Under the pieces are notes generated by a model, which was given only the letters and a program-made list of their open reading frames with translations, did not search any database and was not told where the DNA came from. A DNA stretch of 64,000 nucleotides from Terriglobia bacterium (GTDB lineage Bacteria; Acidobacteriota; Terriglobia; Bryobacterales; Bryobacteraceae), in assembly GCA_020073345.1 (NCBI GenBank), contig JAIQFI010000033.1, positions 1 through 64,000 on the forward strand, in the 5' to 3' direction. Shown piece after piece: positions 1 to 64,000 of the stretch (within the stretch, counting starts at the first letter, position 1; every line of letters begins with the position of its first letter). The position numbers and the translations under genes were made by a program.

Positions 1-254
1 ATGCGCCGCTTCGCCTCGAACGGATTGCACAGCTTAGGGCAATGGCCCAACCGTTCCATCTCATCCACCAACCAACTGTAGCTACCGCTAGCTTCCACCG
101 CGATCGCTGAGTGCGCAGGGAGCCGCGCCAGGAACTCGCGGTAAAGCTGCCGATCGTGCGCCACCCGCATAGCCTCGCCGGCCTGTCCTTTTTCATTCAC
201 GGCGACGAATACGGAAAACTTCTTGTGTGCATCGCATCCGATAAACTGTTCCAT
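1..254 (-). CDS. IS110-family transposase, N-terminal part (cut by window edge)
   Basis: The N-terminal 84 residues of a DEDD-type transposase/recombinase of the IS110 family. The start is the ATG at 254-252, preceded by a perfect Shine-Dalgarno AAGGAGGT (273-266). Near the N terminus is GCDAHKKFSVFVAVNEKGQ, which matches the first DEDD motif (Asp8). About 50 residues later comes AIAVEASGSYSWL, which carries the Glu of the second motif. The frame is open to the window edge, so the catalytic Ser-containing C-terminal domain (transposase_20) lies outside. IS110 enzymes cut and rejoin DNA without terminal inverted repeats, guided by an RNA encoded in the element's non-coding end. Family assignment is secure; subgroup and integrity cannot be judged here. 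Confidence 0.85.
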   Translation of the reverse strand, partial: MEQFIGCDAHKKFSVFVAVNEKGQAGEAMRVAHDRQLYREFLARLPAHSAIAVEASGSYSWLVDEMERLGHCPKLCNPFEAKRR

Positions 255-257
255 ATT

Positions 258-318
258 GCTGCAGCACCTCCTTGTGCTTGGGGTTTCGCTCGCAGTCTAC
301 GCAAAACCCCGCTGCAGC
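258..318 (-). ncRNA. Structured leader upstream of the IS110 transposase; possible bridge-RNA segment
   Basis: On the transposase strand a 10-bp stem forms between GGGGTTTTGC (310-301) and GCGAAACCCC (289-280), with one G-U pair and an 11-nt loop. It is enclosed by a second 8-bp stem between two copies of the self-complementary GCTGCAGC (318-311 and 265-258). The 14-nt internal bulge between the stems on the 3' side contains the transposase ribosome-binding site. IS110-group elements encode their bridge RNA in the non-coding end upstream of the transposase, so this position fits. Alternatively it is only a cis-acting hairpin controlling translation. The structure is seen; the RNA gene is inferred. 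Confidence 0.35.
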
Positions 319-1061
319 GCTTTCATAGCATCAATATCGGAATGGATGGCTCCCGGCTTGCGTTGGCTTACCCGGTAGAGCTCGGTTTGGACTATGCAAA
401 GAAAGCCATCCGTTCCGACCTAGAACAGCCACGTTCCCCGTAAAAGTGCTGGTGGTCTGCACCGGAACGGCAAATTGAACCGTGCCCTGTTTGCCCACGA
501 TCTGGCCGAGCCCCGGAAGAGAATGCAAATAGCTTTGGTTTTGCTGAACGGCTGCATTACCCATGGGTATGTCCCGACCACGACGGCGCATCGACGCCCT
601 ACATGGCTGTGCGATGATTTTCCCGAAGATCTCCGTGGCTGGATGGCCCCTTCCGCCGTCGATCATCGTTTATCAAATTTACGGGGGCCACCCCTAAAAG
701 CGGCGGGCTGTGATCGCTGATCTGCGGTCCAGAGCGGCCTGGGTTCCACGGGCGGCCTCGGAGGGACCTAGCCTGTGTGAGGCAGCTCCCCGCTCTCTCT
801 ATGTTGACCGTTTCGACGTAAAGGCCACCCGGTTTCAGGCTGCCAGCAGGAATTTGAACGGCAGGCTAGAGCGAACAAATCGCCCCCCCGCAACCAAGTC
901 CTTCAATCGATCGCACGGATTCTGAGCGAACCGAAAAACTCCCATTAGCTCCCCATAGCGCAAGCTATACTTGCGGGGCCGTTGCCCGGAGGCGTTTGTG
1001 ACGCGCCCTGAGTGATCGTCGGCAGAGAGCAACACGAAACCTATCGTGATACCTTTACTCC
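319..1061. other. Gene-poor region with a decayed protein fragment
   Basis: No convincing intact gene. On the minus strand between about 640 and 420 there is a protein-like stretch containing GQIVGKQGTVQFAVPVQTT, followed by unnatural composition. Upstream of it the reading frame is broken by several stops. This looks like the remnant of a secreted or repeat protein damaged near the insertion sequence, but I cannot name its family. The left boundary of the insertion sequence should lie somewhere here and could not be placed. The last ~60 bases before 1062 act as the 5' region of the next gene. Confidence 0.4.
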
Positions 1062-2288
1062 ATGGATGCCAAAAACTTCGCCGCGGTGGTTCTGGCCTTC
1101 GCTCCGACAATCCTGGCTCAATCGGTCGCATCCCCTATTGCAGGGCAGTGGGATGCGACCATCCAGATCGATGGCGTCGCAACGCCCTTTCCCCTGGAGA
1201 TTGCCGGCTCGGGAGCGAACGTTACTGCCGCATTCTTCAATGGCGATGACCGATACTCTTCGACGCAGGGGCGGTTCGAGAATGGAAAGCTGATCCTGAA
1301 CTGGGACTACTATGCAGCGACCCTCGAAGCGACGCTTAAAGATGGCGTGCTCGAAGGTCAATATGCCGGCACACGGCGCATGAAGGGTCCCTTCGCGATT
1401 CGAGCCAAGCGCGCCGCCGCGGCCAAGCCAAGCGCGGTCTCGGTGATTGTCCCCAACATCGACGGTTTGTGGGAAATCCCGAATAAGAGCGGGAAAGGCG
1501 AGTTGGCGTGGCGCTTTGTCGTGCAACAAGGGGTGCAACAGTCCGGGACGAACGTCTCCGCGACTATCTTGCGCGTAGACGGCGACACCGGCACCATCAG
1601 CGGCGGATTCCAGAACGGCAAGTTCGTGCTGAGCCATTTCGACGGAGCCCGCGCTCATCTGCTGGAGATCACGCCCGCGAGCGATGGCACACTGGATATC
1701 CTTCAAGACGGCAAAACCAACCTGACCGCTTACCGTCCCGCCGCCGCTCGGGCCAAGGGCCTTCCGGAGCCCACCGACCCCGATCTGCACACCACCATGA
1801 AGGATCCGAGCCAACCTTTCCGGTTCAGCTTCCCGGACCTGAACGGGCGGGTCGTATCCAACGCGGATGCCCGGTTCCACGGGAAGGTCCTGGTGGTCGA
1901 GATCACCGGCAGTTGGTGCCCCAACTGCCATGACGAAGCTCCTTTTCTGGCTGAGATGTATCGAAAGTTCGGCAGACAGGGACTCGAGATTGTTTCGCTT
2001 TCGTTTGAAGAGGCGGATCAACTCAAGGATCCGACGCGATTGCGCGCATTTGTGAAGAAGTACGGCTTGGAGTTCCCCGTGTTGTTGTGCGGCGACCCGG
2101 ATGAGGCGAATGCCAGGCTCACGCAGTTGGTCAACTGGAATACTTGGCCGGCTACTCTTTTCCTGGATCGCCGGGGCTTGGTGCGGGGCATTCACTCCGG
2201 TTTTCCAAGTTCCGGAAGCGGCGAACTTTTCCGCCAAGCTAAGGAGGCGTTCAATGTCGAGGTGGGGCGTCTGCTGGCGGAGAAATAA
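1062..2288 (+). CDS. Secreted TlpA/ResA-like thiol-disulfide oxidoreductase with N-terminal beta domain
   Basis: A 408-residue exported protein. Residues 1-20 form a Sec signal (hydrophobic FAAVVLAFAPTILAQ). Residues about 22-230 contain two similar beta-rich halves, each with a GxW...I...G pattern (AGQWDATIQIDG, then DGLWEIPNKSG), of unknown function. Residues ~245-408 are a thioredoxin-fold domain with the redox motif WCPNC (Cys286, Cys289) in GSWCPNCHDEAP, followed by the FYALSFEE-like region typical of AhpC/TSA-TlpA proteins. Such domains reduce or exchange disulfides in exported proteins, often cytochrome c apoproteins. No clear Shine-Dalgarno is visible before the ATG. It appears monocistronic; the gene on its 3' side is convergent. 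Confidence 0.8.
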   Translation: MDAKNFAAVVLAFAPTILAQSVASPIAGQWDATIQIDGVATPFPLEIAGSGANVTAAFFNGDDRYSSTQGRFENGKLILNWDYYAATLEATLKDGVLEGQYAGTRRMKGPFAIRAKRAAAAKPSAVSVIVPNIDGLWEIPNKSGKGELAWRFVVQQGVQQSGTNVSATILRVDGDTGTISGGFQNGKFVLSHFDGARAHLLEITPASDGTLDILQDGKTNLTAYRPAAARAKGLPEPTDPDLHTTMKDPSQPFRFSFPDLNGRVVSNADARFHGKVLVVEITGSWCPNCHDEAPFLAEMYRKFGRQGLEIVSLSFEEADQLKDPTRLRAFVKKYGLEFPVLLCGDPDEANARLTQLVNWNTWPATLFLDRRGLVRGIHSGFPSSGSGELFRQAKEAFNVEVGRLLAEK

Positions 2289-2308
2289 GCTCTCCTTACC
2301 TGGCCCTC

Positions 2309-2785
2309 TCAAGCTCCGACAATTTGAACGCTGATTCCTGCGGGATCCTTGATATGAAAACCTGCATCGAGATTGTCTTCCGGGCTTGCCCCGCGCGCTT
2401 TCAGTTCCCGGGTCACTGATTCCCTGTCGAACTTTTCAACGCCGATCGCGAAGTGATCCACCAATCCGGTAGGATTCTTGTGATGGAGGGAGACCAGGAC
2501 CTTCCCAGTCCCGAGGCGCACGATTTCGTTAGGCTTGTCCTCACTCAATACAGTGAGTCCGAACATTTTTTCATAAAAAGCAATCGAACCTGGCAAATCG
2601 CTTACTTGAATGCTGACGTGATCGATCTTGGCCGCTTTGATGGCGGCATCCTTGGTTGGTGCGGATGCGACTTGAGCGGATGCAGTGCCGCCTGCCGCGG
2701 CCAGCGTCGTGAGACCCTGAATCAACTCCCGGCGCGTAAGCGCGCCCCTCTCGAAGCGCTTCACTAGATTTGAAATTGCTTCCAT
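2309..2785 (-). CDS. VOC-family (glyoxalase/dioxygenase fold) protein with Tat-type signal
   Basis: A 158-residue protein. The N terminus carries a twin-arginine-type signal (LTRRELIQGL then a hydrophobic run ending TASAQ). Residues ~52-158 form one VOC module: IDHVSIQVSDLPGSIAFYE with His56, DHFAIGVEKFD with His111, and a terminal ISVQIV strand with Gln154 where the usual metal ligand is Glu. The fold binds a divalent metal in glyoxalases and extradiol dioxygenases; one module implies dimerisation. The substrate is unknown. AGGAGG four bases before ATG supports the start. It is divergent from the TauD-like gene, with a 66-bp shared control region. Confidence 0.8.
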   Translation of the reverse strand: MEAISNLVKRFERGALTRRELIQGLTTLAAAGGTASAQVASAPTKDAAIKAAKIDHVSIQVSDLPGSIAFYEKMFGLTVLSEDKPNEIVRLGTGKVLVSLHHKNPTGLVDHFAIGVEKFDRESVTRELKARGASPEDNLDAGFHIKDPAGISVQIVGA

Positions 2786-2813
2786 ACAGCCTCCTGAATG
2801 TGAATTTAACAGG

Positions 2814-2835
2814 AAAACACGCGTTCGCGTTTGTT
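2814..2835. promoter_or_regulatory. Imperfect palindrome between divergent genes
   Basis: AAAACACGCG-TT-CGCGTTTGTT: ten-base arms matching at eight positions, centred in the 66-bp divergent spacer between the VOC gene and the TauD-like dioxygenase. The position suits a dimeric repressor or activator acting on both genes. A possible -10 (TACAGT, 2835-2840) for the dioxygenase overlaps its right edge. No binding protein can be named. Confidence 0.3.
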
Positions 2836-2851
2836 ACAGTGATCCATTGGG

Positions 2852-3715
2852 ATGACGTCGCCCACCATAACGATTTCGCCGAGCGGCGCGGCTCTTGGCG
2901 CGGAGCTTCGAGATGTACGGCTGGAGAACCTCAGCGAGGAAGAGTTCCACGCCATCCATCGTGCCTGGCTCGATCACCTGGTGATCCTGTTTCGCGGTCA
3001 ACGCCTGACTGACGTCGACCTCATCGCGTTCAGCCGCCGCTTCGGCGAACTGGACTGGGCGCCGGTGCAAGAGACTGGCCGCCGCTTCGTGGAGGGACAT
3101 CCGGATTTTTACGTGGTCTCCAACGTGATTGAAAACGGTGTGCCGATCGGCAGTCTAGGCGCGGGTGAGGCGGTGTGGCACACCGACATGTCCTACTTGG
3201 AGGTTCCGCCCAAGGCCAGCATGCTGTACGCCCTGGAGGTGCCCCCGGCGGGAGGCAACACATACTTCTGCAACATGTATCGCGCCTACGAATCTTTGCC
3301 CGCCTCGCTCCAGCTCCGCATATCAAGTCTCGAGCTGAAGCACGATGCGACCTACAATAGCGGCGGTTATGTGCGGCAGGGCCTGAGTGCCGTGGATGAT
3401 CCCGTGGCCTCTCCCGGCGTATATCACCCGCTGGTATGCATTCACGCCGAGACGGGACGAAAAGTATTGTATCTTGGCCGCCGGCGCAACGCTTACATCG
3501 GAGGATTGCCCCCGGCAGAATCGGAAGCCCTGCTGGACGAACTGTGGTTTTACGCTTCACGGGACGAGATCATCTGGCGCCATGAATGGCGGGTTGGCGA
3601 CGTAGTCCTGTGGGACAACCGCTGCACCATGCACCGTCGCGACCCGTTCGACCCGCGCTCACGACGCATTCTGCACCGGACCCAGATCAAAGGTCAGGCG
3701 CCACGTTCCGGGTGA
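2852..3715 (+). CDS. TauD/TfdA-family Fe(II)/2-oxoglutarate-dependent dioxygenase
   Basis: A 287-residue cytoplasmic enzyme of normal length for the family. The facial triad is visible: His110 and Asp112 in WHTDMSY, and His261 in CTMHRRDPFDP. The 2-oxoglutarate-binding arginine is Arg272 or Arg276 in SRRILHRTQI. The family hydroxylates sulfonates, aryloxyalkanoates or other small acids, releasing CO2 and succinate. Nothing in the sequence fixes the substrate and no sulfonate transporter genes are nearby. The ATG at 2852 has only a weak ribosome site. It runs divergently from a VOC-fold gene, which may act on a related compound. Confidence 0.88.
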   Translation: MTSPTITISPSGAALGAELRDVRLENLSEEEFHAIHRAWLDHLVILFRGQRLTDVDLIAFSRRFGELDWAPVQETGRRFVEGHPDFYVVSNVIENGVPIGSLGAGEAVWHTDMSYLEVPPKASMLYALEVPPAGGNTYFCNMYRAYESLPASLQLRISSLELKHDATYNSGGYVRQGLSAVDDPVASPGVYHPLVCIHAETGRKVLYLGRRRNAYIGGLPPAESEALLDELWFYASRDEIIWRHEWRVGDVVLWDNRCTMHRRDPFDPRSRRILHRTQIKGQAPRSG

Positions 3716-3827
3716 ACAAGCCGGATTCGTACCGCCTTCCAGTTTCACTGCCGGGTGGATCGCACGGACAGCCTGTTCACCGCGCGCATTGCTGTATACT
3801 AAACCCACGTAAACCTAAAGGAGCGGT

Positions 3828-4877
3828 ATGACCAGACCCTTACTGCCAGCCGTAGTTCTCTTCCTGAGCAGCCTTGCCGCGCCCCACATTGGGTACGCGC
3901 AGACGTTCAAGGTTGAAAAGTTCGATATCAAGGGTGACGGAGGCACGGATTATGTCGCCGTCGAATCCGCCACGGGACGCGTGTTCGTTTCGCGTGGCAA
4001 CCACATGATGGTGGTCGAAGGCCCGACGGGTAAAGTACTCGGCGATATTCAGACCCCGATCAACGTACATGGCGCGGGCATCGCCACCAAGGCTGGTCAC
4101 GGTTTTACGACCAACGGTGGCGATTCGACCGTGACTATGTTCGATCTGAAGACGCTGGCGGTGATCAAGCAGATTCCGGTGATGCAGGGTGGTCTCGACG
4201 GCATCATGTACGATGAGCCGGACGACAAAATCATTCTGACGAATCACAGCCGCCCGATCGGCACTCTCACCGCGATTGATCCCAAGAGCGGCGACATCGT
4301 CGGCACCGCGGAGCTCGAAGACAATTCGCCCGAAGGCGCGGCGGCCGACGGCAAAGGACACATCTTCGTTAATAACGAACGCAAGAACACGATCCAGGTG
4401 ATCGACGTGAAGACGTGGAAGGCGACCGCTTCATGGCCGCTCGCGCCGTGCGAAGGACCGACTGGCCTCGCCTATGACAGGTCCTCGGACCGCATATTCT
4501 CGGGTTGCAACAATACATCCGTGGTCGTGGATCCGAACACTGGTAAAGTCGTCGCGACGATCAAGAATGGCACACGCGTCGACGCACTAGGATGGGATCC
4601 ATCGAGGAAACTGATCTTCATTCCGAATGGCGGCGAGGGCAACGTCACCGTGGTCCACCAGGATTCGCCCGACAAGTACACGACGGTTGCCACGGTCGAC
4701 ACGTTCGCCGGCGCGAAGACTATCGCCGTGGATCCTGCGACACACAACGCGTACCTGTTCCAGCCTGAGCGCGGTCCGGCTCCGGCGCCAGCCGATGGCG
4801 CTCCGGCGGCGAAGGGGAAGGGCCGTGGTCCCCAGGGTCCGATCGTTGCTGCGTGGTTTATCGTGATCAAACAGTAG
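3828..4877 (+). CDS. Secreted YncE-like beta-propeller protein
   Basis: A 349-residue protein with a Sec signal (MTRPLLPAVVLFLSSLAAPHIGYA). The rest consists of repeated blades: GxVFVSRGN, GHGFTTNGGDSTVTMFD, IFVNNERKNTIQVIDV, RIFSGCNNTSVVVDP, LIFIPNGGEGNVTVV. This pattern is typical of YVTN/YncE seven-bladed propellers. Near the C terminus an Ala/Pro/Gly/Lys-rich insert (about residues 315-335) interrupts the last blade. Such proteins usually bind partners or DNA/surface ligands and have no known catalysis. A strong AAAGGAG lies five bases before the ATG, and TATACT at 3795-3800 is a plausible -10. Its stop codon abuts that of the convergent HAD-like gene. Confidence 0.8.
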   Translation: MTRPLLPAVVLFLSSLAAPHIGYAQTFKVEKFDIKGDGGTDYVAVESATGRVFVSRGNHMMVVEGPTGKVLGDIQTPINVHGAGIATKAGHGFTTNGGDSTVTMFDLKTLAVIKQIPVMQGGLDGIMYDEPDDKIILTNHSRPIGTLTAIDPKSGDIVGTAELEDNSPEGAAADGKGHIFVNNERKNTIQVIDVKTWKATASWPLAPCEGPTGLAYDRSSDRIFSGCNNTSVVVDPNTGKVVATIKNGTRVDALGWDPSRKLIFIPNGGEGNVTVVHQDSPDKYTTVATVDTFAGAKTIAVDPATHNAYLFQPERGPAPAPADGAPAAKGKGRGPQGPIVAAWFIVIKQ

Positions 4878-5525
4878 CTATCGCGACTGCGCTCGTTGAC
4901 CGTTCTTGTTCTGGGCCGCGATCAGCCGGATAAAATCGGGTATTTCGTGTAAGGAGACGACGCCTCCGGCCGGGTTATACGTGGCCAGACGGCGGGCCTC
5001 GTCCGGATCGTTCATCATCAGAACGGGTTGCACCCCGGCGCTGCGGGCGACCTTAATTCCCTCCACGGTGTCAGTGAGAAACATCACGTTCTCCGGTTGA
5101 AGGGATGCGCCACGGAGGGCGCGGACGAGTGGAACCGCCTTGATGCCGTCCGCATTCTCGCGATTCCAAACACCGGCGAAGAATCCGCCAAGCGAGTTCT
5201 TTTCCACGAAGCGAGCGATCGCGGCGTCTGAAAGCGAGGATGCGATCGAAAGATGGACGCCCATCGACTTCAGTTCTGTAAGCGCGGGCACGATATCCTC
5301 ATAAGCGCTCGCCGCATTCACCGCCTCGATTTCAAGATCTTTCAAAAAGGGGGATGACGAGCCCTCGCCCATCAAGTTGAGCAAATGCCAATAGGATCGG
5401 CTGCCGGAGGGACTCGCTTTCCCTTTCCGGCCGAATAGTCGCACCGCGATTTCGTGGAACGGCGCGGAAGGAAACTCCGCAAGACAACCGACAGGTTCCA
5501 GCAGTAGGCACTTGATGGACTGCAT
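4878..5525 (-). CDS. HAD-superfamily-like protein lacking the catalytic aspartates
   Basis: A 215-residue protein with HAD phosphatase architecture: a helical cap, motif II-like serines in LSIASSLSD, a motif III lysine in DGIKAVPLVRAL and a motif IV aspartate in VMFLTDTVEGIKVARSAG. The N-terminal motif I, normally DxDGT, reads LLLEPVGCLAE, so the nucleophile Asp is Glu10 and the acid/base Asp is Val12. It is therefore unlikely to be a normal phosphatase. It begins two bases after the FAD-subunit stop codon and is the last gene of the minus-strand operon, suggesting a helper role for the molybdenum enzyme. That role is inference. Confidence 0.75.
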   Translation of the reverse strand: MQSIKCLLLEPVGCLAEFPSAPFHEIAVRLFGRKGKASPSGSRSYWHLLNLMGEGSSSPFLKDLEIEAVNAASAYEDIVPALTELKSMGVHLSIASSLSDAAIARFVEKNSLGGFFAGVWNRENADGIKAVPLVRALRGASLQPENVMFLTDTVEGIKVARSAGVQPVLMMNDPDEARRLATYNPAGGVVSLHEIPDFIRLIAAQNKNGQRAQSR

Positions 5526-5527
5526 GC

Positions 5528-6517
5528 CTACGCGTTCAGCCGTGCCAGGCCGGAGGCGAGCAGACCCTTGGCCATGTCGATCTTCGTGGCGTTGTACTTA
5601 AGCGGCGCGGCACTGGCGAGAGCAACGGATATCGCTTGCTCGCCCAACTCCGAGCTCAAGGTTTTGCCTTTTAGGAAAGTCTCCACCGTCGTTTCGCGTA
5701 ACGGCCTGCCGGCGATCCCGCCGAACACCACGCGCGCGTCGTCGATGGTTTTGTCGCGAAGCTGAAGACTGATCGCGAGCGAGGCCATCGCGAAGTCCCA
5801 TACGCCGCGAGGCCGCAGCTTCTCGAACGAGGCTCGCAGGCCAGGCTTCGGTGGAGGGATGACCACCGACGTGAGAATCTCATTGAAGCGCACGACGTGC
5901 GACTGGATTCTGCCGTCCACCATCAAGTCTCCCGGCACCAGTTGTTCGATAGACAGCTCCTTCACTCCTTGCGGCGTCGCCAGCTTCGCGCGGGCGTCAA
6001 AGGGAATCAGCGCCGTGGCGGCATCGCCGGGATAAACCGCGTAGCACAAGCGCCCGCCCATGGCCGAATGATAATAGCTGTTATCGCCGATGGCTCCGTA
6101 GCACAGGTATCCGCCGTTTCTCCAGCACGAATAGCCGCCGCGCAGATACTGGCACCAGACTTCCTGCAGCAGGTCGCCGCCGAGGGTGGACGCGTTGCGC
6201 AGCTCTGGCGAGGAGATCTTGTTAACGGCCTCCACCAGCATCGGATATTTTTCTTGCAACAGCTTCGAGTCGGCGAGTTCCGCCAGCTTCGTCGCCGCGC
6301 CGATTTCGACGCCTCCCTGGGCGTCCTCCTTGATATAGCGGAGATGATCGATCTTCTTGATGTCGACCAGGTAGGTGGGCGCTTGCTCCAATCGGTTCTT
6401 CAGGCGAATCAGCAGGTCGGTGCCGCCGGCGTACACGGCCGCGCTGGTGCCGTGCTGCGACAGGATCTGGATGGCTTCGTCCACGGTCGATGGCTTATAG
6501 ATGGAGACTTTTTTCAT
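5528..6517 (-). CDS. FAD-binding subunit of a xanthine-dehydrogenase-family molybdenum hydroxylase
   Basis: A 329-residue medium subunit (CoxM/HcrB/PaoB type) that carries FAD and relays electrons. FAD_binding_5 shows AGGTDLLIRLKN (~30-41) and NASTLGGDLL (~108-117); the CO_deh_flav_C domain follows from ~220. A 40-residue insert carries Cys122, Cys131, Cys139 and Cys158 with the HSAMGGRLCYAVYPGDAA tail. This is the arrangement that binds a [4Fe-4S] cluster in 4-hydroxybenzoyl-CoA reductase beta subunit and PaoB. There is no signal peptide, so it would be carried out by the Tat signal of its partner. Its ATG overlaps the partner's TGA by four bases. Confidence 0.88.
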   Translation of the reverse strand: MKKVSIYKPSTVDEAIQILSQHGTSAAVYAGGTDLLIRLKNRLEQAPTYLVDIKKIDHLRYIKEDAQGGVEIGAATKLAELADSKLLQEKYPMLVEAVNKISSPELRNASTLGGDLLQEVWCQYLRGGYSCWRNGGYLCYGAIGDNSYYHSAMGGRLCYAVYPGDAATALIPFDARAKLATPQGVKELSIEQLVPGDLMVDGRIQSHVVRFNEILTSVVIPPPKPGLRASFEKLRPRGVWDFAMASLAISLQLRDKTIDDARVVFGGIAGRPLRETTVETFLKGKTLSSELGEQAISVALASAAPLKYNATKIDMAKGLLASGLARLNA

Positions 6518-9500
6518 GCGCGCCTCCCCTGCGCTTTCAGCCCGGCCATGATCTTTTCGCGCGAGATCGGGTGTTCGCGAATCCGCACTCCGCAGGCGTT
6601 GTATATAGCGTTCGAAATCGCGCCCGGCACGGCGCCGATACTGGTTTCGCTGAAACTCTTCACGCCGTAGAACCAGCGCGGCTCCAGGCTGTCGATGTAC
6701 ACCTGAGTCGATTTGGGCATGTCCATGATGGTCGGCAGCCGGTAGGAGAGGTAGCCGACGCTGTAGTGCCGCGTGCCGGAAAATTCGCGATCCCAGGGAA
6801 TGGGGTCGGTCGCCACCTGGGTGCTTTCCATCAGCGAGCCCACCATGTCGGATTCTGACACCAGCGGGTTGATGAGCAGGCCGGTGTCGTGTGTATAGAC
6901 GGCTCGAACGAAGTGCCAGTCGCCGGTCCAGGTGTCAACTTCCACTTCCACGAAGCACGCGCCCACGCCCTTGTTGGTCCCGGTCCGCTCTCCGCCGGCA
7001 ACCCCACGGCCAGTTTGACGAATGAGGCCGTTGTTGGCCTTGGCCAGCGCGGCGAAGGTCGTGTTCTTTTTGGGATCGTCGGCGGACGAGATAACGCCGT
7101 CGCGGATCTGAAGCTTGGCCCCGTCGATTTTTAGGACGTTGGCGGCACGCGCGAGCAGGTCTTTTCCCAGCTTGTCGGCTGCGCTACAAATTGCCGCGCC
7201 TTGCAAGGTGATGGTGCGGCCTCCGAACCATTCATCACTCAAGGGAGCTATGTCGGAGTCTCCCCAAACCAAGTGGATATGATCGCGCGTCGTGAAACCG
7301 AGCATCTCGGCGACCAGGGCCGCCAGTGCCGTGGCTGCGTTCGAGCCGCTGTCGGGAAGCGCGATTTTCATAGTCACGTTGCCGTCGGCGGCCAGGTCCA
7401 GTTCTGTGCTGAAGATATTGGCGTCGGGCGCCGCTGCCAGTTTCGCGAATGCTTCCTCGCCTTCGTGGTAACCCATCAGCCCGCCATGATGTTGGGACAT
7501 GCCCAAGCCGAATCCCCGTTTAAATCGTCCAGGCTGACCGCCTGCAACAGGAGTTCGCTTCTCCCATCCGAAGGCCTTCGCGCCTTCCTGCAGCACTTCC
7601 ACTGTCGGCAAAGACTCGTACGCGTGGCGCGTGTCTCCAGGCGTGAGCCGCGTGACGTGCATCAAGCGGTACTCGACGGGATCGATCCCGAAGGCGTCGG
7701 CCATCTCGTCGATCATGTTCTCCCAGGACCACTTGGTTTCCTGCTGGAGGAAGCTGCGGGAAGGCCCGGGACGCGGGGCGTTGGTGCGATAGGCACTCCA
7801 GGTCGATCGCCAGTGCGAAACTTGCGACGTGTACAGATCCAACTGATTCGTCGCGTTGGTGGGACCATCGGCATGCACGCCGAAATCCAGGTCACCAATG
7901 CTGATGTACACTTCGTGGTCGATGGCGACGATCCGGCCGTCTTTCCTGGCGCCCACGCGGAACTTGGTGATGGTCTCGGGCTTGATCTGGAGCTGCGCCA
8001 GTTCCTGATCTTTCGGAAGCATGATCTTCACGGGCCGGCCGGTGACCTTGGCCAGATGCGCGATCATCGGATAGAATCTTTCCGCGGCCATGCGCGCCGA
8101 GCCGAAAGTGGAACCGTTGTACTTGTTGATGATGCGGATCTTGGAGACGTCGACGCCCAGCGCGGCTGCTAGAGTCGCCCGGACCGGATAGATTCCCTGG
8201 CCCATGCCCCACACCGTCAGTCGATCGCCGTCCCATTTGGCTACGCTGCCGCTCGGCTGCATGGGAACCGACACGCCGCCGCTGAAGTGGTAGGTGAACT
8301 CTTTGACCACATCCGCTTCGGCCAATCCTTTTTCGATGTCGCCGCGTTGATCCGCCCAAGTGGTCTGCGGAAAATCCTTGGGCGAGATCGCGTGCCGGAT
8401 GAGGTTTCCTTTTCCATGGCCCAGATCGGGCGCATCCGGGGCCATGGTGTCCTTCAGCATCGAGGCGAAGGGCAGGACTTCGTAATTCACCTTGATCGCA
8501 TCGACGGCATCCTGCGCGAGATCCTCAGTCTCAGCCACGACGATCGCGATGGTTTCACCTTGTAGATTGAGTTCCTGCGGGAGAGGCTCGGGCAATATCC
8601 GGCCCCTGGCTACATTCGGACGGAGCAGCTTCGGCGCATTCTTGTACGTGAGAATGTGGCGCACGCCGGGCATCTTCTCTGCAGCCGAGGTATCGATGTC
8701 CAGCAGGCGCGCGTGAGGATGCGGCGAGGTGAGGAACTTCGCGTACAGGAGATCCGGGAACCACACGCGGCTGGCGTACTGCGCCTTCCCGGTGAATCTC
8801 GGAATAGAGACCTCCGGCAGCTGCGTCAGCGGCTTGCCCAATACGTTGAGATTTTCAGGCGGATATCCCTGCCACTTCTTCGTGACGGTCTTGCTCGCGC
8901 CTTCCACTACTTCGTTACCGGGAAAGTGTCCGCCGGTGGTCGAGTAATCCCGCACCATCGGCATCTTGATCTGAACGACGGAATCCGTTTCGGGCTCGAT
9001 TTGTATTTTCTTGCCGCGCAGCACTGCCGCCGAATCCACCACCGCCCGGATGATATTGGGGTATGCCGCGCATCGGCAGATGTGTCCGGCCAGAGCGGAC
9101 TTCACCTGGTCGACGCTCGGATCGGGATTCTTGTCGAGCAGCCCTTTCGCGGTCACCACCCATCCGGCGGTGCAGAAGCCGCAATCGGCGGCGACGCGCA
9201 TGTGGCCGATCCGCTGCAACGGGTGCAAATTCCTTTCGTCGCCTATTCCTTCAATGGTGAGAATCTTCCGGCCGACGCCTTCGGTCGCCAACGTGTGGCA
9301 CGAATACAGCGGCGAGCCGTCCACCAGTACGCTGCAGGCGCCGCAGCTCGCGCGATTGCAACTCCGGTTGGTGCCGGTCAGGCCGAGCTTCATCGAAATC
9401 ACTTCCCACAAGGTGGTGCGGGCTTCATATTCGGCGGCATACGCCTTGCCGTTAACGATGAACGAGGCTTTTTCGTTCGCGAAGGGTCCTGCAATTGAGG

Positions 9501-9600
9501 GAACAGGCGCGGGAGCCGCGATCAGCGTTTCCCCAGCCACGGTGGTGAGCACGATCCCAGATCCGGCGGCTTTGAGAAAATCGCGACGGGAATAACTCAT
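6514..9600 (-). CDS. Tat-exported molybdopterin hydroxylase with fused [2Fe-2S] domain
   Basis: A 1028-residue catalytic subunit. The start at 9600 is chosen because of GGAGG upstream and a textbook Tat signal (SYSRRDFLK, hydrophobic run to ~28). Residues ~45-190 are the two-cluster iron-sulfur domain: Cys81/86/89/101 (plant-type) and Cys140/143/175/177. Residues ~230-1028 are the aldehyde oxidase/xanthine dehydrogenase domains, with the active-site base Glu985 in KSFSETSIGAVPGAISNAI. Small and large subunits are separate genes in most homologues; here they are one chain. It hydroxylates an aldehyde or N-heterocycle in the periplasm; the substrate is unknown. Its start overlaps the cytochrome c stop (ATGA). 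Confidence 0.9.
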   Translation of the reverse strand: MSYSRRDFLKAAGSGIVLTTVAGETLIAAPAPVPSIAGPFANEKASFIVNGKAYAAEYEARTTLWEVISMKLGLTGTNRSCNRASCGACSVLVDGSPLYSCHTLATEGVGRKILTIEGIGDERNLHPLQRIGHMRVAADCGFCTAGWVVTAKGLLDKNPDPSVDQVKSALAGHICRCAAYPNIIRAVVDSAAVLRGKKIQIEPETDSVVQIKMPMVRDYSTTGGHFPGNEVVEGASKTVTKKWQGYPPENLNVLGKPLTQLPEVSIPRFTGKAQYASRVWFPDLLYAKFLTSPHPHARLLDIDTSAAEKMPGVRHILTYKNAPKLLRPNVARGRILPEPLPQELNLQGETIAIVVAETEDLAQDAVDAIKVNYEVLPFASMLKDTMAPDAPDLGHGKGNLIRHAISPKDFPQTTWADQRGDIEKGLAEADVVKEFTYHFSGGVSVPMQPSGSVAKWDGDRLTVWGMGQGIYPVRATLAAALGVDVSKIRIINKYNGSTFGSARMAAERFYPMIAHLAKVTGRPVKIMLPKDQELAQLQIKPETITKFRVGARKDGRIVAIDHEVYISIGDLDFGVHADGPTNATNQLDLYTSQVSHWRSTWSAYRTNAPRPGPSRSFLQQETKWSWENMIDEMADAFGIDPVEYRLMHVTRLTPGDTRHAYESLPTVEVLQEGAKAFGWEKRTPVAGGQPGRFKRGFGLGMSQHHGGLMGYHEGEEAFAKLAAAPDANIFSTELDLAADGNVTMKIALPDSGSNAATALAALVAEMLGFTTRDHIHLVWGDSDIAPLSDEWFGGRTITLQGAAICSAADKLGKDLLARAANVLKIDGAKLQIRDGVISSADDPKKNTTFAALAKANNGLIRQTGRGVAGGERTGTNKGVGACFVEVEVDTWTGDWHFVRAVYTHDTGLLINPLVSESDMVGSLMESTQVATDPIPWDREFSGTRHYSVGYLSYRLPTIMDMPKSTQVYIDSLEPRWFYGVKSFSETSIGAVPGAISNAIYNACGVRIREHPISREKIMAGLKAQGRRA

Positions 9601-10043
9601 TTCGATCCTCCGTCCTTGGGAAATACGTTCGGCCGGTACTGCTTGTGACACGTCGTACAGGAAGCGTCCAAAGCCCCCGCGAGCGCTGCTAGTGCCTTGC
9701 TGTCCTTGGCCTGCGCGGCTTTGTATGCGGCGTTGCCGGCATCCACCAGCAATTTCGCGTCCTTCATCCAGTCTCCGGTATCTCGCGCACGGCCCCGCAT
9801 CATCAACAGGTTTCCCGATTCCGCGAGCGTCACCGCGCCGCGGCGTACCGCCGCCCACTCGGCGTCATCCTTAGGCCCGCCGCGGTAGATCGCCAGCAGG
9901 ATGTCATTGGACGAAGGATGGATCAGATCGAGCATGAGTTGCCTGACGCTCGCCGTGGGTGGGAACGGTTCGGAAGCCTGGGCAAAGACGATCGAACTAC
10001 CTAGAAGCAGCCCGGCAGTGCACATCGATTTGCGGAAGTACAT
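9597..10043 (-). CDS. Periplasmic class II-like c-type cytochrome
   Basis: A 148-residue exported protein: signal peptide to about residue 21, a helical body and one C-terminal haem site CTTCHKQYRP (Cys129, Cys132, His133). The C-terminal position of CxxCH resembles four-helix class II cytochromes. Its stop overlaps the start of the molybdenum subunit by four bases, so it is the natural electron acceptor for that enzyme (inference from coupling). The window-end gene at 63486 has the same architecture. Confidence 0.82.
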   Translation of the reverse strand: MYFRKSMCTAGLLLGSSIVFAQASEPFPPTASVRQLMLDLIHPSSNDILLAIYRGGPKDDAEWAAVRRGAVTLAESGNLLMMRGRARDTGDWMKDAKLLVDAGNAAYKAAQAKDSKALAALAGALDASCTTCHKQYRPNVFPKDGGSK

Positions 10044-10056
10044 CCCTGCCTCTCCC

Positions 10057-10911
10057 TTAGTGCCCGATCACGCTGACGGTAACATCGCTGGTGGTGGACA
10101 ATTCACCATCGTTCGCCGTCGCGCGAAGAACGTAGACGCCGGCCTCGGGAAAGCGCGCTTTCGTTGTCGCCTGCCCGTTGCTCACCAGGATCGCGCCGGC
10201 ATCGTCGAACGTGACTTTGGCTGGACCGCGATATTGAAACCAGGTCACATTGAGGCCGATTCTCGGGCGCGCCTCGGCCGAATTGGTTTGAGCCTTGCCT
10301 GTATTTACCGCCGGACGCGCTTTCGGCGCGCGCGGCTTAGGCAGCCCGTCGTCGGTCACCAGAGCGGTCAGCACAAGTGGTGCGTCCACGCTCGCGCCTT
10401 GTACTGGAGTGATCGACACCGACGGCGGCTTGTTGGGATCGTCCAAACCGGGACTCAAATTTCCGCGTGTCATGATCTGGCGTTCCAGAATTTCCTCGTC
10501 GGGTTGCAGGCTGGCATATGCTTTTTCGGTGCGCCCATGCGAGGTGAGGGTCCAGACCAGCTCCTTACTGGTTCCCCAATCGGCCGGGACCTTCACACGA
10601 AAAACCCAGGCGTGGCGGCGCGGCAGAAAGTACGTCGGCTGGCCCTGGTCGGGAAGGCCAGGCTCGATCTTATTGTCCGGACCCGCGGGGATCGCGAGCT
10701 CTTCCTCGATATTCCTGTTGAAATAGCCGAAGACCATGGTGAAGGTACCGTCGGCGTTTCGAATCCAGCCGTCGAAGCTGGGGACGACGTCTTGTCCCCG
10801 CGAGAACTTGGTTTGAGGGATGTAGGTCTGGGGCAGATTTTGAGCGGCCCCTGTACACAAACCCGCCGCAACCAGGATCGCCAGCCGGACATCCATGTGA
10901 ATCCGGCGCAT
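10057..10911 (-). CDS. Secreted protein with C-terminal PKD/Ig-like domain
   Basis: A 284-residue protein of unknown function. It has a signal peptide (RLAILVAAGLCTGAAQ) and a middle beta-rich region containing GTFTMVFGYFNRN and FRVKVPADWGTSKELVWTLTSHG. The C-terminal ~90 residues resemble a PKD-like fold (VTWFQYRGPAKVTFDD, then VYVLRATANDGELSTTSDVTV). Such domains usually mediate contacts at the cell surface. Its ATG shares one base with the TAA of the upstream cytochrome c-copper protein (TAATG), so the two are co-translated and probably act together. No catalytic residues are recognised. Confidence 0.75.
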   Translation of the reverse strand: MRRIHMDVRLAILVAAGLCTGAAQNLPQTYIPQTKFSRGQDVVPSFDGWIRNADGTFTMVFGYFNRNIEEELAIPAGPDNKIEPGLPDQGQPTYFLPRRHAWVFRVKVPADWGTSKELVWTLTSHGRTEKAYASLQPDEEILERQIMTRGNLSPGLDDPNKPPSVSITPVQGASVDAPLVLTALVTDDGLPKPRAPKARPAVNTGKAQTNSAEARPRIGLNVTWFQYRGPAKVTFDDAGAILVSNGQATTKARFPEAGVYVLRATANDGELSTTSDVTVSVIGH

Positions 10912-12212
10912 TACTCGCCGGCCTTCACCAGTTTCTTCCGCGCGGCCAGGCGTTGCTGGTAATCGGCCTCGTCAAGATAGAACAGGCTCACCCAGGCGAA
11001 ACTCATCTCATCGATGGTCCGTTGCCCGCTCCCCACCCAGTTCTTCGGATTCGGGTTGAACATGTTGTTGTCCGTATTATCGTGCCAGGTGCTGACGTGA
11101 ATGATCGTGCCGGCAGGCAGCAGCGGCGACGAATCCTCGGCATAGTTATAGGTGATGCTCCACCCGAACTGATAATCGCTTACGCAACTGAGCGTTTCGG
11201 TTCGGGCCGGACCGGGACGCGCCGAGTCGACACGAACGTCCGGATAAATCGCCTCCATGCATTGCGCCTTGCCGCGTACGTGGAAATGCGGCTGATAAGC
11301 CGAAATCACGGCCGGCCGCGACAGGCGGAAGTAACCATCGCTGCGCGTGACCTGGCCCGCGGGCAGATCCAGCTCAGCGACGTCGCCCATGTGCTGGGTG
11401 AACGCCACATACTTTGGCTCCACATTCTTCGGATACAGCTTGAGCGCAAGCGACATCTTGACGGGAGTTTCCTGGCCATCGGGATGAAGATGGATGTTGA
11501 AATGAATTTTCGATCCCGCCTTGATCAGGCGGCCGGAGTTGCTGGGGAAAATATCGGCGTTCTTGCCCACCGCGTATTCGTTCAAGAACAGCCCCACGGG
11601 GTCGTCTTCCGGATCCTCGATCAGATTGGTTGTACAGTGATGAACTACTTTGAAGCCGCTGTCCGGCTTGGTCTCCAAAGCCTGGACATACACGTCTTCG
11701 GTGAACCCCGGATCGATCTCCGCGTCATAGTATTCATCGCCGCCCTTGGCCTTGAGCACATAGGCTGTGGGCATGGAGATGACGATGTCGGGTTTGCCGA
11801 TGTGCCACTGGTCTAGGTCCGTGAACCGGCGCGGCTGCGGCATGTCCGCGGCGCTGCCTTCGGGCGCGCCATGATCCACCCAACTCACAATCGCGGCAAT
11901 CTCCGCCTCGGTCAACGATGGATCGTCTTTGAACTTGCTGACCCCGACGTTACGGTCGATGTGCCAGGGCGGCATCACCCTGGTCACCACTTTTTCCTTG
12001 ATCGACCGGGCCCACGGCCGAGCATCCTTGTACGTCAGCAGCGGCATGGGAGCGATCGATCCTGGGCGATGGCAGTTTTGGCAGGCTCGCTGCAGGATCG
12101 GCGCGATATCCTTCGAGAATGTTACTTCCTTCGGTGCCGTGTCGGCGGCCAGCGCGGTGAACTGGATGAAGCAAATAACCGATGCGGTGACGAGCGCGGA
12201 CTTCTTGATCAT
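10911..12212 (-). CDS. Cytochrome c fused to a copper type II (PHM-like) monooxygenase domain
   Basis: 433 residues. The ATG at 12212 is preceded by GGGAGG and begins a signal peptide ending ALAA. Residues ~28-120 form a c-type haem domain (CQNCH, Cys44/47, His48; MPPWH, Met81 likely axial). Residues ~140-420 match the peptidylglycine-hydroxylating monooxygenase fold with a full set of candidate copper ligands: His191-His192 in VVHHCTTN, His241/His243 in HFNIHLH, His309 and His311 in QPHFHVRG, and Met403 in DEMSF. Direct haem supply of electrons to copper in one chain is plausible but inferred. Its start lies 32 bases after the glucan synthase stop. Confidence 0.82.
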   Translation of the reverse strand: MIKKSALVTASVICFIQFTALAADTAPKEVTFSKDIAPILQRACQNCHRPGSIAPMPLLTYKDARPWARSIKEKVVTRVMPPWHIDRNVGVSKFKDDPSLTEAEIAAIVSWVDHGAPEGSAADMPQPRRFTDLDQWHIGKPDIVISMPTAYVLKAKGGDEYYDAEIDPGFTEDVYVQALETKPDSGFKVVHHCTTNLIEDPEDDPVGLFLNEYAVGKNADIFPSNSGRLIKAGSKIHFNIHLHPDGQETPVKMSLALKLYPKNVEPKYVAFTQHMGDVAELDLPAGQVTRSDGYFRLSRPAVISAYQPHFHVRGKAQCMEAIYPDVRVDSARPGPARTETLSCVSDYQFGWSITYNYAEDSSPLLPAGTIIHVSTWHDNTDNNMFNPNPKNWVGSGQRTIDEMSFAWVSLFYLDEADYQQRLAARKKLVKAGE

Positions 12213-12244
12213 TTGACCTCCCGCCAGTATCCTGAAACTCGAAC

Positions 12245-15200
12245 TTATTCTATATCCCTGGCGCGGGAAACGCCACGGACCGAGGCTTGTGCCCCGGCCA
12301 ATGCGTGGCGCCCAATGGGGTCTAGCTGCTGCGCCGTATCTAATCCCTTCCATGGCCCGTCGGCCGGCGCCAAGCGAACCGTTACCCGGTGCTTGGCGCC
12401 GTCGTCCGACAAGTGGATGGTGGAGTTTTCCACCAATCGGCCATCCAATTCGACGCGACCAAGTAAACCCTCTTGCTGTGTAACCGTGATCTCGTACACT
12501 GCAGACCGGTACCGATACGTTAATTCGAACCCGGGCCAGTCCTGAGGAATCACCGGGCAAATTTGCAGCAGGTCTCCCCTCAGGCGGAATCCCAGAACAT
12601 CTTCGATCCACACCCGGTACATCCACGAAGCGGAACCGGTGTACCAGGTCCAGCCGGCGCGGCCTGTCTTTCCCGGTGCGGACGAAATATCGGCTGCGAC
12701 AACATACGGTTCGCCCCGGTAGCGAGCCGCGGTTTCCGGCAAACGGCTTTGCTCGATCGGATTCATCCTCTGGAGCAGCGATACGGCGCGTTTGCCGTCG
12801 CCGAGGCGGGCCCATGCCATCGCAAGCCACAGAGCTCCATGCGTATACTGCCCTCCGTTCTCGCGCACGCCCGGAGGGTAACCCATGATGTACCCAGGAT
12901 GGGGCTGGGAGTGGTCGAAAGGCGGCGTAAAGAGCCGCACGAGATCATCTTCCTTTCGAACCAGTTCGCGGTTCGCCGACTCCATCGCTTGTAAGGAGCG
13001 CGCGGGATCAGCGGATCCGGAGAGTACCGCCCAGGATTGCGAGAGCGAATCGATGCGGGCTTCCCGGTTCGCGCGGGAGCCCAGAGGAGATCCGTCGTCG
13101 AAAAAGGCCCGCAGATACCATTCGCCGTCCCAGCAAGAACGTTCGATCGCACTGGCGAGGTCCTTGGCTCGTTTCCGCCAGATCGAGGCACGTTCGGGGT
13201 CGCGCTTATCGGCCAGCGCCGCGAACGAACGCAGGACGGGCAAGAGAAACCACCCGAGCCAAACGCTCTCTCCCCGGCCCTGGGTGCCTACACGATTGAA
13301 TCCATCGTTCCAGTCGCCGCTGCCGATCAGCGGAAGGTCATGCGATCCAAGCTGCCAGGCGTGTTCGATGGCGCGAATGCAATGCTCCCACAGAGGAGCG
13401 CCGGTGGCGGAAACCGCGGGAATCGACATGCGTTCGTGCTCATGCGCTTCGAGGACCCGGTCTTCGAGGAACAGCACATGCTGATCCAAAATGGAGCTGT
13501 CTCCAACCACCTCCACATAGCGCGCAACCGCGTAAGGCAGCCACAACAAGTCGTCCGAACAACGGGTCCGGACGCCGAGGCCGGATTTCGGATGCCACCA
13601 GTGCTGCACATCTCCCTGGATGAATTGACGGGACGCCGCCAAGAGAATGTGCGCGTGGGCCAATTCCGGGGCCGAGTACAAATAGGCCATCGCATCCTGC
13701 AACTGGTCGCGGAATCCGAAGGCTCCTCCGGACTGGTACAGGGCGGATCGTCCCCAGAAGCGGCAGCTCAGGCTCTGGTACAGCAGCCAACGGTTCAGGA
13801 GGAAGTTCGTTGAGAGATACGGCGTGCGCACCTGTATGGATCCCAGTTTTTGGTCCCACCATTTTTTGGTTTCCGCCAATGCGCGTTCCACGGCTTCGCC
13901 TGCGTAATAGCGGCCCACCAACTCCCGAACGCCTTCCACACTGGTTTGTTCTCCCAGCAAGAATACGATTTCGACCGTCTGTCCGGGCTCGAGGACGGCA
14001 GGCACCTGCAAGGCCGCGGCCGGATCCATTCCGGCGCCGCAGCGGTTATCCAGGGTCACATGGTCCAGCGCCGCCGGATTTGCCCGGGAACGATTTCTGC
14101 CCAGAAACTGCGTTCGATCGCCCGAGTAGGCCGATGCCCGCGGACTCGCCGCCGCGAATGCCACGGCGCCAGCGTAGCTCTCGCTCCAGCTCTGGCGAGC
14201 CAGCAACGCGCCGGACTGCTGGTCGAACGCAGTTTGCACGTGCAGCTGCTGTGCTTCTCTGGTCGCACCCAGAGTCCACTCGGCGAAATAGGTAACGCTG
14301 AGGTGCCTGCGCCGCCCGGACTCGTTACGCAGCCGCAGGCGGCAGATCTTCACCGGATCGCCCCCGCCGCTTTCAGAGATCGGGACAAGCACGGTCAGTT
14401 CCTGGGCGATGGCATGGCTGTTGTGTTCGAATTCTGTATAACCCTGACCGTGCCGCGCGCGATAAGCGTCCCTTTCGCGAATCGGCGACGCCGTGGGTGT
14501 CCAGCGCTCCCCCGATTCGTCATCGCGAATGTAAATTGCCTCGGGCGGCGGATTGCTTACCGGGTCGTTGGTCCACGGCGTGAGGCGATTCTGCTGACTA
14601 TTGCCGCACCAGGTGAACCCCAAACCGCTTTCACTGACCACCGTTCCGAAGCCGGGATTCGCCATTACGTTGACCCAGGGTGCTGGGGTGAGCTGATCCG
14701 GCGCCAGATAGGTGGCATACTCCCGTCCGTCCGCGGTGAAGCCTCCCAAACCGTTGAAGTAAGGGAGTTCCAGGAATGGCAACGGAGAGGAAGGCTCCAC
14801 GGACGGCGCCGACAGTGGCACAAACGGGCGGGGTGGCGCCAGTACTTCGGTAGCGGCCAGCTGGCGCTGCAGGGAGCCGCGATTTCCGCTCAGCACTGCG
14901 CGGGATGCCGCGAAAAGCAGGTTGCGGTGATCCTCGGGAACCAAGTGCCAGTCCAGCAGGAAAACGCCCCCAGCGTGATTTGCGCTGGCCTCGCGGGCGT
15001 AAGCGTCAATCTGGCGCTGGAGCTGGAGATGCAGGGGCCGATCATAACTGGCGGGCTCCTGATTCAGGATGATCAGGTCCGCGTGAAAACCGCGCAAACG
15101 CCAGTAGGTGTGCGCCAGGAGCAGTTCACGAACTAAGCTCAGGTTAAGAGAGTCGCCGATCGTGACGGTCGCCAGGGGAAAATCGCCCGAAATGTCATAA

Positions 15201-18200
15201 GCCCAGAGCGCGGATTGCCCCAGCCGATTCAACGCCAGGCGACTAGGGGATGGACGCATGCGCGCGTTCGGATAGAGCAGATAGCCTGCCAATTCCTGAT
15301 AGCCTTGGGCCGCGGCGGATCCGATTTGCAGGAATCGAAACTGAAGCTGCGCATGCGTCCATGCCAATTCAAACGCGCGCGCGGCCGACTCTTTGCGGCG
15401 GTACTTCGCAACCAGCGTCATCAGTGTCTCGCGCGAGTTAGCGGCCATCGTCAGGAAGATAAGTTCCCGCCGCTCTCGTGCGTCCAGAGTCTCCCTGCAG
15501 CGAATACTGAAGACCGGATCCAGGACGGCTCCTTCAGATCCGGTCAGCTCGCGCCTGAGTGCGGCGGCCGTGTGAACGGTATTTCCGCGCCCCAGAAACT
15601 CGGCGCGGTCGGTTTCATGTTTGACGGCTCCGCTGGCGCCCTCCAGCATGTGCGCAATCCACACCGGAGCGTCATCGGGTGAGCGCGGCCTCCGGCGCGC
15701 CAGTAGCACATCGTCCTCGCACATGGTTTCGACGAACATCTTGCTGAAGGCGGGGTGAGCTGCATCCGCGGATTCCGGCGCCAGAGCCAACTCCATGTAG
15801 CTGGTGATCTCAATCAGACGAGAACGGACCGTGCGGTTGACGATCGTCAGCCGGCGCAGTTCAACATCGTCCTCGGGGGACACCGTGACGCTCATAACCG
15901 TCTCGATACCGAGGGCCATACGGGAAAAGTCGGCTCGGTCCTCGGAAAACGTCACGGAACTCCTGCCAAGTGCACTGTTCAGGGGCTGGGGAGTCGCCGC
16001 CCAGACCGTGCCGGTGCGAAGGTCGCGAAGATAGAGATAGCTTCCCCAATCATCCAAGGTCGGATCGGAACGCCAGCGGGTGAGGTCGAATTCGTTCCAA
16101 CGGCTGTATCCGGAGCCGGAGTTGGAAACCATTACGGAATAGCGGCCGTTACCGTAGATATGGACTTTCGGAACGGGCGTTTCCTTGCTGAAGGTAACAT
16201 CCCGCGCTTCTTCCACCGCGGTCACGTGGGCCACCGCGAGCCTGGTCTGAGATTCTCCGCGAATCACTTTGGTGATCGGGATTCGCTCAAACAGGAGCGA
16301 TTCTACAGCGCGAATGCGGGGATCGTTGTGGAAACGCCGCTGCATCGCGCCGTGATGCAGCACGTTGTCCATGGCCACCAGGCTCATTCCCTGGTGGTGT
16401 GCCATGTATGCGTAGATGACCACGCCGGGAGATCCGTCTCTTTTGGACTCGCGGGAAAAATCAATGGATTCGTAGAAGCCCATGGGGCCGTCCAGTCCGA
16501 GGCTGTCGAGCCGCTGGAGGTTCGGAATCGCGCCGTGCGGATCGATCATGAGCGCGAGCATGGAAGCGTACGGAGCCACCACCGGCTCTTCATCCAAATC
16601 GGGCTGAATGGCCAGATCGGGAACCCCGAACGCGCGGTACTGATAGATCTGGTGGGCATCCAGCGCGCTGTACGCTGCTTCCGAGACCCCCCAGGGAACA
16701 CTCTTTTCACGTCCATGCTCAATCTGCCTGGCAACCGCGTTCCGGCATGCCTGATCGAGCAACGAACTCTGATAGGTGCGCATGAACAGGAGGGGCATCA
16801 GGTACTCGAACATCGTCCCGCTCCACGAGAGCAGCGTTTGCCAATGTTTGTCCGCACCGCGAGGCCTGCGAAGCATGAACCAGTGCTCCACCGGCACATC
16901 CTTCTTGGCGATCGCCACCAGGCTGGCGAGGCGGCTCTCACTAGCGAGTAGATCGTAGTGACTGGTGAACTCCAGTGGTCCGCCGACAACATATCCGACG
17001 GCGAACAAACGCCGGTTCTGGTCGTACAGGAACCGCATGTTGATGCCGTCGGCTAGGGTATGCACGCGTGTAGCCAGCGCTTGAAATGCTTGGAGCGTTT
17101 CAGCGGCGCATACCCGGGCGTCTCTATATTCAGACTCGATTTGATCCAGCCATGCCGCAGCCTCCGGCCGCAGGCCGGGAACCCCTCGCCGCAAGAGAAT
17201 GATTTCCGTAGGGGTCGACCCACTTTCCGCGAGCGAGTGCAAAGACGGAATGCTCTCTACCGCCTTGCGCCTCAACTCAACCAACTCTTCGCTCAAGGAT
17301 TGAAGAAACGAATTGGGAGGGCGCGCCAGAGTTTCCATCCATCGCAGATAGCGCGTAACCGTCGCCGTCCAGGAGGTCGCCTCCCGTGCCAGTGACGACG
17401 CCCAATAAGTGGGCTCATCGGCCGTTCCCATCTGCCACTGCCGGACCTCTTGCAACTGAGAAGCCGCATGAGACACCATCCGCAGCCGCGTGATGAACTC
17501 GTGTTGCACCAAGTCTCCGCGAAGCAGGCGGCGCACCGCGCGCAAGGAAACGGATAGAGAAGGATCCTCCCCACTCACTTCTGAAAGGATGGCCGCGGTA
17601 TCGGCAAGTCCCCGAAGGCTTTCCGTCCCCACCAGTGGCGCCCGAACGGCGTCCTCGCATCCTTGTTCCAGGACCCACAGGCTGGCGATCAAGTTGCCGC
17701 TATCGACGGAAGACACGTATTTGGGCGATAGCGGTTCGCGTGTGGCGGTGTTGTACCAGTTGAGAAGGTGTCCCTCGTAGCGCTCGAGCTGTTCGATCGT
17801 CGCCAACGTCAAGGAGCAGCGCCGGCACAGCTCGTCGACGGTCAGAAAACCGAAATCGCGAGCAGCCAGCGCGGCTGTGAGCCACATTCCAATGTTGGTC
17901 GGCGAAGTGCGTTGGGCCACTTCCACTCGCAGCGCAAGTTGAGAATTATCCGGCGGCAGCCAGTTCGTGTCCGGACCAACCAGATCGTCGAAGTACCGCC
18001 AGGTACGCCTCGCCCGAAGTCGCAAATAGGCAACCTGGCCTGCTGAGACTTGCTGTGAGCCCGGCGCGCGCGCGGGACGGCTGAGCCATTTCAATACCAG
18101 CGGCGATAACGCCCACAACACCACGAATTCCGAGGAGGGGGCGAAAGTTCCTCGAGCCACGACTGCCACGGTCAGAAGCAAGGACGCTGCGGCCACCACG

Positions 18201-21169
18201 ATGAATTGGTTGCGCGTGTGGTCGCTGTGGTGGTGCGAGTGAACTTCCGCCGCCTCCGCGGTTTGCCACTCGAGCGTATGCCGATGGCTGATGTAGCGCC
18301 GGTAACAGGCACGAAGGATTGCATCCGCGGAGATCCATGCCTGGTGCGGAAGGAAGGCGAGCATTATGCTCGCGCGCAACAGCTCGTCGGCGGCATCACG
18401 CCAGCCGCGGACGGAACCATGCAGGTGGCGCGCCCAACGGTCCAGCAAGGGCGCCAAGGTGGGTATGGCCACAGCCAGCGCGACCACCAGACTCGAGACG
18501 CCCGGTGCCACCGATATCAACCATCCGAACAGCAGGAGCAGCAGCGAAGCGATGGGAACCAAACTGCGCCGGAGATTATCGAGAATTCTCCAGCGGTGAA
18601 TGAGCGCAAGAGGATTGCGCACCCAACCCCCGGGGGCGGGTACCTTCGGAAGCATCCATGCCGCAATCTGCCAATCGCCCCGAATCCAGCGATGCTGACG
18701 CCTGACGAAGCTCGAGTAGTCGAGCGGAAGCGTTTCCAGAAGCTCGATGTCGGTAGCCATCCCGACACCGGCGAAGGCCCCTTCGATCAGATCGTGGCTA
18801 AGCAAGGTCTCCGCCGGAAAGCGATCCGCCAGCGCGCTACGGAACGCTTGCACATCGTAGATGGCCTTACCGTGGAATATGCCTTCGCCGAAAAGGTCTT
18901 GCTGGACATCCGATACGGCTCGACAGTACGGGTCGGTGCCGGCGGCATCCGACATAATGTGAGTAAACCGGGTAGCCGTCGCACCGGGCAGAGAAACGCT
19001 GGCACGAGGTTGAATTATCGAATATCCCCTCCGCCGCGTTCGTGTGCCCGGATCCAGAGAGACTGCATTGAGCGGGTGCGCGATGGTTTCCACCAGCCGC
19101 CGCGCCGTTCCGGGCGGCAATTGGGTATCCGCGTCCAGCGTGATGACGTAGCGGATGGGCTCGGGAAGATGCCCGAGCTGAAGGATCGCCGGACTCCCCA
19201 GTCCTGTCAGGAAGTCGTTGAGTTCCTCGATCTTCCCGCGTTTCCGTTCTCGGCCGATCCAGCCTTGCTCGCTCTCGGACCACGTTCGCGGACGGTGAAA
19301 CAGAAGGAAATGGTCGCCCGGATACTGGGTATTGAGACTGGCGATGCCGTCGCGCGCAGTCTTGAGCACAGCGGCATCGCCCGGCGCGGATGCCTCCGGC
19401 GCATCGGCAAAATCCGAGAATAGGGCGTAGAAGAGATTCGCCTCCGGATTGGCAAGATAACGGACCTCCAGCTTCCTGAGTTCGCCCTTTACGACCGCTT
19501 TGCTGGAAAGCATCATAGGGACCACGACCAGCGTCGCGCGTTCCGGCGGAATGCCCTCTTTGTAGTTCATCTTTGGAAGGATGGACGCAGGAAATAATGA
19601 GATGACCAGAGCGTTGACGATCTGGATCGACAGCTCGCTGAGGGGGAACAGGGCCAGCACCGCAAGGCTCGCCAGAACCCAGCTCTGCGTGATTCCCACC
19701 TCGCCCGCGAGGGCCACCGTGATGGCCGTGAAACAAGCGGTCAGCGCGGCGATCCCGCCCAGGTACACTCCTGTAGCATGCTTGCGAATCGAGCGGTGGA
19801 GCCGGGTTCGCAGGCTTCTGCGCGCGCCTGCAGCATGCTCCAACAGTACGATGCCCTCGGCGAGCAGGTAGTGAGTGACATGCCGATCGGACGACGGATC
19901 CGCCGACGTGGCCAAGCCGATGGCCAAGCGTGCGACTTCCAGTTCTTCCTTTCCGCTAGCCCGCGCGATCTGCTCCACCAGACGGCGGGAGCGATCCCGA
20001 GTGGCAAAGTCGCTGTGAGCGTAAATGTCGGCCGGGTCCCGCCGTAATTCAGCCTCCACCAGGCTGACGGCCTCGAAGATCTTCGTGAAATCCAGTTGAT
20101 ACAGAAGACGAAGACTGCCAAACGCTTGGGCGGTCGCGACGCTTTCCGCAGCTTCCCGGGTATGCTCCGCCCGCACCACTTCCGTGAGAGGCTGTTTGAG
20201 GCGTTCCTCAATCCAATGCTGCACACTGGCGAAGGTGTTTTCCTCGCCCTGAAGCTGCTCTGCAAGCGCCATCAGGAAGTGCGGCGCGCGCACGTAGTCT
20301 TCGGTTTCCATCCTGGCCAACATTTGACTGAACTCATCGTTCCCGCGACGAGCTGCCGCGGTGAGACGGTTGGCCCACAGTTGAGCACCTTCCCGGCACC
20401 GCTGAGCGCAAGCCACACTCGTCGCCAAGGCCGCCAGGTGCTCGATGGTTGCCATGCGGAGGAAGAGGGGAAATGACCATATCTCAGCAATGCGCAGGGG
20501 CTCTCGGATCTGAAAGTCCTCCAGGCAGGCGACGATCGCCGCTTCATTCAGCGAACCCTGGCTGCGCTGAATCAGATCCAGCGCGAGACGATAGGTTCGC
20601 GGCCTGGTGGAAGCCGATCCTGAGTCCGAGAGCATTTTGCGATATTCACGGGGAAGGTCGGTGCGGACATCCCGAAGATGCGACCGGATCAGATACGCGT
20701 TGTCCAAAAACCACGCGGCCGCCGGAGCCGGAGTGTGCCCCAGACCGAGGGCCTCGCTGAGATCGGTGTGCGCTGCCTCGATGAGTTGTTGACTCTCGCG
20801 CAAACTTGGGAAGGTTTTGCGGCTCGCCGCATCTACCGCGATCTCCTCGCAGTACGGTTGCGTGATGCGTTCCGGCAAGACAAAAACGGCTGTGTGCCCC
20901 GCTTGCCGTAAAGCCTGAACTAACGGCAGCGCTTGTCCGGCGGAAACGTCCGCCAACAACAGCCGTTCCCCTTCGAGGACAAGCCCTGCATACGGCTGGG
21001 CATCTGGATGTGAGTCTTTGGCTCCGCGAACAACACGCACATGGCGTGCTCCTCCGCCGTGCGCGGCTTGTCGAACGTGTGAAGTCTGATCTTCCTCCGC
21101 TGGGAAGAACGCGAGAATGGTGCGGCGCGAAGGTGTATTTACGGGAAAATGATTAGAGTCCCCAATCAC
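12245..21169 (-). CDS. Cyclic beta-1,2-glucan synthase (NdvB/Cgs type, GT84-GH94)
   Basis: A 2974-residue inner-membrane enzyme, slightly longer than rhizobial NdvB. Order: N-terminal helical region (1-470); membrane segments ~473-530; GT84 glycosyltransferase with TLDADTQLPPG (~678) and QHRWIRGDW (~825); membrane segments ~860-905 and ~985-1035; glycoamylase-like region near MRTYQSSLLDQA (~1463) and VAPYASMLALMIDP; then two glycosidase-36/GH94-like units, with the phosphorylase acid in GSGDWNDGFNRVG (~2615). It makes and cyclises periplasmic beta-1,2-glucan from UDP-glucose. The GTG start is supported by its four-base overlap (GTGA) with the stop of the small upstream gene. It heads a run of oxidoreductase genes, an unusual partnership. 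Confidence 0.9.
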   Translation of the reverse strand: MIGDSNHFPVNTPSRRTILAFFPAEEDQTSHVRQAAHGGGARHVRVVRGAKDSHPDAQPYAGLVLEGERLLLADVSAGQALPLVQALRQAGHTAVFVLPERITQPYCEEIAVDAASRKTFPSLRESQQLIEAAHTDLSEALGLGHTPAPAAAWFLDNAYLIRSHLRDVRTDLPREYRKMLSDSGSASTRPRTYRLALDLIQRSQGSLNEAAIVACLEDFQIREPLRIAEIWSFPLFLRMATIEHLAALATSVACAQRCREGAQLWANRLTAAARRGNDEFSQMLARMETEDYVRAPHFLMALAEQLQGEENTFASVQHWIEERLKQPLTEVVRAEHTREAAESVATAQAFGSLRLLYQLDFTKIFEAVSLVEAELRRDPADIYAHSDFATRDRSRRLVEQIARASGKEELEVARLAIGLATSADPSSDRHVTHYLLAEGIVLLEHAAGARRSLRTRLHRSIRKHATGVYLGGIAALTACFTAITVALAGEVGITQSWVLASLAVLALFPLSELSIQIVNALVISLFPASILPKMNYKEGIPPERATLVVVPMMLSSKAVVKGELRKLEVRYLANPEANLFYALFSDFADAPEASAPGDAAVLKTARDGIASLNTQYPGDHFLLFHRPRTWSESEQGWIGRERKRGKIEELNDFLTGLGSPAILQLGHLPEPIRYVITLDADTQLPPGTARRLVETIAHPLNAVSLDPGTRTRRRGYSIIQPRASVSLPGATATRFTHIMSDAAGTDPYCRAVSDVQQDLFGEGIFHGKAIYDVQAFRSALADRFPAETLLSHDLIEGAFAGVGMATDIELLETLPLDYSSFVRRQHRWIRGDWQIAAWMLPKVPAPGGWVRNPLALIHRWRILDNLRRSLVPIASLLLLLFGWLISVAPGVSSLVVALAVAIPTLAPLLDRWARHLHGSVRGWRDAADELLRASIMLAFLPHQAWISADAILRACYRRYISHRHTLEWQTAEAAEVHSHHHSDHTRNQFIVVAAASLLLTVAVVARGTFAPSSEFVVLWALSPLVLKWLSRPARAPGSQQVSAGQVAYLRLRARRTWRYFDDLVGPDTNWLPPDNSQLALRVEVAQRTSPTNIGMWLTAALAARDFGFLTVDELCRRCSLTLATIEQLERYEGHLLNWYNTATREPLSPKYVSSVDSGNLIASLWVLEQGCEDAVRAPLVGTESLRGLADTAAILSEVSGEDPSLSVSLRAVRRLLRGDLVQHEFITRLRMVSHAASQLQEVRQWQMGTADEPTYWASSLAREATSWTATVTRYLRWMETLARPPNSFLQSLSEELVELRRKAVESIPSLHSLAESGSTPTEIILLRRGVPGLRPEAAAWLDQIESEYRDARVCAAETLQAFQALATRVHTLADGINMRFLYDQNRRLFAVGYVVGGPLEFTSHYDLLASESRLASLVAIAKKDVPVEHWFMLRRPRGADKHWQTLLSWSGTMFEYLMPLLFMRTYQSSLLDQACRNAVARQIEHGREKSVPWGVSEAAYSALDAHQIYQYRAFGVPDLAIQPDLDEEPVVAPYASMLALMIDPHGAIPNLQRLDSLGLDGPMGFYESIDFSRESKRDGSPGVVIYAYMAHHQGMSLVAMDNVLHHGAMQRRFHNDPRIRAVESLLFERIPITKVIRGESQTRLAVAHVTAVEEARDVTFSKETPVPKVHIYGNGRYSVMVSNSGSGYSRWNEFDLTRWRSDPTLDDWGSYLYLRDLRTGTVWAATPQPLNSALGRSSVTFSEDRADFSRMALGIETVMSVTVSPEDDVELRRLTIVNRTVRSRLIEITSYMELALAPESADAAHPAFSKMFVETMCEDDVLLARRRPRSPDDAPVWIAHMLEGASGAVKHETDRAEFLGRGNTVHTAAALRRELTGSEGAVLDPVFSIRCRETLDARERRELIFLTMAANSRETLMTLVAKYRRKESAARAFELAWTHAQLQFRFLQIGSAAAQGYQELAGYLLYPNARMRPSPSRLALNRLGQSALWAYDISGDFPLATVTIGDSLNLSLVRELLLAHTYWRLRGFHADLIILNQEPASYDRPLHLQLQRQIDAYAREASANHAGGVFLLDWHLVPEDHRNLLFAASRAVLSGNRGSLQRQLAATEVLAPPRPFVPLSAPSVEPSSPLPFLELPYFNGLGGFTADGREYATYLAPDQLTPAPWVNVMANPGFGTVVSESGLGFTWCGNSQQNRLTPWTNDPVSNPPPEAIYIRDDESGERWTPTASPIRERDAYRARHGQGYTEFEHNSHAIAQELTVLVPISESGGGDPVKICRLRLRNESGRRRHLSVTYFAEWTLGATREAQQLHVQTAFDQQSGALLARQSWSESYAGAVAFAAASPRASAYSGDRTQFLGRNRSRANPAALDHVTLDNRCGAGMDPAAALQVPAVLEPGQTVEIVFLLGEQTSVEGVRELVGRYYAGEAVERALAETKKWWDQKLGSIQVRTPYLSTNFLLNRWLLYQSLSCRFWGRSALYQSGGAFGFRDQLQDAMAYLYSAPELAHAHILLAASRQFIQGDVQHWWHPKSGLGVRTRCSDDLLWLPYAVARYVEVVGDSSILDQHVLFLEDRVLEAHEHERMSIPAVSATGAPLWEHCIRAIEHAWQLGSHDLPLIGSGDWNDGFNRVGTQGRGESVWLGWFLLPVLRSFAALADKRDPERASIWRKRAKDLASAIERSCWDGEWYLRAFFDDGSPLGSRANREARIDSLSQSWAVLSGSADPARSLQAMESANRELVRKEDDLVRLFTPPFDHSQPHPGYIMGYPPGVRENGGQYTHGALWLAMAWARLGDGKRAVSLLQRMNPIEQSRLPETAARYRGEPYVVAADISSAPGKTGRAGWTWYTGSASWMYRVWIEDVLGFRLRGDLLQICPVIPQDWPGFELTYRYRSAVYEITVTQQEGLLGRVELDGRLVENSTIHLSDDGAKHRVTVRLAPADGPWKGLDTAQQLDPIGRHALAGAQASVRGVSRARDIE

Positions 21170-21330
21170 TCGGCCCGGCCTCGCATTGCTTGGGCCGCCA
21201 GACTAAGCAGGAAAAGAGTACCGAATACGACACTGGCGCCCTTGGCGGACACAACGGTGGACGCATCCGTCAGGCTCATGCCGGCCGCCGCCACAGTCAT
21301 TAATGCAAACAGGATCATCCAGCCACGCAT
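21166..21330 (-). CDS. 54-residue two-helix membrane protein, coupled to glucan synthase
   Basis: A short gene with a strong Shine-Dalgarno (GAAGGAG, six bases before ATG). It encodes two hydrophobic segments (about 4-20, WMILFALMTVAAAG; and 31-49, GASVVFGTLFLLSLAAQAM) and a basic tail (MRGRAE). Spacing and composition resemble the DUF1328/YtjA family of small membrane proteins, but the match is weak. The TGA overlaps the GTG of the giant glucan synthase as GTGA, indicating translational coupling. Inferred role: an accessory or assembly subunit of the synthase. Confidence 0.7.
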   Translation of the reverse strand: MRGWMILFALMTVAAAGMSLTDASTVVSAKGASVVFGTLFLLSLAAQAMRGRAE

Positions 21331-21929
21331 TTTATGCTCCTTCGCCTACGGTCAAGTTCTGATTACGCTTCGCCACAGTGACTAAAGCACGTGGACTACC
21401 AGAGGTGTTCGCTTTTTGTTCAGGTCACGGCAACGTCACAAGGACGCACTGAATCTTCACTTTGGAGATGATGTATTGCAGACCGTTGCCGCCCTGGCAA
21501 TTCTATGGCCGGTTTGCAAGTGAAAGACGACCGGCAACTCCGCAATAGTGACGTCCGGCGGTCAAAAAACGCCAGCACCGTCGGGTGTAGCCGCGGCGCG
21601 CGAAGATCGAGCGCTCAATCGTTTTGTCAACGCGGATCCGGAGAGCTTTGGTCCATCGATACTCGGGTGTTCTCTAAACGCCCGCTACAAAGGTATCACA
21701 TGCCAGGAAGTACCTACCAAAGTCCTTCAGTTTTTCGAGTCCCGAAGAAAAATGGTCAAGAGCCGCGCGAACAGAAAAGGAGCGGGCTACCGCAACCGCT
21801 GGTCTGGAACCGGCGTTAGGCGGGGTTTAGTTGGGGGATTTAACCGGCTTGTGTGCAAGATATCCGATAGACCGCGTTCCTGGGCGCGATTGAGGCAACC
21901 ACCCATGATTGCCCAGTGCGCACAGCGTT
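21331..21929. other. Intergenic region, no gene recognised
   Basis: About 600 bases upstream of the glucan-synthase operon and downstream of the pilin gene. Open frames crossing it have unnatural composition. It must hold the promoter of the minus-strand operon, probably in the ~90 bases next to 21330, but no -35/-10 pair stands out. No repeats or strong hairpins were noticed. Confidence 0.5.
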
Positions 21930-22115
21930 TCAGGACGCGTTGGCGGATGACAAGACCGATTTTACCTTGGAATATATCTGGCTTATGGTGTTCGCAACCG
22001 GGGGGAAAGCTGCCCCGGCCGCAACCGCCACAAAACCCGCCAACAGGGCGTACTCGATGAGGTCCTGGCCGCGCCGGTCCCTCCAGATCCTGAGCCGCTT
22101 AATTACATGCTCCAT
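21930..22115 (-). CDS. Flp/Fap-type (type IVb) pilin, orphan
   Basis: A 61-residue prepilin with a short basic leader (EHVIKRLRIWRDRRG), then the class-defining G-QDLIEYALLAGFVAV core. The prepilin peptidase would cut after the Gly of RRG, and Glu+5 with the hydrophobic helix drives assembly. The C terminus (SQIYSKVKSVLSSANAS) is typical of Flp subunits. AGGGAG lies upstream at a somewhat long spacing. No tad/cpa secretion genes are in the window, so it depends on machinery encoded elsewhere or is a stray copy. Confidence 0.85.
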   Translation of the reverse strand: MEHVIKRLRIWRDRRGQDLIEYALLAGFVAVAAGAAFPPVANTISQIYSKVKSVLSSANAS

Positions 22116-22810
22116 GTGGTTGTTTGGCTCCCTGACCTGAAAGTATCATTGGCTGGATCGCTAGAGAATCGGTGTTAACCCCTAGCGTGCAAAGAAAAAC
22201 ACTGCCAGCGAGTTAGAACTTTGGTTCCGTTTCCCCCAGGACCTCCCGTCCGAAAGGCCTTAGGACCCCAGCCCGTAGCTGCTACCGGCGGATCCCAGGC
22301 GGTCGTGGCCGGGATCGTAGCCAGGGAGCAGGAGGGCTGGCGGGCGCTCAAGCCAAGCTGGCCACGCGCGAGGGATAATCCGGCTGACTCCGGCAACCAA
22401 AGAATACACGGTCGAGGGGAAATGGAATCTGTCGGGCATGCCTGGGGCGAGTATTCCGGTGGTAGGATTTCGAACCTACGACCTTGGGTTATGACCGGAC
22501 TGAGCATTGGAAACTGGGAATATGAAACGTCGGGGTGCACTCCGCTGAGACAATGCCGTCCGAATATGGCGCGCTCAAACAGACCACTTAGCGGTCTAAG
22601 TCAGCGGTCATCTATGGCTTCAACGGAACTATGTGTGACCCGCTCTTCTATCAACGCTTTCGTCGCGAGCAGGAAATCTGTGAAAAGCTTGACCATCCCA
22701 CGAGCCGATATTCGAGCGCACGAGTTCCAAGCATTGCAGTTCAAGATTAAGGCGCGGGAACGTTGGCGATGACGCCGGGCTAGAATAGCAGCCGGAGGTC
22801 TTCGGTAACG
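22116..22810. other. Gene-poor region between pilin and potassium locus
   Basis: About 700 bases without a convincing protein gene. It holds a degenerate tRNA-Met 3' half (separate entry). Frames crossing the region are rich in Pro, Arg and Ser and look like translated non-coding DNA. The right end supplies the 5' region of the histidine-kinase gene (GGAGG at about 22794-22798). Confidence 0.5.
22453..22497 (-). pseudogene. Degenerate 3' half of a tRNA-Met (CAT)
   Basis: Read on the minus strand: an anticodon-loop-like TCATAACC, variable segment AAGGTC, T-arm GTAGG...CCTAC around TTCGAAAT, and acceptor-like CCACCGGAAT. The T-loop has eight bases instead of seven. The 5' half is absent: only a weak ATTCCCA and no D-arm precede it, so it cannot be a working tRNA. 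A 3' half is what an integrase attachment site leaves behind; a decayed copy is the alternative. Confidence 0.5.
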
Positions 22811-23578
22811 TTGGGTCAGCGTGCACTGCGGTTGTTGTTGTCGCTCGCCGGGGTGATGTTAGTCACCTGGGCCGGCGACCGCCTGGTTCCGGTCAATGCC
22901 ACGACACAAGGTTTTGCGTACCTTCTGCTCGTGTTGATCATCGCAAGTCAGTGGGGATTCCTTGAAGCCTCCATCGCATCGATCGCCGCCACCCTCACCT
23001 TCAATTTCTTCTTCTTGCCTCCGGTCGGAAAGTTCACCATTGCGGACCCACAGAATTGGGTCGCTCTGTTTAGTTTTCTGACGACGGCGCTCATTGCCAG
23101 CCGCCTGTCGGGGGAAGTCAAACGCCGGGCGTTGGACGCCGTCGCGCGGCAACAGGACCTCGAGCGGCTATACACCTTCAGCCGAGCGATCCTGTTGATT
23201 GAACACACGGAACCGTTCCCGCAACAACTGGTGCGAAAGCTCGCCGAAATCTTCGAGCTGAGTGCCGCTGTGCTCTACGAGCGCCGCGCGGAGGAGTTCT
23301 ATCGTGCCGGCCCCTCGGACTTCGATGGTCTCGACGATCAGCTTCGCGATGCGGCTCTGCAGGGTACATCCTTTACCGACACCCAGCACAATCGTGTGAT
23401 CACGGCGGTACGTCTGGGCTCGGAGCCGATTGCGGGCCTCGCGCTCCAGCTTGCAAATCAAGGCGCTCAAATGCCCGGATGCCGTGCTTCAGGGAATCGC
23501 CAACCTGGTGGCCATCGGACTGGAACGGGCGAGAGCGCAAGACCTCGCTTCTCAGATCGAGGCCGCGCGGCGAAGTGA
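22811..23578 (+). CDS. Sensor histidine kinase, N-terminal fragment (frameshifted)
   Basis: Front part of a KdpD-C-terminus-like sensor kinase. Residues ~5-100 hold the four membrane helices of the DUF4118 domain (LLLVLIIASQWGFLEASIAS, FNFFFLPPVGKFTI). Residues ~115-220 are a GAF-like region (LYTFSRAILLIEHTEPFP to IAGLALQ). The homologous sequence ends near base 23462; the last ~38 residues are an out-of-frame tail. The kinase continues in the next frame from 23463. The start is TTG (22811), with GGAGG 12 bases upstream. See the following entry for the other half. Confidence 0.7.
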   Translation: MGQRALRLLLSLAGVMLVTWAGDRLVPVNATTQGFAYLLLVLIIASQWGFLEASIASIAATLTFNFFFLPPVGKFTIADPQNWVALFSFLTTALIASRLSGEVKRRALDAVARQQDLERLYTFSRAILLIEHTEPFPQQLVRKLAEIFELSAAVLYERRAEEFYRAGPSDFDGLDDQLRDAALQGTSFTDTQHNRVITAVRLGSEPIAGLALQLANQGAQMPGCRASGNRQPGGHRTGTGESARPRFSDRGRAAK

Positions 23579-24263
23579 AAAACTTCGCACCACGCTCCTG
23601 GACGCAATGGCGCATGAGTTCAAGACCCCGCTGACATCGATCATGGCCGCCACCACTGCCCTCATGTCTAATCCGGACCAGCCTGCGAACAGCAAGGCGG
23701 AGCTGGTCAAAATCGCCGATGAGGAAGCCAAGCATCTCAATGAGCTCATCGATGACGCAGTGGAGATGGGACGGCTGGATACGGCCAACATTCAGCTTCA
23801 CACGGAACGCTCGAATGTCGGCGAGCTCGTTCGCGAGGTGGTCGCCTCGATGCACAATGTGATCGATGGCCGCCCCTTGAACGTGGTCTGCGACGATCAC
23901 CCACCGGCGGCCCCCGTTGATCGAAGGTTAGTTAAGCTGGCGATCAAGCAGCTTCTGGATAATGCCCTGAAGTACTCTCCTCCAGAGACGCCGGTGACCA
24001 TACGGGTGCACAACGGCAGCGGCATCACCGTGGCGGTCACGGACTATGGGAAAGGTATACCTGCCCAGGAGCAGAGTCGCATTTTTGAACGTTTGTACAG
24101 AAGTCCTTCTGTGCAGAACCAAATCCCCGGTTCCGGTCTGGGCTTGAGCATCGCCCAGAACATCGTGCGGGCGCACCAGGGAGACTTGAGTGTGACAAGT
24201 CATCCAGGCGAGACGACCTTCCGGCTGAAATTCCCAGCGGATCGAGAGGGAGCACAGCATTGA
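23430..24263 (+). CDS. Sensor histidine kinase, C-terminal fragment (HisKA-HATPase_c)
   Basis: Catalytic half of the kinase, in the +1 frame relative to the front half. True homology starts at ALKCPDAVLQGIANLVAIGL (23463), not at the frame's first start codon. H-box: LLDAMAHEFKTPLTSIM. N-box: LLDNALKYSPP. G boxes: DYGKGIPAQEQSRIFERLYRS and GSGLGLSIAQNIV. From 22811 to 24263 there are 1453 bases, one more than a multiple of three, so a single extra base (probably in GGCG, 23462-23465) separates the halves. Either a recent frameshift or a sequencing error. Its TGA overlaps the TTG start of the response regulator. Confidence 0.75.
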   Translation: MRASRSSLQIKALKCPDAVLQGIANLVAIGLERARAQDLASQIEAARRSEKLRTTLLDAMAHEFKTPLTSIMAATTALMSNPDQPANSKAELVKIADEEAKHLNELIDDAVEMGRLDTANIQLHTERSNVGELVREVVASMHNVIDGRPLNVVCDDHPPAAPVDRRLVKLAIKQLLDNALKYSPPETPVTIRVHNGSGITVAVTDYGKGIPAQEQSRIFERLYRSPSVQNQIPGSGLGLSIAQNIVRAHQGDLSVTSHPGETTFRLKFPADREGAQH

Positions 24264-24955
24264 GCGCGGGCCGTATCCTCGTGATCGATGACGAACCTCA
24301 GATCCGGCGCATCATGCGTACCACGCTGACCGGCGCCGGATACGAAGTGGACGATGCTAAAACGGGTGAAGAGGGGCTTACGAAAATGCGGGCGTTCCGC
24401 CCCGACCTGGTTTTGCTCGATATCAACATGCCCGGGATGGGTGGCTTGGCAGCGTGCAGGGAAATTCGCGCGGACCCGAATATCGCCATCATCATGCTGA
24501 CGGTACACAACACCGAGGCAGATAAGGTCGAAGCGCTGGACGCCGGCGCGGACGACTTCGTGACCAAGCCTTTCAGCACTCCCGAACTCCTTGCTCGGAT
24601 ACGTGCGGCATTACGGCGTCTGCCTGTAACGCAATCGTCACCCAGCAGGCTCCAGATCGGCCAGCTCACCATCGATTTCGACGCACGGGCCGTCACGCAG
24701 GGAGCAAAAACCTCCCACCTGACCCCGAAGGAGCTGGATCTGCTTCGATACCTCACGCAGCACGCTAATGAAGCTGTTCCGCATCGCGAGCTTCTGCAAG
24801 CTGTCTGGGGACCCGACTACGGCGACCAGGTCGATTACCTTCGTGCGTTCATCAAGAGCCTGCGGAAGAAGATCGAGCCGAATCCGGAGCAGCCGCAATA
24901 CATCACGACCGAGCCTTGGGTCGGATACCGCTTCAACGGCACGCCCCAATTCTGA
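24260..24955 (+). CDS. kdpE: KdpE-like OmpR/PhoB-family response regulator
   Basis: 231 residues. Receiver domain: acidic pocket DDE (10-12), phosphoacceptor Asp54 in LLDINMPGMGG, Thr81 and Lys103 in FVTKPFS. Winged-helix domain from ~135 with LTPKELDLLRYLTQHANEAV and, near the end, VDYLRAFIKSLRKKIE followed by ITTEPWVGYRF, the KdpE-type ending. It would activate the potassium-ATPase operon that follows. The start is TTG, with AGGGAG seven bases upstream and a four-base overlap with the kinase stop. The cognate kinase appears split. Confidence 0.85.
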   Translation: MSAGRILVIDDEPQIRRIMRTTLTGAGYEVDDAKTGEEGLTKMRAFRPDLVLLDINMPGMGGLAACREIRADPNIAIIMLTVHNTEADKVEALDAGADDFVTKPFSTPELLARIRAALRRLPVTQSSPSRLQIGQLTIDFDARAVTQGAKTSHLTPKELDLLRYLTQHANEAVPHRELLQAVWGPDYGDQVDYLRAFIKSLRKKIEPNPEQPQYITTEPWVGYRFNGTPQF

Positions 24956-25139
24956 CCTGGGTGAATTGACGCACTTTCACCTGAAATAACCGTGGTCTAT
25001 CGGGCCGGGACCAGCTCCAAGTGGCGGCTAAATTGCTCTGATCCTGTTCGATCCCGGATCTTAATAACTTTTTCATGGCTTCTCTATGACTTCTTCAGGC
25101 CTTACGGAATATTCTCAGGACGTGGGAGGGCAGAATAAC

Positions 25140-25604
25140 ATGTCACTCGCGATTGAGAAACTCCTGGCGCCGCGAACTGGACATCCCACGCGGTCCATCG
25201 GCGAAGAGGCGGATCAGAAGCTAAACATCGCCGTCGTCTTCACGTCCGTGGAATCGACACTGGCGGCTTTGAAGGAAGCAGGCGATCTGGCGAATAGCCT
25301 GGGCGCAAAAATCACGCTCGTGGTGCCGCAAGTGGTGCCGTATCCGCTCCCTCTTGAAACTCCTCCGGTTCTGTTGGAGTTTAACGAACACCGTTTTCGG
25401 GTGATCGCCAGCGAAAGCCTGGTGGAGACGGGCGTGCAGATCTATTTGTGCCGAGACCGGCTGGAGATGTTGTTGCACATGCTGAGCCCAAACTCGCTGG
25501 TGGTAATCGGCGGGCGCAAAAAGTGGTGGCCTACAAGCGAAAAGTTGATGGCGCGCCGTTTGCGGCAGGCCGGCCACAAAGTGATTTTGATCGAAACGGA
25601 GTAA
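25140..25604 (+). CDS. Small Usp-like protein of the kdp locus
   Basis: A 154-residue cytoplasmic protein. The start at 25140 is favoured over 25086 because GGGAGG stands upstream at normal spacing. The core NIAVVFTSVESTLAALKEAGDLA, LGAKITLVVPQVVPY and SPNSLVVIGGRKKWW resembles an alpha/beta Usp-like fold, as does KVILIETE at the end. A Gly-rich ATP loop typical of Usp is not obvious. It sits between kdpE and kdpF; inferred role in potassium sensing, function unknown. Confidence 0.65.
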   Translation: MSLAIEKLLAPRTGHPTRSIGEEADQKLNIAVVFTSVESTLAALKEAGDLANSLGAKITLVVPQVVPYPLPLETPPVLLEFNEHRFRVIASESLVETGVQIYLCRDRLEMLLHMLSPNSLVVIGGRKKWWPTSEKLMARRLRQAGHKVILIETE

Positions 25605-25610
25605 CTTCAC

Positions 25611-25694
25611 ATGCTCGATTTATTCTACGTAGCTATCGGTTGCGTATTTCTGCTGGTCTGCTGGGTCTTCACCAAGGCCTGCGACAAGTTATAA
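25611..25694 (+). CDS. 27-residue single-helix membrane peptide preceding kdpF
   Basis: The ORF starts six bases after the stop of the Usp-like gene and its ribosome site (GGAG) overlaps that stop. The peptide MLDLFYVAIGCVFLLVCWVF-TKACDKL is one hydrophobic helix with a polar, Cys-containing C-terminal end. It has the same length as KdpF and lies 15 bases upstream of it. Position suggests an extra small subunit or regulator of the KdpABC complex; this is inference. Confidence 0.6.
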   Translation: MLDLFYVAIGCVFLLVCWVFTKACDKL

Positions 25695-25709
25695 GAGCCG
25701 GAGAGAGAT

Positions 25710-25793
25710 ATGGATTACATTATTGCCGGGATCGCGTCGTTGGGGTTGTTCATTTACCTGATCTACGCGCTGCTTCGTCCGGAGAAGTTTTAG
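25710..25793 (+). CDS. kdpF: KdpF, small stabilising subunit of the K+-ATPase
   Basis: 27 residues: MDYIIAGIASLGLFIYLIYA followed by LLRPEKF. This is the standard KdpF pattern (one transmembrane helix ending LL-x-PE-x-F) and it precedes kdpA. KdpF helps hold KdpABC together in the membrane. GGAG six bases before ATG. Confidence 0.9.
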   Translation: MDYIIAGIASLGLFIYLIYALLRPEKF

Positions 25794-25839
25794 GTGCACA
25801 GGCGAAGTCCGTTGTGCGGATTCAGAGATAGAGGGAATT

Positions 25840-27606
25840 ATGACTAGCATTGGAGTCTTACAGATCGCAATTTTCTTGGGGCTGATCCTCGTCTGCGCGA
25901 AGCCTCTGGGCGGGTACATGGCCCGAGTGTTCGAAGGGCAACGCACCTTTATGCATCCGGTTCTCCGGTGGCTCGAGGTGCTCACTTACAAGCTGATCGG
26001 TGTGAAGGAAGAGGTCGAGCAGCGTTGGACCCAGTACACGGCTGCGCTGCTAAGCTTCAGCATCTTCGGCTTCCTGCTGACCTACCTGCTGCAACGTGCG
26101 CAGGGTTTTCTGCCACTGAATCCCCAGAACTTCAACGCTGGCAATGTTTCTCCAGACCTTGCGTTCAACACGGCGACGAGTTTCGTCACCAACACTAACT
26201 GGCAGGCGTACTCGGGCGAAGCGACCATGAGCTATTTCGTGCAGATGGCTGCTCTGGCCGTTCAGAACTTCGCTTCGGCAGCCGCGGGTATGGCGATTGC
26301 AGTCGCGCTCATTCGCGGGTTCGCACGGCAGGAAAAGAAGACTATCGGGAACTTCTGGGTCGACGTCACGCGCGCTACCGTATACGTGCTGCTGCCAATT
26401 TCGATTATTGGCGGCTTGCTCTACGTCTCGCAGGGCGCCGTCCAGAATTTCAAACCTTACACCGAGGTAACCACGGTTGAGGGCGCTAAACAAGTGATCG
26501 CCCAAGGACCTGTTGCGTCCCAGGAAGTCATCAAGCAGCTTGGCACCAACGGCGGCGGCTTCTTCAACGCCAACTCCGCGCATCCGTTCGAGAATCCGAC
26601 TCCGCTGAGCAACCTGCTGGCAATGTTCCTGATCTTTGTGATCCCGGGAGCATTGACCTACACCTTCGGCAAGATGGTCGGGGATACGCGGCAAGGCTGG
26701 GCGATTTTCGCAGCCTTCTCGGTGATGTTCCTGATCGGCGTATTCGTCTGCTACCACTTCGAGCAGGCCGGCAATCCGATCATCGGGAACCTGGGAGTCC
26801 AAACCGCAGCCACCTCGGGCCAGTCCGGCGGAAACATGGAAGGCAAAGAAACCCGCTTCGGGATCGCCAACTCCGCACTGTTCGCCACGGTGACCACGGA
26901 CGCCAGTTGCGGTGCCGTGAATAGCATGCACGATAGCTACACGCCCATAGGGGGCCTGGTTCCGATGTTCAACATCATGACCGGCGAGGTCATCTTCGGG
27001 GGCGTGGGTGCTGGTCTGTACGGGATTTTGCTCTATTGCATCCTGGCGGTATTTATCGCGGGGTTGATGGTGGGACGAACGCCGGAATACCTCGGGAAAA
27101 AGATCGAACAGAAAGAAGTCAAGATGGCCATGCTGGCGGTGATTGCAACGGCCTTCAGCATTCTGGTTTTCAGCGCTCTCAGTTCGGTGATGACCTTCCC
27201 GGAAAAAGGGTACTGGAATCCTCAAGGCGCGGCCACGGCCAACATGAACAACAGCGGCCCTCACGGCTTGAGCGAGATTCTATACGCCTATGTCAGCGGC
27301 ACCGGCAATAATGGCAGCGCTTTCGCTGGAATCACCGTGAATACGCCCTGGTACGACCTCACGATCGGCTTGGCGATGTGGATTGGCCGGTTCCTGTTCC
27401 TGATCCCCTTGCTTGCCGCCGCCGGAAGTCTTGCGATGAAAAAGAAGATCCCGTCCACGGCCGGAACGTTCCCGACCCACGGTCCCTTGTTTGTGGGATT
27501 ACTGGTCGGCACCGTGATTATTGTCGGCGCGCTGACCTTCTTCCCAGCGCTCTCTCTGGGGCCGATTGTCGAACACTACGTGATGCAGACTGGGAAATTG
27601 TTTTAG
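25840..27606 (+). CDS. kdpA: KdpA, K+-translocating subunit
   Basis: 588 residues, about ten membrane helices, related to SKT-type channels. Selectivity-loop regions are seen in [39 protein letters not shown] and the later [15 protein letters not shown] region. It binds and passes potassium under scarcity. Length is normal for the family. It follows kdpF by 46 bases, and its end carries the ribosome site of kdpB. Confidence 0.95.
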
Positions 27607-27617
27607 GTGATACAACC

Positions 27618-29750
27618 ATGCCTACTATGACTACTGAACCGAAAGTAACTTCGCAGATTCCACCGGACGATCCGACGTCGCTTCTTCCCAAGAAGCTGGT
27701 GCGGTCGCGCCCGCTGTTTGACCCGGAAATCGTCAAGCGGGCGACGGCAGCATCCTTCGCCAAGCTGAATCCGATCACCTTGTTGAAGAACCCGGTGATG
27801 TTTGTCGTCGAGGCGGGCGCTGCGATCACGACGCTGTTCTTGATCCGCGACTTGTTCACCGGCGGAGGCACAGGCATCAGTTTTCAAGTCCAGATCTCTC
27901 TTTGGCTTTGGTTTACGGTCCTGTTTGCAAACTTCGCCGAAGCCATGGCGGAAGCGCGCGGCAAGGCCCAGGCAGATGCCCTGCGTAAGACCAAGACGGA
28001 CGTCATCGCCAAGCGCTTGGACGCTGGCGGAAAAGTCGAACAAGTCTCGGGCGCCCTTTTGCGGATCGGCGATATCGTGATTTGCGACGCCAGAGACCTC
28101 ATCCCCGGTGACGGAGAAGTGATCGAGGGAGTGGCCACCGTCGACGAATCGGTGATCACAGGGGAAAGTGCTCCCGTCATCCGCGAATCCGGCGGAGACC
28201 GCAGCGCGGTCACCGGTGGCACCCGCGTTCTTTCGGATCAGATCAAGATCAAAATTACTTCGAACCCTGGCGAGACATTCCTCGACCGAATGATCGCCCT
28301 GGTAGAGGGCGCTCAGCGTCAAAAGACGCCGAATGAGATTGCGCTGAATATCCTGATCGCGGGCCTGACGCTGATCTTCCTGCTCGCGGTGATTACGCTG
28401 CAACCCTATTCGGTATTCAGTGTGGCGCAGGCGGGCTCCGGATCGATTCCAACCGTCGCAGTCCTGGTCTCCTTACTGGTCTGCCTGATCCCGACCACCA
28501 TCGGCGGGCTGCTTTCCGCCATCGGCATCGCCGGGATGGACCGCGTGATGCAGCATAACGTGCTCGCGATGAGCGGCAAAGCGGTCGAAGCCGCCGGCGA
28601 CGTGAACTCGCTGCTGCTCGACAAGACCGGTACGATTACGTTGGGAAATCGCCAGGCCGTTGAGTTTCTTACGATCAACGGAGTCAAGGAGGAGGAGCTG
28701 GCGGATGCCGCGCAACTGTCCAGCCTGGCCGACGAGACACCGGAGGGGCGGTCGGTCGTGATTCTGGCCAAAGAGAAGTATGGCCTTCGCGGCCGGCACA
28801 TTCCGGAACATGAGGCGACGTTTATTCCGTTTTCGGCTTACACCCGGATGAGCGGCGTCGACTTCGAGGGACGCCAGCTTCGCAAGGGAGCGACCGACGC
28901 GATTATCAAGTTCGTCATCGAGCGCGGCGGCAGCGTCCCCGCCGACTTCAAGGATATGAGCGATCGCATTTCGCGGAACGGCGGAACACCGCTGGCCGTG
29001 TGCGATGGCAAGCGCCTGCTGGGCGTGATTCATCTGAAAGACATTGTCAAAGGCGGAATGAAGGAGCGCATCGCGCAACTTCGCAAGATGGGCATTCGCA
29101 GCATCATGATCACGGGCGATAATCCGCTCACCGCAGCTGCGATCGCGGCGGAAGCGGGAGTGGACGATTTCCTGGCGCAAGCCACGCCCAAGGACAAGCT
29201 GGAATACATCAAGAAGGAACAGGCCGCCGGGCGTCTGGTTGCGATGACAGGTGATGGCACCAACGACGCCCCCGCGCTGGCACAGGCCGACGTCGGGCTG
29301 GCCATGAACACCGGCACCACGGCGGCGAAGGAAGCTGGCAACATGGTGGACCTCGACAGCAACCCGACCAAACTCATTGAAGTCGTCGCGATCGGCAAGC
29401 AGTTGCTAATCACGCGAGGGGCGCTGACCACGTTCTCCATCGCGAACGACGTGGCGAAGTATTTCGCCATCATCCCGGCCATGTTCATGACCATGTATCC
29501 AGTGCTTGGAACGCTGAATATCATGCATCTGCACACGCCGCAGAGCGCAGTATTGGCGGCCGTGATTTTCAACGCGCTGATTATCATCGCGCTGGTGCCG
29601 CTGGCGCTGCGCGGTGTGAAATATCGTCCGGTCGACGCCGCAAGTCTGTTGCGGCGGAACCTGCTGATCTACGGCGTTGGCGGAATCATCGCGCCGTTTC
29701 CGGGTATCTGGCTCATCGACCAACTGCTCGTGGCACTACGTTTGGCGTAA
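27618..29750 (+). CDS. kdpB: KdpB, P-type ATPase catalytic subunit
   Basis: 710 residues. The start at 27618 gives [10 protein letters not shown] and follows AGGTGAT. Actuator domain TGES ([13 protein letters not shown]), phosphorylation motif DKTGT with Asp335 ([13 protein letters not shown]), nucleotide-binding [11 protein letters not shown] and KGATDAI, hinge [12 protein letters not shown] and [18 protein letters not shown] are all present. It hydrolyses ATP to drive K+ uptake with KdpA. Full length and apparently intact. Confidence 0.95.
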
Positions 29751-29762
29751 GGGAGAAATATC

Positions 29763-30503
29763 ATGTGGGAACAAATCTTACCAGGACTTCGAATCAAGAT
29801 CGTCATGACGGTTCTATTAGGGGTGATCTACCCTCTCGCGATGACCGGCATCTCCCAAGTCATCTTTCCGAAGCAGGCGAACGGGAGCCTGATCAAGGCT
29901 GGCGATAAGGTGATCGGCTCGGAGCTCATCGGCCAGACGTTTAGCAAGCCCGAGTATTTTCACGGGCGTCCGTCGTCCGCGGGCGGCGGGTACGACGCGA
30001 CCGCCAGCAGCGGCTCGAACCTGGGGCCGACCAGCGCCAAGCTCATCCACGGCACGACCAAAATGGACGACAAGAAGAACGAGGTGGTCGATTTCGACGG
30101 CATCAGCGTGCGCATTGTGCACTACTGCCTCGACAACGATATTGCCTATGAATCGTCGGTGCCGCTGGATCAGTTCAAAGACGCCAAGGGCGACCTCGAT
30201 GACGTGAAGCTGATCAAGGCCTTCAACGACGACAAAAAGCCGCTTGTGTTCACGCCCAAGGCGTCGATTCCCGCCGATGCAATCACAGCGTCCGCTAGCG
30301 GCCTCGACCCGCACATTAGTCCGGATTCCGCGCGGGCGCAGATCGCGCGGGTCGCCAAAGCTCGTGGCTCCCAAGCGGACCAGGTGAATCAGTTGGTTGC
30401 CCAGTTTACCGAAGGCCCCGATCTGGGTCTGCTCGGAGAGGCAAGAGTCAACGTGCTGAAACTCAACCTGGCTTTGGACCAGCAGTTCCCGGTGAAGAAG
30501 TAA
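29763..30503 (+). CDS. kdpC: KdpC, enlarged K+-ATPase subunit
   Basis: 246 residues against about 190 usually. An N-terminal membrane helix (KIVMTVLLGVIYPLAMTGI) is followed by the conserved FHGRPSSAGGGYDATASSGSN region. The conserved C-terminal part is ITASASGLDPHISPDSARAQ, RVAKARG and NVLKLNLALDQ. An extra ~65 residues (about 98-163, Asp/Lys-rich, with VHYCLDNDIAYESS) separate the two conserved halves. KdpC lies on KdpA's periplasmic side and raises nucleotide affinity of the pump. Confidence 0.92.
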   Translation: MWEQILPGLRIKIVMTVLLGVIYPLAMTGISQVIFPKQANGSLIKAGDKVIGSELIGQTFSKPEYFHGRPSSAGGGYDATASSGSNLGPTSAKLIHGTTKMDDKKNEVVDFDGISVRIVHYCLDNDIAYESSVPLDQFKDAKGDLDDVKLIKAFNDDKKPLVFTPKASIPADAITASASGLDPHISPDSARAQIARVAKARGSQADQVNQLVAQFTEGPDLGLLGEARVNVLKLNLALDQQFPVKK

Positions 30504-30583
30504 CACCCGCGAATTGGCGTACGCTGACTCTCGCGGATGGAGACAGCTCTCCACGGCGAAGCCGTTTATCCTAAAGGAGAAGC

Positions 30584-31681
30584 ATGGCCTCTGAGATCCG
30601 CCGGAAAACGCCCGAAGAGTATTTGCGCGAATGTCAGGCCGAGGAAGAGGCAACTGCCGCCAGTAGCAAAGCACACCTCAAGATCTTCCTCGGCTATGCA
30701 TCCGGAGTGGGGAAATCCTTCCGGATGCTGGACGAAGCACGCCGCCGGCGAGAACGCGGGCAAGACGTTGTCATCGGTGCCATGCAACCGCAGGTCCCGG
30801 CCGAAGTCGAGCCGCTGTTGCGCAAACTTGAGGTGGTACCCCTTAAAGGTGTAGGCGGCGCAGCCGCCATTGACGTGGATGCGTTGATTCAGCGCCATCC
30901 CGCGGTTTGCATCATCGATGGTCTGGCTTATGACAATCCAACCGGCTCGCGGAACCCGACCCGCTGGCAGGATGTGAAGGACCTGCTGGAGGCCGGAATC
31001 AACGTGGTCGCCTCCATTAATATCCAATACGTCGACGAACTGCGCGAAAAAGTGGAAGCAATCACCGGAAAGCATGTGGATCAGACCGTCCCGCTTTCCT
31101 TCATCCAGAGTGCGGACGAAGTGGAAATTGTCGATGCCCCTCCGGAAGCGCCGATGGAACGCTCTGCCGAGGCCCAGGTAGAAATTCAGAAACGCGAAGA
31201 ACGGTTATCGAAGCTGCGCGAATTGGCTTTGGTGGTAACCGCGGATATCGTGGACCATCAGTTGAACGATTACCTGGAGCGACACGCAATCAAGCAACAT
31301 TTCGGCGCCCACGAACGGATTCTGGTGTGCATTACTCCTCGCGCAAACATGCAGGAGATGATGGAGATCGCTCAGATCATCGCCAGGAGGTTTCATGGAG
31401 ATCTCATTGTGGCGTATGTCAGGCAACCCAATATATCGCCTGAGGATCAAGCCGCGCTGGATGCACGACTGGCGATTGCCAACGCGGCCGCTGCGCACAT
31501 CGAAATCCTGGAGGGAAACGACCCGGCGGAAGCGATCCTCGCGTTCGCCAGATCCCGCGGGATCACGCAGCTCTTCGTCGGACATAGCCAGCGCACCGGG
31601 CTTGCGCGGCTCAAAGGCAGCCCACTCGACAAGCTGATATGGGAAGGCCACGGCATCGATGTGTGCGTGTTCCCCCAATAG
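30584..31681 (+). CDS. KdpD N-terminal half, first copy (Walker B altered)
   Basis: A 365-residue soluble protein equal to the N-terminal region of KdpD: KdpD domain (~30-240) with Walker A GYASGVGKSF (37-46), then a Usp domain (~245-365; ILVCITPRANMQEMMEIAQI, LFVGHSQRTGLARLKGS). There is no membrane, HisKA or ATPase domain. The usual DE[LF]xHTN box reads IIDGLAYDNPTG (Asp112), so the Walker B glutamate and the HTN are lost. AAAGGAG lies upstream of the ATG. It forms an operon with kdpC and the next paralogue; the catalytic half is encoded at 22811-24263. Confidence 0.88.
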   Translation: MASEIRRKTPEEYLRECQAEEEATAASSKAHLKIFLGYASGVGKSFRMLDEARRRRERGQDVVIGAMQPQVPAEVEPLLRKLEVVPLKGVGGAAAIDVDALIQRHPAVCIIDGLAYDNPTGSRNPTRWQDVKDLLEAGINVVASINIQYVDELREKVEAITGKHVDQTVPLSFIQSADEVEIVDAPPEAPMERSAEAQVEIQKREERLSKLRELALVVTADIVDHQLNDYLERHAIKQHFGAHERILVCITPRANMQEMMEIAQIIARRFHGDLIVAYVRQPNISPEDQAALDARLAIANAAAAHIEILEGNDPAEAILAFARSRGITQLFVGHSQRTGLARLKGSPLDKLIWEGHGIDVCVFPQ

Positions 31682-31684
31682 GGC

Positions 31685-32800
31685 ATGACCGAACAGCGGC
31701 GGGGCAAACTCAAGATTTTCATGGGCTATGCCGCCGGCGTGGGCAAAACATACAAGATGCTGGAAGAAGCTCAGGATCTCAAAGCTTCCGGCGCGGATAT
31801 CGTGATCGGCTATTTCGAGCCGCATGGCCGCAAAGAGACGATTGCGAGAACCGAAGGATTGGAGATTGTTCCTAGAAGAGCGGTTCAGTATCGAGATTCA
31901 CTCTTTGAGGAAATGGATACGGAGGCCATCCTGGCCAGACACCCTCAAGTGTGCGTCGTCGATGAGTTTCCGCACACCAATGTTCCCGGCTCGGAGCGCA
32001 GCAAGCGGTGGGAAGATGTGGAAGTATTGTTGGCCGCTGGCATCGATGTTCTCACCACGATGAACATTCAGCATCTGGAGAGTCTGAATGATCACGTCTG
32101 GCAGATCAGCGGCATTCGGGTTCGCGAAACCATCCCGGATTGGGTAGTACAGCAGGCGGATGACGTCGTGATGGTGGATCTCACCCCGCGTGCACTCCTG
32201 AATCGGCTCCAGCGAGGGGTGGTGTACGAGCGCCAAAAGGCAGAGATCGCTCTGCAGAACTTCTTTCGCGAACAGACTCTGGTTGCGCTGCGGGAACTCG
32301 CCCTTCGCCAGGCCGCCCACGAGGTCGAACAGCGCCTGGGGGACGAACAGACGCGTTCGCAGATCCCGGATAGTGCGTCCGCCGGTCTCAGGAAACGCCA
32401 CAAGATTCTGGTATTGATCACGGCCGAACCGAAAACTGCGATGGTCATCCGGCGGGCCAAACGCGTCAGCGACTTCCTCGGTGCGGAATGCTTCGCTGTG
32501 TCCGTCCAACCCACCGGCGATCTGAGCGGCTTAGATGCGGCGGACCGGGAAGCCACAGAACGCCATTTGAACTTCGCGCGTAATCTGCATATCGAGACTC
32601 GAATTCTGGAAGGGGACGACGTTGCTTCGACGCTGGTCGATTTTGGTCGTCGGAATCAGGTCACCCAGATCTTCCTCACGCGCCCTCGCCGAAGGGCATG
32701 GTCGCCAGCTTTGTCCCGTGATACTGCCCAGAGAGTCCTTAGCCTCGCTAAGGACATGCTGATTGTCATCGTTTCCGACAGAGAGCCGGTCGCACAGTAA
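31685..32800 (+). CDS. KdpD N-terminal half, second copy (canonical motifs)
   Basis: 371 residues, same architecture as the preceding gene. Walker A GYAAGVGKTYKM (14-25), intact Walker B/His box VVDEFPHTNVPGSERSKRWEDV (Asp93, Glu94, His97), then a Usp-like domain from ~245 (ILVLITAEPKTAMVIRRAKRV). It begins three bases after the first copy, so the pair arose by tandem duplication and divergence. In E. coli this region binds nucleotides and modulates the KdpD kinase; as a free protein it may signal to the separate kinase or act on the pump. Confidence 0.88.
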   Translation: MTEQRRGKLKIFMGYAAGVGKTYKMLEEAQDLKASGADIVIGYFEPHGRKETIARTEGLEIVPRRAVQYRDSLFEEMDTEAILARHPQVCVVDEFPHTNVPGSERSKRWEDVEVLLAAGIDVLTTMNIQHLESLNDHVWQISGIRVRETIPDWVVQQADDVVMVDLTPRALLNRLQRGVVYERQKAEIALQNFFREQTLVALRELALRQAAHEVEQRLGDEQTRSQIPDSASAGLRKRHKILVLITAEPKTAMVIRRAKRVSDFLGAECFAVSVQPTGDLSGLDAADREATERHLNFARNLHIETRILEGDDVASTLVDFGRRNQVTQIFLTRPRRRAWSPALSRDTAQRVLSLAKDMLIVIVSDREPVAQ

Positions 32801-32818
32801 GCGCCACACGAAGCAGCG

Positions 32819-33505
32819 ATGTCGAACGACAAATCCAATCGCAAGCCCTTTTTCAGAATTACGCTGTTTCTAGTTTGTGCGATTGTGATGTTCCTGGCTT
32901 TGAACACCCTGTACTCTTTTACAAATACGCTCCAGCGGCTCGACGTTGTAGAGTCGGAGCGCGACCAGTGGCAGCGGCCATCGGACGTTCTTCGAGCGTT
33001 GGACTTGCAGGATGGAAATACCGTCGTCGACCTCGGTTCGGGAGCAGGGTACTTCGCGCTCAAGCTTTCTCCGGCCGTCGGTAAGAGGGGTCAGGTTCTT
33101 GCCGTGGATCTCCGTAAACTGTCCCTGTTCTTCTTGTGGACGCGGGCCCTGCTGCGGGGCGATCACAACCTTGATGTGATCCTTGGAGCCGCGGACGATC
33201 CGCGCCTGCCAACGGGCTCCGTGAACGCGGTGTTGATCTGTAACACGTATCACGAATTCAGCACTCCGGAACGGATGCTCAATCATGTATTTCAGTCCCT
33301 GCGGCCGGGCGGCCGCCTCGTGGTCGTTGATCGAGCTCCTCGCGCCGTCGAAGGGGAACAGGCTCACGAGGTGTCCCTCCCGGTAGTTGAGAGCGAGCTT
33401 CGGCGAAACGGATTCGAGATCGTCAGCCGAGACGGTCAGTTCATTGATCGGCCTGGGGACCTGTGGTGGCTGGTGATCGCGCGGAAGCCGAATTCAAACC
33501 AGTAG
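32819..33505 (+). CDS. Membrane-anchored class I SAM-dependent methyltransferase
   Basis: 228 residues. A hydrophobic anchor at ~13-32 (ITLFLVCAIVMFLALNTLYS) precedes a Rossmann methyltransferase domain: motif I VVDLGSGAGYFALKL, acidic loop AVDLRK, motif IV AVLICNTYHEF, post-motif LRPGGRLVVVDRAP. The substrate is unknown. It sits 18 bases after the second KdpD half and may share the transcript. Its last 12 bases overlap the end of the convergent membrane-protein gene. Confidence 0.82.
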   Translation: MSNDKSNRKPFFRITLFLVCAIVMFLALNTLYSFTNTLQRLDVVESERDQWQRPSDVLRALDLQDGNTVVDLGSGAGYFALKLSPAVGKRGQVLAVDLRKLSLFFLWTRALLRGDHNLDVILGAADDPRLPTGSVNAVLICNTYHEFSTPERMLNHVFQSLRPGGRLVVVDRAPRAVEGEQAHEVSLPVVESELRRNGFEIVSRDGQFIDRPGDLWWLVIARKPNSNQ

Positions 33506-34117
33506 CGCTACAAAACCGGTTACCACCAATGCGATCGCCCAGATCAGATCCAGATTGAACCACGACCGGCGAAGCATGGCCAGGCCGAATTTCTGATAGA
33601 TGAGCAACGCCGCCGCCGCGGTCACGGTGAAGTATCCCAGCGTGTGGATGAGCGTGGCCCAGATTCCGCCAGCCGCGCTTGAGGATGCGGCCACATGATG
33701 ATGCGCGTGTGGCCCGCTCGCCAACACTACCGGCAACACCATGAGGCCGGCGCCGTGCGCCGAAGCCATGAGAAATGACCAGATGGTGAGGTCGCGAAAG
33801 CCCACTTGCATGCCGCCCCAGCGGAAATGCCGGCTGCGGACGAGCTTGTACACGCCCAGCCCCACCAGCGTCACGGCCACGCCGATCCGGATGTACGTCA
33901 TCGGCAGCGCGACTTGGGCAAGCTGAGCGATGAGAACCACCACGCCGATCGCGAGCGCGTGGCCCAGAGCGATGGGCGGCAGCGACCACGCGACGGCGCG
34001 CGCACGATGCTCTTGCATGCCGCGAGCCACCGCGAACAACCACCCCATTCCGGGATTGATGCCGTGATACGCCCCCAGAAGGAACAGCGTGGACCAGGCT
34101 CCAATGGATTCCGTCAT
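33494..34117 (-). CDS. Polytopic membrane protein with conserved-looking histidines
   Basis: 207 residues, about six membrane helices. Histidines sit in or near helices: GAYHGINPG (His18), ALGHALAIG (His53), SAHGAGLM (His121), plus a loop cluster PHAHHH (137-141) and LIHTLGY (His158). The pattern recalls HupE/UreJ or NicO-type metal permeases, but no signature is decisive. Its ATG overlaps the TGA of the SBP56-type gene by four bases, so it is co-translated with it, suggesting metal delivery to or anchoring of that protein (inference). Confidence 0.6.
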   Translation of the reverse strand: MTESIGAWSTLFLLGAYHGINPGMGWLFAVARGMQEHRARAVAWSLPPIALGHALAIGVVVLIAQLAQVALPMTYIRIGVAVTLVGLGVYKLVRSRHFRWGGMQVGFRDLTIWSFLMASAHGAGLMVLPVVLASGPHAHHHVAASSSAAGGIWATLIHTLGYFTVTAAAALLIYQKFGLAMLRRSWFNLDLIWAIALVVTGFVALLV

Positions 34118-35508
34118 GCGTAGCAGTAGGAGTCTGAGGAAGCGTCGCCGCCTTCCAGACGGACCTGGTGACCGCGCAGTTCACCAAAATCGACAAGGAA
34201 CTTGGGATCGATCTGCATGCCGCCTTCCGGCTTGGCGTCGAGCTTCACCATCCAGCTCCGGATGCCTTCCGGATAAAACTGCGCGTCCCACGGAGTATAG
34301 AGAGAATTGGTGAAGTAGATTCGCTTTCCATCGCGGCTGAGCTCGACCATTTGCGGGGCGCCGTTCAACGGAGTCTTGGGATTCTTGGGATGCGCAGCCT
34401 TGCGGACGATTCCACCCAGGTGCACCGATCCGGTTTTGCGCGGGTGGAAGGGATCGGAGACATCGAATTGCAAAAACTCGCCGGTGCCAAAGCAGGAAAC
34501 GTATAGAAAGCGGTCGTCGAGAGAGAGATTGATGTCCGTGATCAGTGGTGGAACGGCCTTGAAGCCTTGGAGTAGCGGCGGCAGGGCTGCCGGATCGGCA
34601 GGCTCGGCCGGAATTTCGATCACCTTCTTGATTCCCCATTTGCCGTTGTCACGGTGCCAGAGCCAGATCGACGCGGAAAGATCTTTCAGCGAGACCACCA
34701 CTCCCAGAAAACCGTATGCGCGGGTGGGGTCGTGCGCCGGACGAAGTTCCAGCACCATCTGTTGCTCGGGTCCTAAATCGAGTTCCTGCAGATGACGCCT
34801 TTTAGGCAGATCCCAGACGTGCAGCTTGTGGCCATAGCCGCCAGCCAACAGAATCTCTGGATTCACTCCCTTGCTCACCATGTTGGGTGTTCCCCATTCG
34901 CTGGTGAGGAGAGTGTCGAATCCCAGGTGCCACCAGAAATCATATGAGAGTTTCTGAGGGCCTCGATCCAGCTCCCATTTCCCGAGGACATCGAAGCTCT
35001 CGTGATCCATCACGAAAATTCCGCCGGGACCGTCGCCGCCTGGAGCTCCCAGCGCGCTCATCAAGATCCCGTCGGGACCGCAATGAACCGTGTGCGGGGA
35101 CGCGTATCCCGTGCGCGCGGCCAGCGTCTCCGGCTCAATCACCTTCACGATTTGCGGTTTGCGCGGATCCGGCTTGGTGTCGATGACATGGATGCGCGAC
35201 GAATGGATGCCCGGCACCACCAGGTAGCGGCGTTCCACATGGGGATGCGCAGCGTGCGGGCATAGGCAGGCGCTGCACGCGTTCCAGCCGAAGTGATGCA
35301 ACTCGTCACCGGCATTCGGCATGTCCACCTGGCCAACGATATGGCCATAGCCAGAGGAGGAGACATCGACGTCCACAACGCCCAGCGCGTCGTGACGGCC
35401 GTTATCCTTTCCGTTGACCATCGCGACGTATGCCAGCTTTTCCGCCGGAGCATCCATGGCCATCTTGGGCGAGGGGTAGAACGTGGGATCGGGGCGCCAA
35501 ATCGACAT
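34114..35508 (-). CDS. Selenium-binding protein 56 family (methanethiol oxidase-like)
   Basis: A 464-residue cytoplasmic-looking protein, typical length for the SBP56/SELENBP1 family. Signature HHFGWNACSACLC (His71-His72, Cys78, Cys81, Cys83), then HPHVERRYLVVPGI, TVHCGPDGILMSALG, YDFWWHLGFDTLLTSEWG and the C-terminal HQVRLEGGDASSDSYCY. Human SELENBP1 and bacterial MtoX members oxidise methanethiol to formaldehyde, H2S and H2O2 using copper. AAAGGAG lies nine bases before the ATG. It overlaps the downstream His-rich membrane protein. Confidence 0.92.
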   Translation of the reverse strand: MSIWRPDPTFYPSPKMAMDAPAEKLAYVAMVNGKDNGRHDALGVVDVDVSSSGYGHIVGQVDMPNAGDELHHFGWNACSACLCPHAAHPHVERRYLVVPGIHSSRIHVIDTKPDPRKPQIVKVIEPETLAARTGYASPHTVHCGPDGILMSALGAPGGDGPGGIFVMDHESFDVLGKWELDRGPQKLSYDFWWHLGFDTLLTSEWGTPNMVSKGVNPEILLAGGYGHKLHVWDLPKRRHLQELDLGPEQQMVLELRPAHDPTRAYGFLGVVVSLKDLSASIWLWHRDNGKWGIKKVIEIPAEPADPAALPPLLQGFKAVPPLITDINLSLDDRFLYVSCFGTGEFLQFDVSDPFHPRKTGSVHLGGIVRKAAHPKNPKTPLNGAPQMVELSRDGKRIYFTNSLYTPWDAQFYPEGIRSWMVKLDAKPEGGMQIDPKFLVDFGELRGHQVRLEGGDASSDSYCYA

Positions 35509-35529
35509 TTTGAAATTCTCCTTTCGGAC

Positions 35530-36357
35530 CTAGAGCGTAACAGTAATTCGCATGAAGGTGGCAGGTATGAAAGTCCCGGCGTCCTTACTCTTGTTCTGCG
35601 AGTTCGCCAGCTCCACAAGTTGCTTGTGGAGTTCCTCCGCCTTCCCGTTTTTCTCGGCCGCTTCGACGGCGTTCATGGTCGGCCCATAGAATTTTTCGAA
35701 TAGCTCTATGAACTGTGTTGGGCTTTTGTCGGGCGAGGTAAAGTAGTACGTGTCGTTGACCATGGAGACTTTCTCCTTGGGCACTCCTGCCTGGCCAAAG
35801 CGTTCGATGATGTGGCTCTCCACACCCCACGTCATGGGACTGATGAAGCCTTCCGGCGGTGGAGGCGTAAACGCTGAGCTGATCTTCAGCACCTGCGATA
35901 CGAACGTGGGATCGTTCGGAATCCAGTTGCCCATTACAATGCGACCGCGGGGTTTCGTGACGCGCACCATCTCCTTGGCGACATCGAAGGGCTTAGGGGC
36001 AAACATGGCGCCAAACACGGAGATGGTCAGATCAAACGAATGATCGCCGACGCCCGCTAAGTTGCTCGCGTCTCCTTCTTGAAACTTCAGCTTGCTGAGA
36101 CCCGCCACAGCGGCGCGTTTGTTCCCGGCCTCCACCAGGTTCCTGGCGATGTCGATTCCAACCACTTCCGCTCCCGTTCGGGCCAACGGGATCGCCGTGG
36201 TACCGTCTCCGCAGCCGAGGTCCAGAACCCGCAGCGGCGGCGTTATCTTGAGGGACTGAACGACTGCTTCTCCAGATTGGCGCATGAAAGCGGCAATCTC
36301 GGTGAAGTCGCCTTTTTCCCACAATGCCTTGTTTGGATTAACGATACTCGGATTCAC
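35530..36357 (-). CDS. Class I SAM-dependent methyltransferase
   Basis: 275 residues. Motif I RVLDLGCGDGTTAIPLA, acidic VVGIDIARNLVEAG, motif II EGDASNLAG, motif III VTKPRGRIVMGNWIPND. This is the ubiE/methyltransf_11 type, but with a C-terminal ~110 residues (GFISPMTWGVESHIIERFGQ) typical of small-molecule methyltransferases. The start is GTG at 36357 behind AAAGGAG. Divergent from the AraC gene with 51 bp between them, so AraC may control it. Transcribed toward the SBP56 gene, 21 bases away. Confidence 0.85.
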   Translation of the reverse strand: MNPSIVNPNKALWEKGDFTEIAAFMRQSGEAVVQSLKITPPLRVLDLGCGDGTTAIPLARTGAEVVGIDIARNLVEAGNKRAAVAGLSKLKFQEGDASNLAGVGDHSFDLTISVFGAMFAPKPFDVAKEMVRVTKPRGRIVMGNWIPNDPTFVSQVLKISSAFTPPPPEGFISPMTWGVESHIIERFGQAGVPKEKVSMVNDTYYFTSPDKSPTQFIELFEKFYGPTMNAVEAAEKNGKAEELHKQLVELANSQNKSKDAGTFIPATFMRITVTL

Positions 36358-36408
36358 AAATCTCCTTTGCTTGGACTACAATCGTACAATCCGCCTGCTG
36401 AGACGTCT

Positions 36409-37494
36409 ATGTCCGAGCGTCTTCATGATTTGCTCGGACGTCTTGCAGAAGCGGATTCCTTTGCCTGGAGGCCAGGAAACGTTGCAGACAATCCAGGGGA
36501 CCGAATGGACGCATTCTCCCAAATCCTGAGCGGAGTCAAACTGAACGGAGCTGTCTTCTTCAGCGCTGAATTCTCGGCTCCGTGGGGATTTTCGACGCCC
36601 CCGACGAAGGTGATGGCGGCGACACACGCTCCGGGGGCGGCACATCTTGTGCTCTACCATTTGGTCATTGAGGGCGGGGCCTTCATCGAGTTAACGGATG
36701 AACAGTGCATCGAGCTCAGGCCCGGAGATATTGTCATCTTTCCGCATGGGGATCCTCACCACATGAGCAGCGGCAAAGATGCAGCCCGGCCATTCCCGAA
36801 CTACGGGATCAGCGCTAAGATCAGGTCGCGCGACTTGAGTCCCTTACACGCCGGCGGCGGTGGTGAAATTTCGCGGTTCGTGTGCGGGTACATGACGTGC
36901 GACCCCCACCTCAGCCGCCCGATATTGAGCGGACTTCCGCCCGTTTTCAAGGTCAACATCCGAACCGATCGGTCCGGGCACTGGCTGGAGAATTCCATTC
37001 TGCACCTGGTGGAAGAAGCCGCTTCGGGACGAATCGGCAGCGAAGCTATGCTTGCTAAACTCTCTGAGGCCTTATTCGTGGATACGTTACGTCGCTACGT
37101 GGCCACTTTGCCCGAACAACAAACAGGATGGCTCGCGGGAGCGCGCGATCCCATCGTGGGGAAAAGCCTGGGCTTGCTGCATAGCCGCATTGCCCATCCC
37201 TGGACGATCGCGGATCTCGCGGACGAGGTGGGCATCTCGCGGTCCGCACTGGTGGAGCGCTTCACCCGCTATCTCTCCGAGCCACCCATGACATACTTGA
37301 GCCGCTGGAGGCTTCAATTGGCCGCGCGATCGCTCGAAAGCACATCGCGCGGCGTCGCGGAAATCGCCGCCGACGTCGGATACGAATCGGAGGCGTCCTT
37401 CAGTCGTGCATTCAAGCGCGAGTTCGGGCAGCCTCCAGGCCGATACCGTAGCGATCACAAGAGTGCGTCCGTTCAAACGAGCGCCCACGTGTGA
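36409..37494 (+). CDS. AraC-family transcriptional regulator with cupin N-terminus
   Basis: 361 residues from the ATG at 36409; longer upstream starts run into the divergent gene. The N-terminal ~200 residues form a cupin sensor (GGAFIELTDEQCIELRPGDIVIFPHGDPHHMSSG). The C-terminal ~100 residues are the double helix-turn-helix: IAHPWTIADLADEVGISRSALVERF and GVAEIAADVGYESEASFSRAFKREFGQPPGRYR. It likely controls the divergent methyltransferase gene and itself. Two TACAAT copies (36377-36382, 36385-36390) in the spacer could be operator half-sites or a -10. Ligand unknown. Confidence 0.88.
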   Translation: MSERLHDLLGRLAEADSFAWRPGNVADNPGDRMDAFSQILSGVKLNGAVFFSAEFSAPWGFSTPPTKVMAATHAPGAAHLVLYHLVIEGGAFIELTDEQCIELRPGDIVIFPHGDPHHMSSGKDAARPFPNYGISAKIRSRDLSPLHAGGGGEISRFVCGYMTCDPHLSRPILSGLPPVFKVNIRTDRSGHWLENSILHLVEEAASGRIGSEAMLAKLSEALFVDTLRRYVATLPEQQTGWLAGARDPIVGKSLGLLHSRIAHPWTIADLADEVGISRSALVERFTRYLSEPPMTYLSRWRLQLAARSLESTSRGVAEIAADVGYESEASFSRAFKREFGQPPGRYRSDHKSASVQTSAHV

Positions 37495-37531
37495 TACCGT
37501 TGATCGAATCATCTTGAACGGGAGGCATTCC

Positions 37532-39436
37532 GTGCGTACATTTAGGTGGGGAAACGCCGCTCTAGCGGCGGGAATCCTGACGCTTTCAGCAGGAACGTGG
37601 CTGCGGGCGCAACAGGCCGCGAAGCCGGCGAACCCAACGCCAGTAAACGTGGATGGCAAGGTGCTGCGTACTGCGGCCGCGGCCAATGACGCACTGCCCG
37701 GCTCCTGGCTGAGCTATGGACGCAACCAGAACGAGACGCGCTATAGCACGCTGAAGCAGATCAACGACACGAATGCGAAACGCCTGGGGCTGGCGTGGTC
37801 TTATGTAGTCGGTGCCGGGGGCGGCAATCAAGAAGGCACGCCGCTGATGTGGAACAACACCCTCTACGGCATCACCACCTGGAGCGTGGTGTACGCACTG
37901 GACGCGCGCAGCGGCAAGGAGTTGTGGCGCTGGGATCCGGAAATAAACCAGACCGCGGTGCGCCCGAAGATCTGCTGCGGCATCGTGAACCGCGGCCTCG
38001 CGATCTACAACGGCATGATCATCGCCGCGGTCAACGACGGCCGGCTCCAGGCTTTGGACGCGATCACGGGTAAGCCGGTGTGGGAATCGCGCGTGGCGTA
38101 TCCGCAGGATCTCTACACGCTGACGATGGCTCCGCGGATCGCCGGCGGCAAGGTGATCATCGGGGCGTCGGGCGGCGACAAGCCCACCCGTGGATTTTTT
38201 GCGGCGTTTGACGCGGCGACAGGGCATAAGGCATGGACGTTCTATACAGTCCCCGGGAATCCTGAGTTACCGCCGGAGAATGATGCGATGAAGGCTGCCC
38301 TCAAGACCTGGGGCGGCGACTTCTGGACCAAGGGCGGCGGCGGAGCCGTTTGGGACGGCTTCGCATATGATCCCGACGCGAACCTGGTCTACGTGGGCAC
38401 GGGCAACGCCGAACCGTGGGTGCAGAAATTCCGCGGCGCGCAGGGAGTGGACAACTTATACACGTGCTCGATCCTGGCGGTGGACCTTACCACAGGCCTG
38501 CTCAAGTGGCATTTCCAAACCACGCCGAACGACAACTGGGATTTCGACAGCGTGCAGCAGTTGATGCTGCTGGACCTGAACATCAAAGGCAAACAGCGCA
38601 AGGTCATCACTCAGGCGTCGAAGAACGGCTTCTTCTGGGTGCTGGATCGTATTACGGGCGAGTTCATCTCCGGCGCTCCCTATGTGAAGACGAATTGGGC
38701 CAGCGGGCTGGACGCCAAGGGCCGCCCGATCGTGAATCCGGAAGCCTACTACGATCTCGATCCGATCTCGCTGTTCCCGACCGGCGGCGGCGCCCACAAC
38801 TGGTCGCCGATGTCCTACAATCCCGCCACCGGCTACGTGTACATCCCGGTGTTCCTGCAACCGTTCACCTACGCGGCGACAAAAGAGCTTGCACCGGGCT
38901 CCACCGGCTACGCGTTCGGCGCGGGCACTCCCAAGCCGATCGGAGGGCCGGTGATCGGGCCGCCTACGGCCGAGGGCATGCGCGCAGCCCTGCAGGCGTG
39001 GGACCCGGTGAACCAGAAGCTCGCATGGCGCATCGACGGCGGGGGCGGCATCGGCGGCGGCACGGCGACCACCGCGGGAAATCTGGTGTTCCAGGTGATC
39101 AACGACGGGCGCTTCCGAGCGGTGACGGCCGACAAGGGCGAGATCCTGTATGAGATCCAGACCGGGCGCACAGGCATGGCTCCGCCGATCACTTATGAGG
39201 CGGACGGTAAGCAATACGTGGCGTTTCAGGGCGGTTTGGGGCGTCCGGCGACGACCGTGGGTCCGAATGACGCGAAAATCGACAACCCGCCGATGATGTT
39301 CGTGTTCGCGCTGGACGGGAAGGCGGAATTGCCAAAGCCTGCTCCACCACCCGCTCCGCCCGGTGCTCCGCCACAGAACAACAATAACCCGCCGCCGGCG
39401 GCTCCCGGAGCGGCTCCGGAGTTGCAGCAGCGCTAG
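37532..39436 (+). CDS. Secreted PQQ-dependent alcohol-dehydrogenase-like beta-propeller
   Basis: 634 residues. The GTG at 37532 is chosen for GGGAGG six bases upstream and because it opens a signal peptide (RTFRWGNAALAAGILTLSAG). Eight-bladed quinoprotein fold with tryptophan-docking motifs. The vicinal disulfide pair Cys148-Cys149 in KICCGIVNRG and likely catalytic Asp334 in TPNDNWDFD match methanol/ethanol dehydrogenase-type enzymes. There is no cytochrome c domain, so electrons need a separate acceptor. The C-terminal tail is unusual: a Pro/Ala/Asn-rich stretch (PAPPPAPPGAPPQNNNN). Stands alone between araC and vapBC. Confidence 0.85.
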   Translation: MRTFRWGNAALAAGILTLSAGTWLRAQQAAKPANPTPVNVDGKVLRTAAAANDALPGSWLSYGRNQNETRYSTLKQINDTNAKRLGLAWSYVVGAGGGNQEGTPLMWNNTLYGITTWSVVYALDARSGKELWRWDPEINQTAVRPKICCGIVNRGLAIYNGMIIAAVNDGRLQALDAITGKPVWESRVAYPQDLYTLTMAPRIAGGKVIIGASGGDKPTRGFFAAFDAATGHKAWTFYTVPGNPELPPENDAMKAALKTWGGDFWTKGGGGAVWDGFAYDPDANLVYVGTGNAEPWVQKFRGAQGVDNLYTCSILAVDLTTGLLKWHFQTTPNDNWDFDSVQQLMLLDLNIKGKQRKVITQASKNGFFWVLDRITGEFISGAPYVKTNWASGLDAKGRPIVNPEAYYDLDPISLFPTGGGAHNWSPMSYNPATGYVYIPVFLQPFTYAATKELAPGSTGYAFGAGTPKPIGGPVIGPPTAEGMRAALQAWDPVNQKLAWRIDGGGGIGGGTATTAGNLVFQVINDGRFRAVTADKGEILYEIQTGRTGMAPPITYEADGKQYVAFQGGLGRPATTVGPNDAKIDNPPMMFVFALDGKAELPKPAPPPAPPGAPPQNNNNPPPAAPGAAPELQQR

Positions 39437-39465
39437 GGTTTCCTCCGTCACTGCGGCTTCCCCGC

Positions 39466-39497
39466 TTGACTTTACGCGGGTAAGACGATATCTTACC
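39466..39497 (+). promoter_or_regulatory. vapBC promoter with operator palindrome over the -10
   Basis: -35 TTGACT (39466-39471), 17-base spacer, -10 TATCTT (39489-39494). A perfect 7-bp inverted repeat GGTAAGA-cgata-TCTTACC (39479-39497) covers the -10. Predicted transcription starts about seven bases after the -10, which falls on the GTG of the antitoxin at 39501. Suits autorepression by an AbrB-type VapB-VapC complex. Confidence 0.65.
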
Positions 39498-39500
39498 TAC

Positions 39501-39731
39501 GTGAAGACGATTGTCTCATCCAAAGGCCAGATTGTTCTGCCGGCCGAGCTTCGGCATGCGGACCGCATCGAGCCAGGCCAGGAGTTCGATGTCGAGCGTC
39601 TCGACCGCGGGGACTATCGTCTTGTTCGGCGTGCGGCTCCGCCCAACGAGGGCGTAGTCGACTGGCTGCTTTCCTGTCCGCAAAAGGGCTTTTTCGTCCC
39701 CGTCGACTCTGAATCAACCGACACTCTGTGA
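39501..39731 (+). CDS. vapB: VapB-type antitoxin (SpoVT/AbrB fold)
   Basis: 76 residues starting at GTG. The N-terminal swapped-hairpin domain shows TIVSSKGQIVLPAELRHADR and GQEFDVERLDRGDYRLV. The C-terminal tail (VDWLLSCPQKGFFVPVDSES) would wrap the toxin active site. It binds its own operator through the AbrB domain. Its TGA overlaps the toxin GTG (GTGA). No Shine-Dalgarno lies upstream, which agrees with a leaderless message. Confidence 0.88.
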   Translation: MKTIVSSKGQIVLPAELRHADRIEPGQEFDVERLDRGDYRLVRRAAPPNEGVVDWLLSCPQKGFFVPVDSESTDTL

Positions 39732-40138
39732 AATACCTGGTCGATGCCAACGTCTTGAGCGAGCCGACCAAACCAGTGCCCGATCCCCGTGTGATGGAGT
39801 GGCTTCGCGAGAATGAGCCGGAGATCGCCGTCGATCCCGTCATTCTCGGCGAACTGCGATTCGGAATCCTCATCCTTCCCCGGGGAAGAAAGCGGGCCGC
39901 GCTGGAGCGCTGGTTCGACGCAGGAGTGGGGAGTCTCCATTGCCTGCCTTGGGACGCGGCCACAGGTCTGAAATGGGCGGAATTGCTAGCGCGGCTTCGG
40001 AAAACCGGGAAAGCGATGCCGGTCAAAGATAGCCTCATCGCGGCGACCGCAGCCGTTCATAACCTCGCGATCGCTACTAGGAACCGTACCGATTTCGTGA
40101 ATGCAGGTGTGAGCATAGTCGATCCGTTTGTGGGCTGA
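39728..40138 (+). CDS. vapC: VapC-type PIN-domain toxin
   Basis: 136 residues. PIN-domain acidic residues are intact: Asp6 (YLVDANVLSEP), Glu42 (ILGELRFGI), Asp101 (VKDSLIAATA) and Asp122 (TRNRTDF). The family cleaves tRNA or rRNA in a Mg2+-dependent way and is held inactive by VapB. Starts at GTG overlapping the antitoxin stop. Convergent with the PIN-like gene at 40175. Confidence 0.92.
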   Translation: MKYLVDANVLSEPTKPVPDPRVMEWLRENEPEIAVDPVILGELRFGILILPRGRKRAALERWFDAGVGSLHCLPWDAATGLKWAELLARLRKTGKAMPVKDSLIAATAAVHNLAIATRNRTDFVNAGVSIVDPFVG

Positions 40139-40174
40139 AACCGTTTGGCTGCGCCGTTTGCCGACTACCAAGTT

Positions 40175-41407
40175 TCAGATCGGAGCATTCGGCATGTCCT
40201 TCCGCACCTGATAGAAATCACCGCGCTTCCTCCTAATGAAGCGGTCAATCCTCATCATCTCGACCTCTTCCGTTGGGTCGACGTTGTCAGCCGATTCCGT
40301 CGGTAAGTTCCCCAATTCTCTGATGGCTTCTAGCAACTGTGGGTGATTGGTTTGGTCAGGCGGCCCGACATCACGTTGTTCTCTCCACGAGGAGCCAGCG
40401 TACCGGTCATATAGTGCTGCGACGAGGCGCTCAACCTGCGCTGGAGGAACTGGTGCCAGCGCGTAGATACCTTGTTCCCGTGCATTCTCCGGCAGTGTGA
40501 GATAGTATTCCACGATTTGTTTGAGGTTGGCCTTCAGGTCTTGTCCCCAAACGAACTCCTGGTTCGCTCGCATGAATAGTTCTGCGCACCGGCGGTGCGC
40601 TTTGTCGGACGAAACGAAAAGGTCACAGAACGGCAGGTAGTACAAATACGCCATGTCCATCCGGTGTTCGTCCGTCAAAAGCTTCGCGACCACTGCAATG
40701 TGAAAGAACACGGCCACTGTGAAGACGTAAGCCCCATACGGAGCGAATGTCGGAAGCGGCGGAAATCCAGCCTCTTTCCATCGAGCGTAAATCAGGTCCT
40801 CTGCGTGATCTGACAGTCCCAAGGCAAAAGGGGCTAAGTTGATTCGATCCTGTGGTGCATCAGGACTCGCAACGAAGGCCTCAGCCATCGCCTTCGCCTG
40901 CCCCAGGTTCTTACATTCTGAACTCTTCACGCCCATGATCTCAAGCGCTGCGCGGATGCTGGAGGCGTCTGGGTAAAGATTGTCGCGCCACGCCTTCGCG
41001 AAGCCTCGCTCAACTTCCAAGAATCTCCTCTGCTGCCAACGCGAATACGCTTGTTCCTCAGGTGAGGGTTCGTAAACCACTCCCCGTTTTCCGTGGACGC
41101 GAACCTCCCTGCCCATGGCCTTCGGGATCCGCCCGTCCATGGGCATCTCATCACCCAAGAAACTGTTCACGGAAATCATCTGATGGTTTGCGCAAATCGC
41201 AACGTTCAACTCAGGGGTCTTGTCGGCGATGAGCCCTACCTCTTGTTCGCGTGTTCGAGCTTCACGTTCAGCTTTGGCAAGATCAGCCAACGTCTCGACG
41301 TGAAAAATCGGGCACAATACGCTCAAGAAGAACTTGTCGAAGAAAAGAGACTCATTGGGGTTAAGGCCCTGCAAAAACGACTTGTCAAAGACGGCCTTTG
41401 GAAGCAA
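40175..41407 (-). CDS. Large PIN-like-fold protein, unknown function
   Basis: 410 residues. Both ends look like parts of a PIN nuclease: KAVFDKSFLQGLNP (Asp8) and HVETLADLAK (Glu38) at the front, and much later RMDMAYLYYLPFCDLFVSSD (Asp251, Asp262, Asp268). Between them lies a ~200-residue insert (including HGKRGVVYEPSPEEQAYSRW), and a ~140-residue C-terminal extension follows. The start is TTG at 41407 with AAGGA seven bases upstream; Asp8 near the start supports it. Base composition appears less GC-rich than the neighbours, a sign of transfer. Divergent from the MBL gene; no antitoxin candidate is adjacent. Confidence 0.6.
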   Translation of the reverse strand: MLPKAVFDKSFLQGLNPNESLFFDKFFLSVLCPIFHVETLADLAKAEREARTREQEVGLIADKTPELNVAICANHQMISVNSFLGDEMPMDGRIPKAMGREVRVHGKRGVVYEPSPEEQAYSRWQQRRFLEVERGFAKAWRDNLYPDASSIRAALEIMGVKSSECKNLGQAKAMAEAFVASPDAPQDRINLAPFALGLSDHAEDLIYARWKEAGFPPLPTFAPYGAYVFTVAVFFHIAVVAKLLTDEHRMDMAYLYYLPFCDLFVSSDKAHRRCAELFMRANQEFVWGQDLKANLKQIVEYYLTLPENAREQGIYALAPVPPAQVERLVAALYDRYAGSSWREQRDVGPPDQTNHPQLLEAIRELGNLPTESADNVDPTEEVEMMRIDRFIRRKRGDFYQVRKDMPNAPI

Positions 41408-41622
41408 TCCTGAGTCCTTTTTGACGATCCTAACATATGGCGAAAAATGGGCGAATGTGCCAGATTTTTGCCGGCGGTGAAGCCATTTCGATTAGATGAA
41501 GCTAGTAGATCAACTTCCGGGCGGGACTGCCGGACAAAGCAGGATTTTGTATGAGATCCAGACCTGCCATCAGGGGGATGTTTTCCGGGCGTCGGAGGAG
41601 TATACTGTAAACGCACTTAACC

Positions 41623-42531
41623 ATGTTGGTTTCAACGCGTAGGACGTTTTTGAAGGCTGCCTCGGTAGGCCTCGCGGCGCCGTTCGCTTTCGCGCAAGCC
41701 CCCAAAATCACGACTACGCAACTGGGCGACAACCTGTATCTCCTTGGCGGGGCTGGGGCGAACGTAATCGTGCGCACGGGAGCTGAGGGCGTCGTGATGG
41801 TGGACGGCGGGCTCGCGCAAAATGCTGGCGCGCTAGCACAGGCCGTGGCTGCCTTACCGAATAGCGGCCTGGTGCGGACACTGTTCAACACCCACTGGCA
41901 TCCGGAGCAGACCGGCTCCAACGAACGACTCGGCATGGCCGGCGCCACGATTATTGCCCAGGAGAACACGCGGCTGTGGCTCCAGCAAAACATCACTTGG
42001 CCCTGGAACGGGCAGAAATTCAAGAAGCTCTCGAAGGTCGCTCAACCGAACAAGACTTTCTACGATAAAGGCGCTCTCGATTCCGGCATTCGCTACGGAT
42101 ACATCTCCGACGCGGCGCACACGGACGGCGATCTCTACGTCTACCTCCCGCAGCAGAACGTCCTTGCGGTGGGCGACGCCGCCTGCGGACAAGGCTGGCC
42201 CGTGGTCGATTGGTGGACCGGAGGCTGGATCGGCGGCATTGTCGGCGGACTGCAACGCATTCAGAGCATCGTAAATAAAGATGGAAACCGCGATACCAAG
42301 ATCGTTCCCGCTGTCGGTCCAGTGCTCAGCCTGGCCGATATCACTGCGCAGGTCGACATGTACGGCACCATCTACGATCGCCTGAATCAGATGCTGAACA
42401 AAGGACGCGGCCCGTCGGAAGCCGTCGAGGCCAAGCCGGCCAAGGAATTCGAAGCCAAAATGGGCAACCCGGATGAATTCATTCGCCGCTCTTTCGAGAG
42501 CCTGTGGGCTTATCTTTCACCGGATGCTTAG
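41623..42531 (+). CDS. Tat-exported MBL-fold hydrolase-like protein with altered metal motif
   Basis: 302 residues. Tat-type signal STRRTFLKAASVG, cleavage near AFAQA. Metallo-beta-lactamase fold: FNTHWHPEQTG supplies His91 and His93, but the standard HxHxDH is HWHPEQ, so the second-metal Asp and His are Glu95 and Gln96. Later AAHTDGD (His166, Asp170) and VGDAACG (Asp185) fit metal positions. Probably a one-metal or modified site; activity unknown. TATACT at 41601-41606 is a possible -10. First gene of a four-gene operon. Confidence 0.82.
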   Translation: MLVSTRRTFLKAASVGLAAPFAFAQAPKITTTQLGDNLYLLGGAGANVIVRTGAEGVVMVDGGLAQNAGALAQAVAALPNSGLVRTLFNTHWHPEQTGSNERLGMAGATIIAQENTRLWLQQNITWPWNGQKFKKLSKVAQPNKTFYDKGALDSGIRYGYISDAAHTDGDLYVYLPQQNVLAVGDAACGQGWPVVDWWTGGWIGGIVGGLQRIQSIVNKDGNRDTKIVPAVGPVLSLADITAQVDMYGTIYDRLNQMLNKGRGPSEAVEAKPAKEFEAKMGNPDEFIRRSFESLWAYLSPDA

Positions 42532-42537
42532 GGACTC

Positions 42538-44997
42538 ATGAGAACGATGCGACATATCAAGACCCTGATTCCGCTGATCGCCGCCATCGGCTTGGTTGCC
42601 GTCTTTACCGCCCCGTCTCGTAGCCAAGCCCAGAGCCAAGCGCCGGCTCCGGCCGACGTCCAACTGGCCACCATCAAGCAATACTGCTCGGGCTGCCACA
42701 GTGACCGCGCCAAGACCGGCGGCGTCAGCTTCGAAGGCATCACGGCCGCCAGCATCACCAAGGATCCCGATCTTTTCGAGAAGGCCGTGCGCAAACTGCG
42801 CGGCCGCGTTATGCCGCCTCCCGGTGCAAAGCAGCCGGACGGCAAGGCTGTCGACTCGCTGGTCGCGTGGCTCGAAGATTCGCTCGACAAGGTTCCCAAC
42901 CAGCAGCTCGTCACCGATCAGGTTGTGCTGCATCGCTTGAATCGCCAGGAGTACGCAAACGCTGTCCGCGATCTGCTTTTGGTCGAGGTCAACGGCGCCG
43001 AATTGCTGCCGCAGGATGACACCGCGCAGGGCTTCGACAACATTGCGTCCGCCCTGCAGGTTTCGCCTTCCTTCATCGAGCAATACGTCGGTGCCGCCCG
43101 CAACGTAGCGGTTGAGGCGCTCGGCAAGGGCGATGCTCGCGCGCAGGGCTGGACGTTCCGCGCATCTCCCGGCAATCAGCTCACCCACGTTCCCGGGTTG
43201 CCTCTGGGGACGCGGGGCGGCATTCTTGCCAAAGTGGATCTCCCCGCCGACGGCGAATACCGCATCAACATCGCCGACATGGCCGGCCATATTTGGGGCA
43301 ATGGCATGGAGTACGAGAATCCACTGGTGGTGACGCTAGACAATAAAATCGTCTATCAAACCGTGGTCGGTGGCGAAGAAGACTCGAAGCTCTACGATCA
43401 GGTGCAGAACGGCGCGATCGATAAACTCAATGCCCGGCTGAAGAACATCAAGTTCCCGGCGACGGCCGGACCGCACAAGATCGGCGTTACGTTCCGGCGC
43501 CAGAGTTTCGCGGAATCCGACGATCAGTTGCAGATGTTTACGCCCGGCGGCGGGCAGGATCGTTCCTATCGCGTGAACTCGTTCCAGCTTCTGGGCCCCT
43601 TCGATGTGAAAGGCCTCAGTTCCACGCCCAGCCGCGATCGCGTCCTCACCTGCAACCCGGCGAAGGATAAGACCAAGACGCCGGAGGCGTGCGCCAGGGA
43701 AATTTTCTCGACGCTGGCGAAGCGAGCGTATCGTCGCCCAGTCACCAATGACGACATCACGGAACTGATGCAGTACTACGCCGATGGTGTGAAACAAGGC
43801 GGTTTCGAGTCGGGTATCCGCGCTGGTATCACGGGAACGCTGGCGAGCCCGTTCTTCCTGTATCGCGGCGAACGTGTCCCCACGGGGTTGAAGCCGGGCG
43901 AGAAGTACGCGATCACGGATCTCGAACTCGCGTCGAAACTCTCGTTCTTCCTGTGGAACTCGATTCCCGACGATGAACTGCTCGATCTTGCCATCAAGAA
44001 CAAACTCAGCGATCCGGCGACGCTCGACAAACAGGTCCAGCGCATGCTGGCCGATCCGCGATCGAAGACGCTGGCGAGCAATTTCGTGTTTCAGTGGCTC
44101 GAAATGACGCGGCTCGACGCGGTCGTTCCGGATAACGACGTCTTCCCGTACGCCTCCGGCCGTATGGACCCGCGTCAGGATTTCCGCACCGAACTCACGC
44201 TGTTTGCCGACAGCATCTTCCGTGAAGACCGCAATGTCGTGGATTTGCTGCGCGCGAACCATACGTACCTGAATGAACGTGTCGCGCTGCACTACGGCAT
44301 TACCGACGTGAAAGGCGATCAGTTCCGCCGGGTCGAACTGAAAGACTCCGTGCGATGGGGCTTGTTGGGCAAGGGCGCCATCCTGATGGCCGCCGCTTAT
44401 CCGAACCGCACGTCCCCCGTGCTGCGTGGATCGTTTATCCTGAAATACCTGCAGGGTGTCCCGCCGGCCAACCCGCCGCCCAACGTCCCGACCCTGAATG
44501 ACAAGGACATTGGCACGACCAAAGCGCTCACCGTCCGCCAGTTGATGGCGGCGCACCGCGCGAGCCCGACCTGCTCGGCATGCCACTCGGTCATGGACCC
44601 GCTCGGCTTCGCGCTTGAAAATTTCGACGCGACGGGAATGTGGAGAGACAAGGACCGCTATGCCGGCGTGGGTATCGATTCCGCCGGCGAGTTGCCCGAC
44701 GGAACGAAGATCAACGGGCCCGACGATCTGCGCAAGGCGCTGCTGCGCCGTCCCGAACAATTCGTGCAGACTCTTGTGGAAAACCTTTTGACCTATTCGA
44801 TGGGCCGCACGGAAGCCTACTACGACATGCCGACCGTCCGCAAGATCGTGCGCGACACGGCGGCCAAGGATTACAAGTTTTCGGCCATCGTTCAGGCGGT
44901 GGTCAACAGCGAACAGTTTAAGATGCGCCGCATGCCGCAGCCGGTGCAGAGTGCAAGCAGCGCACAGGACGCCGTGGGGCGTTCCGTTGTGCGCTAG
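42538..44997 (+). CDS. DUF1592/DUF1588/DUF1585 secreted cytochrome-c-like protein
   Basis: 819 residues with a signal peptide. N-terminal cytochrome c-like site CSGCH (50-54) in YCSGCHSDRAKTGGVSFEG, then DUF1587 (VLHRLNRQEYANAVRDLL), a carbohydrate-binding-like beta domain, DUF1595/DUF1592 (LASKLSFFLWNSIPDDELL), DUF1588 with CSACH (679-683) in CSACHSVMDPLGFALENFD, and terminal DUF1585 (LLTYSMGRTEAYYDMP). The domain set is that of planctomycete and acidobacterial secreted proteins thought to act on polysaccharides; enzymatic role unproven. Starts six bases after the MBL gene. Confidence 0.88.
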   Translation: MRTMRHIKTLIPLIAAIGLVAVFTAPSRSQAQSQAPAPADVQLATIKQYCSGCHSDRAKTGGVSFEGITAASITKDPDLFEKAVRKLRGRVMPPPGAKQPDGKAVDSLVAWLEDSLDKVPNQQLVTDQVVLHRLNRQEYANAVRDLLLVEVNGAELLPQDDTAQGFDNIASALQVSPSFIEQYVGAARNVAVEALGKGDARAQGWTFRASPGNQLTHVPGLPLGTRGGILAKVDLPADGEYRINIADMAGHIWGNGMEYENPLVVTLDNKIVYQTVVGGEEDSKLYDQVQNGAIDKLNARLKNIKFPATAGPHKIGVTFRRQSFAESDDQLQMFTPGGGQDRSYRVNSFQLLGPFDVKGLSSTPSRDRVLTCNPAKDKTKTPEACAREIFSTLAKRAYRRPVTNDDITELMQYYADGVKQGGFESGIRAGITGTLASPFFLYRGERVPTGLKPGEKYAITDLELASKLSFFLWNSIPDDELLDLAIKNKLSDPATLDKQVQRMLADPRSKTLASNFVFQWLEMTRLDAVVPDNDVFPYASGRMDPRQDFRTELTLFADSIFREDRNVVDLLRANHTYLNERVALHYGITDVKGDQFRRVELKDSVRWGLLGKGAILMAAAYPNRTSPVLRGSFILKYLQGVPPANPPPNVPTLNDKDIGTTKALTVRQLMAAHRASPTCSACHSVMDPLGFALENFDATGMWRDKDRYAGVGIDSAGELPDGTKINGPDDLRKALLRRPEQFVQTLVENLLTYSMGRTEAYYDMPTVRKIVRDTAAKDYKFSAIVQAVVNSEQFKMRRMPQPVQSASSAQDAVGRSVVR

Positions 44998-45032
44998 TTA
45001 ATTAGACAGGGACTAAATAAGGAGACGACATC

Positions 45033-46319
45033 ATGTTCATATTCAAAAAGCACATTGCACGCCGCGCAGCCTTGAAGGGAATCGGGGCCACCATCACCCT
45101 GCCGCTGCTGGAAGCCATGATTCCGGCCTCAACGGCGTGGGCGCAAACTCCCGCCGGGAAGACCCCGAAGCGCTTCGCCTTTGTGGGCTTCCCTCACGGC
45201 GCGATCATGGACAGCTGGTCGCCCAAGGAAACCGGCACGGACTACACGATGTCGCCTATCCTGAAGCCCCTGGAGCCGTTCCGCAAGCATCTGACCATCG
45301 TCTCCGGCTTGCGCAACAAGCCCGCGGAAACGCCCGAACCCCACGCCTACATCGAGCAAGGCTGGTTGACCTGCGTGAAGCCCTGGGACTTCGGCAAGGC
45401 CGATCCGAACTCCGGCGTGAGCTGCGACCAGATGGCCGTCCGCTACGTTGGTCAGGACACGCGTCTCCCTTCGCTCGAGCTCACCGCTGCTCAGGGCAGC
45501 GCCCGGCTCGCATGGCGCACGCCGACCCAGTCGTTGCCGCAGGAAGGCAACCCGCGCGCCGTCTTCCAGAAGCTCTTCGGACAGGGCGACACCGATCAGG
45601 AACGCGCCCAGATCCTCGCGGAAACCGGCAGTATCCTCGATCGCGTGAAGGGGCAAGCGCAGCGCCTGCAGGCCAGCCTCGGCGTGCACGACCGCATCGT
45701 CGTCAGCGACTATCTGGACTCCGTTCGCGAGATTGAGCGCCGCGTACAGATGGCTTCCAAACCGGACGACCGCGCGTTGAGTATTCCGGACGCGCCGATC
45801 GGCACGCCGAACGATATTACGGAGTATTTCAAGTTGATGTTCGACTTGATGGCTCTTGCATTCCAGGCTGACATCACGCGTGTGATCACGTTCTCCATGG
45901 ACCGCGAAGCTAGTATGCGCACCTACACCAACCTGGGCATTGCCGAGGGGTTCCATCCACTGTCGCATCATGGCAACAACCCTCAGAAGATGGACAAGCT
46001 GGTGCAGATTCAGAAGTACCACGCGGAAGTGTTTGCCGGATTCATCAAGAAGATCGAAGCCGCGAAAGAAGGCGACGGCACCGTGCTCGATCATTCCACG
46101 ATTCTCTTTGGCAGCGACATGAGCAACAGCGATCGCCACAACAACGATCCGCTGCCGTCCGCGATCCTGGGACATGCGAACGGAAAGATCAAAGGCGGCC
46201 AGCACCTGAAGTATCCCCAGGATTCGCGTCACGGCGACCTGCTCCTTACGCTGCTGCAGCGCAATGAGATCCCGGTGAAATCCATCGGCGACAGCACCGA
46301 CGGTCTCTCGGAGGTCTAG
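45033..46319 (+). CDS. DUF1552 secreted protein
   Basis: 428 residues. Tat-like signal ARRAALKGIGATITLPLLEA ending at TAWAQ. The DUF1552 body shows FAFVGFPHGAIMDSWSPKETG, LTIVSGLRNKP, FSMDREASMRTY, HPLSHHGNNP and ILFGSDMSNSDRHNNDPLP. The fold is related to DUF1501/alkaline-phosphatase-like proteins, and the gene almost always follows a DUF1592 gene, as here (35 bases, AAGGAG upstream). Partner of unknown biochemical activity. Confidence 0.88.
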   Translation: MFIFKKHIARRAALKGIGATITLPLLEAMIPASTAWAQTPAGKTPKRFAFVGFPHGAIMDSWSPKETGTDYTMSPILKPLEPFRKHLTIVSGLRNKPAETPEPHAYIEQGWLTCVKPWDFGKADPNSGVSCDQMAVRYVGQDTRLPSLELTAAQGSARLAWRTPTQSLPQEGNPRAVFQKLFGQGDTDQERAQILAETGSILDRVKGQAQRLQASLGVHDRIVVSDYLDSVREIERRVQMASKPDDRALSIPDAPIGTPNDITEYFKLMFDLMALAFQADITRVITFSMDREASMRTYTNLGIAEGFHPLSHHGNNPQKMDKLVQIQKYHAEVFAGFIKKIEAAKEGDGTVLDHSTILFGSDMSNSDRHNNDPLPSAILGHANGKIKGGQHLKYPQDSRHGDLLLTLLQRNEIPVKSIGDSTDGLSEV

Positions 46320-46320
46320 C

Positions 46321-48027
46321 ATGCGCAGGTTCGTGGGTGCCATCGCAATCCTGCTGGCCGGCGCGTCGATGCTGGCGGCCGCCGATTCGGCTACGACGCT
46401 GCTGGACGCGGCGGAATCCGGCGACCACGCCGCGGCCATGCGCCTGGTGACAGCGAAGGGCGCGAACGTGAACGCCGCTGGCGCCGATGGTAGCACCGCC
46501 GTCATGTACGCTGCAGCGAACGGCGATCTGGAACTTGTTCGCGCGCTGATCAAAGCCGGCGCGGACGTCAAACTGAAGAGCCAGCTTGGCACGTCGGCTC
46601 TCACCGAAGCCGCGATCATCGGCTCTGCGCCGATCATTGACGCGCTGCTCAAGGCCGGCGCCGATCCCAATCTCAAAACTCCCGATGGTGAAACTCCGCT
46701 GATGGCGGCCGCGCGCAGCGGCAAGGTCGAAGCGGCCAAGGCGCTGCTAGCCGCAGGAGCCGATATCAACACTAAGGAAACCTGGGGCGGACAAAGCGCG
46801 CTCATGTGGGCCGCCGCGCAAAGCCAGGCCGACATGGTGAAGTTCCTCGCGTCGAAGGACGCGAGCCTGAACGATCACGGCAAAATCAATCAGTGGGAGC
46901 GTAAGGTCATCCAGGAACCTCGCCCCAAGGACATGAACAAGGGCGGATTTACCCCGCTGCACTATGCCGCGCGCGAAGGTTGCGTGGCGTGTGTTCAAAA
47001 CCTGCTCGCCGCCGGCGCCGATCCCGATTCCGAAGATCCGGACCGCGAGACGCCGCTGCTGCTTGCGCTCGAGAATCTGCATTTCGACACGGCCGCCGTG
47101 CTCGTCACGTTTAAAGGACCACAGGGCGGCGCCGATCTCGACAAGTGGGATCTCTTCGGCCGCTCTCCGGTCTACATGGCGGCCGACGTCAGCACGCTGC
47201 CGATGAAAGGGAACGGCGCGATGGCCGTGATCCCGAGTCCGGACAAGCTCACTGCCGTCGATGTCGGGCGCCTGATGCTGGAACGCGGCGCGAATCCGAA
47301 CATCCAGTTGAAGCGGCGCCCGCCGTATCGCGACGTCCCCCAGGACCGCGGCGGCGACGGCATGCTCGCCCAGGGCGCCACTCCCTTATTGCGTGCGGCG
47401 CGTGGCGGCGATGACAAGTTCGTCGCGCTCCTGCTGGAGTACAAGGCGCTGGTCGATTTGCCGAGCAAGGAAGGCATCACTCCGTTGATGGCCGCCGCCG
47501 GTGTCGACTACGGCTCACGCGTCACGCGCGGACGTAGCCGTACCGACGAAGGCGTGCTCGCCAGCATGGATCTTCTCATCAAAGCGGGCGCTAACATAAA
47601 CGCCCGGTCGCTGGTAGATCGCGGTCCCGCGGGCGGCGGTGGTCGTGGTGGTCGAGGTGGCGGCGCTCCTCCTGCTGCTGCGGCTCCCGCTGCCCCTGGC
47701 ACCGCAGGTTACAGCGCCTCTGCGAACATCGCACTGGCCTTCCGCCGCGGCAGTCAAATGCCGAGCGCGAACGCCGTCCCGAACCAAACCGCTCTGCACG
47801 GCGCTGCCGAACACGGCTTCGATAAGTTCATCGAATTCCTCGTCGCCAACGGCGCCGACCTGACGGCCAAAGACGCCAACGGCCGCACGCCCCTGGACGT
47901 CGCTCGCGGCGCCGGCGGTGTTCGCGGCGGTGCGGATGCGTTCCCGAAAACCGTGGCACTGCTGGAATCCTTGATGACAGCCAAGGGGATCCCGGTGGCG
48001 GCAGTTCCGGGCCGGCAGGAAAAGTAA
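46321..48027 (+). CDS. Secreted ankyrin-repeat protein
   Basis: 568 residues: signal peptide (FVGAIAILLAGASMLAAA), then about ten ankyrin repeats, e.g. DGSTAVMYAAANGDLELVRALIKAGAD, GETPLMAAARSGKVEAAKALLAAGAD, GFTPLHYAAREGCVACVQNLLAAGAD, NQTALHGAAEHGFDKFIEFLVANGAD. A Gly/Arg/Pro-rich linker (GGGGRGGRGGGAPPAAAAPAAPG region, ~437-462) splits the last repeats from the rest. Presumably a scaffold for the DUF1592/DUF1552 pair. Begins one base after the DUF1552 stop. Confidence 0.9.
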   Translation: MRRFVGAIAILLAGASMLAAADSATTLLDAAESGDHAAAMRLVTAKGANVNAAGADGSTAVMYAAANGDLELVRALIKAGADVKLKSQLGTSALTEAAIIGSAPIIDALLKAGADPNLKTPDGETPLMAAARSGKVEAAKALLAAGADINTKETWGGQSALMWAAAQSQADMVKFLASKDASLNDHGKINQWERKVIQEPRPKDMNKGGFTPLHYAAREGCVACVQNLLAAGADPDSEDPDRETPLLLALENLHFDTAAVLVTFKGPQGGADLDKWDLFGRSPVYMAADVSTLPMKGNGAMAVIPSPDKLTAVDVGRLMLERGANPNIQLKRRPPYRDVPQDRGGDGMLAQGATPLLRAARGGDDKFVALLLEYKALVDLPSKEGITPLMAAAGVDYGSRVTRGRSRTDEGVLASMDLLIKAGANINARSLVDRGPAGGGGRGGRGGGAPPAAAAPAAPGTAGYSASANIALAFRRGSQMPSANAVPNQTALHGAAEHGFDKFIEFLVANGADLTAKDANGRTPLDVARGAGGVRGGADAFPKTVALLESLMTAKGIPVAAVPGRQEK

Positions 48028-48047
48028 AACCAAGCGCCATCCAGCAA

Positions 48048-49907
48048 TCACGGCAACCGAAACGCGATCATGGTCTCCTGCGCGGCGATCAAGATATACT
48101 GTTTTCCGTCCCGGCCCAGGTAGGTGATGGGATTGGCGAACGCATCCGCCGGCAGTTTCGTCTCCCACAGCAGTTTTCCCGTCTTGGATTCGTAGGCGTG
48201 GAAGCGCTGATCGTCCGTGGCGCCGATGAACAGCAAGCCGCTCGCGGTGGCTATGGGACCACCTATGTTGTACGATCCCGTGTTCATGACGCCGATCTTC
48301 TCCAAGGATTCGACGCGTCCGAACGGTATCCTCCACGCGACATCCCCGGTATTCACATTGATCGCGAACAGCTCGCCCCACGGCGGCGACTGGCACGGCC
48401 AGCCCGTAGCCGGGTTCGTGATGGCGCCCGCGTTCCGGCGAATAAACGGCATTTGACTCGAATCGCCCGCTCCGCCGATCTTCGTGGGGCGTTCCTTCGC
48501 CGGAACCTGTGCCACCATCTTCTGCACTCCGCCCCTGTCGTGCGAGTTTATGAAGAAGTAGCCCAGCTTGGGATCGTAGCTGCCGCCGCCCCAGTTGAAG
48601 CCGCCATCCGGACCGGGAAAAACAACCGTATCGGTCATGCGCACCGGAGCATACGGTCCATCGTTCTGGGCGTTCTTGAACAGCTCTTCGCAATATTTCT
48701 GCTGTTCCGGAGTGAACTTCGTAATCTCGTCGCGATTCCAGGTCATGCGCGCAAGCGGCGGCGGTTTCAGCGGAAATGGCTGCGTGGGCGAGTACCACTC
48801 GCCGGGCACGTCGCCTTTCGGCACAGGCCGCTCCTCCAGACCGAAGATGGCTTTTCCCGTCCGGCGATCCAAGATAAATACCAGGCCCGTCTTGGCCGTC
48901 TGGATTAACGCCGGGATCCTCTTGCCATCCTTGACCACGTCGATCAGCGTCGGCTGCGGCGGCAGATCGGTGTCCCAAAGGTCGTGGTGAGTGGTCTGCA
49001 GGTACCACTTCATTTTTCCGGTCATCGCATCCACGGCGACCAGCGAGTTCCCGAACAGATTCGCGCCGGGCCGGTCTCCGCCGTAGCGATCGTCGCTGGG
49101 CCCACCGATCGGCATCAGCAGCGTGCCGGTCTCCGTGTCCACGGTAAACGTGCTCCATACATTTACGCCGGAGCGGTTCTTCCAGCCGTCGTCGAGCCAG
49201 GTCTCATGCCCGACTTCTCCCGGTTGGGGAACCGTGTGGAACGTCCAGACCAGTTTCCCCGTAGCCGCATCCCAGGCGCGGACATCGCCACGCCCCCCGT
49301 ACGAACCGTTGTCTTGCAGGTGCGTTCCGGTGAACACCAGATTCTTGTAAATCGCGGGCGCGCCGTTCAATCCATAGGGAGCACTCTCCAGCCCCGGACC
49401 CTTCATCCCGGGTTTCAGATCGAGTTCTCCTTCCTTGGCGAAACCCGGCACTAACTTACCGGTGCGAGCGTTCACCCCGATCAGGAAGCCGTCTTCGGTG
49501 CCGAAGAAAATTGTCGGAGGAGCATTTCTGTTTCCAGGCCAGTATGCGATCCCGCGAGAGGCGCGCGCGGCGTGCTGGTGATCGAACTTCCAGATGGTCT
49601 TTCCCGTTTCGGGTTCCACGGCGACCAGGCTTTGAAACGGAGTAACGAAGAACACGACGTTATTCACCATGAGTGGCGTGGTCTTCGAAGCCTGCTGGGC
49701 CTTGGCGATGGAAGGAGGGCGCGTTTCGTACTTCCAGGCCTGAACTAGTGTGGATACGTTGCCCGGGTTGATTTGCGTGAGAGGCGAGTAGCGCTGAGCC
49801 CCAGGGTCCCGGCCATAAGACGGCCAGTCATTCTGCGCAATGGCCACTTGGACCGCGATGGCCGCCAATCCAATGTTCGCAACGATAAGCAAAGTTCGGA
49901 TTCGCAT
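48048..49907 (-). CDS. Secreted PQQ-dependent dehydrogenase, glucose-dehydrogenase-like propeller
   Basis: 619 residues with a signal peptide and no membrane domain. Eight-bladed quinoprotein: DWPSYGRDPGAQRYSPLTQI, GIAYWPGNRNAPPTIFFGT, TTHHDLWDTDLPPQPTLID (likely catalytic Asp in HHDLWD), TGLVFILDRRTGKAIFG, INVNTGDVAWRIPFG, ATDDQRFHAYESKTGKLLW. The last blades resemble membrane glucose/quinate dehydrogenases. No cytochrome c domain. Follows its upstream neighbour by ten bases, so the two form an operon. Convergent with the ankyrin gene. Confidence 0.85.
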   Translation of the reverse strand: MRIRTLLIVANIGLAAIAVQVAIAQNDWPSYGRDPGAQRYSPLTQINPGNVSTLVQAWKYETRPPSIAKAQQASKTTPLMVNNVVFFVTPFQSLVAVEPETGKTIWKFDHQHAARASRGIAYWPGNRNAPPTIFFGTEDGFLIGVNARTGKLVPGFAKEGELDLKPGMKGPGLESAPYGLNGAPAIYKNLVFTGTHLQDNGSYGGRGDVRAWDAATGKLVWTFHTVPQPGEVGHETWLDDGWKNRSGVNVWSTFTVDTETGTLLMPIGGPSDDRYGGDRPGANLFGNSLVAVDAMTGKMKWYLQTTHHDLWDTDLPPQPTLIDVVKDGKRIPALIQTAKTGLVFILDRRTGKAIFGLEERPVPKGDVPGEWYSPTQPFPLKPPPLARMTWNRDEITKFTPEQQKYCEELFKNAQNDGPYAPVRMTDTVVFPGPDGGFNWGGGSYDPKLGYFFINSHDRGGVQKMVAQVPAKERPTKIGGAGDSSQMPFIRRNAGAITNPATGWPCQSPPWGELFAINVNTGDVAWRIPFGRVESLEKIGVMNTGSYNIGGPIATASGLLFIGATDDQRFHAYESKTGKLLWETKLPADAFANPITYLGRDGKQYILIAAQETMIAFRLP

Positions 49908-49917
49908 GTTTTACTCG

Positions 49918-50721
49918 CTATCGAACCAGGTGCTGAAGGTCCTTGTTGTTATCCTGGCAAAAGAAATCGATCATCTCTGTGTCGACCAGGGGCCTCATAT
50001 GCAAAGACACAGTCCACGGTTTGGTGAATACCTTGGGGTCATTGACGGTCACATCGACGTCGAGGCCGCCGAAGTTGGGCCGGCGGATGCGCTCCGTGAC
50101 GCGTGCTTCGCTCGAAAAGAAATTGCCGGCCGTGTCGAGCCAGGAATCATCGCGATAGCCCGCCGATTCCACCACCAGCGTGTCGCCTTCCCAGTGCGCG
50201 ACCGAATAACCGCTCCACGTCGGCACCATGTCTTCGGGGAGTTTGCGGCCGTCGAAAAAAACCTGCCGGTAACTGGCGTTGAATTCGTCCAGGATGACGA
50301 GCTGAGCGGGCGTCTGGAAAATCTTCACCGTTTCAGGGAAGGCCCAGGCGCGCGGGAAGTTGGGTGGCATGCAGCGCATGTGGGGGTCGATGTAGGCGAC
50401 GTCCTTGGAGCGGCTCTTAACCAGATCCGCCGCCCAGGGCTGGTAGGGGAGGCCGTCCTTCATGCCTGCCGCGAAGTTCACCACCTGCGGCGTCAGGGGA
50501 AGCTCGGTGCACTGCACGCCGCGCTGACTGGGGTCACAGGTCAGCACATCGCGCGGGATCCACATTCCCGAGAAGTCGGGTTTACCTCCGGCAGTCTTGG
50601 GCGCGGACGCGGAGAGGTCCGGTTTCCCATCGGTGGCGCGGGGGATTCCAGGTGTAGGCAGGTTGACCCACTGAGCAGCGACGGGAACCCCCAGTAAAAT
50701 GACGAGCCGGATAATGCGCAT
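49918..50721 (-). CDS. Secreted protein of unknown function
   Basis: 267 residues. Short signal (IIRLVILLGVPVAAQ), then a Pro-rich region with two similar GKPDLSASAP / GKPDFSGMW units, and a C-terminal domain GYSVAHWEGDTLVVESAGY...DDSWLDTAGNFFSSEARVTERIRR. The GxxxxWEGDTLVV core is shared with the 421/422-residue proteins at 51938 and 62173. No catalytic motif recognised. First gene of an operon with the downstream PQQ propeller. A TATCAT element lies seven bases before the ATG, so the message may be leaderless. Confidence 0.78.
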   Translation of the reverse strand: MRIIRLVILLGVPVAAQWVNLPTPGIPRATDGKPDLSASAPKTAGGKPDFSGMWIPRDVLTCDPSQRGVQCTELPLTPQVVNFAAGMKDGLPYQPWAADLVKSRSKDVAYIDPHMRCMPPNFPRAWAFPETVKIFQTPAQLVILDEFNASYRQVFFDGRKLPEDMVPTWSGYSVAHWEGDTLVVESAGYRDDSWLDTAGNFFSSEARVTERIRRPNFGGLDVDVTVNDPKVFTKPWTVSLHMRPLVDTEMIDFFCQDNNKDLQHLVR

Positions 50722-50780
50722 CTTTGTAATGATACGCCGTAATCATACGCCAGAGGCCCACCGGAATGGAATGGAGGGGG

Positions 50781-50786
50781 TATACT
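50781..50786 (+). promoter_or_regulatory. -10 element TATACT, likely leaderless start
   Basis: TATACT ends six bases before the ATG at 50793, so transcription would start on or next to the start codon. No good -35 is seen 16-18 bases upstream. A G-rich run (GGAGGGGG) precedes it. Confidence 0.35.
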
Positions 50787-50792
50787 TCGGGG

Positions 50793-51824
50793 ATGCCGTC
50801 CTCAACCCTATCGACATTTTCCGTCGCAGCGAGCTTTCTGGGAGTGGTTGCGTTCGCGCAAACGACCCCTCTCGTGACCCCCGTGGTCCAGTTGCAGAAC
50901 CTGGCGCATACCTCCGAAAGTCTCGAGAAAACGGTGCCGTTTTACCGCGATGTGCTGGGCTTGCCGGTAAACGGAGCTCGCGATCCGCTGACGCAGCAGC
51001 CCCAGAAGCTCGACGAGGACATGTCGAAGTTCACCGCGACGAAAGGCATGAGCTTTCGCGCCGCGACGTTCCGCATTCCGAACGCAGCCTTTGGATTTGA
51101 GTTGACGGAGTTCACGGGCGGATCGCGCAAGCCAGTACGCCCGAACATCCAGGACATTGGAGCGGCAACGCTGGCTTTGCAGGTGCGGGATATGGACAAG
51201 GCTTTGGCGAGAGTGAAAGCGTCAGGCGCGTCCGTAGTGACCATCGGCGGCGCTCCCTTAAACCCGACCGGAAATCTGAACAGCAAGCTTCGCGAGATCG
51301 TGGTTCGCGATCCCGATGGCTTCTTTGTTGAATTGCAGCAGCCCGATCCGCAGCCCGCCCCCGCCGCGAACACAACGGGCGATATTCTTGGCGCCTCGGT
51401 GCAGTTTTCGATCGAGGATTCCGTGAAGACTATCGAATTCTTGCGCGAGGCGATCGGGTTCAACGCGCGCGCGACGGGCGCGTTAGGAACCAACGCAGTG
51501 GTCGCGAACCTCATCGGCCTGCAAGGGGCGCAATGGCGCATCACGCACGGAAATATTCCGGGTACTACGCTCGATTTCGGACTAATCGAATATAGCGGTG
51601 TGCCACGCGCGAAACTCGTCGCCGGCGCGGAAGATCCGGGATCGCCCGCATTCACGATGGTGGTGCGCGATATCAACGCCGCCGTCGATCAGTGGACCAA
51701 GGCCGGCGGCACCGTGGCGACTACAGGCGCCAAGGCAATCGTGCGAGCGAACGGCGCGGGCAATGTGTTCGTCCGCGACGTCAACGGCTTCATGTGGGAA
51801 TTGATTCAGCGCGCTGCACAATAG
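50793..51824 (+). CDS. Secreted two-module VOC-family protein
   Basis: 343 residues from the ATG at 50793, which opens a signal peptide (STFSVAASFLGVVAFAQ); the ATG nine codons earlier lacks one. Two VOC modules: first VVQLQNLAHTSESLEKTVPFYRDVLGLPV...VRDPDGFFVELQQPD, second ILGASVQFSIEDSVKTIEFLREAIGF...VRDVNGFMWELIQ. The modules pair to form one metal-binding glyoxalase-like site (Glu in VELQQ and WELIQ). Periplasmic location is unusual. Substrate unknown. Monocistronic. Confidence 0.82.
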   Translation: MPSSTLSTFSVAASFLGVVAFAQTTPLVTPVVQLQNLAHTSESLEKTVPFYRDVLGLPVNGARDPLTQQPQKLDEDMSKFTATKGMSFRAATFRIPNAAFGFELTEFTGGSRKPVRPNIQDIGAATLALQVRDMDKALARVKASGASVVTIGGAPLNPTGNLNSKLREIVVRDPDGFFVELQQPDPQPAPAANTTGDILGASVQFSIEDSVKTIEFLREAIGFNARATGALGTNAVVANLIGLQGAQWRITHGNIPGTTLDFGLIEYSGVPRAKLVAGAEDPGSPAFTMVVRDINAAVDQWTKAGGTVATTGAKAIVRANGAGNVFVRDVNGFMWELIQRAAQ

Positions 51825-51937
51825 CTAACGCGAGAGAGGGATTCGCACCGGTGGGGCCCACTCAGGTCACATTTTGAATTTCGCGGTATGATGATACGGA
51901 TCTCGGTTCCAATAGCGACCGTTGGGAGTGAGCCCGA

Positions 51938-53203
51938 ATGAAAGCCCGTTTGTTCGTTGTTTTGTTCACCTTCGCCGCACTGATCGCAGTCTCCCGGATG
52001 GCGCCGGTGCCGGCCACCGTGTTCGCGCAGCAGACGGGCGCGCCACAGGGCAAAGGCTTCGGACGAGCGGGGACGCCTACCTTCGCGGGACCGCCGGCGG
52101 GAATGCAGGCCTTGCCGAATGATTTGTTCACCTCCAAGAACTTCTACCAGGACAGGGCTCTTTGGACGGACAAGCGGTACTTCCGCTGCAACTCTCCCCG
52201 CCAGATAACCGACATCTGGACCTCGGGCCGAATTGGCGCCAAGCCGCCCGCGTCCGCTTCGTGGGGCGACTGCAACATCGATTACTCGCGAGACAAAATC
52301 GTTAGTCCTTATCCCTACAAGACCGCCAAGGAACATTACGACGCATTGATGGCGAAGGCCAAGGCCGCAGGCGGCCCGACGGTTTATACGAAGGCCACGG
52401 TACCCGACTGGGATGGATGGTATGGCCGCGACAACTCCTATTCCAATTCCCAATGGACCTGGGGAACCATCAACCAGGTTCCTACAATCCTGTCGCTGCT
52501 CACTCCGGAATACCAGAAGCGCATGGTACAGATGAACTATCACGAGGGCGTGAATAATGCGCCGCAGTGGAACGCCTCCTTCTGCTATCCCGAAGGATTC
52601 ATGCGCTGGTGGTCGCAGGCCTCGGCAGGCGGGAATTTCCAGCTCACCATGAACGCGAGCCAAGTCCAGTTCCTGTCCGGCCTCGCTGCCAACTTCCTGC
52701 GGCAAGTCTTGATCGGAAAGGAGCATGTGCAAAAGGTCCCGCAGTGGTATGGGGAAACGGTTGGATTCTGGGATGGAACCACTCTGATCACCTGGACCGC
52801 GAATGTGCAAGGCTGGACCCTGTCGCACTCGATGTTCGAATTCAGCGACAAGCTGCAAACCATCGAAACCTATACGCCCGTCTACAATAACGGCGCCTTC
52901 GTGGGGCTGGATCACGAAGCGGTCTTCTACGATCCCGACGCGTTCGTCGCGCCCCTGCACCTCACTATGCGGTTCAATCGGGCTGCGGGTCTGGATAATG
53001 CCACCCGGCGGTACACCTACATCGAATGCTTGAGCAATCTCCGGGATGTGGATGGCCATCCGACGCAACTCACGGCGGCCAGCGACCGCTTCATCGACTA
53101 CTATGGCCGGCCGTGGGCCAAGAACTGGGAAAAATATTTCGAGGTTGGTTGGGATAAGCCGCAGGACGACCTTCCTAAGGAAATACTAGATATCTTTAAG
53201 TAA
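51938..53203 (+). CDS. Secreted 421-residue protein, copy A (unknown function)
   Basis: Signal peptide ending TVFAQQ, then a largely unrecognised secreted protein. Conserved features shared with copy B at 62173: [18 protein letters not shown], [11 protein letters not shown]-like segment, [63 protein letters not shown] and an almost identical C-terminal 40 residues. Six Cys suggest disulfides. The GFWDGTTL box resembles the domain in the 267-residue protein at 49918. GGGAG upstream. First gene of an electron-transfer operon with DUF6152, DUF6644 and a cytochrome c-PQQ protein. Confidence 0.8.
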   Translation: MKARLFVVLFTFAALIAVSRMAPVPATVFAQQTGAPQGKGFGRAGTPTFAGPPAGMQALPNDLFTSKNFYQDRALWTDKRYFRCNSPRQITDIWTSGRIGAKPPASASWGDCNIDYSRDKIVSPYPYKTAKEHYDALMAKAKAAGGPTVYTKATVPDWDGWYGRDNSYSNSQWTWGTINQVPTILSLLTPEYQKRMVQMNYHEGVNNAPQWNASFCYPEGFMRWWSQASAGGNFQLTMNASQVQFLSGLAANFLRQVLIGKEHVQKVPQWYGETVGFWDGTTLITWTANVQGWTLSHSMFEFSDKLQTIETYTPVYNNGAFVGLDHEAVFYDPDAFVAPLHLTMRFNRAAGLDNATRRYTYIECLSNLRDVDGHPTQLTAASDRFIDYYGRPWAKNWEKYFEVGWDKPQDDLPKEILDIFK

Positions 53204-53217
53204 ACAAGGAATAACAG

Positions 53218-53700
53218 ATGAACAAGAAAGCCTTGACGATGGTTGTGCCGGCAGCACTTCTATTAGCGCTATTTGTTACACCGGCCTTTTCGCACCATTC
53301 GTTCGCCATGTACGATCAGACCAAGACCGTAACGCTGACTGGAGCGGCCAAGCAGTTCGTGGCCCAGGCCAACCATGCCGAAATCCATTTCATTCTGATC
53401 GCGCCCGATCGCAAGGGCCTGGCGAAGGGTCCCGACGGCAAATACGTAGAGTGGGGCGTCGAGATGGCGGGCGCGGCTGCGGTAGCGCAGCAAGGGATTA
53501 CGGCGGAGACGTTTAAGGTTGGCACGGTATTCAGCGTCAAGCTGAATCCACTGCGGGATGGCAGCAATTTTGGATCCCGGATAGGCGCCATCGCCAAGTG
53601 CCCCACGGATCCGGCGACCAACAAGCCTAAACTGCCCGAAGCCGATAAGCACTGCGACTCCGTTCCTGGCAGCACACTGCTCGGCGGGACGACCTTTTAA
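53218..53700 (+). CDS. DUF6152-family secreted protein
   Basis: 160 residues: signal peptide ending TPAFS, then the family hallmark HHSFAMYDQTKTVTLTGAAKQF at the mature N terminus, where two histidines could bind metal. AAGGA precedes the ATG. The remainder is a small beta domain. DUF6152 proteins accompany DUF6644 and quinoprotein genes in Acidobacteria and Proteobacteria; biochemical role unknown. Fourteen bases after copy A. Confidence 0.85.
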   Translation: MNKKALTMVVPAALLLALFVTPAFSHHSFAMYDQTKTVTLTGAAKQFVAQANHAEIHFILIAPDRKGLAKGPDGKYVEWGVEMAGAAAVAQQGITAETFKVGTVFSVKLNPLRDGSNFGSRIGAIAKCPTDPATNKPKLPEADKHCDSVPGSTLLGGTTF

Positions 53701-53708
53701 GCGGTACT

Positions 53709-54218
53709 GTGAAGTCTTTCGCCGAGTGGCTGTCGACGACGTTTCTCAGTGTCTTCATCCAGAACCACAACAGTTGGGCCATCCCGACGATTCAGTCCAT
53801 TCACATCGTCGGCATCGCAATCGTATTGGGATCCGTGTTCATGATCGATCTTCGCCTGCTGGGCTTGGCGGGCATGGACCAAACGCTCCGGCAAACCAGC
53901 AACCGGTTCGGTCCCTGGCTGATGGGCGCGCTGTGGCTGATGCTCGCCACGGGGATCCTGATGGTGATTGGAGAGCCGGTGCGTGAACTCATCACGTTTT
54001 CGTTTTGGCTGAAGATGTTGCTGGTGGCGGTGGGCACGCTGATCGCGGTGATATTCCAGAGGGCCGTCCGCAAACACGAAGAAGTTGTGGAGACTCGCAG
54101 AGCGGTTAAGTATTTCGCGGTGCTGACGTTCCTGATCTGGGCATGCATTATTGTTCTCGGCCGCCTGATCGCCTATGACCATGTCTGGGGTTCCTGGTCG
54201 CCGGCAGCGAGGTCCTAA
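53709..54218 (+). CDS. DUF6644-like membrane protein, first copy
   Basis: 169 residues, four predicted helices. IHIVGIAIVLGSVFMIDLRLLG in helix 1 (His32), LMGALWLMLATGILMVIGE, FWLKMLLVAVGTLIAVIFQ, LTFLIWACIIVLGRLIAY. Starts at GTG. A His in helix 1 and GRLIA near the end recur in the next gene, so the pair is paralogous. The four-helix pattern with membrane histidine could hold haem b and pass electrons from the periplasmic quinoprotein to quinone; this is inference. Confidence 0.78.
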   Translation: MKSFAEWLSTTFLSVFIQNHNSWAIPTIQSIHIVGIAIVLGSVFMIDLRLLGLAGMDQTLRQTSNRFGPWLMGALWLMLATGILMVIGEPVRELITFSFWLKMLLVAVGTLIAVIFQRAVRKHEEVVETRRAVKYFAVLTFLIWACIIVLGRLIAYDHVWGSWSPAARS

Positions 54219-54221
54219 GCG

Positions 54222-54776
54222 ATGGATATCGCCGCGCTTCTCAGTTGGCTCGAGGCAACCAGTCTTGCGGCTAGAATTCGCGATTCGCTCTTTCTGTTTC
54301 CTCTCCTCGAGTCGTTTCACGTGATTGGCCTGGCTCTGGTCTTCGGGACAATTGCCGTCATCGACCTTCGGCTGTTGGGAGCCGCATCCACCGACCGGCC
54401 GTTCAAGCGGATGGCATCCGACATCCTGAAATGGACCTGGGCGGCCTTCGTCTTGACCGCGTTGACCGGATCGCTGATGTTCCTCACCAACGCGGGCGTG
54501 TACTATCACAACTTCTATTTCCGCTCGAAGATGGCGCTGCTGGTTCTCGCCGCGGTCAACATGCTTTCCTTTGAGCTGACTTTGGGGCGCACGGCTCATC
54601 GTTGGGATAAAGCGGCTGCCGCGCCTCCGGCCGGCCGAGCGGTTGCGATTTTGTCGCTCGCGATTTGGATTAGCGCGATCTTCGCGGGCCGCCTGATCGG
54701 CTTCACCACCAGCCGCGCTAAGCAGACTGCGCCTGCGCCGGCGGATTCAAGTCTCGAGGAGCTGTTCCAAAAATGA
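54222..54776 (+). CDS. DUF6644-like membrane protein, second copy
   Basis: 184 residues. Helix 1 [23 protein letters not shown] (His33) mirrors the previous gene, with a later [10 protein letters not shown]. Helix 3 region [22 protein letters not shown] adds His. A polar C-terminal tail ([22 protein letters not shown]) is absent from copy one. Gap of three bases to the previous gene. Two different DUF6644 paralogues in tandem suggest a heterodimer. Confidence 0.78.
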
Positions 54777-54786
54777 AGGAGGCACT

Positions 54787-56946
54787 ATGAAGACACGAAT
54801 GGTTCTCGCGATGACGACGGCAGCCTGCGGCGTGGTGATTTTGGTTGCCCAGCAGCGTCCGGCCGGACCCTATACGCAAGGGCAGGCCGCTGCGGGACGC
54901 GCACTCTACGACACTAATTGCACCTCATGTCATTCGCCCGATCTGAGCGGGCGCGAAGGTCCGCAATTGGCGGGCGCGAACTTCCTGGCACAGTGGGGTG
55001 ACCGGACCGCCGGCGAATTGATCACCTTCATGCAATTCACGATGCCTCCGGGCGGAGCCGCTCTTCCGGGCGATTCGTATGTAAACCTGGCTGCATTTAT
55101 TCTGGATGCCAATAGCGCGCGGGCGGGGAACCAGGCGCTTACCGCCGCAACAAGTGTCGCCATTCGCAGCGTCGCATCCGGCCAGCGCGCCGCGTATCTT
55201 CAAGCGGGCGGCGGCCCCGCATCGGTCGAAGCCAAGCAGGACAACTCCAAACAAGCTAAGCAGGCGAAACAAGAAAAGCAGGTGCCCCGCGGCATCACCG
55301 TTGAGGGCGAAGTGAAAAACTACGTTCCGGTCACGGACGCGATGTTTCGCAACCCGGATCCGGCCGACTGGCTGATGATCCGGCGCGATTACAAAGCCAG
55401 CTCGTTCAGCCCGCTGAACCAGATCACCACGCAGAACGTCAACGAATTGCGGCAGGTGTGGAGCTGGGCCATGCAGGATGGAAGTCCTCTCGGCAACGAT
55501 CCCGCGCCCATCGTCCACAACGGCGTGCTCTATGTGAACAACGCTGGCGGGGTGTTGCAGGCTCTGGACGCCAAGACCGGCGACCTGATTTGGGAGCATC
55601 GCTACGGAACCAACGCGGGCGCACCGGCGATGCGCGGCATCACCATCTACGGCGATAACGTCTACTTGACCAGCAACGATGCGCACCTGATGGCCTTCGA
55701 CGCACGCAATGGGCAGATCGTTTGGGATACCACCATCGGCGATCGCTCCAAGAATCAGCACTCCACCACCAGCGGACCGATTGCCGTGAAAGGCAAGCTG
55801 ATCCAGGGTCTGAGCGGTTGCCAGCAGTATGGCGGGGAGAAGTGCTTTATTAGCGCCTACGACGCCAAGACGGGCAAAGAGATTTGGCGCTTTTACACTA
55901 TTGCTCTGATGGGAGAGCCGGGAGGTGACACCTGGGGAGGTCTCCCCGATCGCTCGCGTGTGGGCGCGGAAACCTGGATCACTGGCAGCTACGATCCTGA
56001 CTTGAACCTCACTTATTGGGGAACCGCACAGGCCAAGCCTTGGATGCGCGCGAGCCGCGGATCGGGCAACGGCGCGACCTTATACGCTAACTCGACGCTG
56101 GCGCTGAATGCCGATACTGGGAAACTGGCCTGGTATTACGATCACGCGCCCGGCGAAACGCTGGATCTGGACGAGGTCTTCGAGCGGGTGCTGGTGGACG
56201 ATCAGGGCCAGAGTTACGTCTTCAGCGCCGGCAAACCCGGCATCCTGTGGAAGCTGGACCGCAAGACGGGGAAGCATCTGGGCCACAAAGAAATGGTGTT
56301 CCAGAATGTGTATGATTCCTTCGATCCAGCCAGCGGCGAGCCACACTTGCGTAACGATATCGTGGAACAAGGCATCGGCCAATGGGTGGCGAGTTGTCCT
56401 TCGACCGAAGGCGGCAAGAACTGGCCCGCGATGTCGTACTATCAGCCCGGCAATCGTCTGATTGTGCCTCTGAGCCAGAGCTGCATGGAATTCGCCGCGC
56501 AGGAAGTGGATAAATCGGACGGCAACGGGGCCGGAGGCGGCGCGCGCAACCGTTACTTTGAGATGCCTGGATCGGGCGGAAATGTCGGCAAGCTGGCGGC
56601 CTACGATGTCCGCACACTGCGCGAGCTGTGGAAATACGAGCAGCGGGCGCCATTTCTCACAGGCGTCTTGTCGACCGCGGGCGGCGTGGCGTTCGTGGGC
56701 GACCTGAATCGCATGTTACGTGCTTTCGATGCCAATACCGGCAAGATTCTGTGGGAGACGCGGCTTCCTGCCGCCGTGCAGGGCTTTCCTCTGACGTTTT
56801 CTGTGGGCGGCAAACAGTATCTCGCCGTGACCACGGCCAACGGCGGCGGCAGCCCTCGGAACGTGCCTCGGTTGGTGGCTCCGGATGTCCACGGTCCAGA
56901 TACGGGTAACGCGCTCTACGTGTTCGCGTTGCCGGACAGAAGATAG
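54787..56946 (+). CDS. Cytochrome c-PQQ propeller fusion dehydrogenase
   Basis: 719 residues: signal peptide, cytochrome c domain with CTSCH (Cys45, Cys48, His49; [18 protein letters not shown]), a Lys/Gln linker ([14 protein letters not shown], ~150-165), then an eight-bladed quinoprotein ([84 protein letters not shown]). PQQ oxidises an alcohol or sugar and passes electrons to the fused haem; haem first, propeller second is the reverse of quinohaemoprotein alcohol dehydrogenases. Last gene of the DUF6152/DUF6644 operon. Confidence 0.88.
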
Positions 56947-56949
56947 CCG

Positions 56950-57990
56950 TTACGCGCACGCATGCCGATCCGAGACGATTTTCAACGCCTCCTCGAATCG
57001 CGGTAGCCGCATGTTCTGCAAGAGCCGTTCCCAATGAACCCGGCCATAGACGACTTTCATATCGTTGTCAGCCAGGTTGACCTCGCCCGCCCAGATGCGC
57101 CGATGAAAGTCCGTGAACGCGGGCACGGGCTGATTCCAGTCCACTGGCTTGCTCTTCGATCCCAGCCACAGGAAGGCCGCGCCGTAGAACATGTGGGCGA
57201 CCTGCTGCATGAGGAAGTATCGAGCCCTCTGGTATTCATCCGGCGTTTGCCCGAAATACTCCTGAAGATAAACCCGCTCCTCTGCCTCATTGGTTACGAC
57301 TAAATTCGCAAACACCGCCAGGTCCGCATACCGATCATTCAGGAAGGCAGCCTCCCAGTCCACCAGCCATACGCGGTGTCCGTCGAACAGGACGTTGTCC
57401 GGCTTGAACAGATCGTTGTGACTCGAGACCATGTCGACTTCCTGCCGCGGATAGACTTCAGCCAGTCGCGCGTGCCAGGCGAGGAGTTCCCCGAACTCAC
57501 TTTCAGAGAAAATGTTCGCCGCCCGAAGGGTCTGGATGAATCCGTCCAGCGCAGCTCCTTTGTTTAACAGAAACATGCATGAGGTGTTGAGGTGATCCAC
57601 GCGTCTGGGAAACGGCGGTAGTGCATGCAGGGTCCGCAGCGTAGCGGGCACCCGGACGAGCGCGTCGGCCATGGGAAAAGGCACGGCATCCACAAAATCA
57701 GTAATGGAAATCCGGTCTTCGATGCTGGTGTAGAAGATATGCGGCGCTAGGCCCGCTTCCGCTGCCGTCTTCATGCAAGTGAAGTGTTGTGGAAGCGTGG
57801 GATCTTGTGTACGCGTGATGATTCGCAACAGGTATGGGGATCCTCGCACGATGATGCGGTAGACCAGAGCTCCACTCTGGCCTTTGGTCAGCATGGCGAT
57901 GTCGTCGAACTCTTCTACCCCGAACGCTTCGCGCAGGCCGCGAGTCACTGCCGCGCTCTTGTCTTCTGGAATTACGTTTTGTAGAACCAA
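56950..57990 (-). CDS. APH/choline-kinase-family protein kinase-like phosphotransferase
   Basis: 346 residues. Glycine loop LTKGQSGALVYRI (~35-46), Brenner motif SSHNDLFKPDNVLFDG (His191, Asp193 catalytic, Asn199) and metal-binding WLVDWEAAF (Asp211). Like choline/ethanolamine or aminoglycoside phosphotransferases; substrate unknown, and it need not be a resistance gene. The start appears to be TTG (57990) with GGGAGGA upstream. Three bases from the convergent quinoprotein gene; monocistronic. Confidence 0.85.
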   Translation of the reverse strand: MVLQNVIPEDKSAAVTRGLREAFGVEEFDDIAMLTKGQSGALVYRIIVRGSPYLLRIITRTQDPTLPQHFTCMKTAAEAGLAPHIFYTSIEDRISITDFVDAVPFPMADALVRVPATLRTLHALPPFPRRVDHLNTSCMFLLNKGAALDGFIQTLRAANIFSESEFGELLAWHARLAEVYPRQEVDMVSSHNDLFKPDNVLFDGHRVWLVDWEAAFLNDRYADLAVFANLVVTNEAEERVYLQEYFGQTPDEYQRARYFLMQQVAHMFYGAAFLWLGSKSKPVDWNQPVPAFTDFHRRIWAGEVNLADNDMKVVYGRVHWERLLQNMRLPRFEEALKIVSDRHACA

Positions 57991-58046
57991 AGGAATCCTC
58001 CCATGGTACGGATCATACCCGATAGCGAATCGGGATGTCGCCTTGT

Positions 58047-58076
58047 TTTCAATATGTTAGATCTGCTATATTGAAA
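58047..58076. promoter_or_regulatory. 9-bp inverted repeat, candidate operator
   Basis: TTTCAATAT-N12-ATATTGAAA, perfect over nine bases and AT-rich in a GC-rich setting. It lies between the start of the APH-type gene and the end of the SMP-30-like gene, both on the minus strand. No U-tract follows, so it is a better operator than terminator. A second small repeat, ATTCC-CTATT-GGAAT, is at 58091-58105. Confidence 0.4.
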
Positions 58077-58185
58077 GTGGGGGGAAGGTAATTCCCTATT
58101 GGAATCCGTCCATTTTCCAGCCCAGCTTGAGCGGGCGGAGTGCTCCCACAACCAGATGTAAGCGGAGACGCGCGGGGCTGAAGTC

Positions 58186-59118
58186 TTACTTCGGTAGCGG
58201 GACAGGGAACAGGCGGAAGGGGCCCTTGTCGGCGTCGGGGTTCTTGGCGTCGCGCTGCTTGAGCTTTCCTTCCATGGTCCAGCCCATTCCTTTGGTGACC
58301 GTGACGGCGGGAGTGCCGCCTTCCATGCCGCCTTCCTTGAGCGTCGTGATTTCGATGCTATCGCCGTTCGGGACACCCATCGCCGTGCGGCTGGCCCCCT
58401 CGGCGATGATCAATCGCTTGCCGTCGATGGCGCGCATTCCATCGGGACCTTGCAGCGGGCGCGACTGTTTGAGCTCGATGATCTTGGTGGCCTTGCCGTC
58501 TTTGGCGAGATCCAGGCGCAGGATCTTGCTGGTGGTGACGGTGTTGACGTAGAGCTTGTCGGGATCGTTCAAGAACGCGAGGCCGTCGGCTCCCGCGAGC
58601 AGCGGGTCGGAGGCGACTTCAACGCCAGTTGTCGCAAAGGGCGTGTTCGCGCCCTTGGGGAACATGAAGATCTTGGCGCCAGTCGTATCGGTGATGAAGA
58701 GCGACCCGTCCTTGCGCACGGCCAGGTCATTGCAGAAGGGGTTGGCGGTGGGGATGGTGAGTTCTTCCTTGGCGGCTCCGGTCTTGAGGTCGAAGGTTTT
58801 GACTCCGGCCTGACAGACCAGCAGGCGGCCGGATTTCTCATCGGCGAGCACGCCCAGCAAGGGCCCTTTGTTTTTGCTCGCATCGATCCACTGGGAGGCA
58901 TTGTTTTCGCCGCGTGGAATGCGCCAGACAGTGCTGGTGCCGAAGCTGCCGATGATGATGGCTCCGTCGGCGGTAGAGGTGATGCTTTCGGGGAACAGGT
59001 TCTTGCTGGCGATGGTGATGATGGCCGGGTCGGCGGCGAACAGCACGCAGGCGACCAGTAGGTTAGCGGCGGCGGCCCATTTGATCCACCGTTTGGTCAG
59101 GGGCTTGCTGAGTTGCAT
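58186..59118 (-). CDS. Secreted SMP-30/gluconolactonase-like propeller
   Basis: 310 residues from the ATG at 59118 (signal-anchor KRWIKWAAAANLLVACVLFA). Blade motifs: SITSTADGAIIIGSFGTSTVWRI, LLGVLADEKSGRLLVCQAG, NDLAVRKDGSLFITDT, GADGLAFLNDPDKLYVN, QGPDGMRAIDGKRLII. Six-bladed SMP-30-type propellers bind a divalent metal and hydrolyse lactones, so it could open a lactone made by the upstream quinoprotein (inference). Thirty-eight bases after that gene. Confidence 0.78.
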   Translation of the reverse strand: MQLSKPLTKRWIKWAAAANLLVACVLFAADPAIITIASKNLFPESITSTADGAIIIGSFGTSTVWRIPRGENNASQWIDASKNKGPLLGVLADEKSGRLLVCQAGVKTFDLKTGAAKEELTIPTANPFCNDLAVRKDGSLFITDTTGAKIFMFPKGANTPFATTGVEVASDPLLAGADGLAFLNDPDKLYVNTVTTSKILRLDLAKDGKATKIIELKQSRPLQGPDGMRAIDGKRLIIAEGASRTAMGVPNGDSIEITTLKEGGMEGGTPAVTVTKGMGWTMEGKLKQRDAKNPDADKGPFRLFPVPLPK

Positions 59119-59156
59119 CCCTTCTATAATGACTGAAAGCGGCAGCAGACGCGAGG

Positions 59157-60947
59157 CTAGTCCAGGCCGAACGCCAGCACCACGTTCCCTTGCGAGCCTT
59201 GCTGAATTCCGGTGTAGCCGGACGCCACATAGACCATTCCGCCAACAATCACCGCGCCGGCGGGGCCAAACGAGCCGCCATTCGCGATCACGCCGTTCAC
59301 GGTCTGGAAATCCTGCTTGGCGTCGAAGGTCCAGATCACTTTGCCCGCAGCATCCACTGCTCGCAAAATACCGTCCCAACCTCCGTTGAAAACAACGCCC
59401 GGAATCGAACTCGCCGGGTTCGCCTGGCCTCGACGGTCCGCATTGATCGGCGCGTTCCAGTCCACTTTACCGGTTGTCAGCTGGAGCGCTTTCAATCCGC
59501 CTCCGGGTTGCTGCAACGGATAGTAAACGCGCTGGCCGTCCGATGCGCCGCCCCAAACCACCAAACCCGAGGCCGATGGCGCCTGCGTTTCCCACAACTG
59601 GGTGCGCCAAACCAGCTTGCCATTGGCGTCGGGATCGAGGCCGATCGCCACGCCGCCCTTGCCCGCCGCCACCAAAATATCCTTGCCGTTCACGGTTTGA
59701 AGAATTGCCGAGGAGCCGCCGAAATCGTAGTCGGGTCCCAGCTTTTCCGGACAATTCGTCTCCGGCGCATTCGTCGCGCGGCAGCCGCTCATGAAGGAAT
59801 CGCCCGCAAACTCCTGGTGGTGCCACACCATCTTTCCGTCTTCCATGCGCAGCGCCAGGATCGAATCGCTGGTCGACGCCGCGATCCGGCCGAAGCTGTT
59901 CCCGGTACCCACGTAGATCAGCTTGCGCTTGGCATCGATGGTAGGCGTGTTCCACACCGAGGCCCCCGCCGGTCCCCACATCTGCTTCCCGTGCGAATTC
60001 TCGCCGATTTGGCGCAGCGGCTCTTGAATGCTCTGCGCGCGCCACAGAACCTTGCCTGTGTTGGCGTCCACCGCGACGACGGTCCCGCGCGATTTGCAGC
60101 ATTCATAATCGAGATTTGAGCCTGTCAGCGTCTCGGTTCCCGACAAGGGCACGTACAACCGGCCGTCGTAATAGGCGGCGGTGGCGCTGAGGTTGTTCAA
60201 GCCGTCCTTTACCTCGGCGTTCTTCCAGAGCAGTTTGCCATCGTGCGCGTCGATCGCATAGGCCGTCGACGAACGGGTCACGAAAAACACCGCGTAACGC
60301 GTGCCCGGATATCCGGAAATCGGCGCGATAATGGGCGCGAACCGGCCGAACATATCCGAGCGGTAGGCCCAGTGGACGCATCCCGACTTGGCATCCATCG
60401 AATAGACCACGCCGTCATCGCTGCCGACGAACACACGGCCGAAAGCCACCGCGGGCTGCGAATAAAGGCTCGATCCCCCAGGTAGTCCGAACGCCCATTT
60501 GAGCTTCAGCCGGGGCACATCGGCGGCCGTAAGTCCGGCGGCGCGTGCCGTCTGGAACCGGGAATTCGTAATGCCGCCCCATCCCGACCACGACGGCGTT
60601 GCGTTGATATCCCCCAATGCGGGATTCGACGCGCAGCGGTTCGTCATCTTCGTCACGTCGCCCGCGGCGGGATCGTTGAGCGGGCGCTTGCCCAGAAACT
60701 CGGCAACGACGCGGCGCTCGCGGCTGGTCATCGACGACGCCTGGTCCTTCATTTTGCCCTTCATCAAGGCATCGAAGATACTTTCGGTTGGCATCGCGTT
60801 GAGTGCCGGGATCGCGGGCGCCCCGCCTTCGGCCGAATGGCAGCTCGCGCATTTGTTCTGAAAAATCGCCTGTCCCGGGGGCTGGGGTTGAGCCAGAAGT
60901 AAGCCGGGAAAGAAGCTGAGTGCCATCGCAAATCGAAGTTGTCGCAC
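59157..60947 (-). CDS. Cytochrome c-PQQ dehydrogenase, polyvinyl-alcohol-dehydrogenase-like
   Basis: 596 residues. The start GTG at 60947 is supported by GAGGA seven bases upstream and a signal peptide (RFAMALSFFPGLLLAQ). Haem site CASCH (Cys33, Cys36, His37), then a propeller with the polyvinyl-alcohol-dehydrogenase signatures GPAGASVWNTPTIDAKRK, LIYVGTGNSF and LGPDYDFGGSSAILQ. Also a vicinal pair YECCKSRG. Oxidises secondary alcohols or similar in the periplasm; the real substrate is open. Divergent from the aldose dehydrogenase gene by 28 bp. Confidence 0.87.
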   Translation of the reverse strand: MRQLRFAMALSFFPGLLLAQPQPPGQAIFQNKCASCHSAEGGAPAIPALNAMPTESIFDALMKGKMKDQASSMTSRERRVVAEFLGKRPLNDPAAGDVTKMTNRCASNPALGDINATPSWSGWGGITNSRFQTARAAGLTAADVPRLKLKWAFGLPGGSSLYSQPAVAFGRVFVGSDDGVVYSMDAKSGCVHWAYRSDMFGRFAPIIAPISGYPGTRYAVFFVTRSSTAYAIDAHDGKLLWKNAEVKDGLNNLSATAAYYDGRLYVPLSGTETLTGSNLDYECCKSRGTVVAVDANTGKVLWRAQSIQEPLRQIGENSHGKQMWGPAGASVWNTPTIDAKRKLIYVGTGNSFGRIAASTSDSILALRMEDGKMVWHHQEFAGDSFMSGCRATNAPETNCPEKLGPDYDFGGSSAILQTVNGKDILVAAGKGGVAIGLDPDANGKLVWRTQLWETQAPSASGLVVWGGASDGQRVYYPLQQPGGGLKALQLTTGKVDWNAPINADRRGQANPASSIPGVVFNGGWDGILRAVDAAGKVIWTFDAKQDFQTVNGVIANGGSFGPAGAVIVGGMVYVASGYTGIQQGSQGNVVLAFGLD

Positions 60948-60963
60948 AATGTCGTCCTCGGCG

Positions 60964-60969
60964 TATAGT
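60964..60969 (+). promoter_or_regulatory. -10 element TATAGT, likely leaderless start
   Basis: TATAGT ends six bases before the ATG at 60976. A weak -35 (TTGTCG, 60939-60944) lies 19 bases upstream and falls inside the start region of the divergent gene. No Shine-Dalgarno precedes the ATG. Confidence 0.4.
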
Positions 60970-60975
60970 ATAACG

Positions 60976-62139
60976 ATGAAGCACTCGCTCGTCACCGCCG
61001 TCATGTTTGCCGCAGTTCTCCACGGTCAAGCCAACGTCATCGATCTTCCGCGCGGCCCGTTGGGGGATGGTCCGTTCATTTTCGATACTGCCGAGCAGCA
61101 CAAGATCAAGGTCACCGTCATCACCAAGGCTCTCGACCGCCCCTTCGGCATGGCCTTTCTCCCCGGCGGGAATATTCTGGTGAGCGAACGCGGGCCGGGT
61201 AGGCTTCGCATCATTCGCGATGGCGTGCTCGATCCGCAACCGCTCGGCGGAGTCCCCAAGGTCAATGCCCGCGCGAACGCCGGTCTGTATGATTTTGTCC
61301 TCCATCCTAAATACGCTCAGAATCAGTGGATCTATTTCGCCTTCAGCAAGCCCGGCGAAGGGAATCTGTCCGCCACCGTTCTCGCTCGCGCCAAACTGCA
61401 AGGCAACTCGCTGACGCAAGTCCAGGAACTCTACAGCACAGAGCCGGGGACCAACATAGGCGGTTCGCGTCTCGCCTTTGCACCCGACGGCACGATTCTC
61501 ATGACCACGCCTGCCGCCGGCGAGGTTCAAAAAGCGCAGGACCCTATGAGCGCCTACGGCAAGATCCTTCGCCTGAATGACGACGGCACTATTCCACGCG
61601 ACAATCCTTTCGTCGGCAAACAAGGCTATCGTCCGGAGATTTACACGCTCGGCCACCGCGATCATCTGGGTCTGACCGTTCATCCCTTCGGCACTATCTT
61701 CAACGCCGAACACGGACCCAATGGCGGCGATGAAGTGAACCTGATCAAACCGGGCGCCAACTACGGCTGGCCTGTAATCAGTTTCGGCCGCCAATACGAC
61801 GGCACGCGTATTCTTCCTTACAAAGAAGGCATGGAGGTTCCGCAGATCGTGTGGGTGCCATCCATTGGACCCTCTGGAATCATGTTTTACACCGGAGATA
61901 AGTTTCCGGCTTGGAAGAACAACCTGTTCGTTGGCAGCGCACGCTATGGCGAGATCCGCGGTTTCGGCCACCTGGAGCGCGTGGTATTGAACGACAAGTT
62001 CGAAGACATCCGCCGTGAGAGGCTTTTGGACGATCTGCATCAGCGCTTCCGTGACGTCCGGCAGGGCCCGGATGGGAACATCTACGCACTAACAGACCAG
62101 GAGGTGGGTGCGCTGCTCAAGATCGAACCGGCGCAATAG
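60976..62139 (+). CDS. PQQ-dependent aldose sugar dehydrogenase (YliI/Asd type)
   Basis: 387 residues from the ATG at 60976 (signal peptide HSLVTAVMFAAVLHGQ). Soluble glucose-dehydrogenase-type six-bladed propeller: ALDRPFGMAFLPGGNILVSERG, GLYDFVLHPKYAQNQWIYFAFS, GHRDHLGLTVHPFGTIFNAEHG, PNGGDEVNLIKPGANYGWPVISFG. The usual HxxP after GHR is DHLG here. The family oxidises free aldoses to lactones. Monocistronic, divergent from the PVA-dehydrogenase-like gene. Confidence 0.87.
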   Translation: MKHSLVTAVMFAAVLHGQANVIDLPRGPLGDGPFIFDTAEQHKIKVTVITKALDRPFGMAFLPGGNILVSERGPGRLRIIRDGVLDPQPLGGVPKVNARANAGLYDFVLHPKYAQNQWIYFAFSKPGEGNLSATVLARAKLQGNSLTQVQELYSTEPGTNIGGSRLAFAPDGTILMTTPAAGEVQKAQDPMSAYGKILRLNDDGTIPRDNPFVGKQGYRPEIYTLGHRDHLGLTVHPFGTIFNAEHGPNGGDEVNLIKPGANYGWPVISFGRQYDGTRILPYKEGMEVPQIVWVPSIGPSGIMFYTGDKFPAWKNNLFVGSARYGEIRGFGHLERVVLNDKFEDIRRERLLDDLHQRFRDVRQGPDGNIYALTDQEVGALLKIEPAQ

Positions 62140-62172
62140 GCGTGAGATAGAAGCCGGCGGGGCTATGCGTTC

Positions 62173-63441
62173 CTATTTAAAGATGTCGAGAATTTCCTTG
62201 GGGAGCTCGTCCTGCGGCTTGTCCCAGCCCACTTCGAAATACTTCTCCCAGTTCTTGGCCCACGGCCGGCCGTAGTAATCGACAAAGCGGGGGTCGGCGT
62301 TGGTGAGTTGCGTCGGCCTGCCATCGGTGTTTTGGATATTGCTCAGGCATTCGATGTAGGTGTACCGGCGATTGGGATCGTCCGGAGTCGCCCGGCGAGC
62401 GAAGCGATAGCTGGCACGGACCGGAGCAACGAAGGCTTCGGGATCGTAAAAGATCGTCTCATGATCCAGGCCCACGAACTTGCCGCCGGCGTCGTAAGCG
62501 GGTTTGAAGGTCTCCACCGTCTCCAGCTTGTCGCTGGTCTCGAACATGGAGTGAGTCAGGGTCCAGCCCTGAATATTCGCCGTCCAGGTAACGAGAGTTG
62601 TTCCGTCCCAGAATCCGATGGTCTCGCCATACCACTGGGGGACCTTCTGCACGTGCTGCTCCTTGCCGACCATCACCTGGCGCAGGAAGTTGTCCGCGAT
62701 ACCGGAGATCATCTGGACATTCCACGTGGTCATCGTGAGTTGGAAATTTCCGGCCTGCGAAGGCTGCGACCACCAGCGAATGAATCCTTCCGGATAACAG
62801 AATGATGCATTCCACTGCGGAGCGTTGGTCACGGCCTCGTGATAGATCAACTGGACCATGCGCTTCTGATACTCCGGAGTGAGTAAAGACAGGACCGTGG
62901 GCGCCTGGCTGTATCCCCAGATCCATTCCGAGCCATGATCGGCCTGCGCGTCACGCGCATAGTACCCATCCCAATCGGGCACCGTCGCCTTTGTGTACAC
63001 GGTCGGCCCGCCCTTTGCCTTCGCCGCAGCCATTAAAGCCTGGTAGTGTTCCTTGGCCGTTTTGTATGGGTACGAGCTCAGAAGACTCTCGCGTGGCAGG
63101 TCGACGTTACAGTCGGCCCAGGAAGCCGACTCAGGCGGCTTGGTGCCAATCCGCTGCTGATTCCACATTTCCGATAGCAGGCGCGGCGTATTGCAGCGGT
63201 AATAACGCTTGTCCATCCACAGCGCCTTGTCTTTGTAAAAGTTCTTTGAAGTGAACAAATCCGTGGGCAGTGGCTGGACCCCTTCCGGGGGCCCCAGGAT
63301 TACCGGCGGAGTTCGTCCTTTCCCCTGCTTTCCCTGGGCAGGCTGTTGGGCAAAGGCGGTTGTCGATGGCATTAACGAACCCCAGGCGAGCGCGATCAGG
63401 AACGTGACCGTGAACAGAACAGCGGGTAGTCTAGGTCTCAT
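62173..63441 (-). CDS. Secreted 422-residue protein, copy B (unknown function)
   Basis: Paralogue of the protein at 51938, roughly two-thirds identical by eye. The start at 63441 is chosen over an ATG 12 codons upstream, because AGGAG stands ten bases before it and the N terminus then matches copy A. Signal peptide ends TAFAQQ. Shared: [83 protein letters not shown]. Copy B contains one extra residue (VGKEQHVQ). Its operon starts with the cytochrome c at the window end. Confidence 0.8.
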
Positions 63442-63485
63442 TTCGGCTTTACTCCTAGCGATCGTTTCATGATACATCGCGCGTG

Positions 63486-64000
63486 CTATTCAACGATTCC
63501 ATCCGCTTTTGCGGCTTCCTGAGCCCTTTTGTCCTTGGGATACCAGTAGCGCAGATGGCAGCTCTCGCAAGCCTTGTCGATGCCATCGAGCCCCAGAAGC
63601 AAAGCGTCTTTATCCTTGGCATCCACAGCCTTCATCGCCACAGAGGCGGCATCCCGCAGCCTCTGTGCGCGGCGGATGAAGGTCCAACCGTCGGTGTCCA
63701 GCAGTTGCTGAATCTCCTCCGGCTCGCTTTCGACCTCGGGGTTCTTCGACCGATCCGTGGGCCGCGCGGCCCTGCGGCCCTGCAGGAAATTCGGCGCGTC
63801 CCGTAGAACCATGAGGCGCTGCCGGACGTTCTCCCATTCCGCGTCGGTGTGCGGCGCGATTTCCCTGGTTCCGTGCTCGTCCTCGATCGTCTGGACCGAC
63901 TGGAACAGGAAATCTCCATTGGGATCCACCATGGAGTGCATGACGTCCTTGACGGTGGCGGGGCCCCGTGCCGCCACAATAACGCCCGCCCATAGAAGCA
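63486..64000 (-). CDS. Class II-like c-type cytochrome (5' end beyond window)
   Basis: At least 171 residues. An internal GTG at 63977 is not the true start, because the frame stays open to the edge and encodes [12 protein letters not shown], part of a signal peptide. Helical body, then haem site [12 protein letters not shown] near the C terminus. Same architecture as the cytochrome c at 9597. It precedes copy B by 44 bases and is probably its co-transcribed electron carrier. Confidence 0.8.

Follow-up and report, generated by a model that had tools for sequence, protein, structure and literature searches.

Five genes lie close together on the forward strand at positions 51938–56946 of a 64,000-nucleotide window (the whole stretch of Terriglobia bacterium DNA analysed here). 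Their order raises the question of whether their products form an electron-transfer complex and which of them belong to it. A sequence-only reading had proposed that two DUF6644 paralogues bind haem b through a histidine in helix 1, that a cytochrome c–PQQ protein passes electrons through them to quinone and that a DUF6152 protein may bind metal. Our literature search found no paper naming DUF6644, DUF6152 or acido-empty-quinoprotein, and no description of a paired DUF6644 device.

The operon and its recurring block

All five genes are open reading frames, and their coordinates bear out the close spacing that had been claimed, with gaps of 14, 8, 3 and 10 bases. The genes and the residues on which the argument depends are as follows.

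51938–53203, + strand: P1, secreted protein of 421 aa; no Pfam match
53218–53700, + strand: P2, secreted DUF6152 protein (PF19649) of 160 aa; Pfam 60.1 bits, gathering score 27
53293–53298, + strand: His1-His2, predicted N-terminus of mature DUF6152, after ...TPAFS; HH in 61/61 sequences
53374–53376, + strand: His28 of mature DUF6152; His in 61/61 sequences, within an NPH motif in most relatives
53709–54218, + strand: P3, 169-aa DUF6644 (PF20349) protein of clade B with four membrane helices and a GTG start; Pfam 49.1 bits (gathering 27), tree and model
53802–53804, + strand: P3 His32 codon (helix 1), putative haem b ligand; 99% His, aligned with the helix-1 His of CydA and HemJ
54012–54014, + strand: invariant P3 Lys102 codon (helix 3); 100% Lys
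54222–54776, + strand: P4, 184-aa DUF6644 (PF20349) protein of clade A with four membrane helices; Pfam 47.9 bits (gathering 27), tree and model
54318–54320, + strand: P4 His33 codon (helix 1), putative haem b ligand; His in 99% of clade A
54528–54530, + strand: invariant P4 Lys103 codon (helix 3); 100% Lys
54787–56946, + strand: P5, N-terminal cytochrome c domain and PQQ-type beta-propeller, 719 aa; Pfam and NCBIfam matches

His32, His33 and the GRLI motifs were found in P3 and P4 where they had been reported, and the mature part of DUF6152 does begin with HHSF. The helix-1 His is kept, jointly with the helix-3 Lys, in 161 of 162 DUF6644 sequences, and each residue is conserved at 99–100% per clade. 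The block secreted protein–DUF6152–DUF6644–DUF6644 recurs in other genomes; P5 is absent from the recurring block. Because the His is so widely kept and the four-gene block recurs, the observation of the five genes, their gaps and their residues is confirmed as real and beyond chance. The two refuting outcomes that the sequence-only reading had named, a His that varies across DUF6644 and an operon syntenic nowhere else, both failed for these same reasons. The helix-3 Lys had been overlooked in that reading.

The DUF6644 pair and its predicted fold

Tandem pairs account for 160 of the 174 DUF6644 domains and occur in several bacterial groups; the source genome has 14 DUF6644 copies, and one acidobacterial genome has about 25, the most per genome. 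In the tree, 70 of the 80 pairs combine a clade-A with a clade-B member, whichever of the two genes comes first; the split is the best of many candidates (support 0.79), and the pairs are not independent. A natural B–A fusion is present in another genome. The clade split across both gene orders points to an old hetero-pair, of which P3 and P4 would be a real and ancient example. The earlier suggestion of a P3–P4 heterodimer gains support from the tandem pairing, from the clade split and from a tandem model in which the two chains form one CydA-like eight-helix unit.

That model (pLDDT 84.9, pTM 0.83, eight helices) reads through the stop codon and was built on an alignment of 21 sequences, restricted to tandem reads and near orthologues because a large single-domain alignment had assigned both clades to the tandem's second half. 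Its ten best VIA matches are all CydA-type chains (Z 19.9–21.7, rmsd 3.4–4.2 Å, about 277 residues), followed by alternative complex III (Z 14.5–17.4), with unrelated chains at 9.7 or below. Foldseek ranks 1–6 are likewise all bd oxidase subunits, at a probability of 1.00. The predicted tandem thus has the eight-helix core of CydA, which consists of two four-helix bundles (PMC6853902). In sequence, neither P3 nor P4 matched PF01654 (CydA) at E 0.1, the DUF6644 tandem profile returned no match when searched directly against solved structures, and DUF6644–CydA profile alignments (hhalign) reached E 0.08–0.5, below significance. We therefore reject sequence homology with CydA and claim only a likeness of fold. 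In all four of these alignments (4/4), the DUF6644 His falls on a CydA haem His.

The comparison with CydA extends to the placement of the candidate ligands. In AppC, the CydA homologue of bd-II, His19 ligates haem d, and His186 and Met393 ligate haem b558 (PMC8585947). As in CydA and AppC, the predicted sites of the DUF6644 pair lie near the periplasmic face in an eight-helix core of two four-helix bundles, and helix 1 of each bundle carries a His, which in DUF6644 is a candidate haem ligand. By contrast, CydA is a single chain that also has a ninth helix, a long Q-loop and the Glu residues needed for oxygen chemistry, whereas DUF6644 consists of two short chains, has a Lys in helix 3 instead of Glu99/Met393 and has a cytochrome c′ partner rather than CydB. 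Loop 2–3 is only about 13 residues long in DUF6644, so there is no CydA-type Q-loop, and helix 3 carries the invariant Lys without the conserved Glu of the oxygen reductases. A pseudo-symmetric four-plus-four helix membrane fold is also found in ActC/ActF of alternative complex III and in the NrfD/PsrC anchors, which transfer electrons from quinone to a periplasmic partner, as proposed here for DUF6644. The DUF6644 pair differs from ActC/NrfD in its two chains and its invariant His, and Z is lower for these proteins (13.7–17.4) than for CydA; ActC/NrfD are not known to contain haem.

In the tandem model, the His stands at position nine of helix 1 and the Lys at position six of helix 3, while the GRLI Arg comes about eight residues before helix 4 ends; these positions place all three on one side of the membrane. 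Loops 1–2 and 3–4 each hold 3–4 Lys and Arg residues, against fewer than one in loop 2–3 and at the C-terminus. From this charge distribution, the side bearing the His, Lys and Arg is predicted to be periplasmic. A periplasmic C-terminus is also what a C-terminal cytochrome c′ fusion requires.

Partners of the pair

A class II (c′-like) cytochrome gene lies within 1.2 kb of 21 of the 80 DUF6644 pairs, and the density of such genes is 0.084 per kb near pairs versus 0.002 further away (~42-fold); the P1–P5 operon itself contains none. These cytochromes have a single C-terminal CxxCH and four-helix length. Their profile matches solved cytochromes c′ at E 2.3e-6, and PF01322 (class II cytochrome c / c′) is matched by 19 of 19 members, although most single sequences score below its 26.5-bit cut-off. 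In two cases cytochrome c′ is fused to the DUF6644 C-terminus, one of them at the right edge of the window, in a related second cassette.

62173–63477, − strand: second P1-family secreted protein, 434 aa; HMM match, no Pfam match
63486–64000, − strand: C-terminal part of a DUF6644(B)–DUF6644(A)–cytochrome c′ fusion; ORF and c′ match

The whole fusion comprises 428 aa (contig C85, 63486–64772), and the part within the window is the cytochrome c′ domain (CESCH). Low-scoring DUF6644 matches in L053, L054, L086, L089 and L110 were rejected, being class II cytochromes that were picked up through a fused sequence absorbed into the profile. Judged from gene neighbourhoods, the usual partner of DUF6644 is a class II cytochrome. 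The proposal that a c-type cytochrome serves as its electron partner thus holds in that such a protein is a recurrent, even fused, neighbour, but the identity of the partner has to be changed from the cytochrome c–PQQ protein P5.

A five-gene complex, in which P5 would oxidize an alcohol or sugar and pass electrons through DUF6644 to quinone, would suit the 10-base gap before P5, which contains AGGAGG. P5 also combines a CxxCH cytochrome domain with a propeller like those of solved PQQ dehydrogenases, and a further cytochrome c–PQQ gene (59157–61004) adjoins the second cassette. However, DUF6644 was beside none of the 14 closest P5 homologues examined (0/14; 52–89% range, six at 80–89%), P5 was next door in none of ten cassette relatives (0/10), and quinoprotein genes show no enrichment around DUF6644 pairs (0.011 vs 0.014 per kb). 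P5 scores 367.6 bits against TIGR03075 (PQQ alcohol dehydrogenase; cut-off 480) and 314 of 650 bits against TIGR04528 (acido-empty-quinoprotein). No PqqC above cut-off was found in the source genome (best 41.8 of 240 bits), so that PQQ would have to come from outside by scavenging, unless the propeller is empty. After the homologue loci and the density test we dropped P5 as a conserved member and electron partner of the cassette, and regard the five-gene complex as very unlikely. P5 is probably a lineage-specific addition to the operon; it may supply or take up electrons here, outside the conserved device.

Close to DUF6644 pairs, the density of DUF6152 genes is 11 times that found at a distance, and 43 of the 80 pairs are without one within 1.2 kb. 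The residues before HH are mostly of the AxA cleavage type (61 sequences), and with the cleavage site judged by eye, DUF6152 has the elements of a histidine brace, a mature N-terminal His and a second conserved His. The His-His and the third His probably form a metal site, as the sequence-only reading had suspected; copper would be our first guess. The AF2 model (pLDDT 93.1) predicts an OB fold and has OB-fold matches only (Z up to 8.0), and a profile search of solved structures with DUF6152 gave a single doubtful adhesin match.

P1 belongs to a broad secreted family that includes the product of 49918–50721 (− strand; phmmer). In a 73-member alignment, C216, C364, E310 and G272 are invariant and R255 is near-invariant. 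The idea that P1 is an unrelated novelty was dropped because of this distant homology and the invariant Cys, Arg and Glu shared with the 49918–50721 family. No solved structural relative of P1 was found.

Proposed electron transfer and its alternatives

We propose, with a probability of about 0.5, that P3 and P4 form a split CydA-like di-haem b heterodimer that carries electrons between quinone and a cytochrome in the periplasm. The computation shows the pairing and its clade make-up, the invariant residues, the charge topology, the predicted fold and the cytochrome c′ association; from these we infer haem b, quinone, the direction of electron flow and the metal. The two four-helix subunits would assemble obligately into the eight-helix CydA-core unit, and the helix-1 His of each would probably ligate one haem b close to the periplasmic side. 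The helix-3 Lys would be the second ligand or a close neighbour, and the helix-4 Arg of GRLI would lie near the haem propionates. Electrons would then move between the membrane quinone pool and a class II (c′-like) cytochrome in the periplasm. In the P1–P5 operon, the unit would be joined to the secreted P1-family protein and to DUF6152, whose metal could act as a further electron acceptor or donor.

The conserved histidines of DUF6152 and its density near DUF6644 would also suit copper handling of the CopC–CopD type, in which the DUF6152 N-terminal His holds Cu(II) and the DUF6644 pair imports or reduces it through the helix-1 His, with no haem. Like CopC–CopD systems (YcnJ, PcoCD), the cassette sets a secreted N-terminal-His protein beside a polytopic membrane protein with a conserved His; in B. 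subtilis YcnJ, the CopC histidine brace and the conserved CopD His are both required when copper is limiting (PMC13344008). P3 matches CopD (PF05425) at 21.6 bits (E 3e-4), below the cut-off of 32.1 bits, and P4 has no CopD match. The best fold matches are bd oxidase subunits (no CopD entry was seen in the set compared), DUF6152 is predicted to have an OB fold, which would differ from a CopC-like barrel, and more than half of the pairs are without nearby DUF6152. The repeated association and fusion with c-type cytochromes fits redox work better, and we know of neither a cytochrome c′ partner nor a tandem hetero-pair in CopCD. We consider this alternative unlikely.

A HemJ-like enzyme, in which a haem b protein with His and Lys would oxidize a membrane or periplasmic substrate and pass electrons to quinone or cytochrome, is distinctly improbable. 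HemJ, the protoporphyrinogen oxidase of PF03653, resembles DUF6644 as a four-helix membrane protein with a His in helix 1 and a Lys in helix 3, and His32 and Lys102 align with these conserved residues. The HemJ profile score is 31, versus at most 22 for 20 block shuffles, but the similarity is weak (hhalign probability 26%), and PF03653 matched neither P3 nor P4. HemJ is a b-type haem protein, according to the title of a 2018 JBC paper cited in PMC11662147. Many DUF6644 copies per genome would suit varied substrates. HemJ faces the cytoplasm as a haem synthesis enzyme and has no cytochrome c partner. As far as we know, HemJ is not hetero-paired. HemJ itself was rejected as a haem source family, as no PF03653 match was found in the source genome or the close relatives searched. 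Because CydB shares the CydA fold but holds quinone where CydA has haem (PMC6853902), fold alone is no proof of haem in DUF6644. Foldseek rank 1 is such a CydB-type chain (9r2g_D), in line with a structural or transport protein without cofactor. A cofactor-free DUF6644 is highly unlikely, since both partners carry an invariant His and Lys within the membrane and fusion to a cytochrome recurs.

Beyond the split heterodimer, the cassette could constitute a new extracytoplasmic redox enzyme in which electrons pass from quinol through the CydA-like di-haem b pair and cytochrome c′ to a DUF6152 copper site, formed by the N-terminal His-His and His28, for oxygen activation on a P1-bound substrate. 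We hold this extension to be very doubtful; were it true, the many copies per genome would serve different substrates. If the electron-transfer reading is true, DUF6644 and DUF6152, so far families without an assigned function, would gain a testable role, and the invariant His and Lys are direct targets for mutagenesis. Cytochrome bd itself is a pseudo-symmetric eight-helix unit, and a hetero-pair resembling CydA in half would bear on its origin from four-helix haem proteins such as HemJ.

A paired DUF6644 family in a five-gene row

The operon consists of five genes, separated from 5′ to 3′ by 14, 8, 3 and 10 bases:

51938-53203, + strand: P1, secreted protein, no Pfam match
53218-53700, + strand: P2, DUF6152 (Pfam)
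53709-54218, + strand: P3, DUF6644 (Pfam)
54222-54776, + strand: P4, DUF6644 (Pfam)
54787-56946, + strand: P5, N-terminal cytochrome c domain and PQQ-type propeller (Pfam)

These open reading frames, gaps and Pfam matches confirm the row of DUF6152, two DUF6644 and cytochrome c/PQQ genes described in the sequence-only reading. The closest relatives of P3 are found in Bryobacterales MAGs, which marks the source genome as acidobacterial. DUF6644 matches number 14 in the source genome (6.2 Mb) and up to 25 in each genome of close relatives; across the phylum, 53 of 396 sampled genomes contain them, mostly in twos and fours. In the loci fetched for comparison, tandem pairs account for 160 of 174 DUF6644 domains. 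In a tree of 80 pairs, one clade (A) received exactly one member from 70 pairs and none from the remaining 10, versus approximately 40 split pairs expected under random pairing, a figure that is descriptive because clade A (support 0.79) was the best-scoring choice among many and the pairs are not independent. Either gene order occurs, in 38 and 32 pairs. P4 falls inside clade A and P3 outside it, in B, and a natural B–A fusion of 343 aa occurs in another genome. P3 and P4 most likely form a heterodimer. A 312 aa open reading frame in another genome (L084, 14741-15679, + strand) was also caught by the DUF6644 profile; its N terminus, NHFPTIG, resembles a different four-helix membrane family.

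Predicted fold, haem binding and topology

The P3–P4 tandem was modelled through the single stop codon between the genes, which share a frame, together with 20 relatives (pLDDT 84.9, pTM 0.83). In structure comparison by VIA-align, the ten best matches were cytochrome bd chains, all of the CydA type (Z 19.9–21.7 over 275–282 residues), followed by alternative complex III (Z 14.5–17.4) and polysulfide reductase PsrC (Z 13.7), versus Z ≤9.7 for unrelated chains. Foldseek likewise ranked bd oxidase subunits 1–6 with probability 1.00, but with E-values of only 0.017–0.063. Computational support is good both for the DUF6644 pair and for its fold.

CydA is built from two four-helix bundles (PMC6853902); in AppC, the E. 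coli homologue, His19 ligates haem d, and His186 and Met393 ligate haem b558 (PMC8585947). Profile alignments of DUF6644 with CydA (E 0.08–0.5), too weak to prove homology from sequence, placed the DUF6644 His on His19 or His186 in four of four cases. His19 and His186 lie in helices 1 and 5, the first helix of each bundle, and the DUF6644 His is similarly placed in the first bundle helix. Against HemJ, hhalign gave a score of 31, compared with ≤22 in 20 block-shuffled controls, aligning His to His and Lys to Lys. HemJ is named a b-type haem protein in the title of a 2018 paper (as cited in PMC11662147). From the CydA-type fold and His placement and the link to HemJ, we infer, with good reason, that DUF6644 likely binds haem b.

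The helix-1 His and helix-3 Lys are jointly kept in 161 of 162 DUF6644 sequences; the helix-4 Arg, part of the GRLI motif, is present throughout clade A and in 63 of 91 clade-B sequences. By the helix limits of the model, the His comes early in helix 1, the Lys early in helix 3 and the Arg late in helix 4, which would place all three on one side of the membrane. Lys and Arg are enriched in loops 1–2 and 3–4 and scarce in the termini and loop 2–3, suggesting by the positive-inside rule that this side is periplasmic. A C-terminal cytochrome c is necessarily periplasmic, so its fusion to DUF6644 agrees with the charge-based topology.

A class II cytochrome as the recurrent partner

The sequence-only reading took P5 as the electron source, acting through DUF6644 on quinone. 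The recurrent cytochrome partner is instead of class II, a c-type cytochrome whose CxxCH is C-terminal. Of 80 DUF6644 pairs, 21 have such a gene within 1.2 kb (density 0.084 per kb near pairs versus 0.002 per kb at distances above 3 kb), and it also occurs in two fusions. Each of the 19 aligned members has a PF01322 match with E ≤0.05, and their profile retrieves solved cytochromes c′ (E 2.3e-6). One fusion, to a clade-A DUF6644, comes from a gammaproteobacterial MAG contig (L090) that, like the other cross-phylum loci L089 and L092, may be misbinned, a doubt of which plasmid records of cultured strains are free. The other spans the window edge:

63486-64772 of the contig, - strand: DUF6644 B–A tandem fused to a class II cytochrome, final 515 bases inside the window
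62173-63477, - strand: second P1-family protein, directly behind the DUF6644–DUF6644–cytochrome c′ fusion

The position of this P1-family gene places a related cassette approximately 5 kb from the first. Past the edge lie a cytochrome c plus c′-like protein (65167-66102, +) and a DUF6152 gene (66846-67247, +). At locus L111 (4356-7146, +), a class II cytochrome gene stands between the two halves of a set of four DUF6644 genes, and another, 1.4 kb downstream, adjoins DUF6152. A lone class II cytochrome c in the window (9597-10043, -) adjoins molybdenum hydroxylase genes (MoCoBD and 2Fe-2S, 6514-9858; FAD subunit, 5528-6517) and is a plausible electron acceptor of that enzyme.

P5 fails as a conserved member of the cassette. 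DUF6644 was beside P5 homologues (52–89% identity) at 0 of 14 places. The ten nearest cassettes (L084–L093) all keep the P1-family gene and DUF6644 pair, and nine keep DUF6152; none was found with P5 adjoining. Quinoproteins are not enriched near DUF6644 pairs (0.011 per kb near versus 0.014 far). P5 is a local companion of the cassette. It scored below the cut-offs of both quinoprotein subfamilies scored, and no PqqC exceeded its cut-off in the source genome, which encodes 21 P5 homologues at E 1e-60 or better. Three further quinoprotein-type propellers lie in the window (37406-39436, +; 48048-49907, -; 59157-61004, -), one with a cytochrome c domain, and a glucose/sorbosone dehydrogenase-type propeller (60949-62139, +; PF07995, 364 bits) lies between both cassettes.

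DUF6152 and the P1 family

In the favoured mechanism, electrons would run either way between quinone and a periplasmic cytochrome through the haem b pair of DUF6644, and in the P1–P5 operon DUF6152 and P1 would form the periplasmic end of the device. The P1 family is broad and secreted, has two invariant Cys and an invariant Glu, and includes the protein at 49918-50721. Its genes and DUF6152 often adjoin DUF6644, Alphaproteobacteria included; annotated DUF6152 and DUF6644 are near each other in Novosphingobium humi and Paracoccus pantotrophus.

For DUF6152, structure prediction gives an OB fold (pLDDT 93.1; Z up to 8.0). Mature DUF6152 is predicted to begin with His-His in 61 of 61 sequences, bearing out the start proposed earlier, and has a third invariant His at 28. 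An N-terminal His marks histidine-brace copper sites, such as that of the CopC domain of YcnJ (PMC13344008), and by this analogy a copper-related role is a rival reading to electron transfer. On the P. pantotrophus plasmid pPAN2 (L043, 7609-8474), DUF6152 adjoins a single DUF6644; a penicillin acylase gene and paa genes flank them to one side, an ABC transporter with aromatic catabolism genes to the other.
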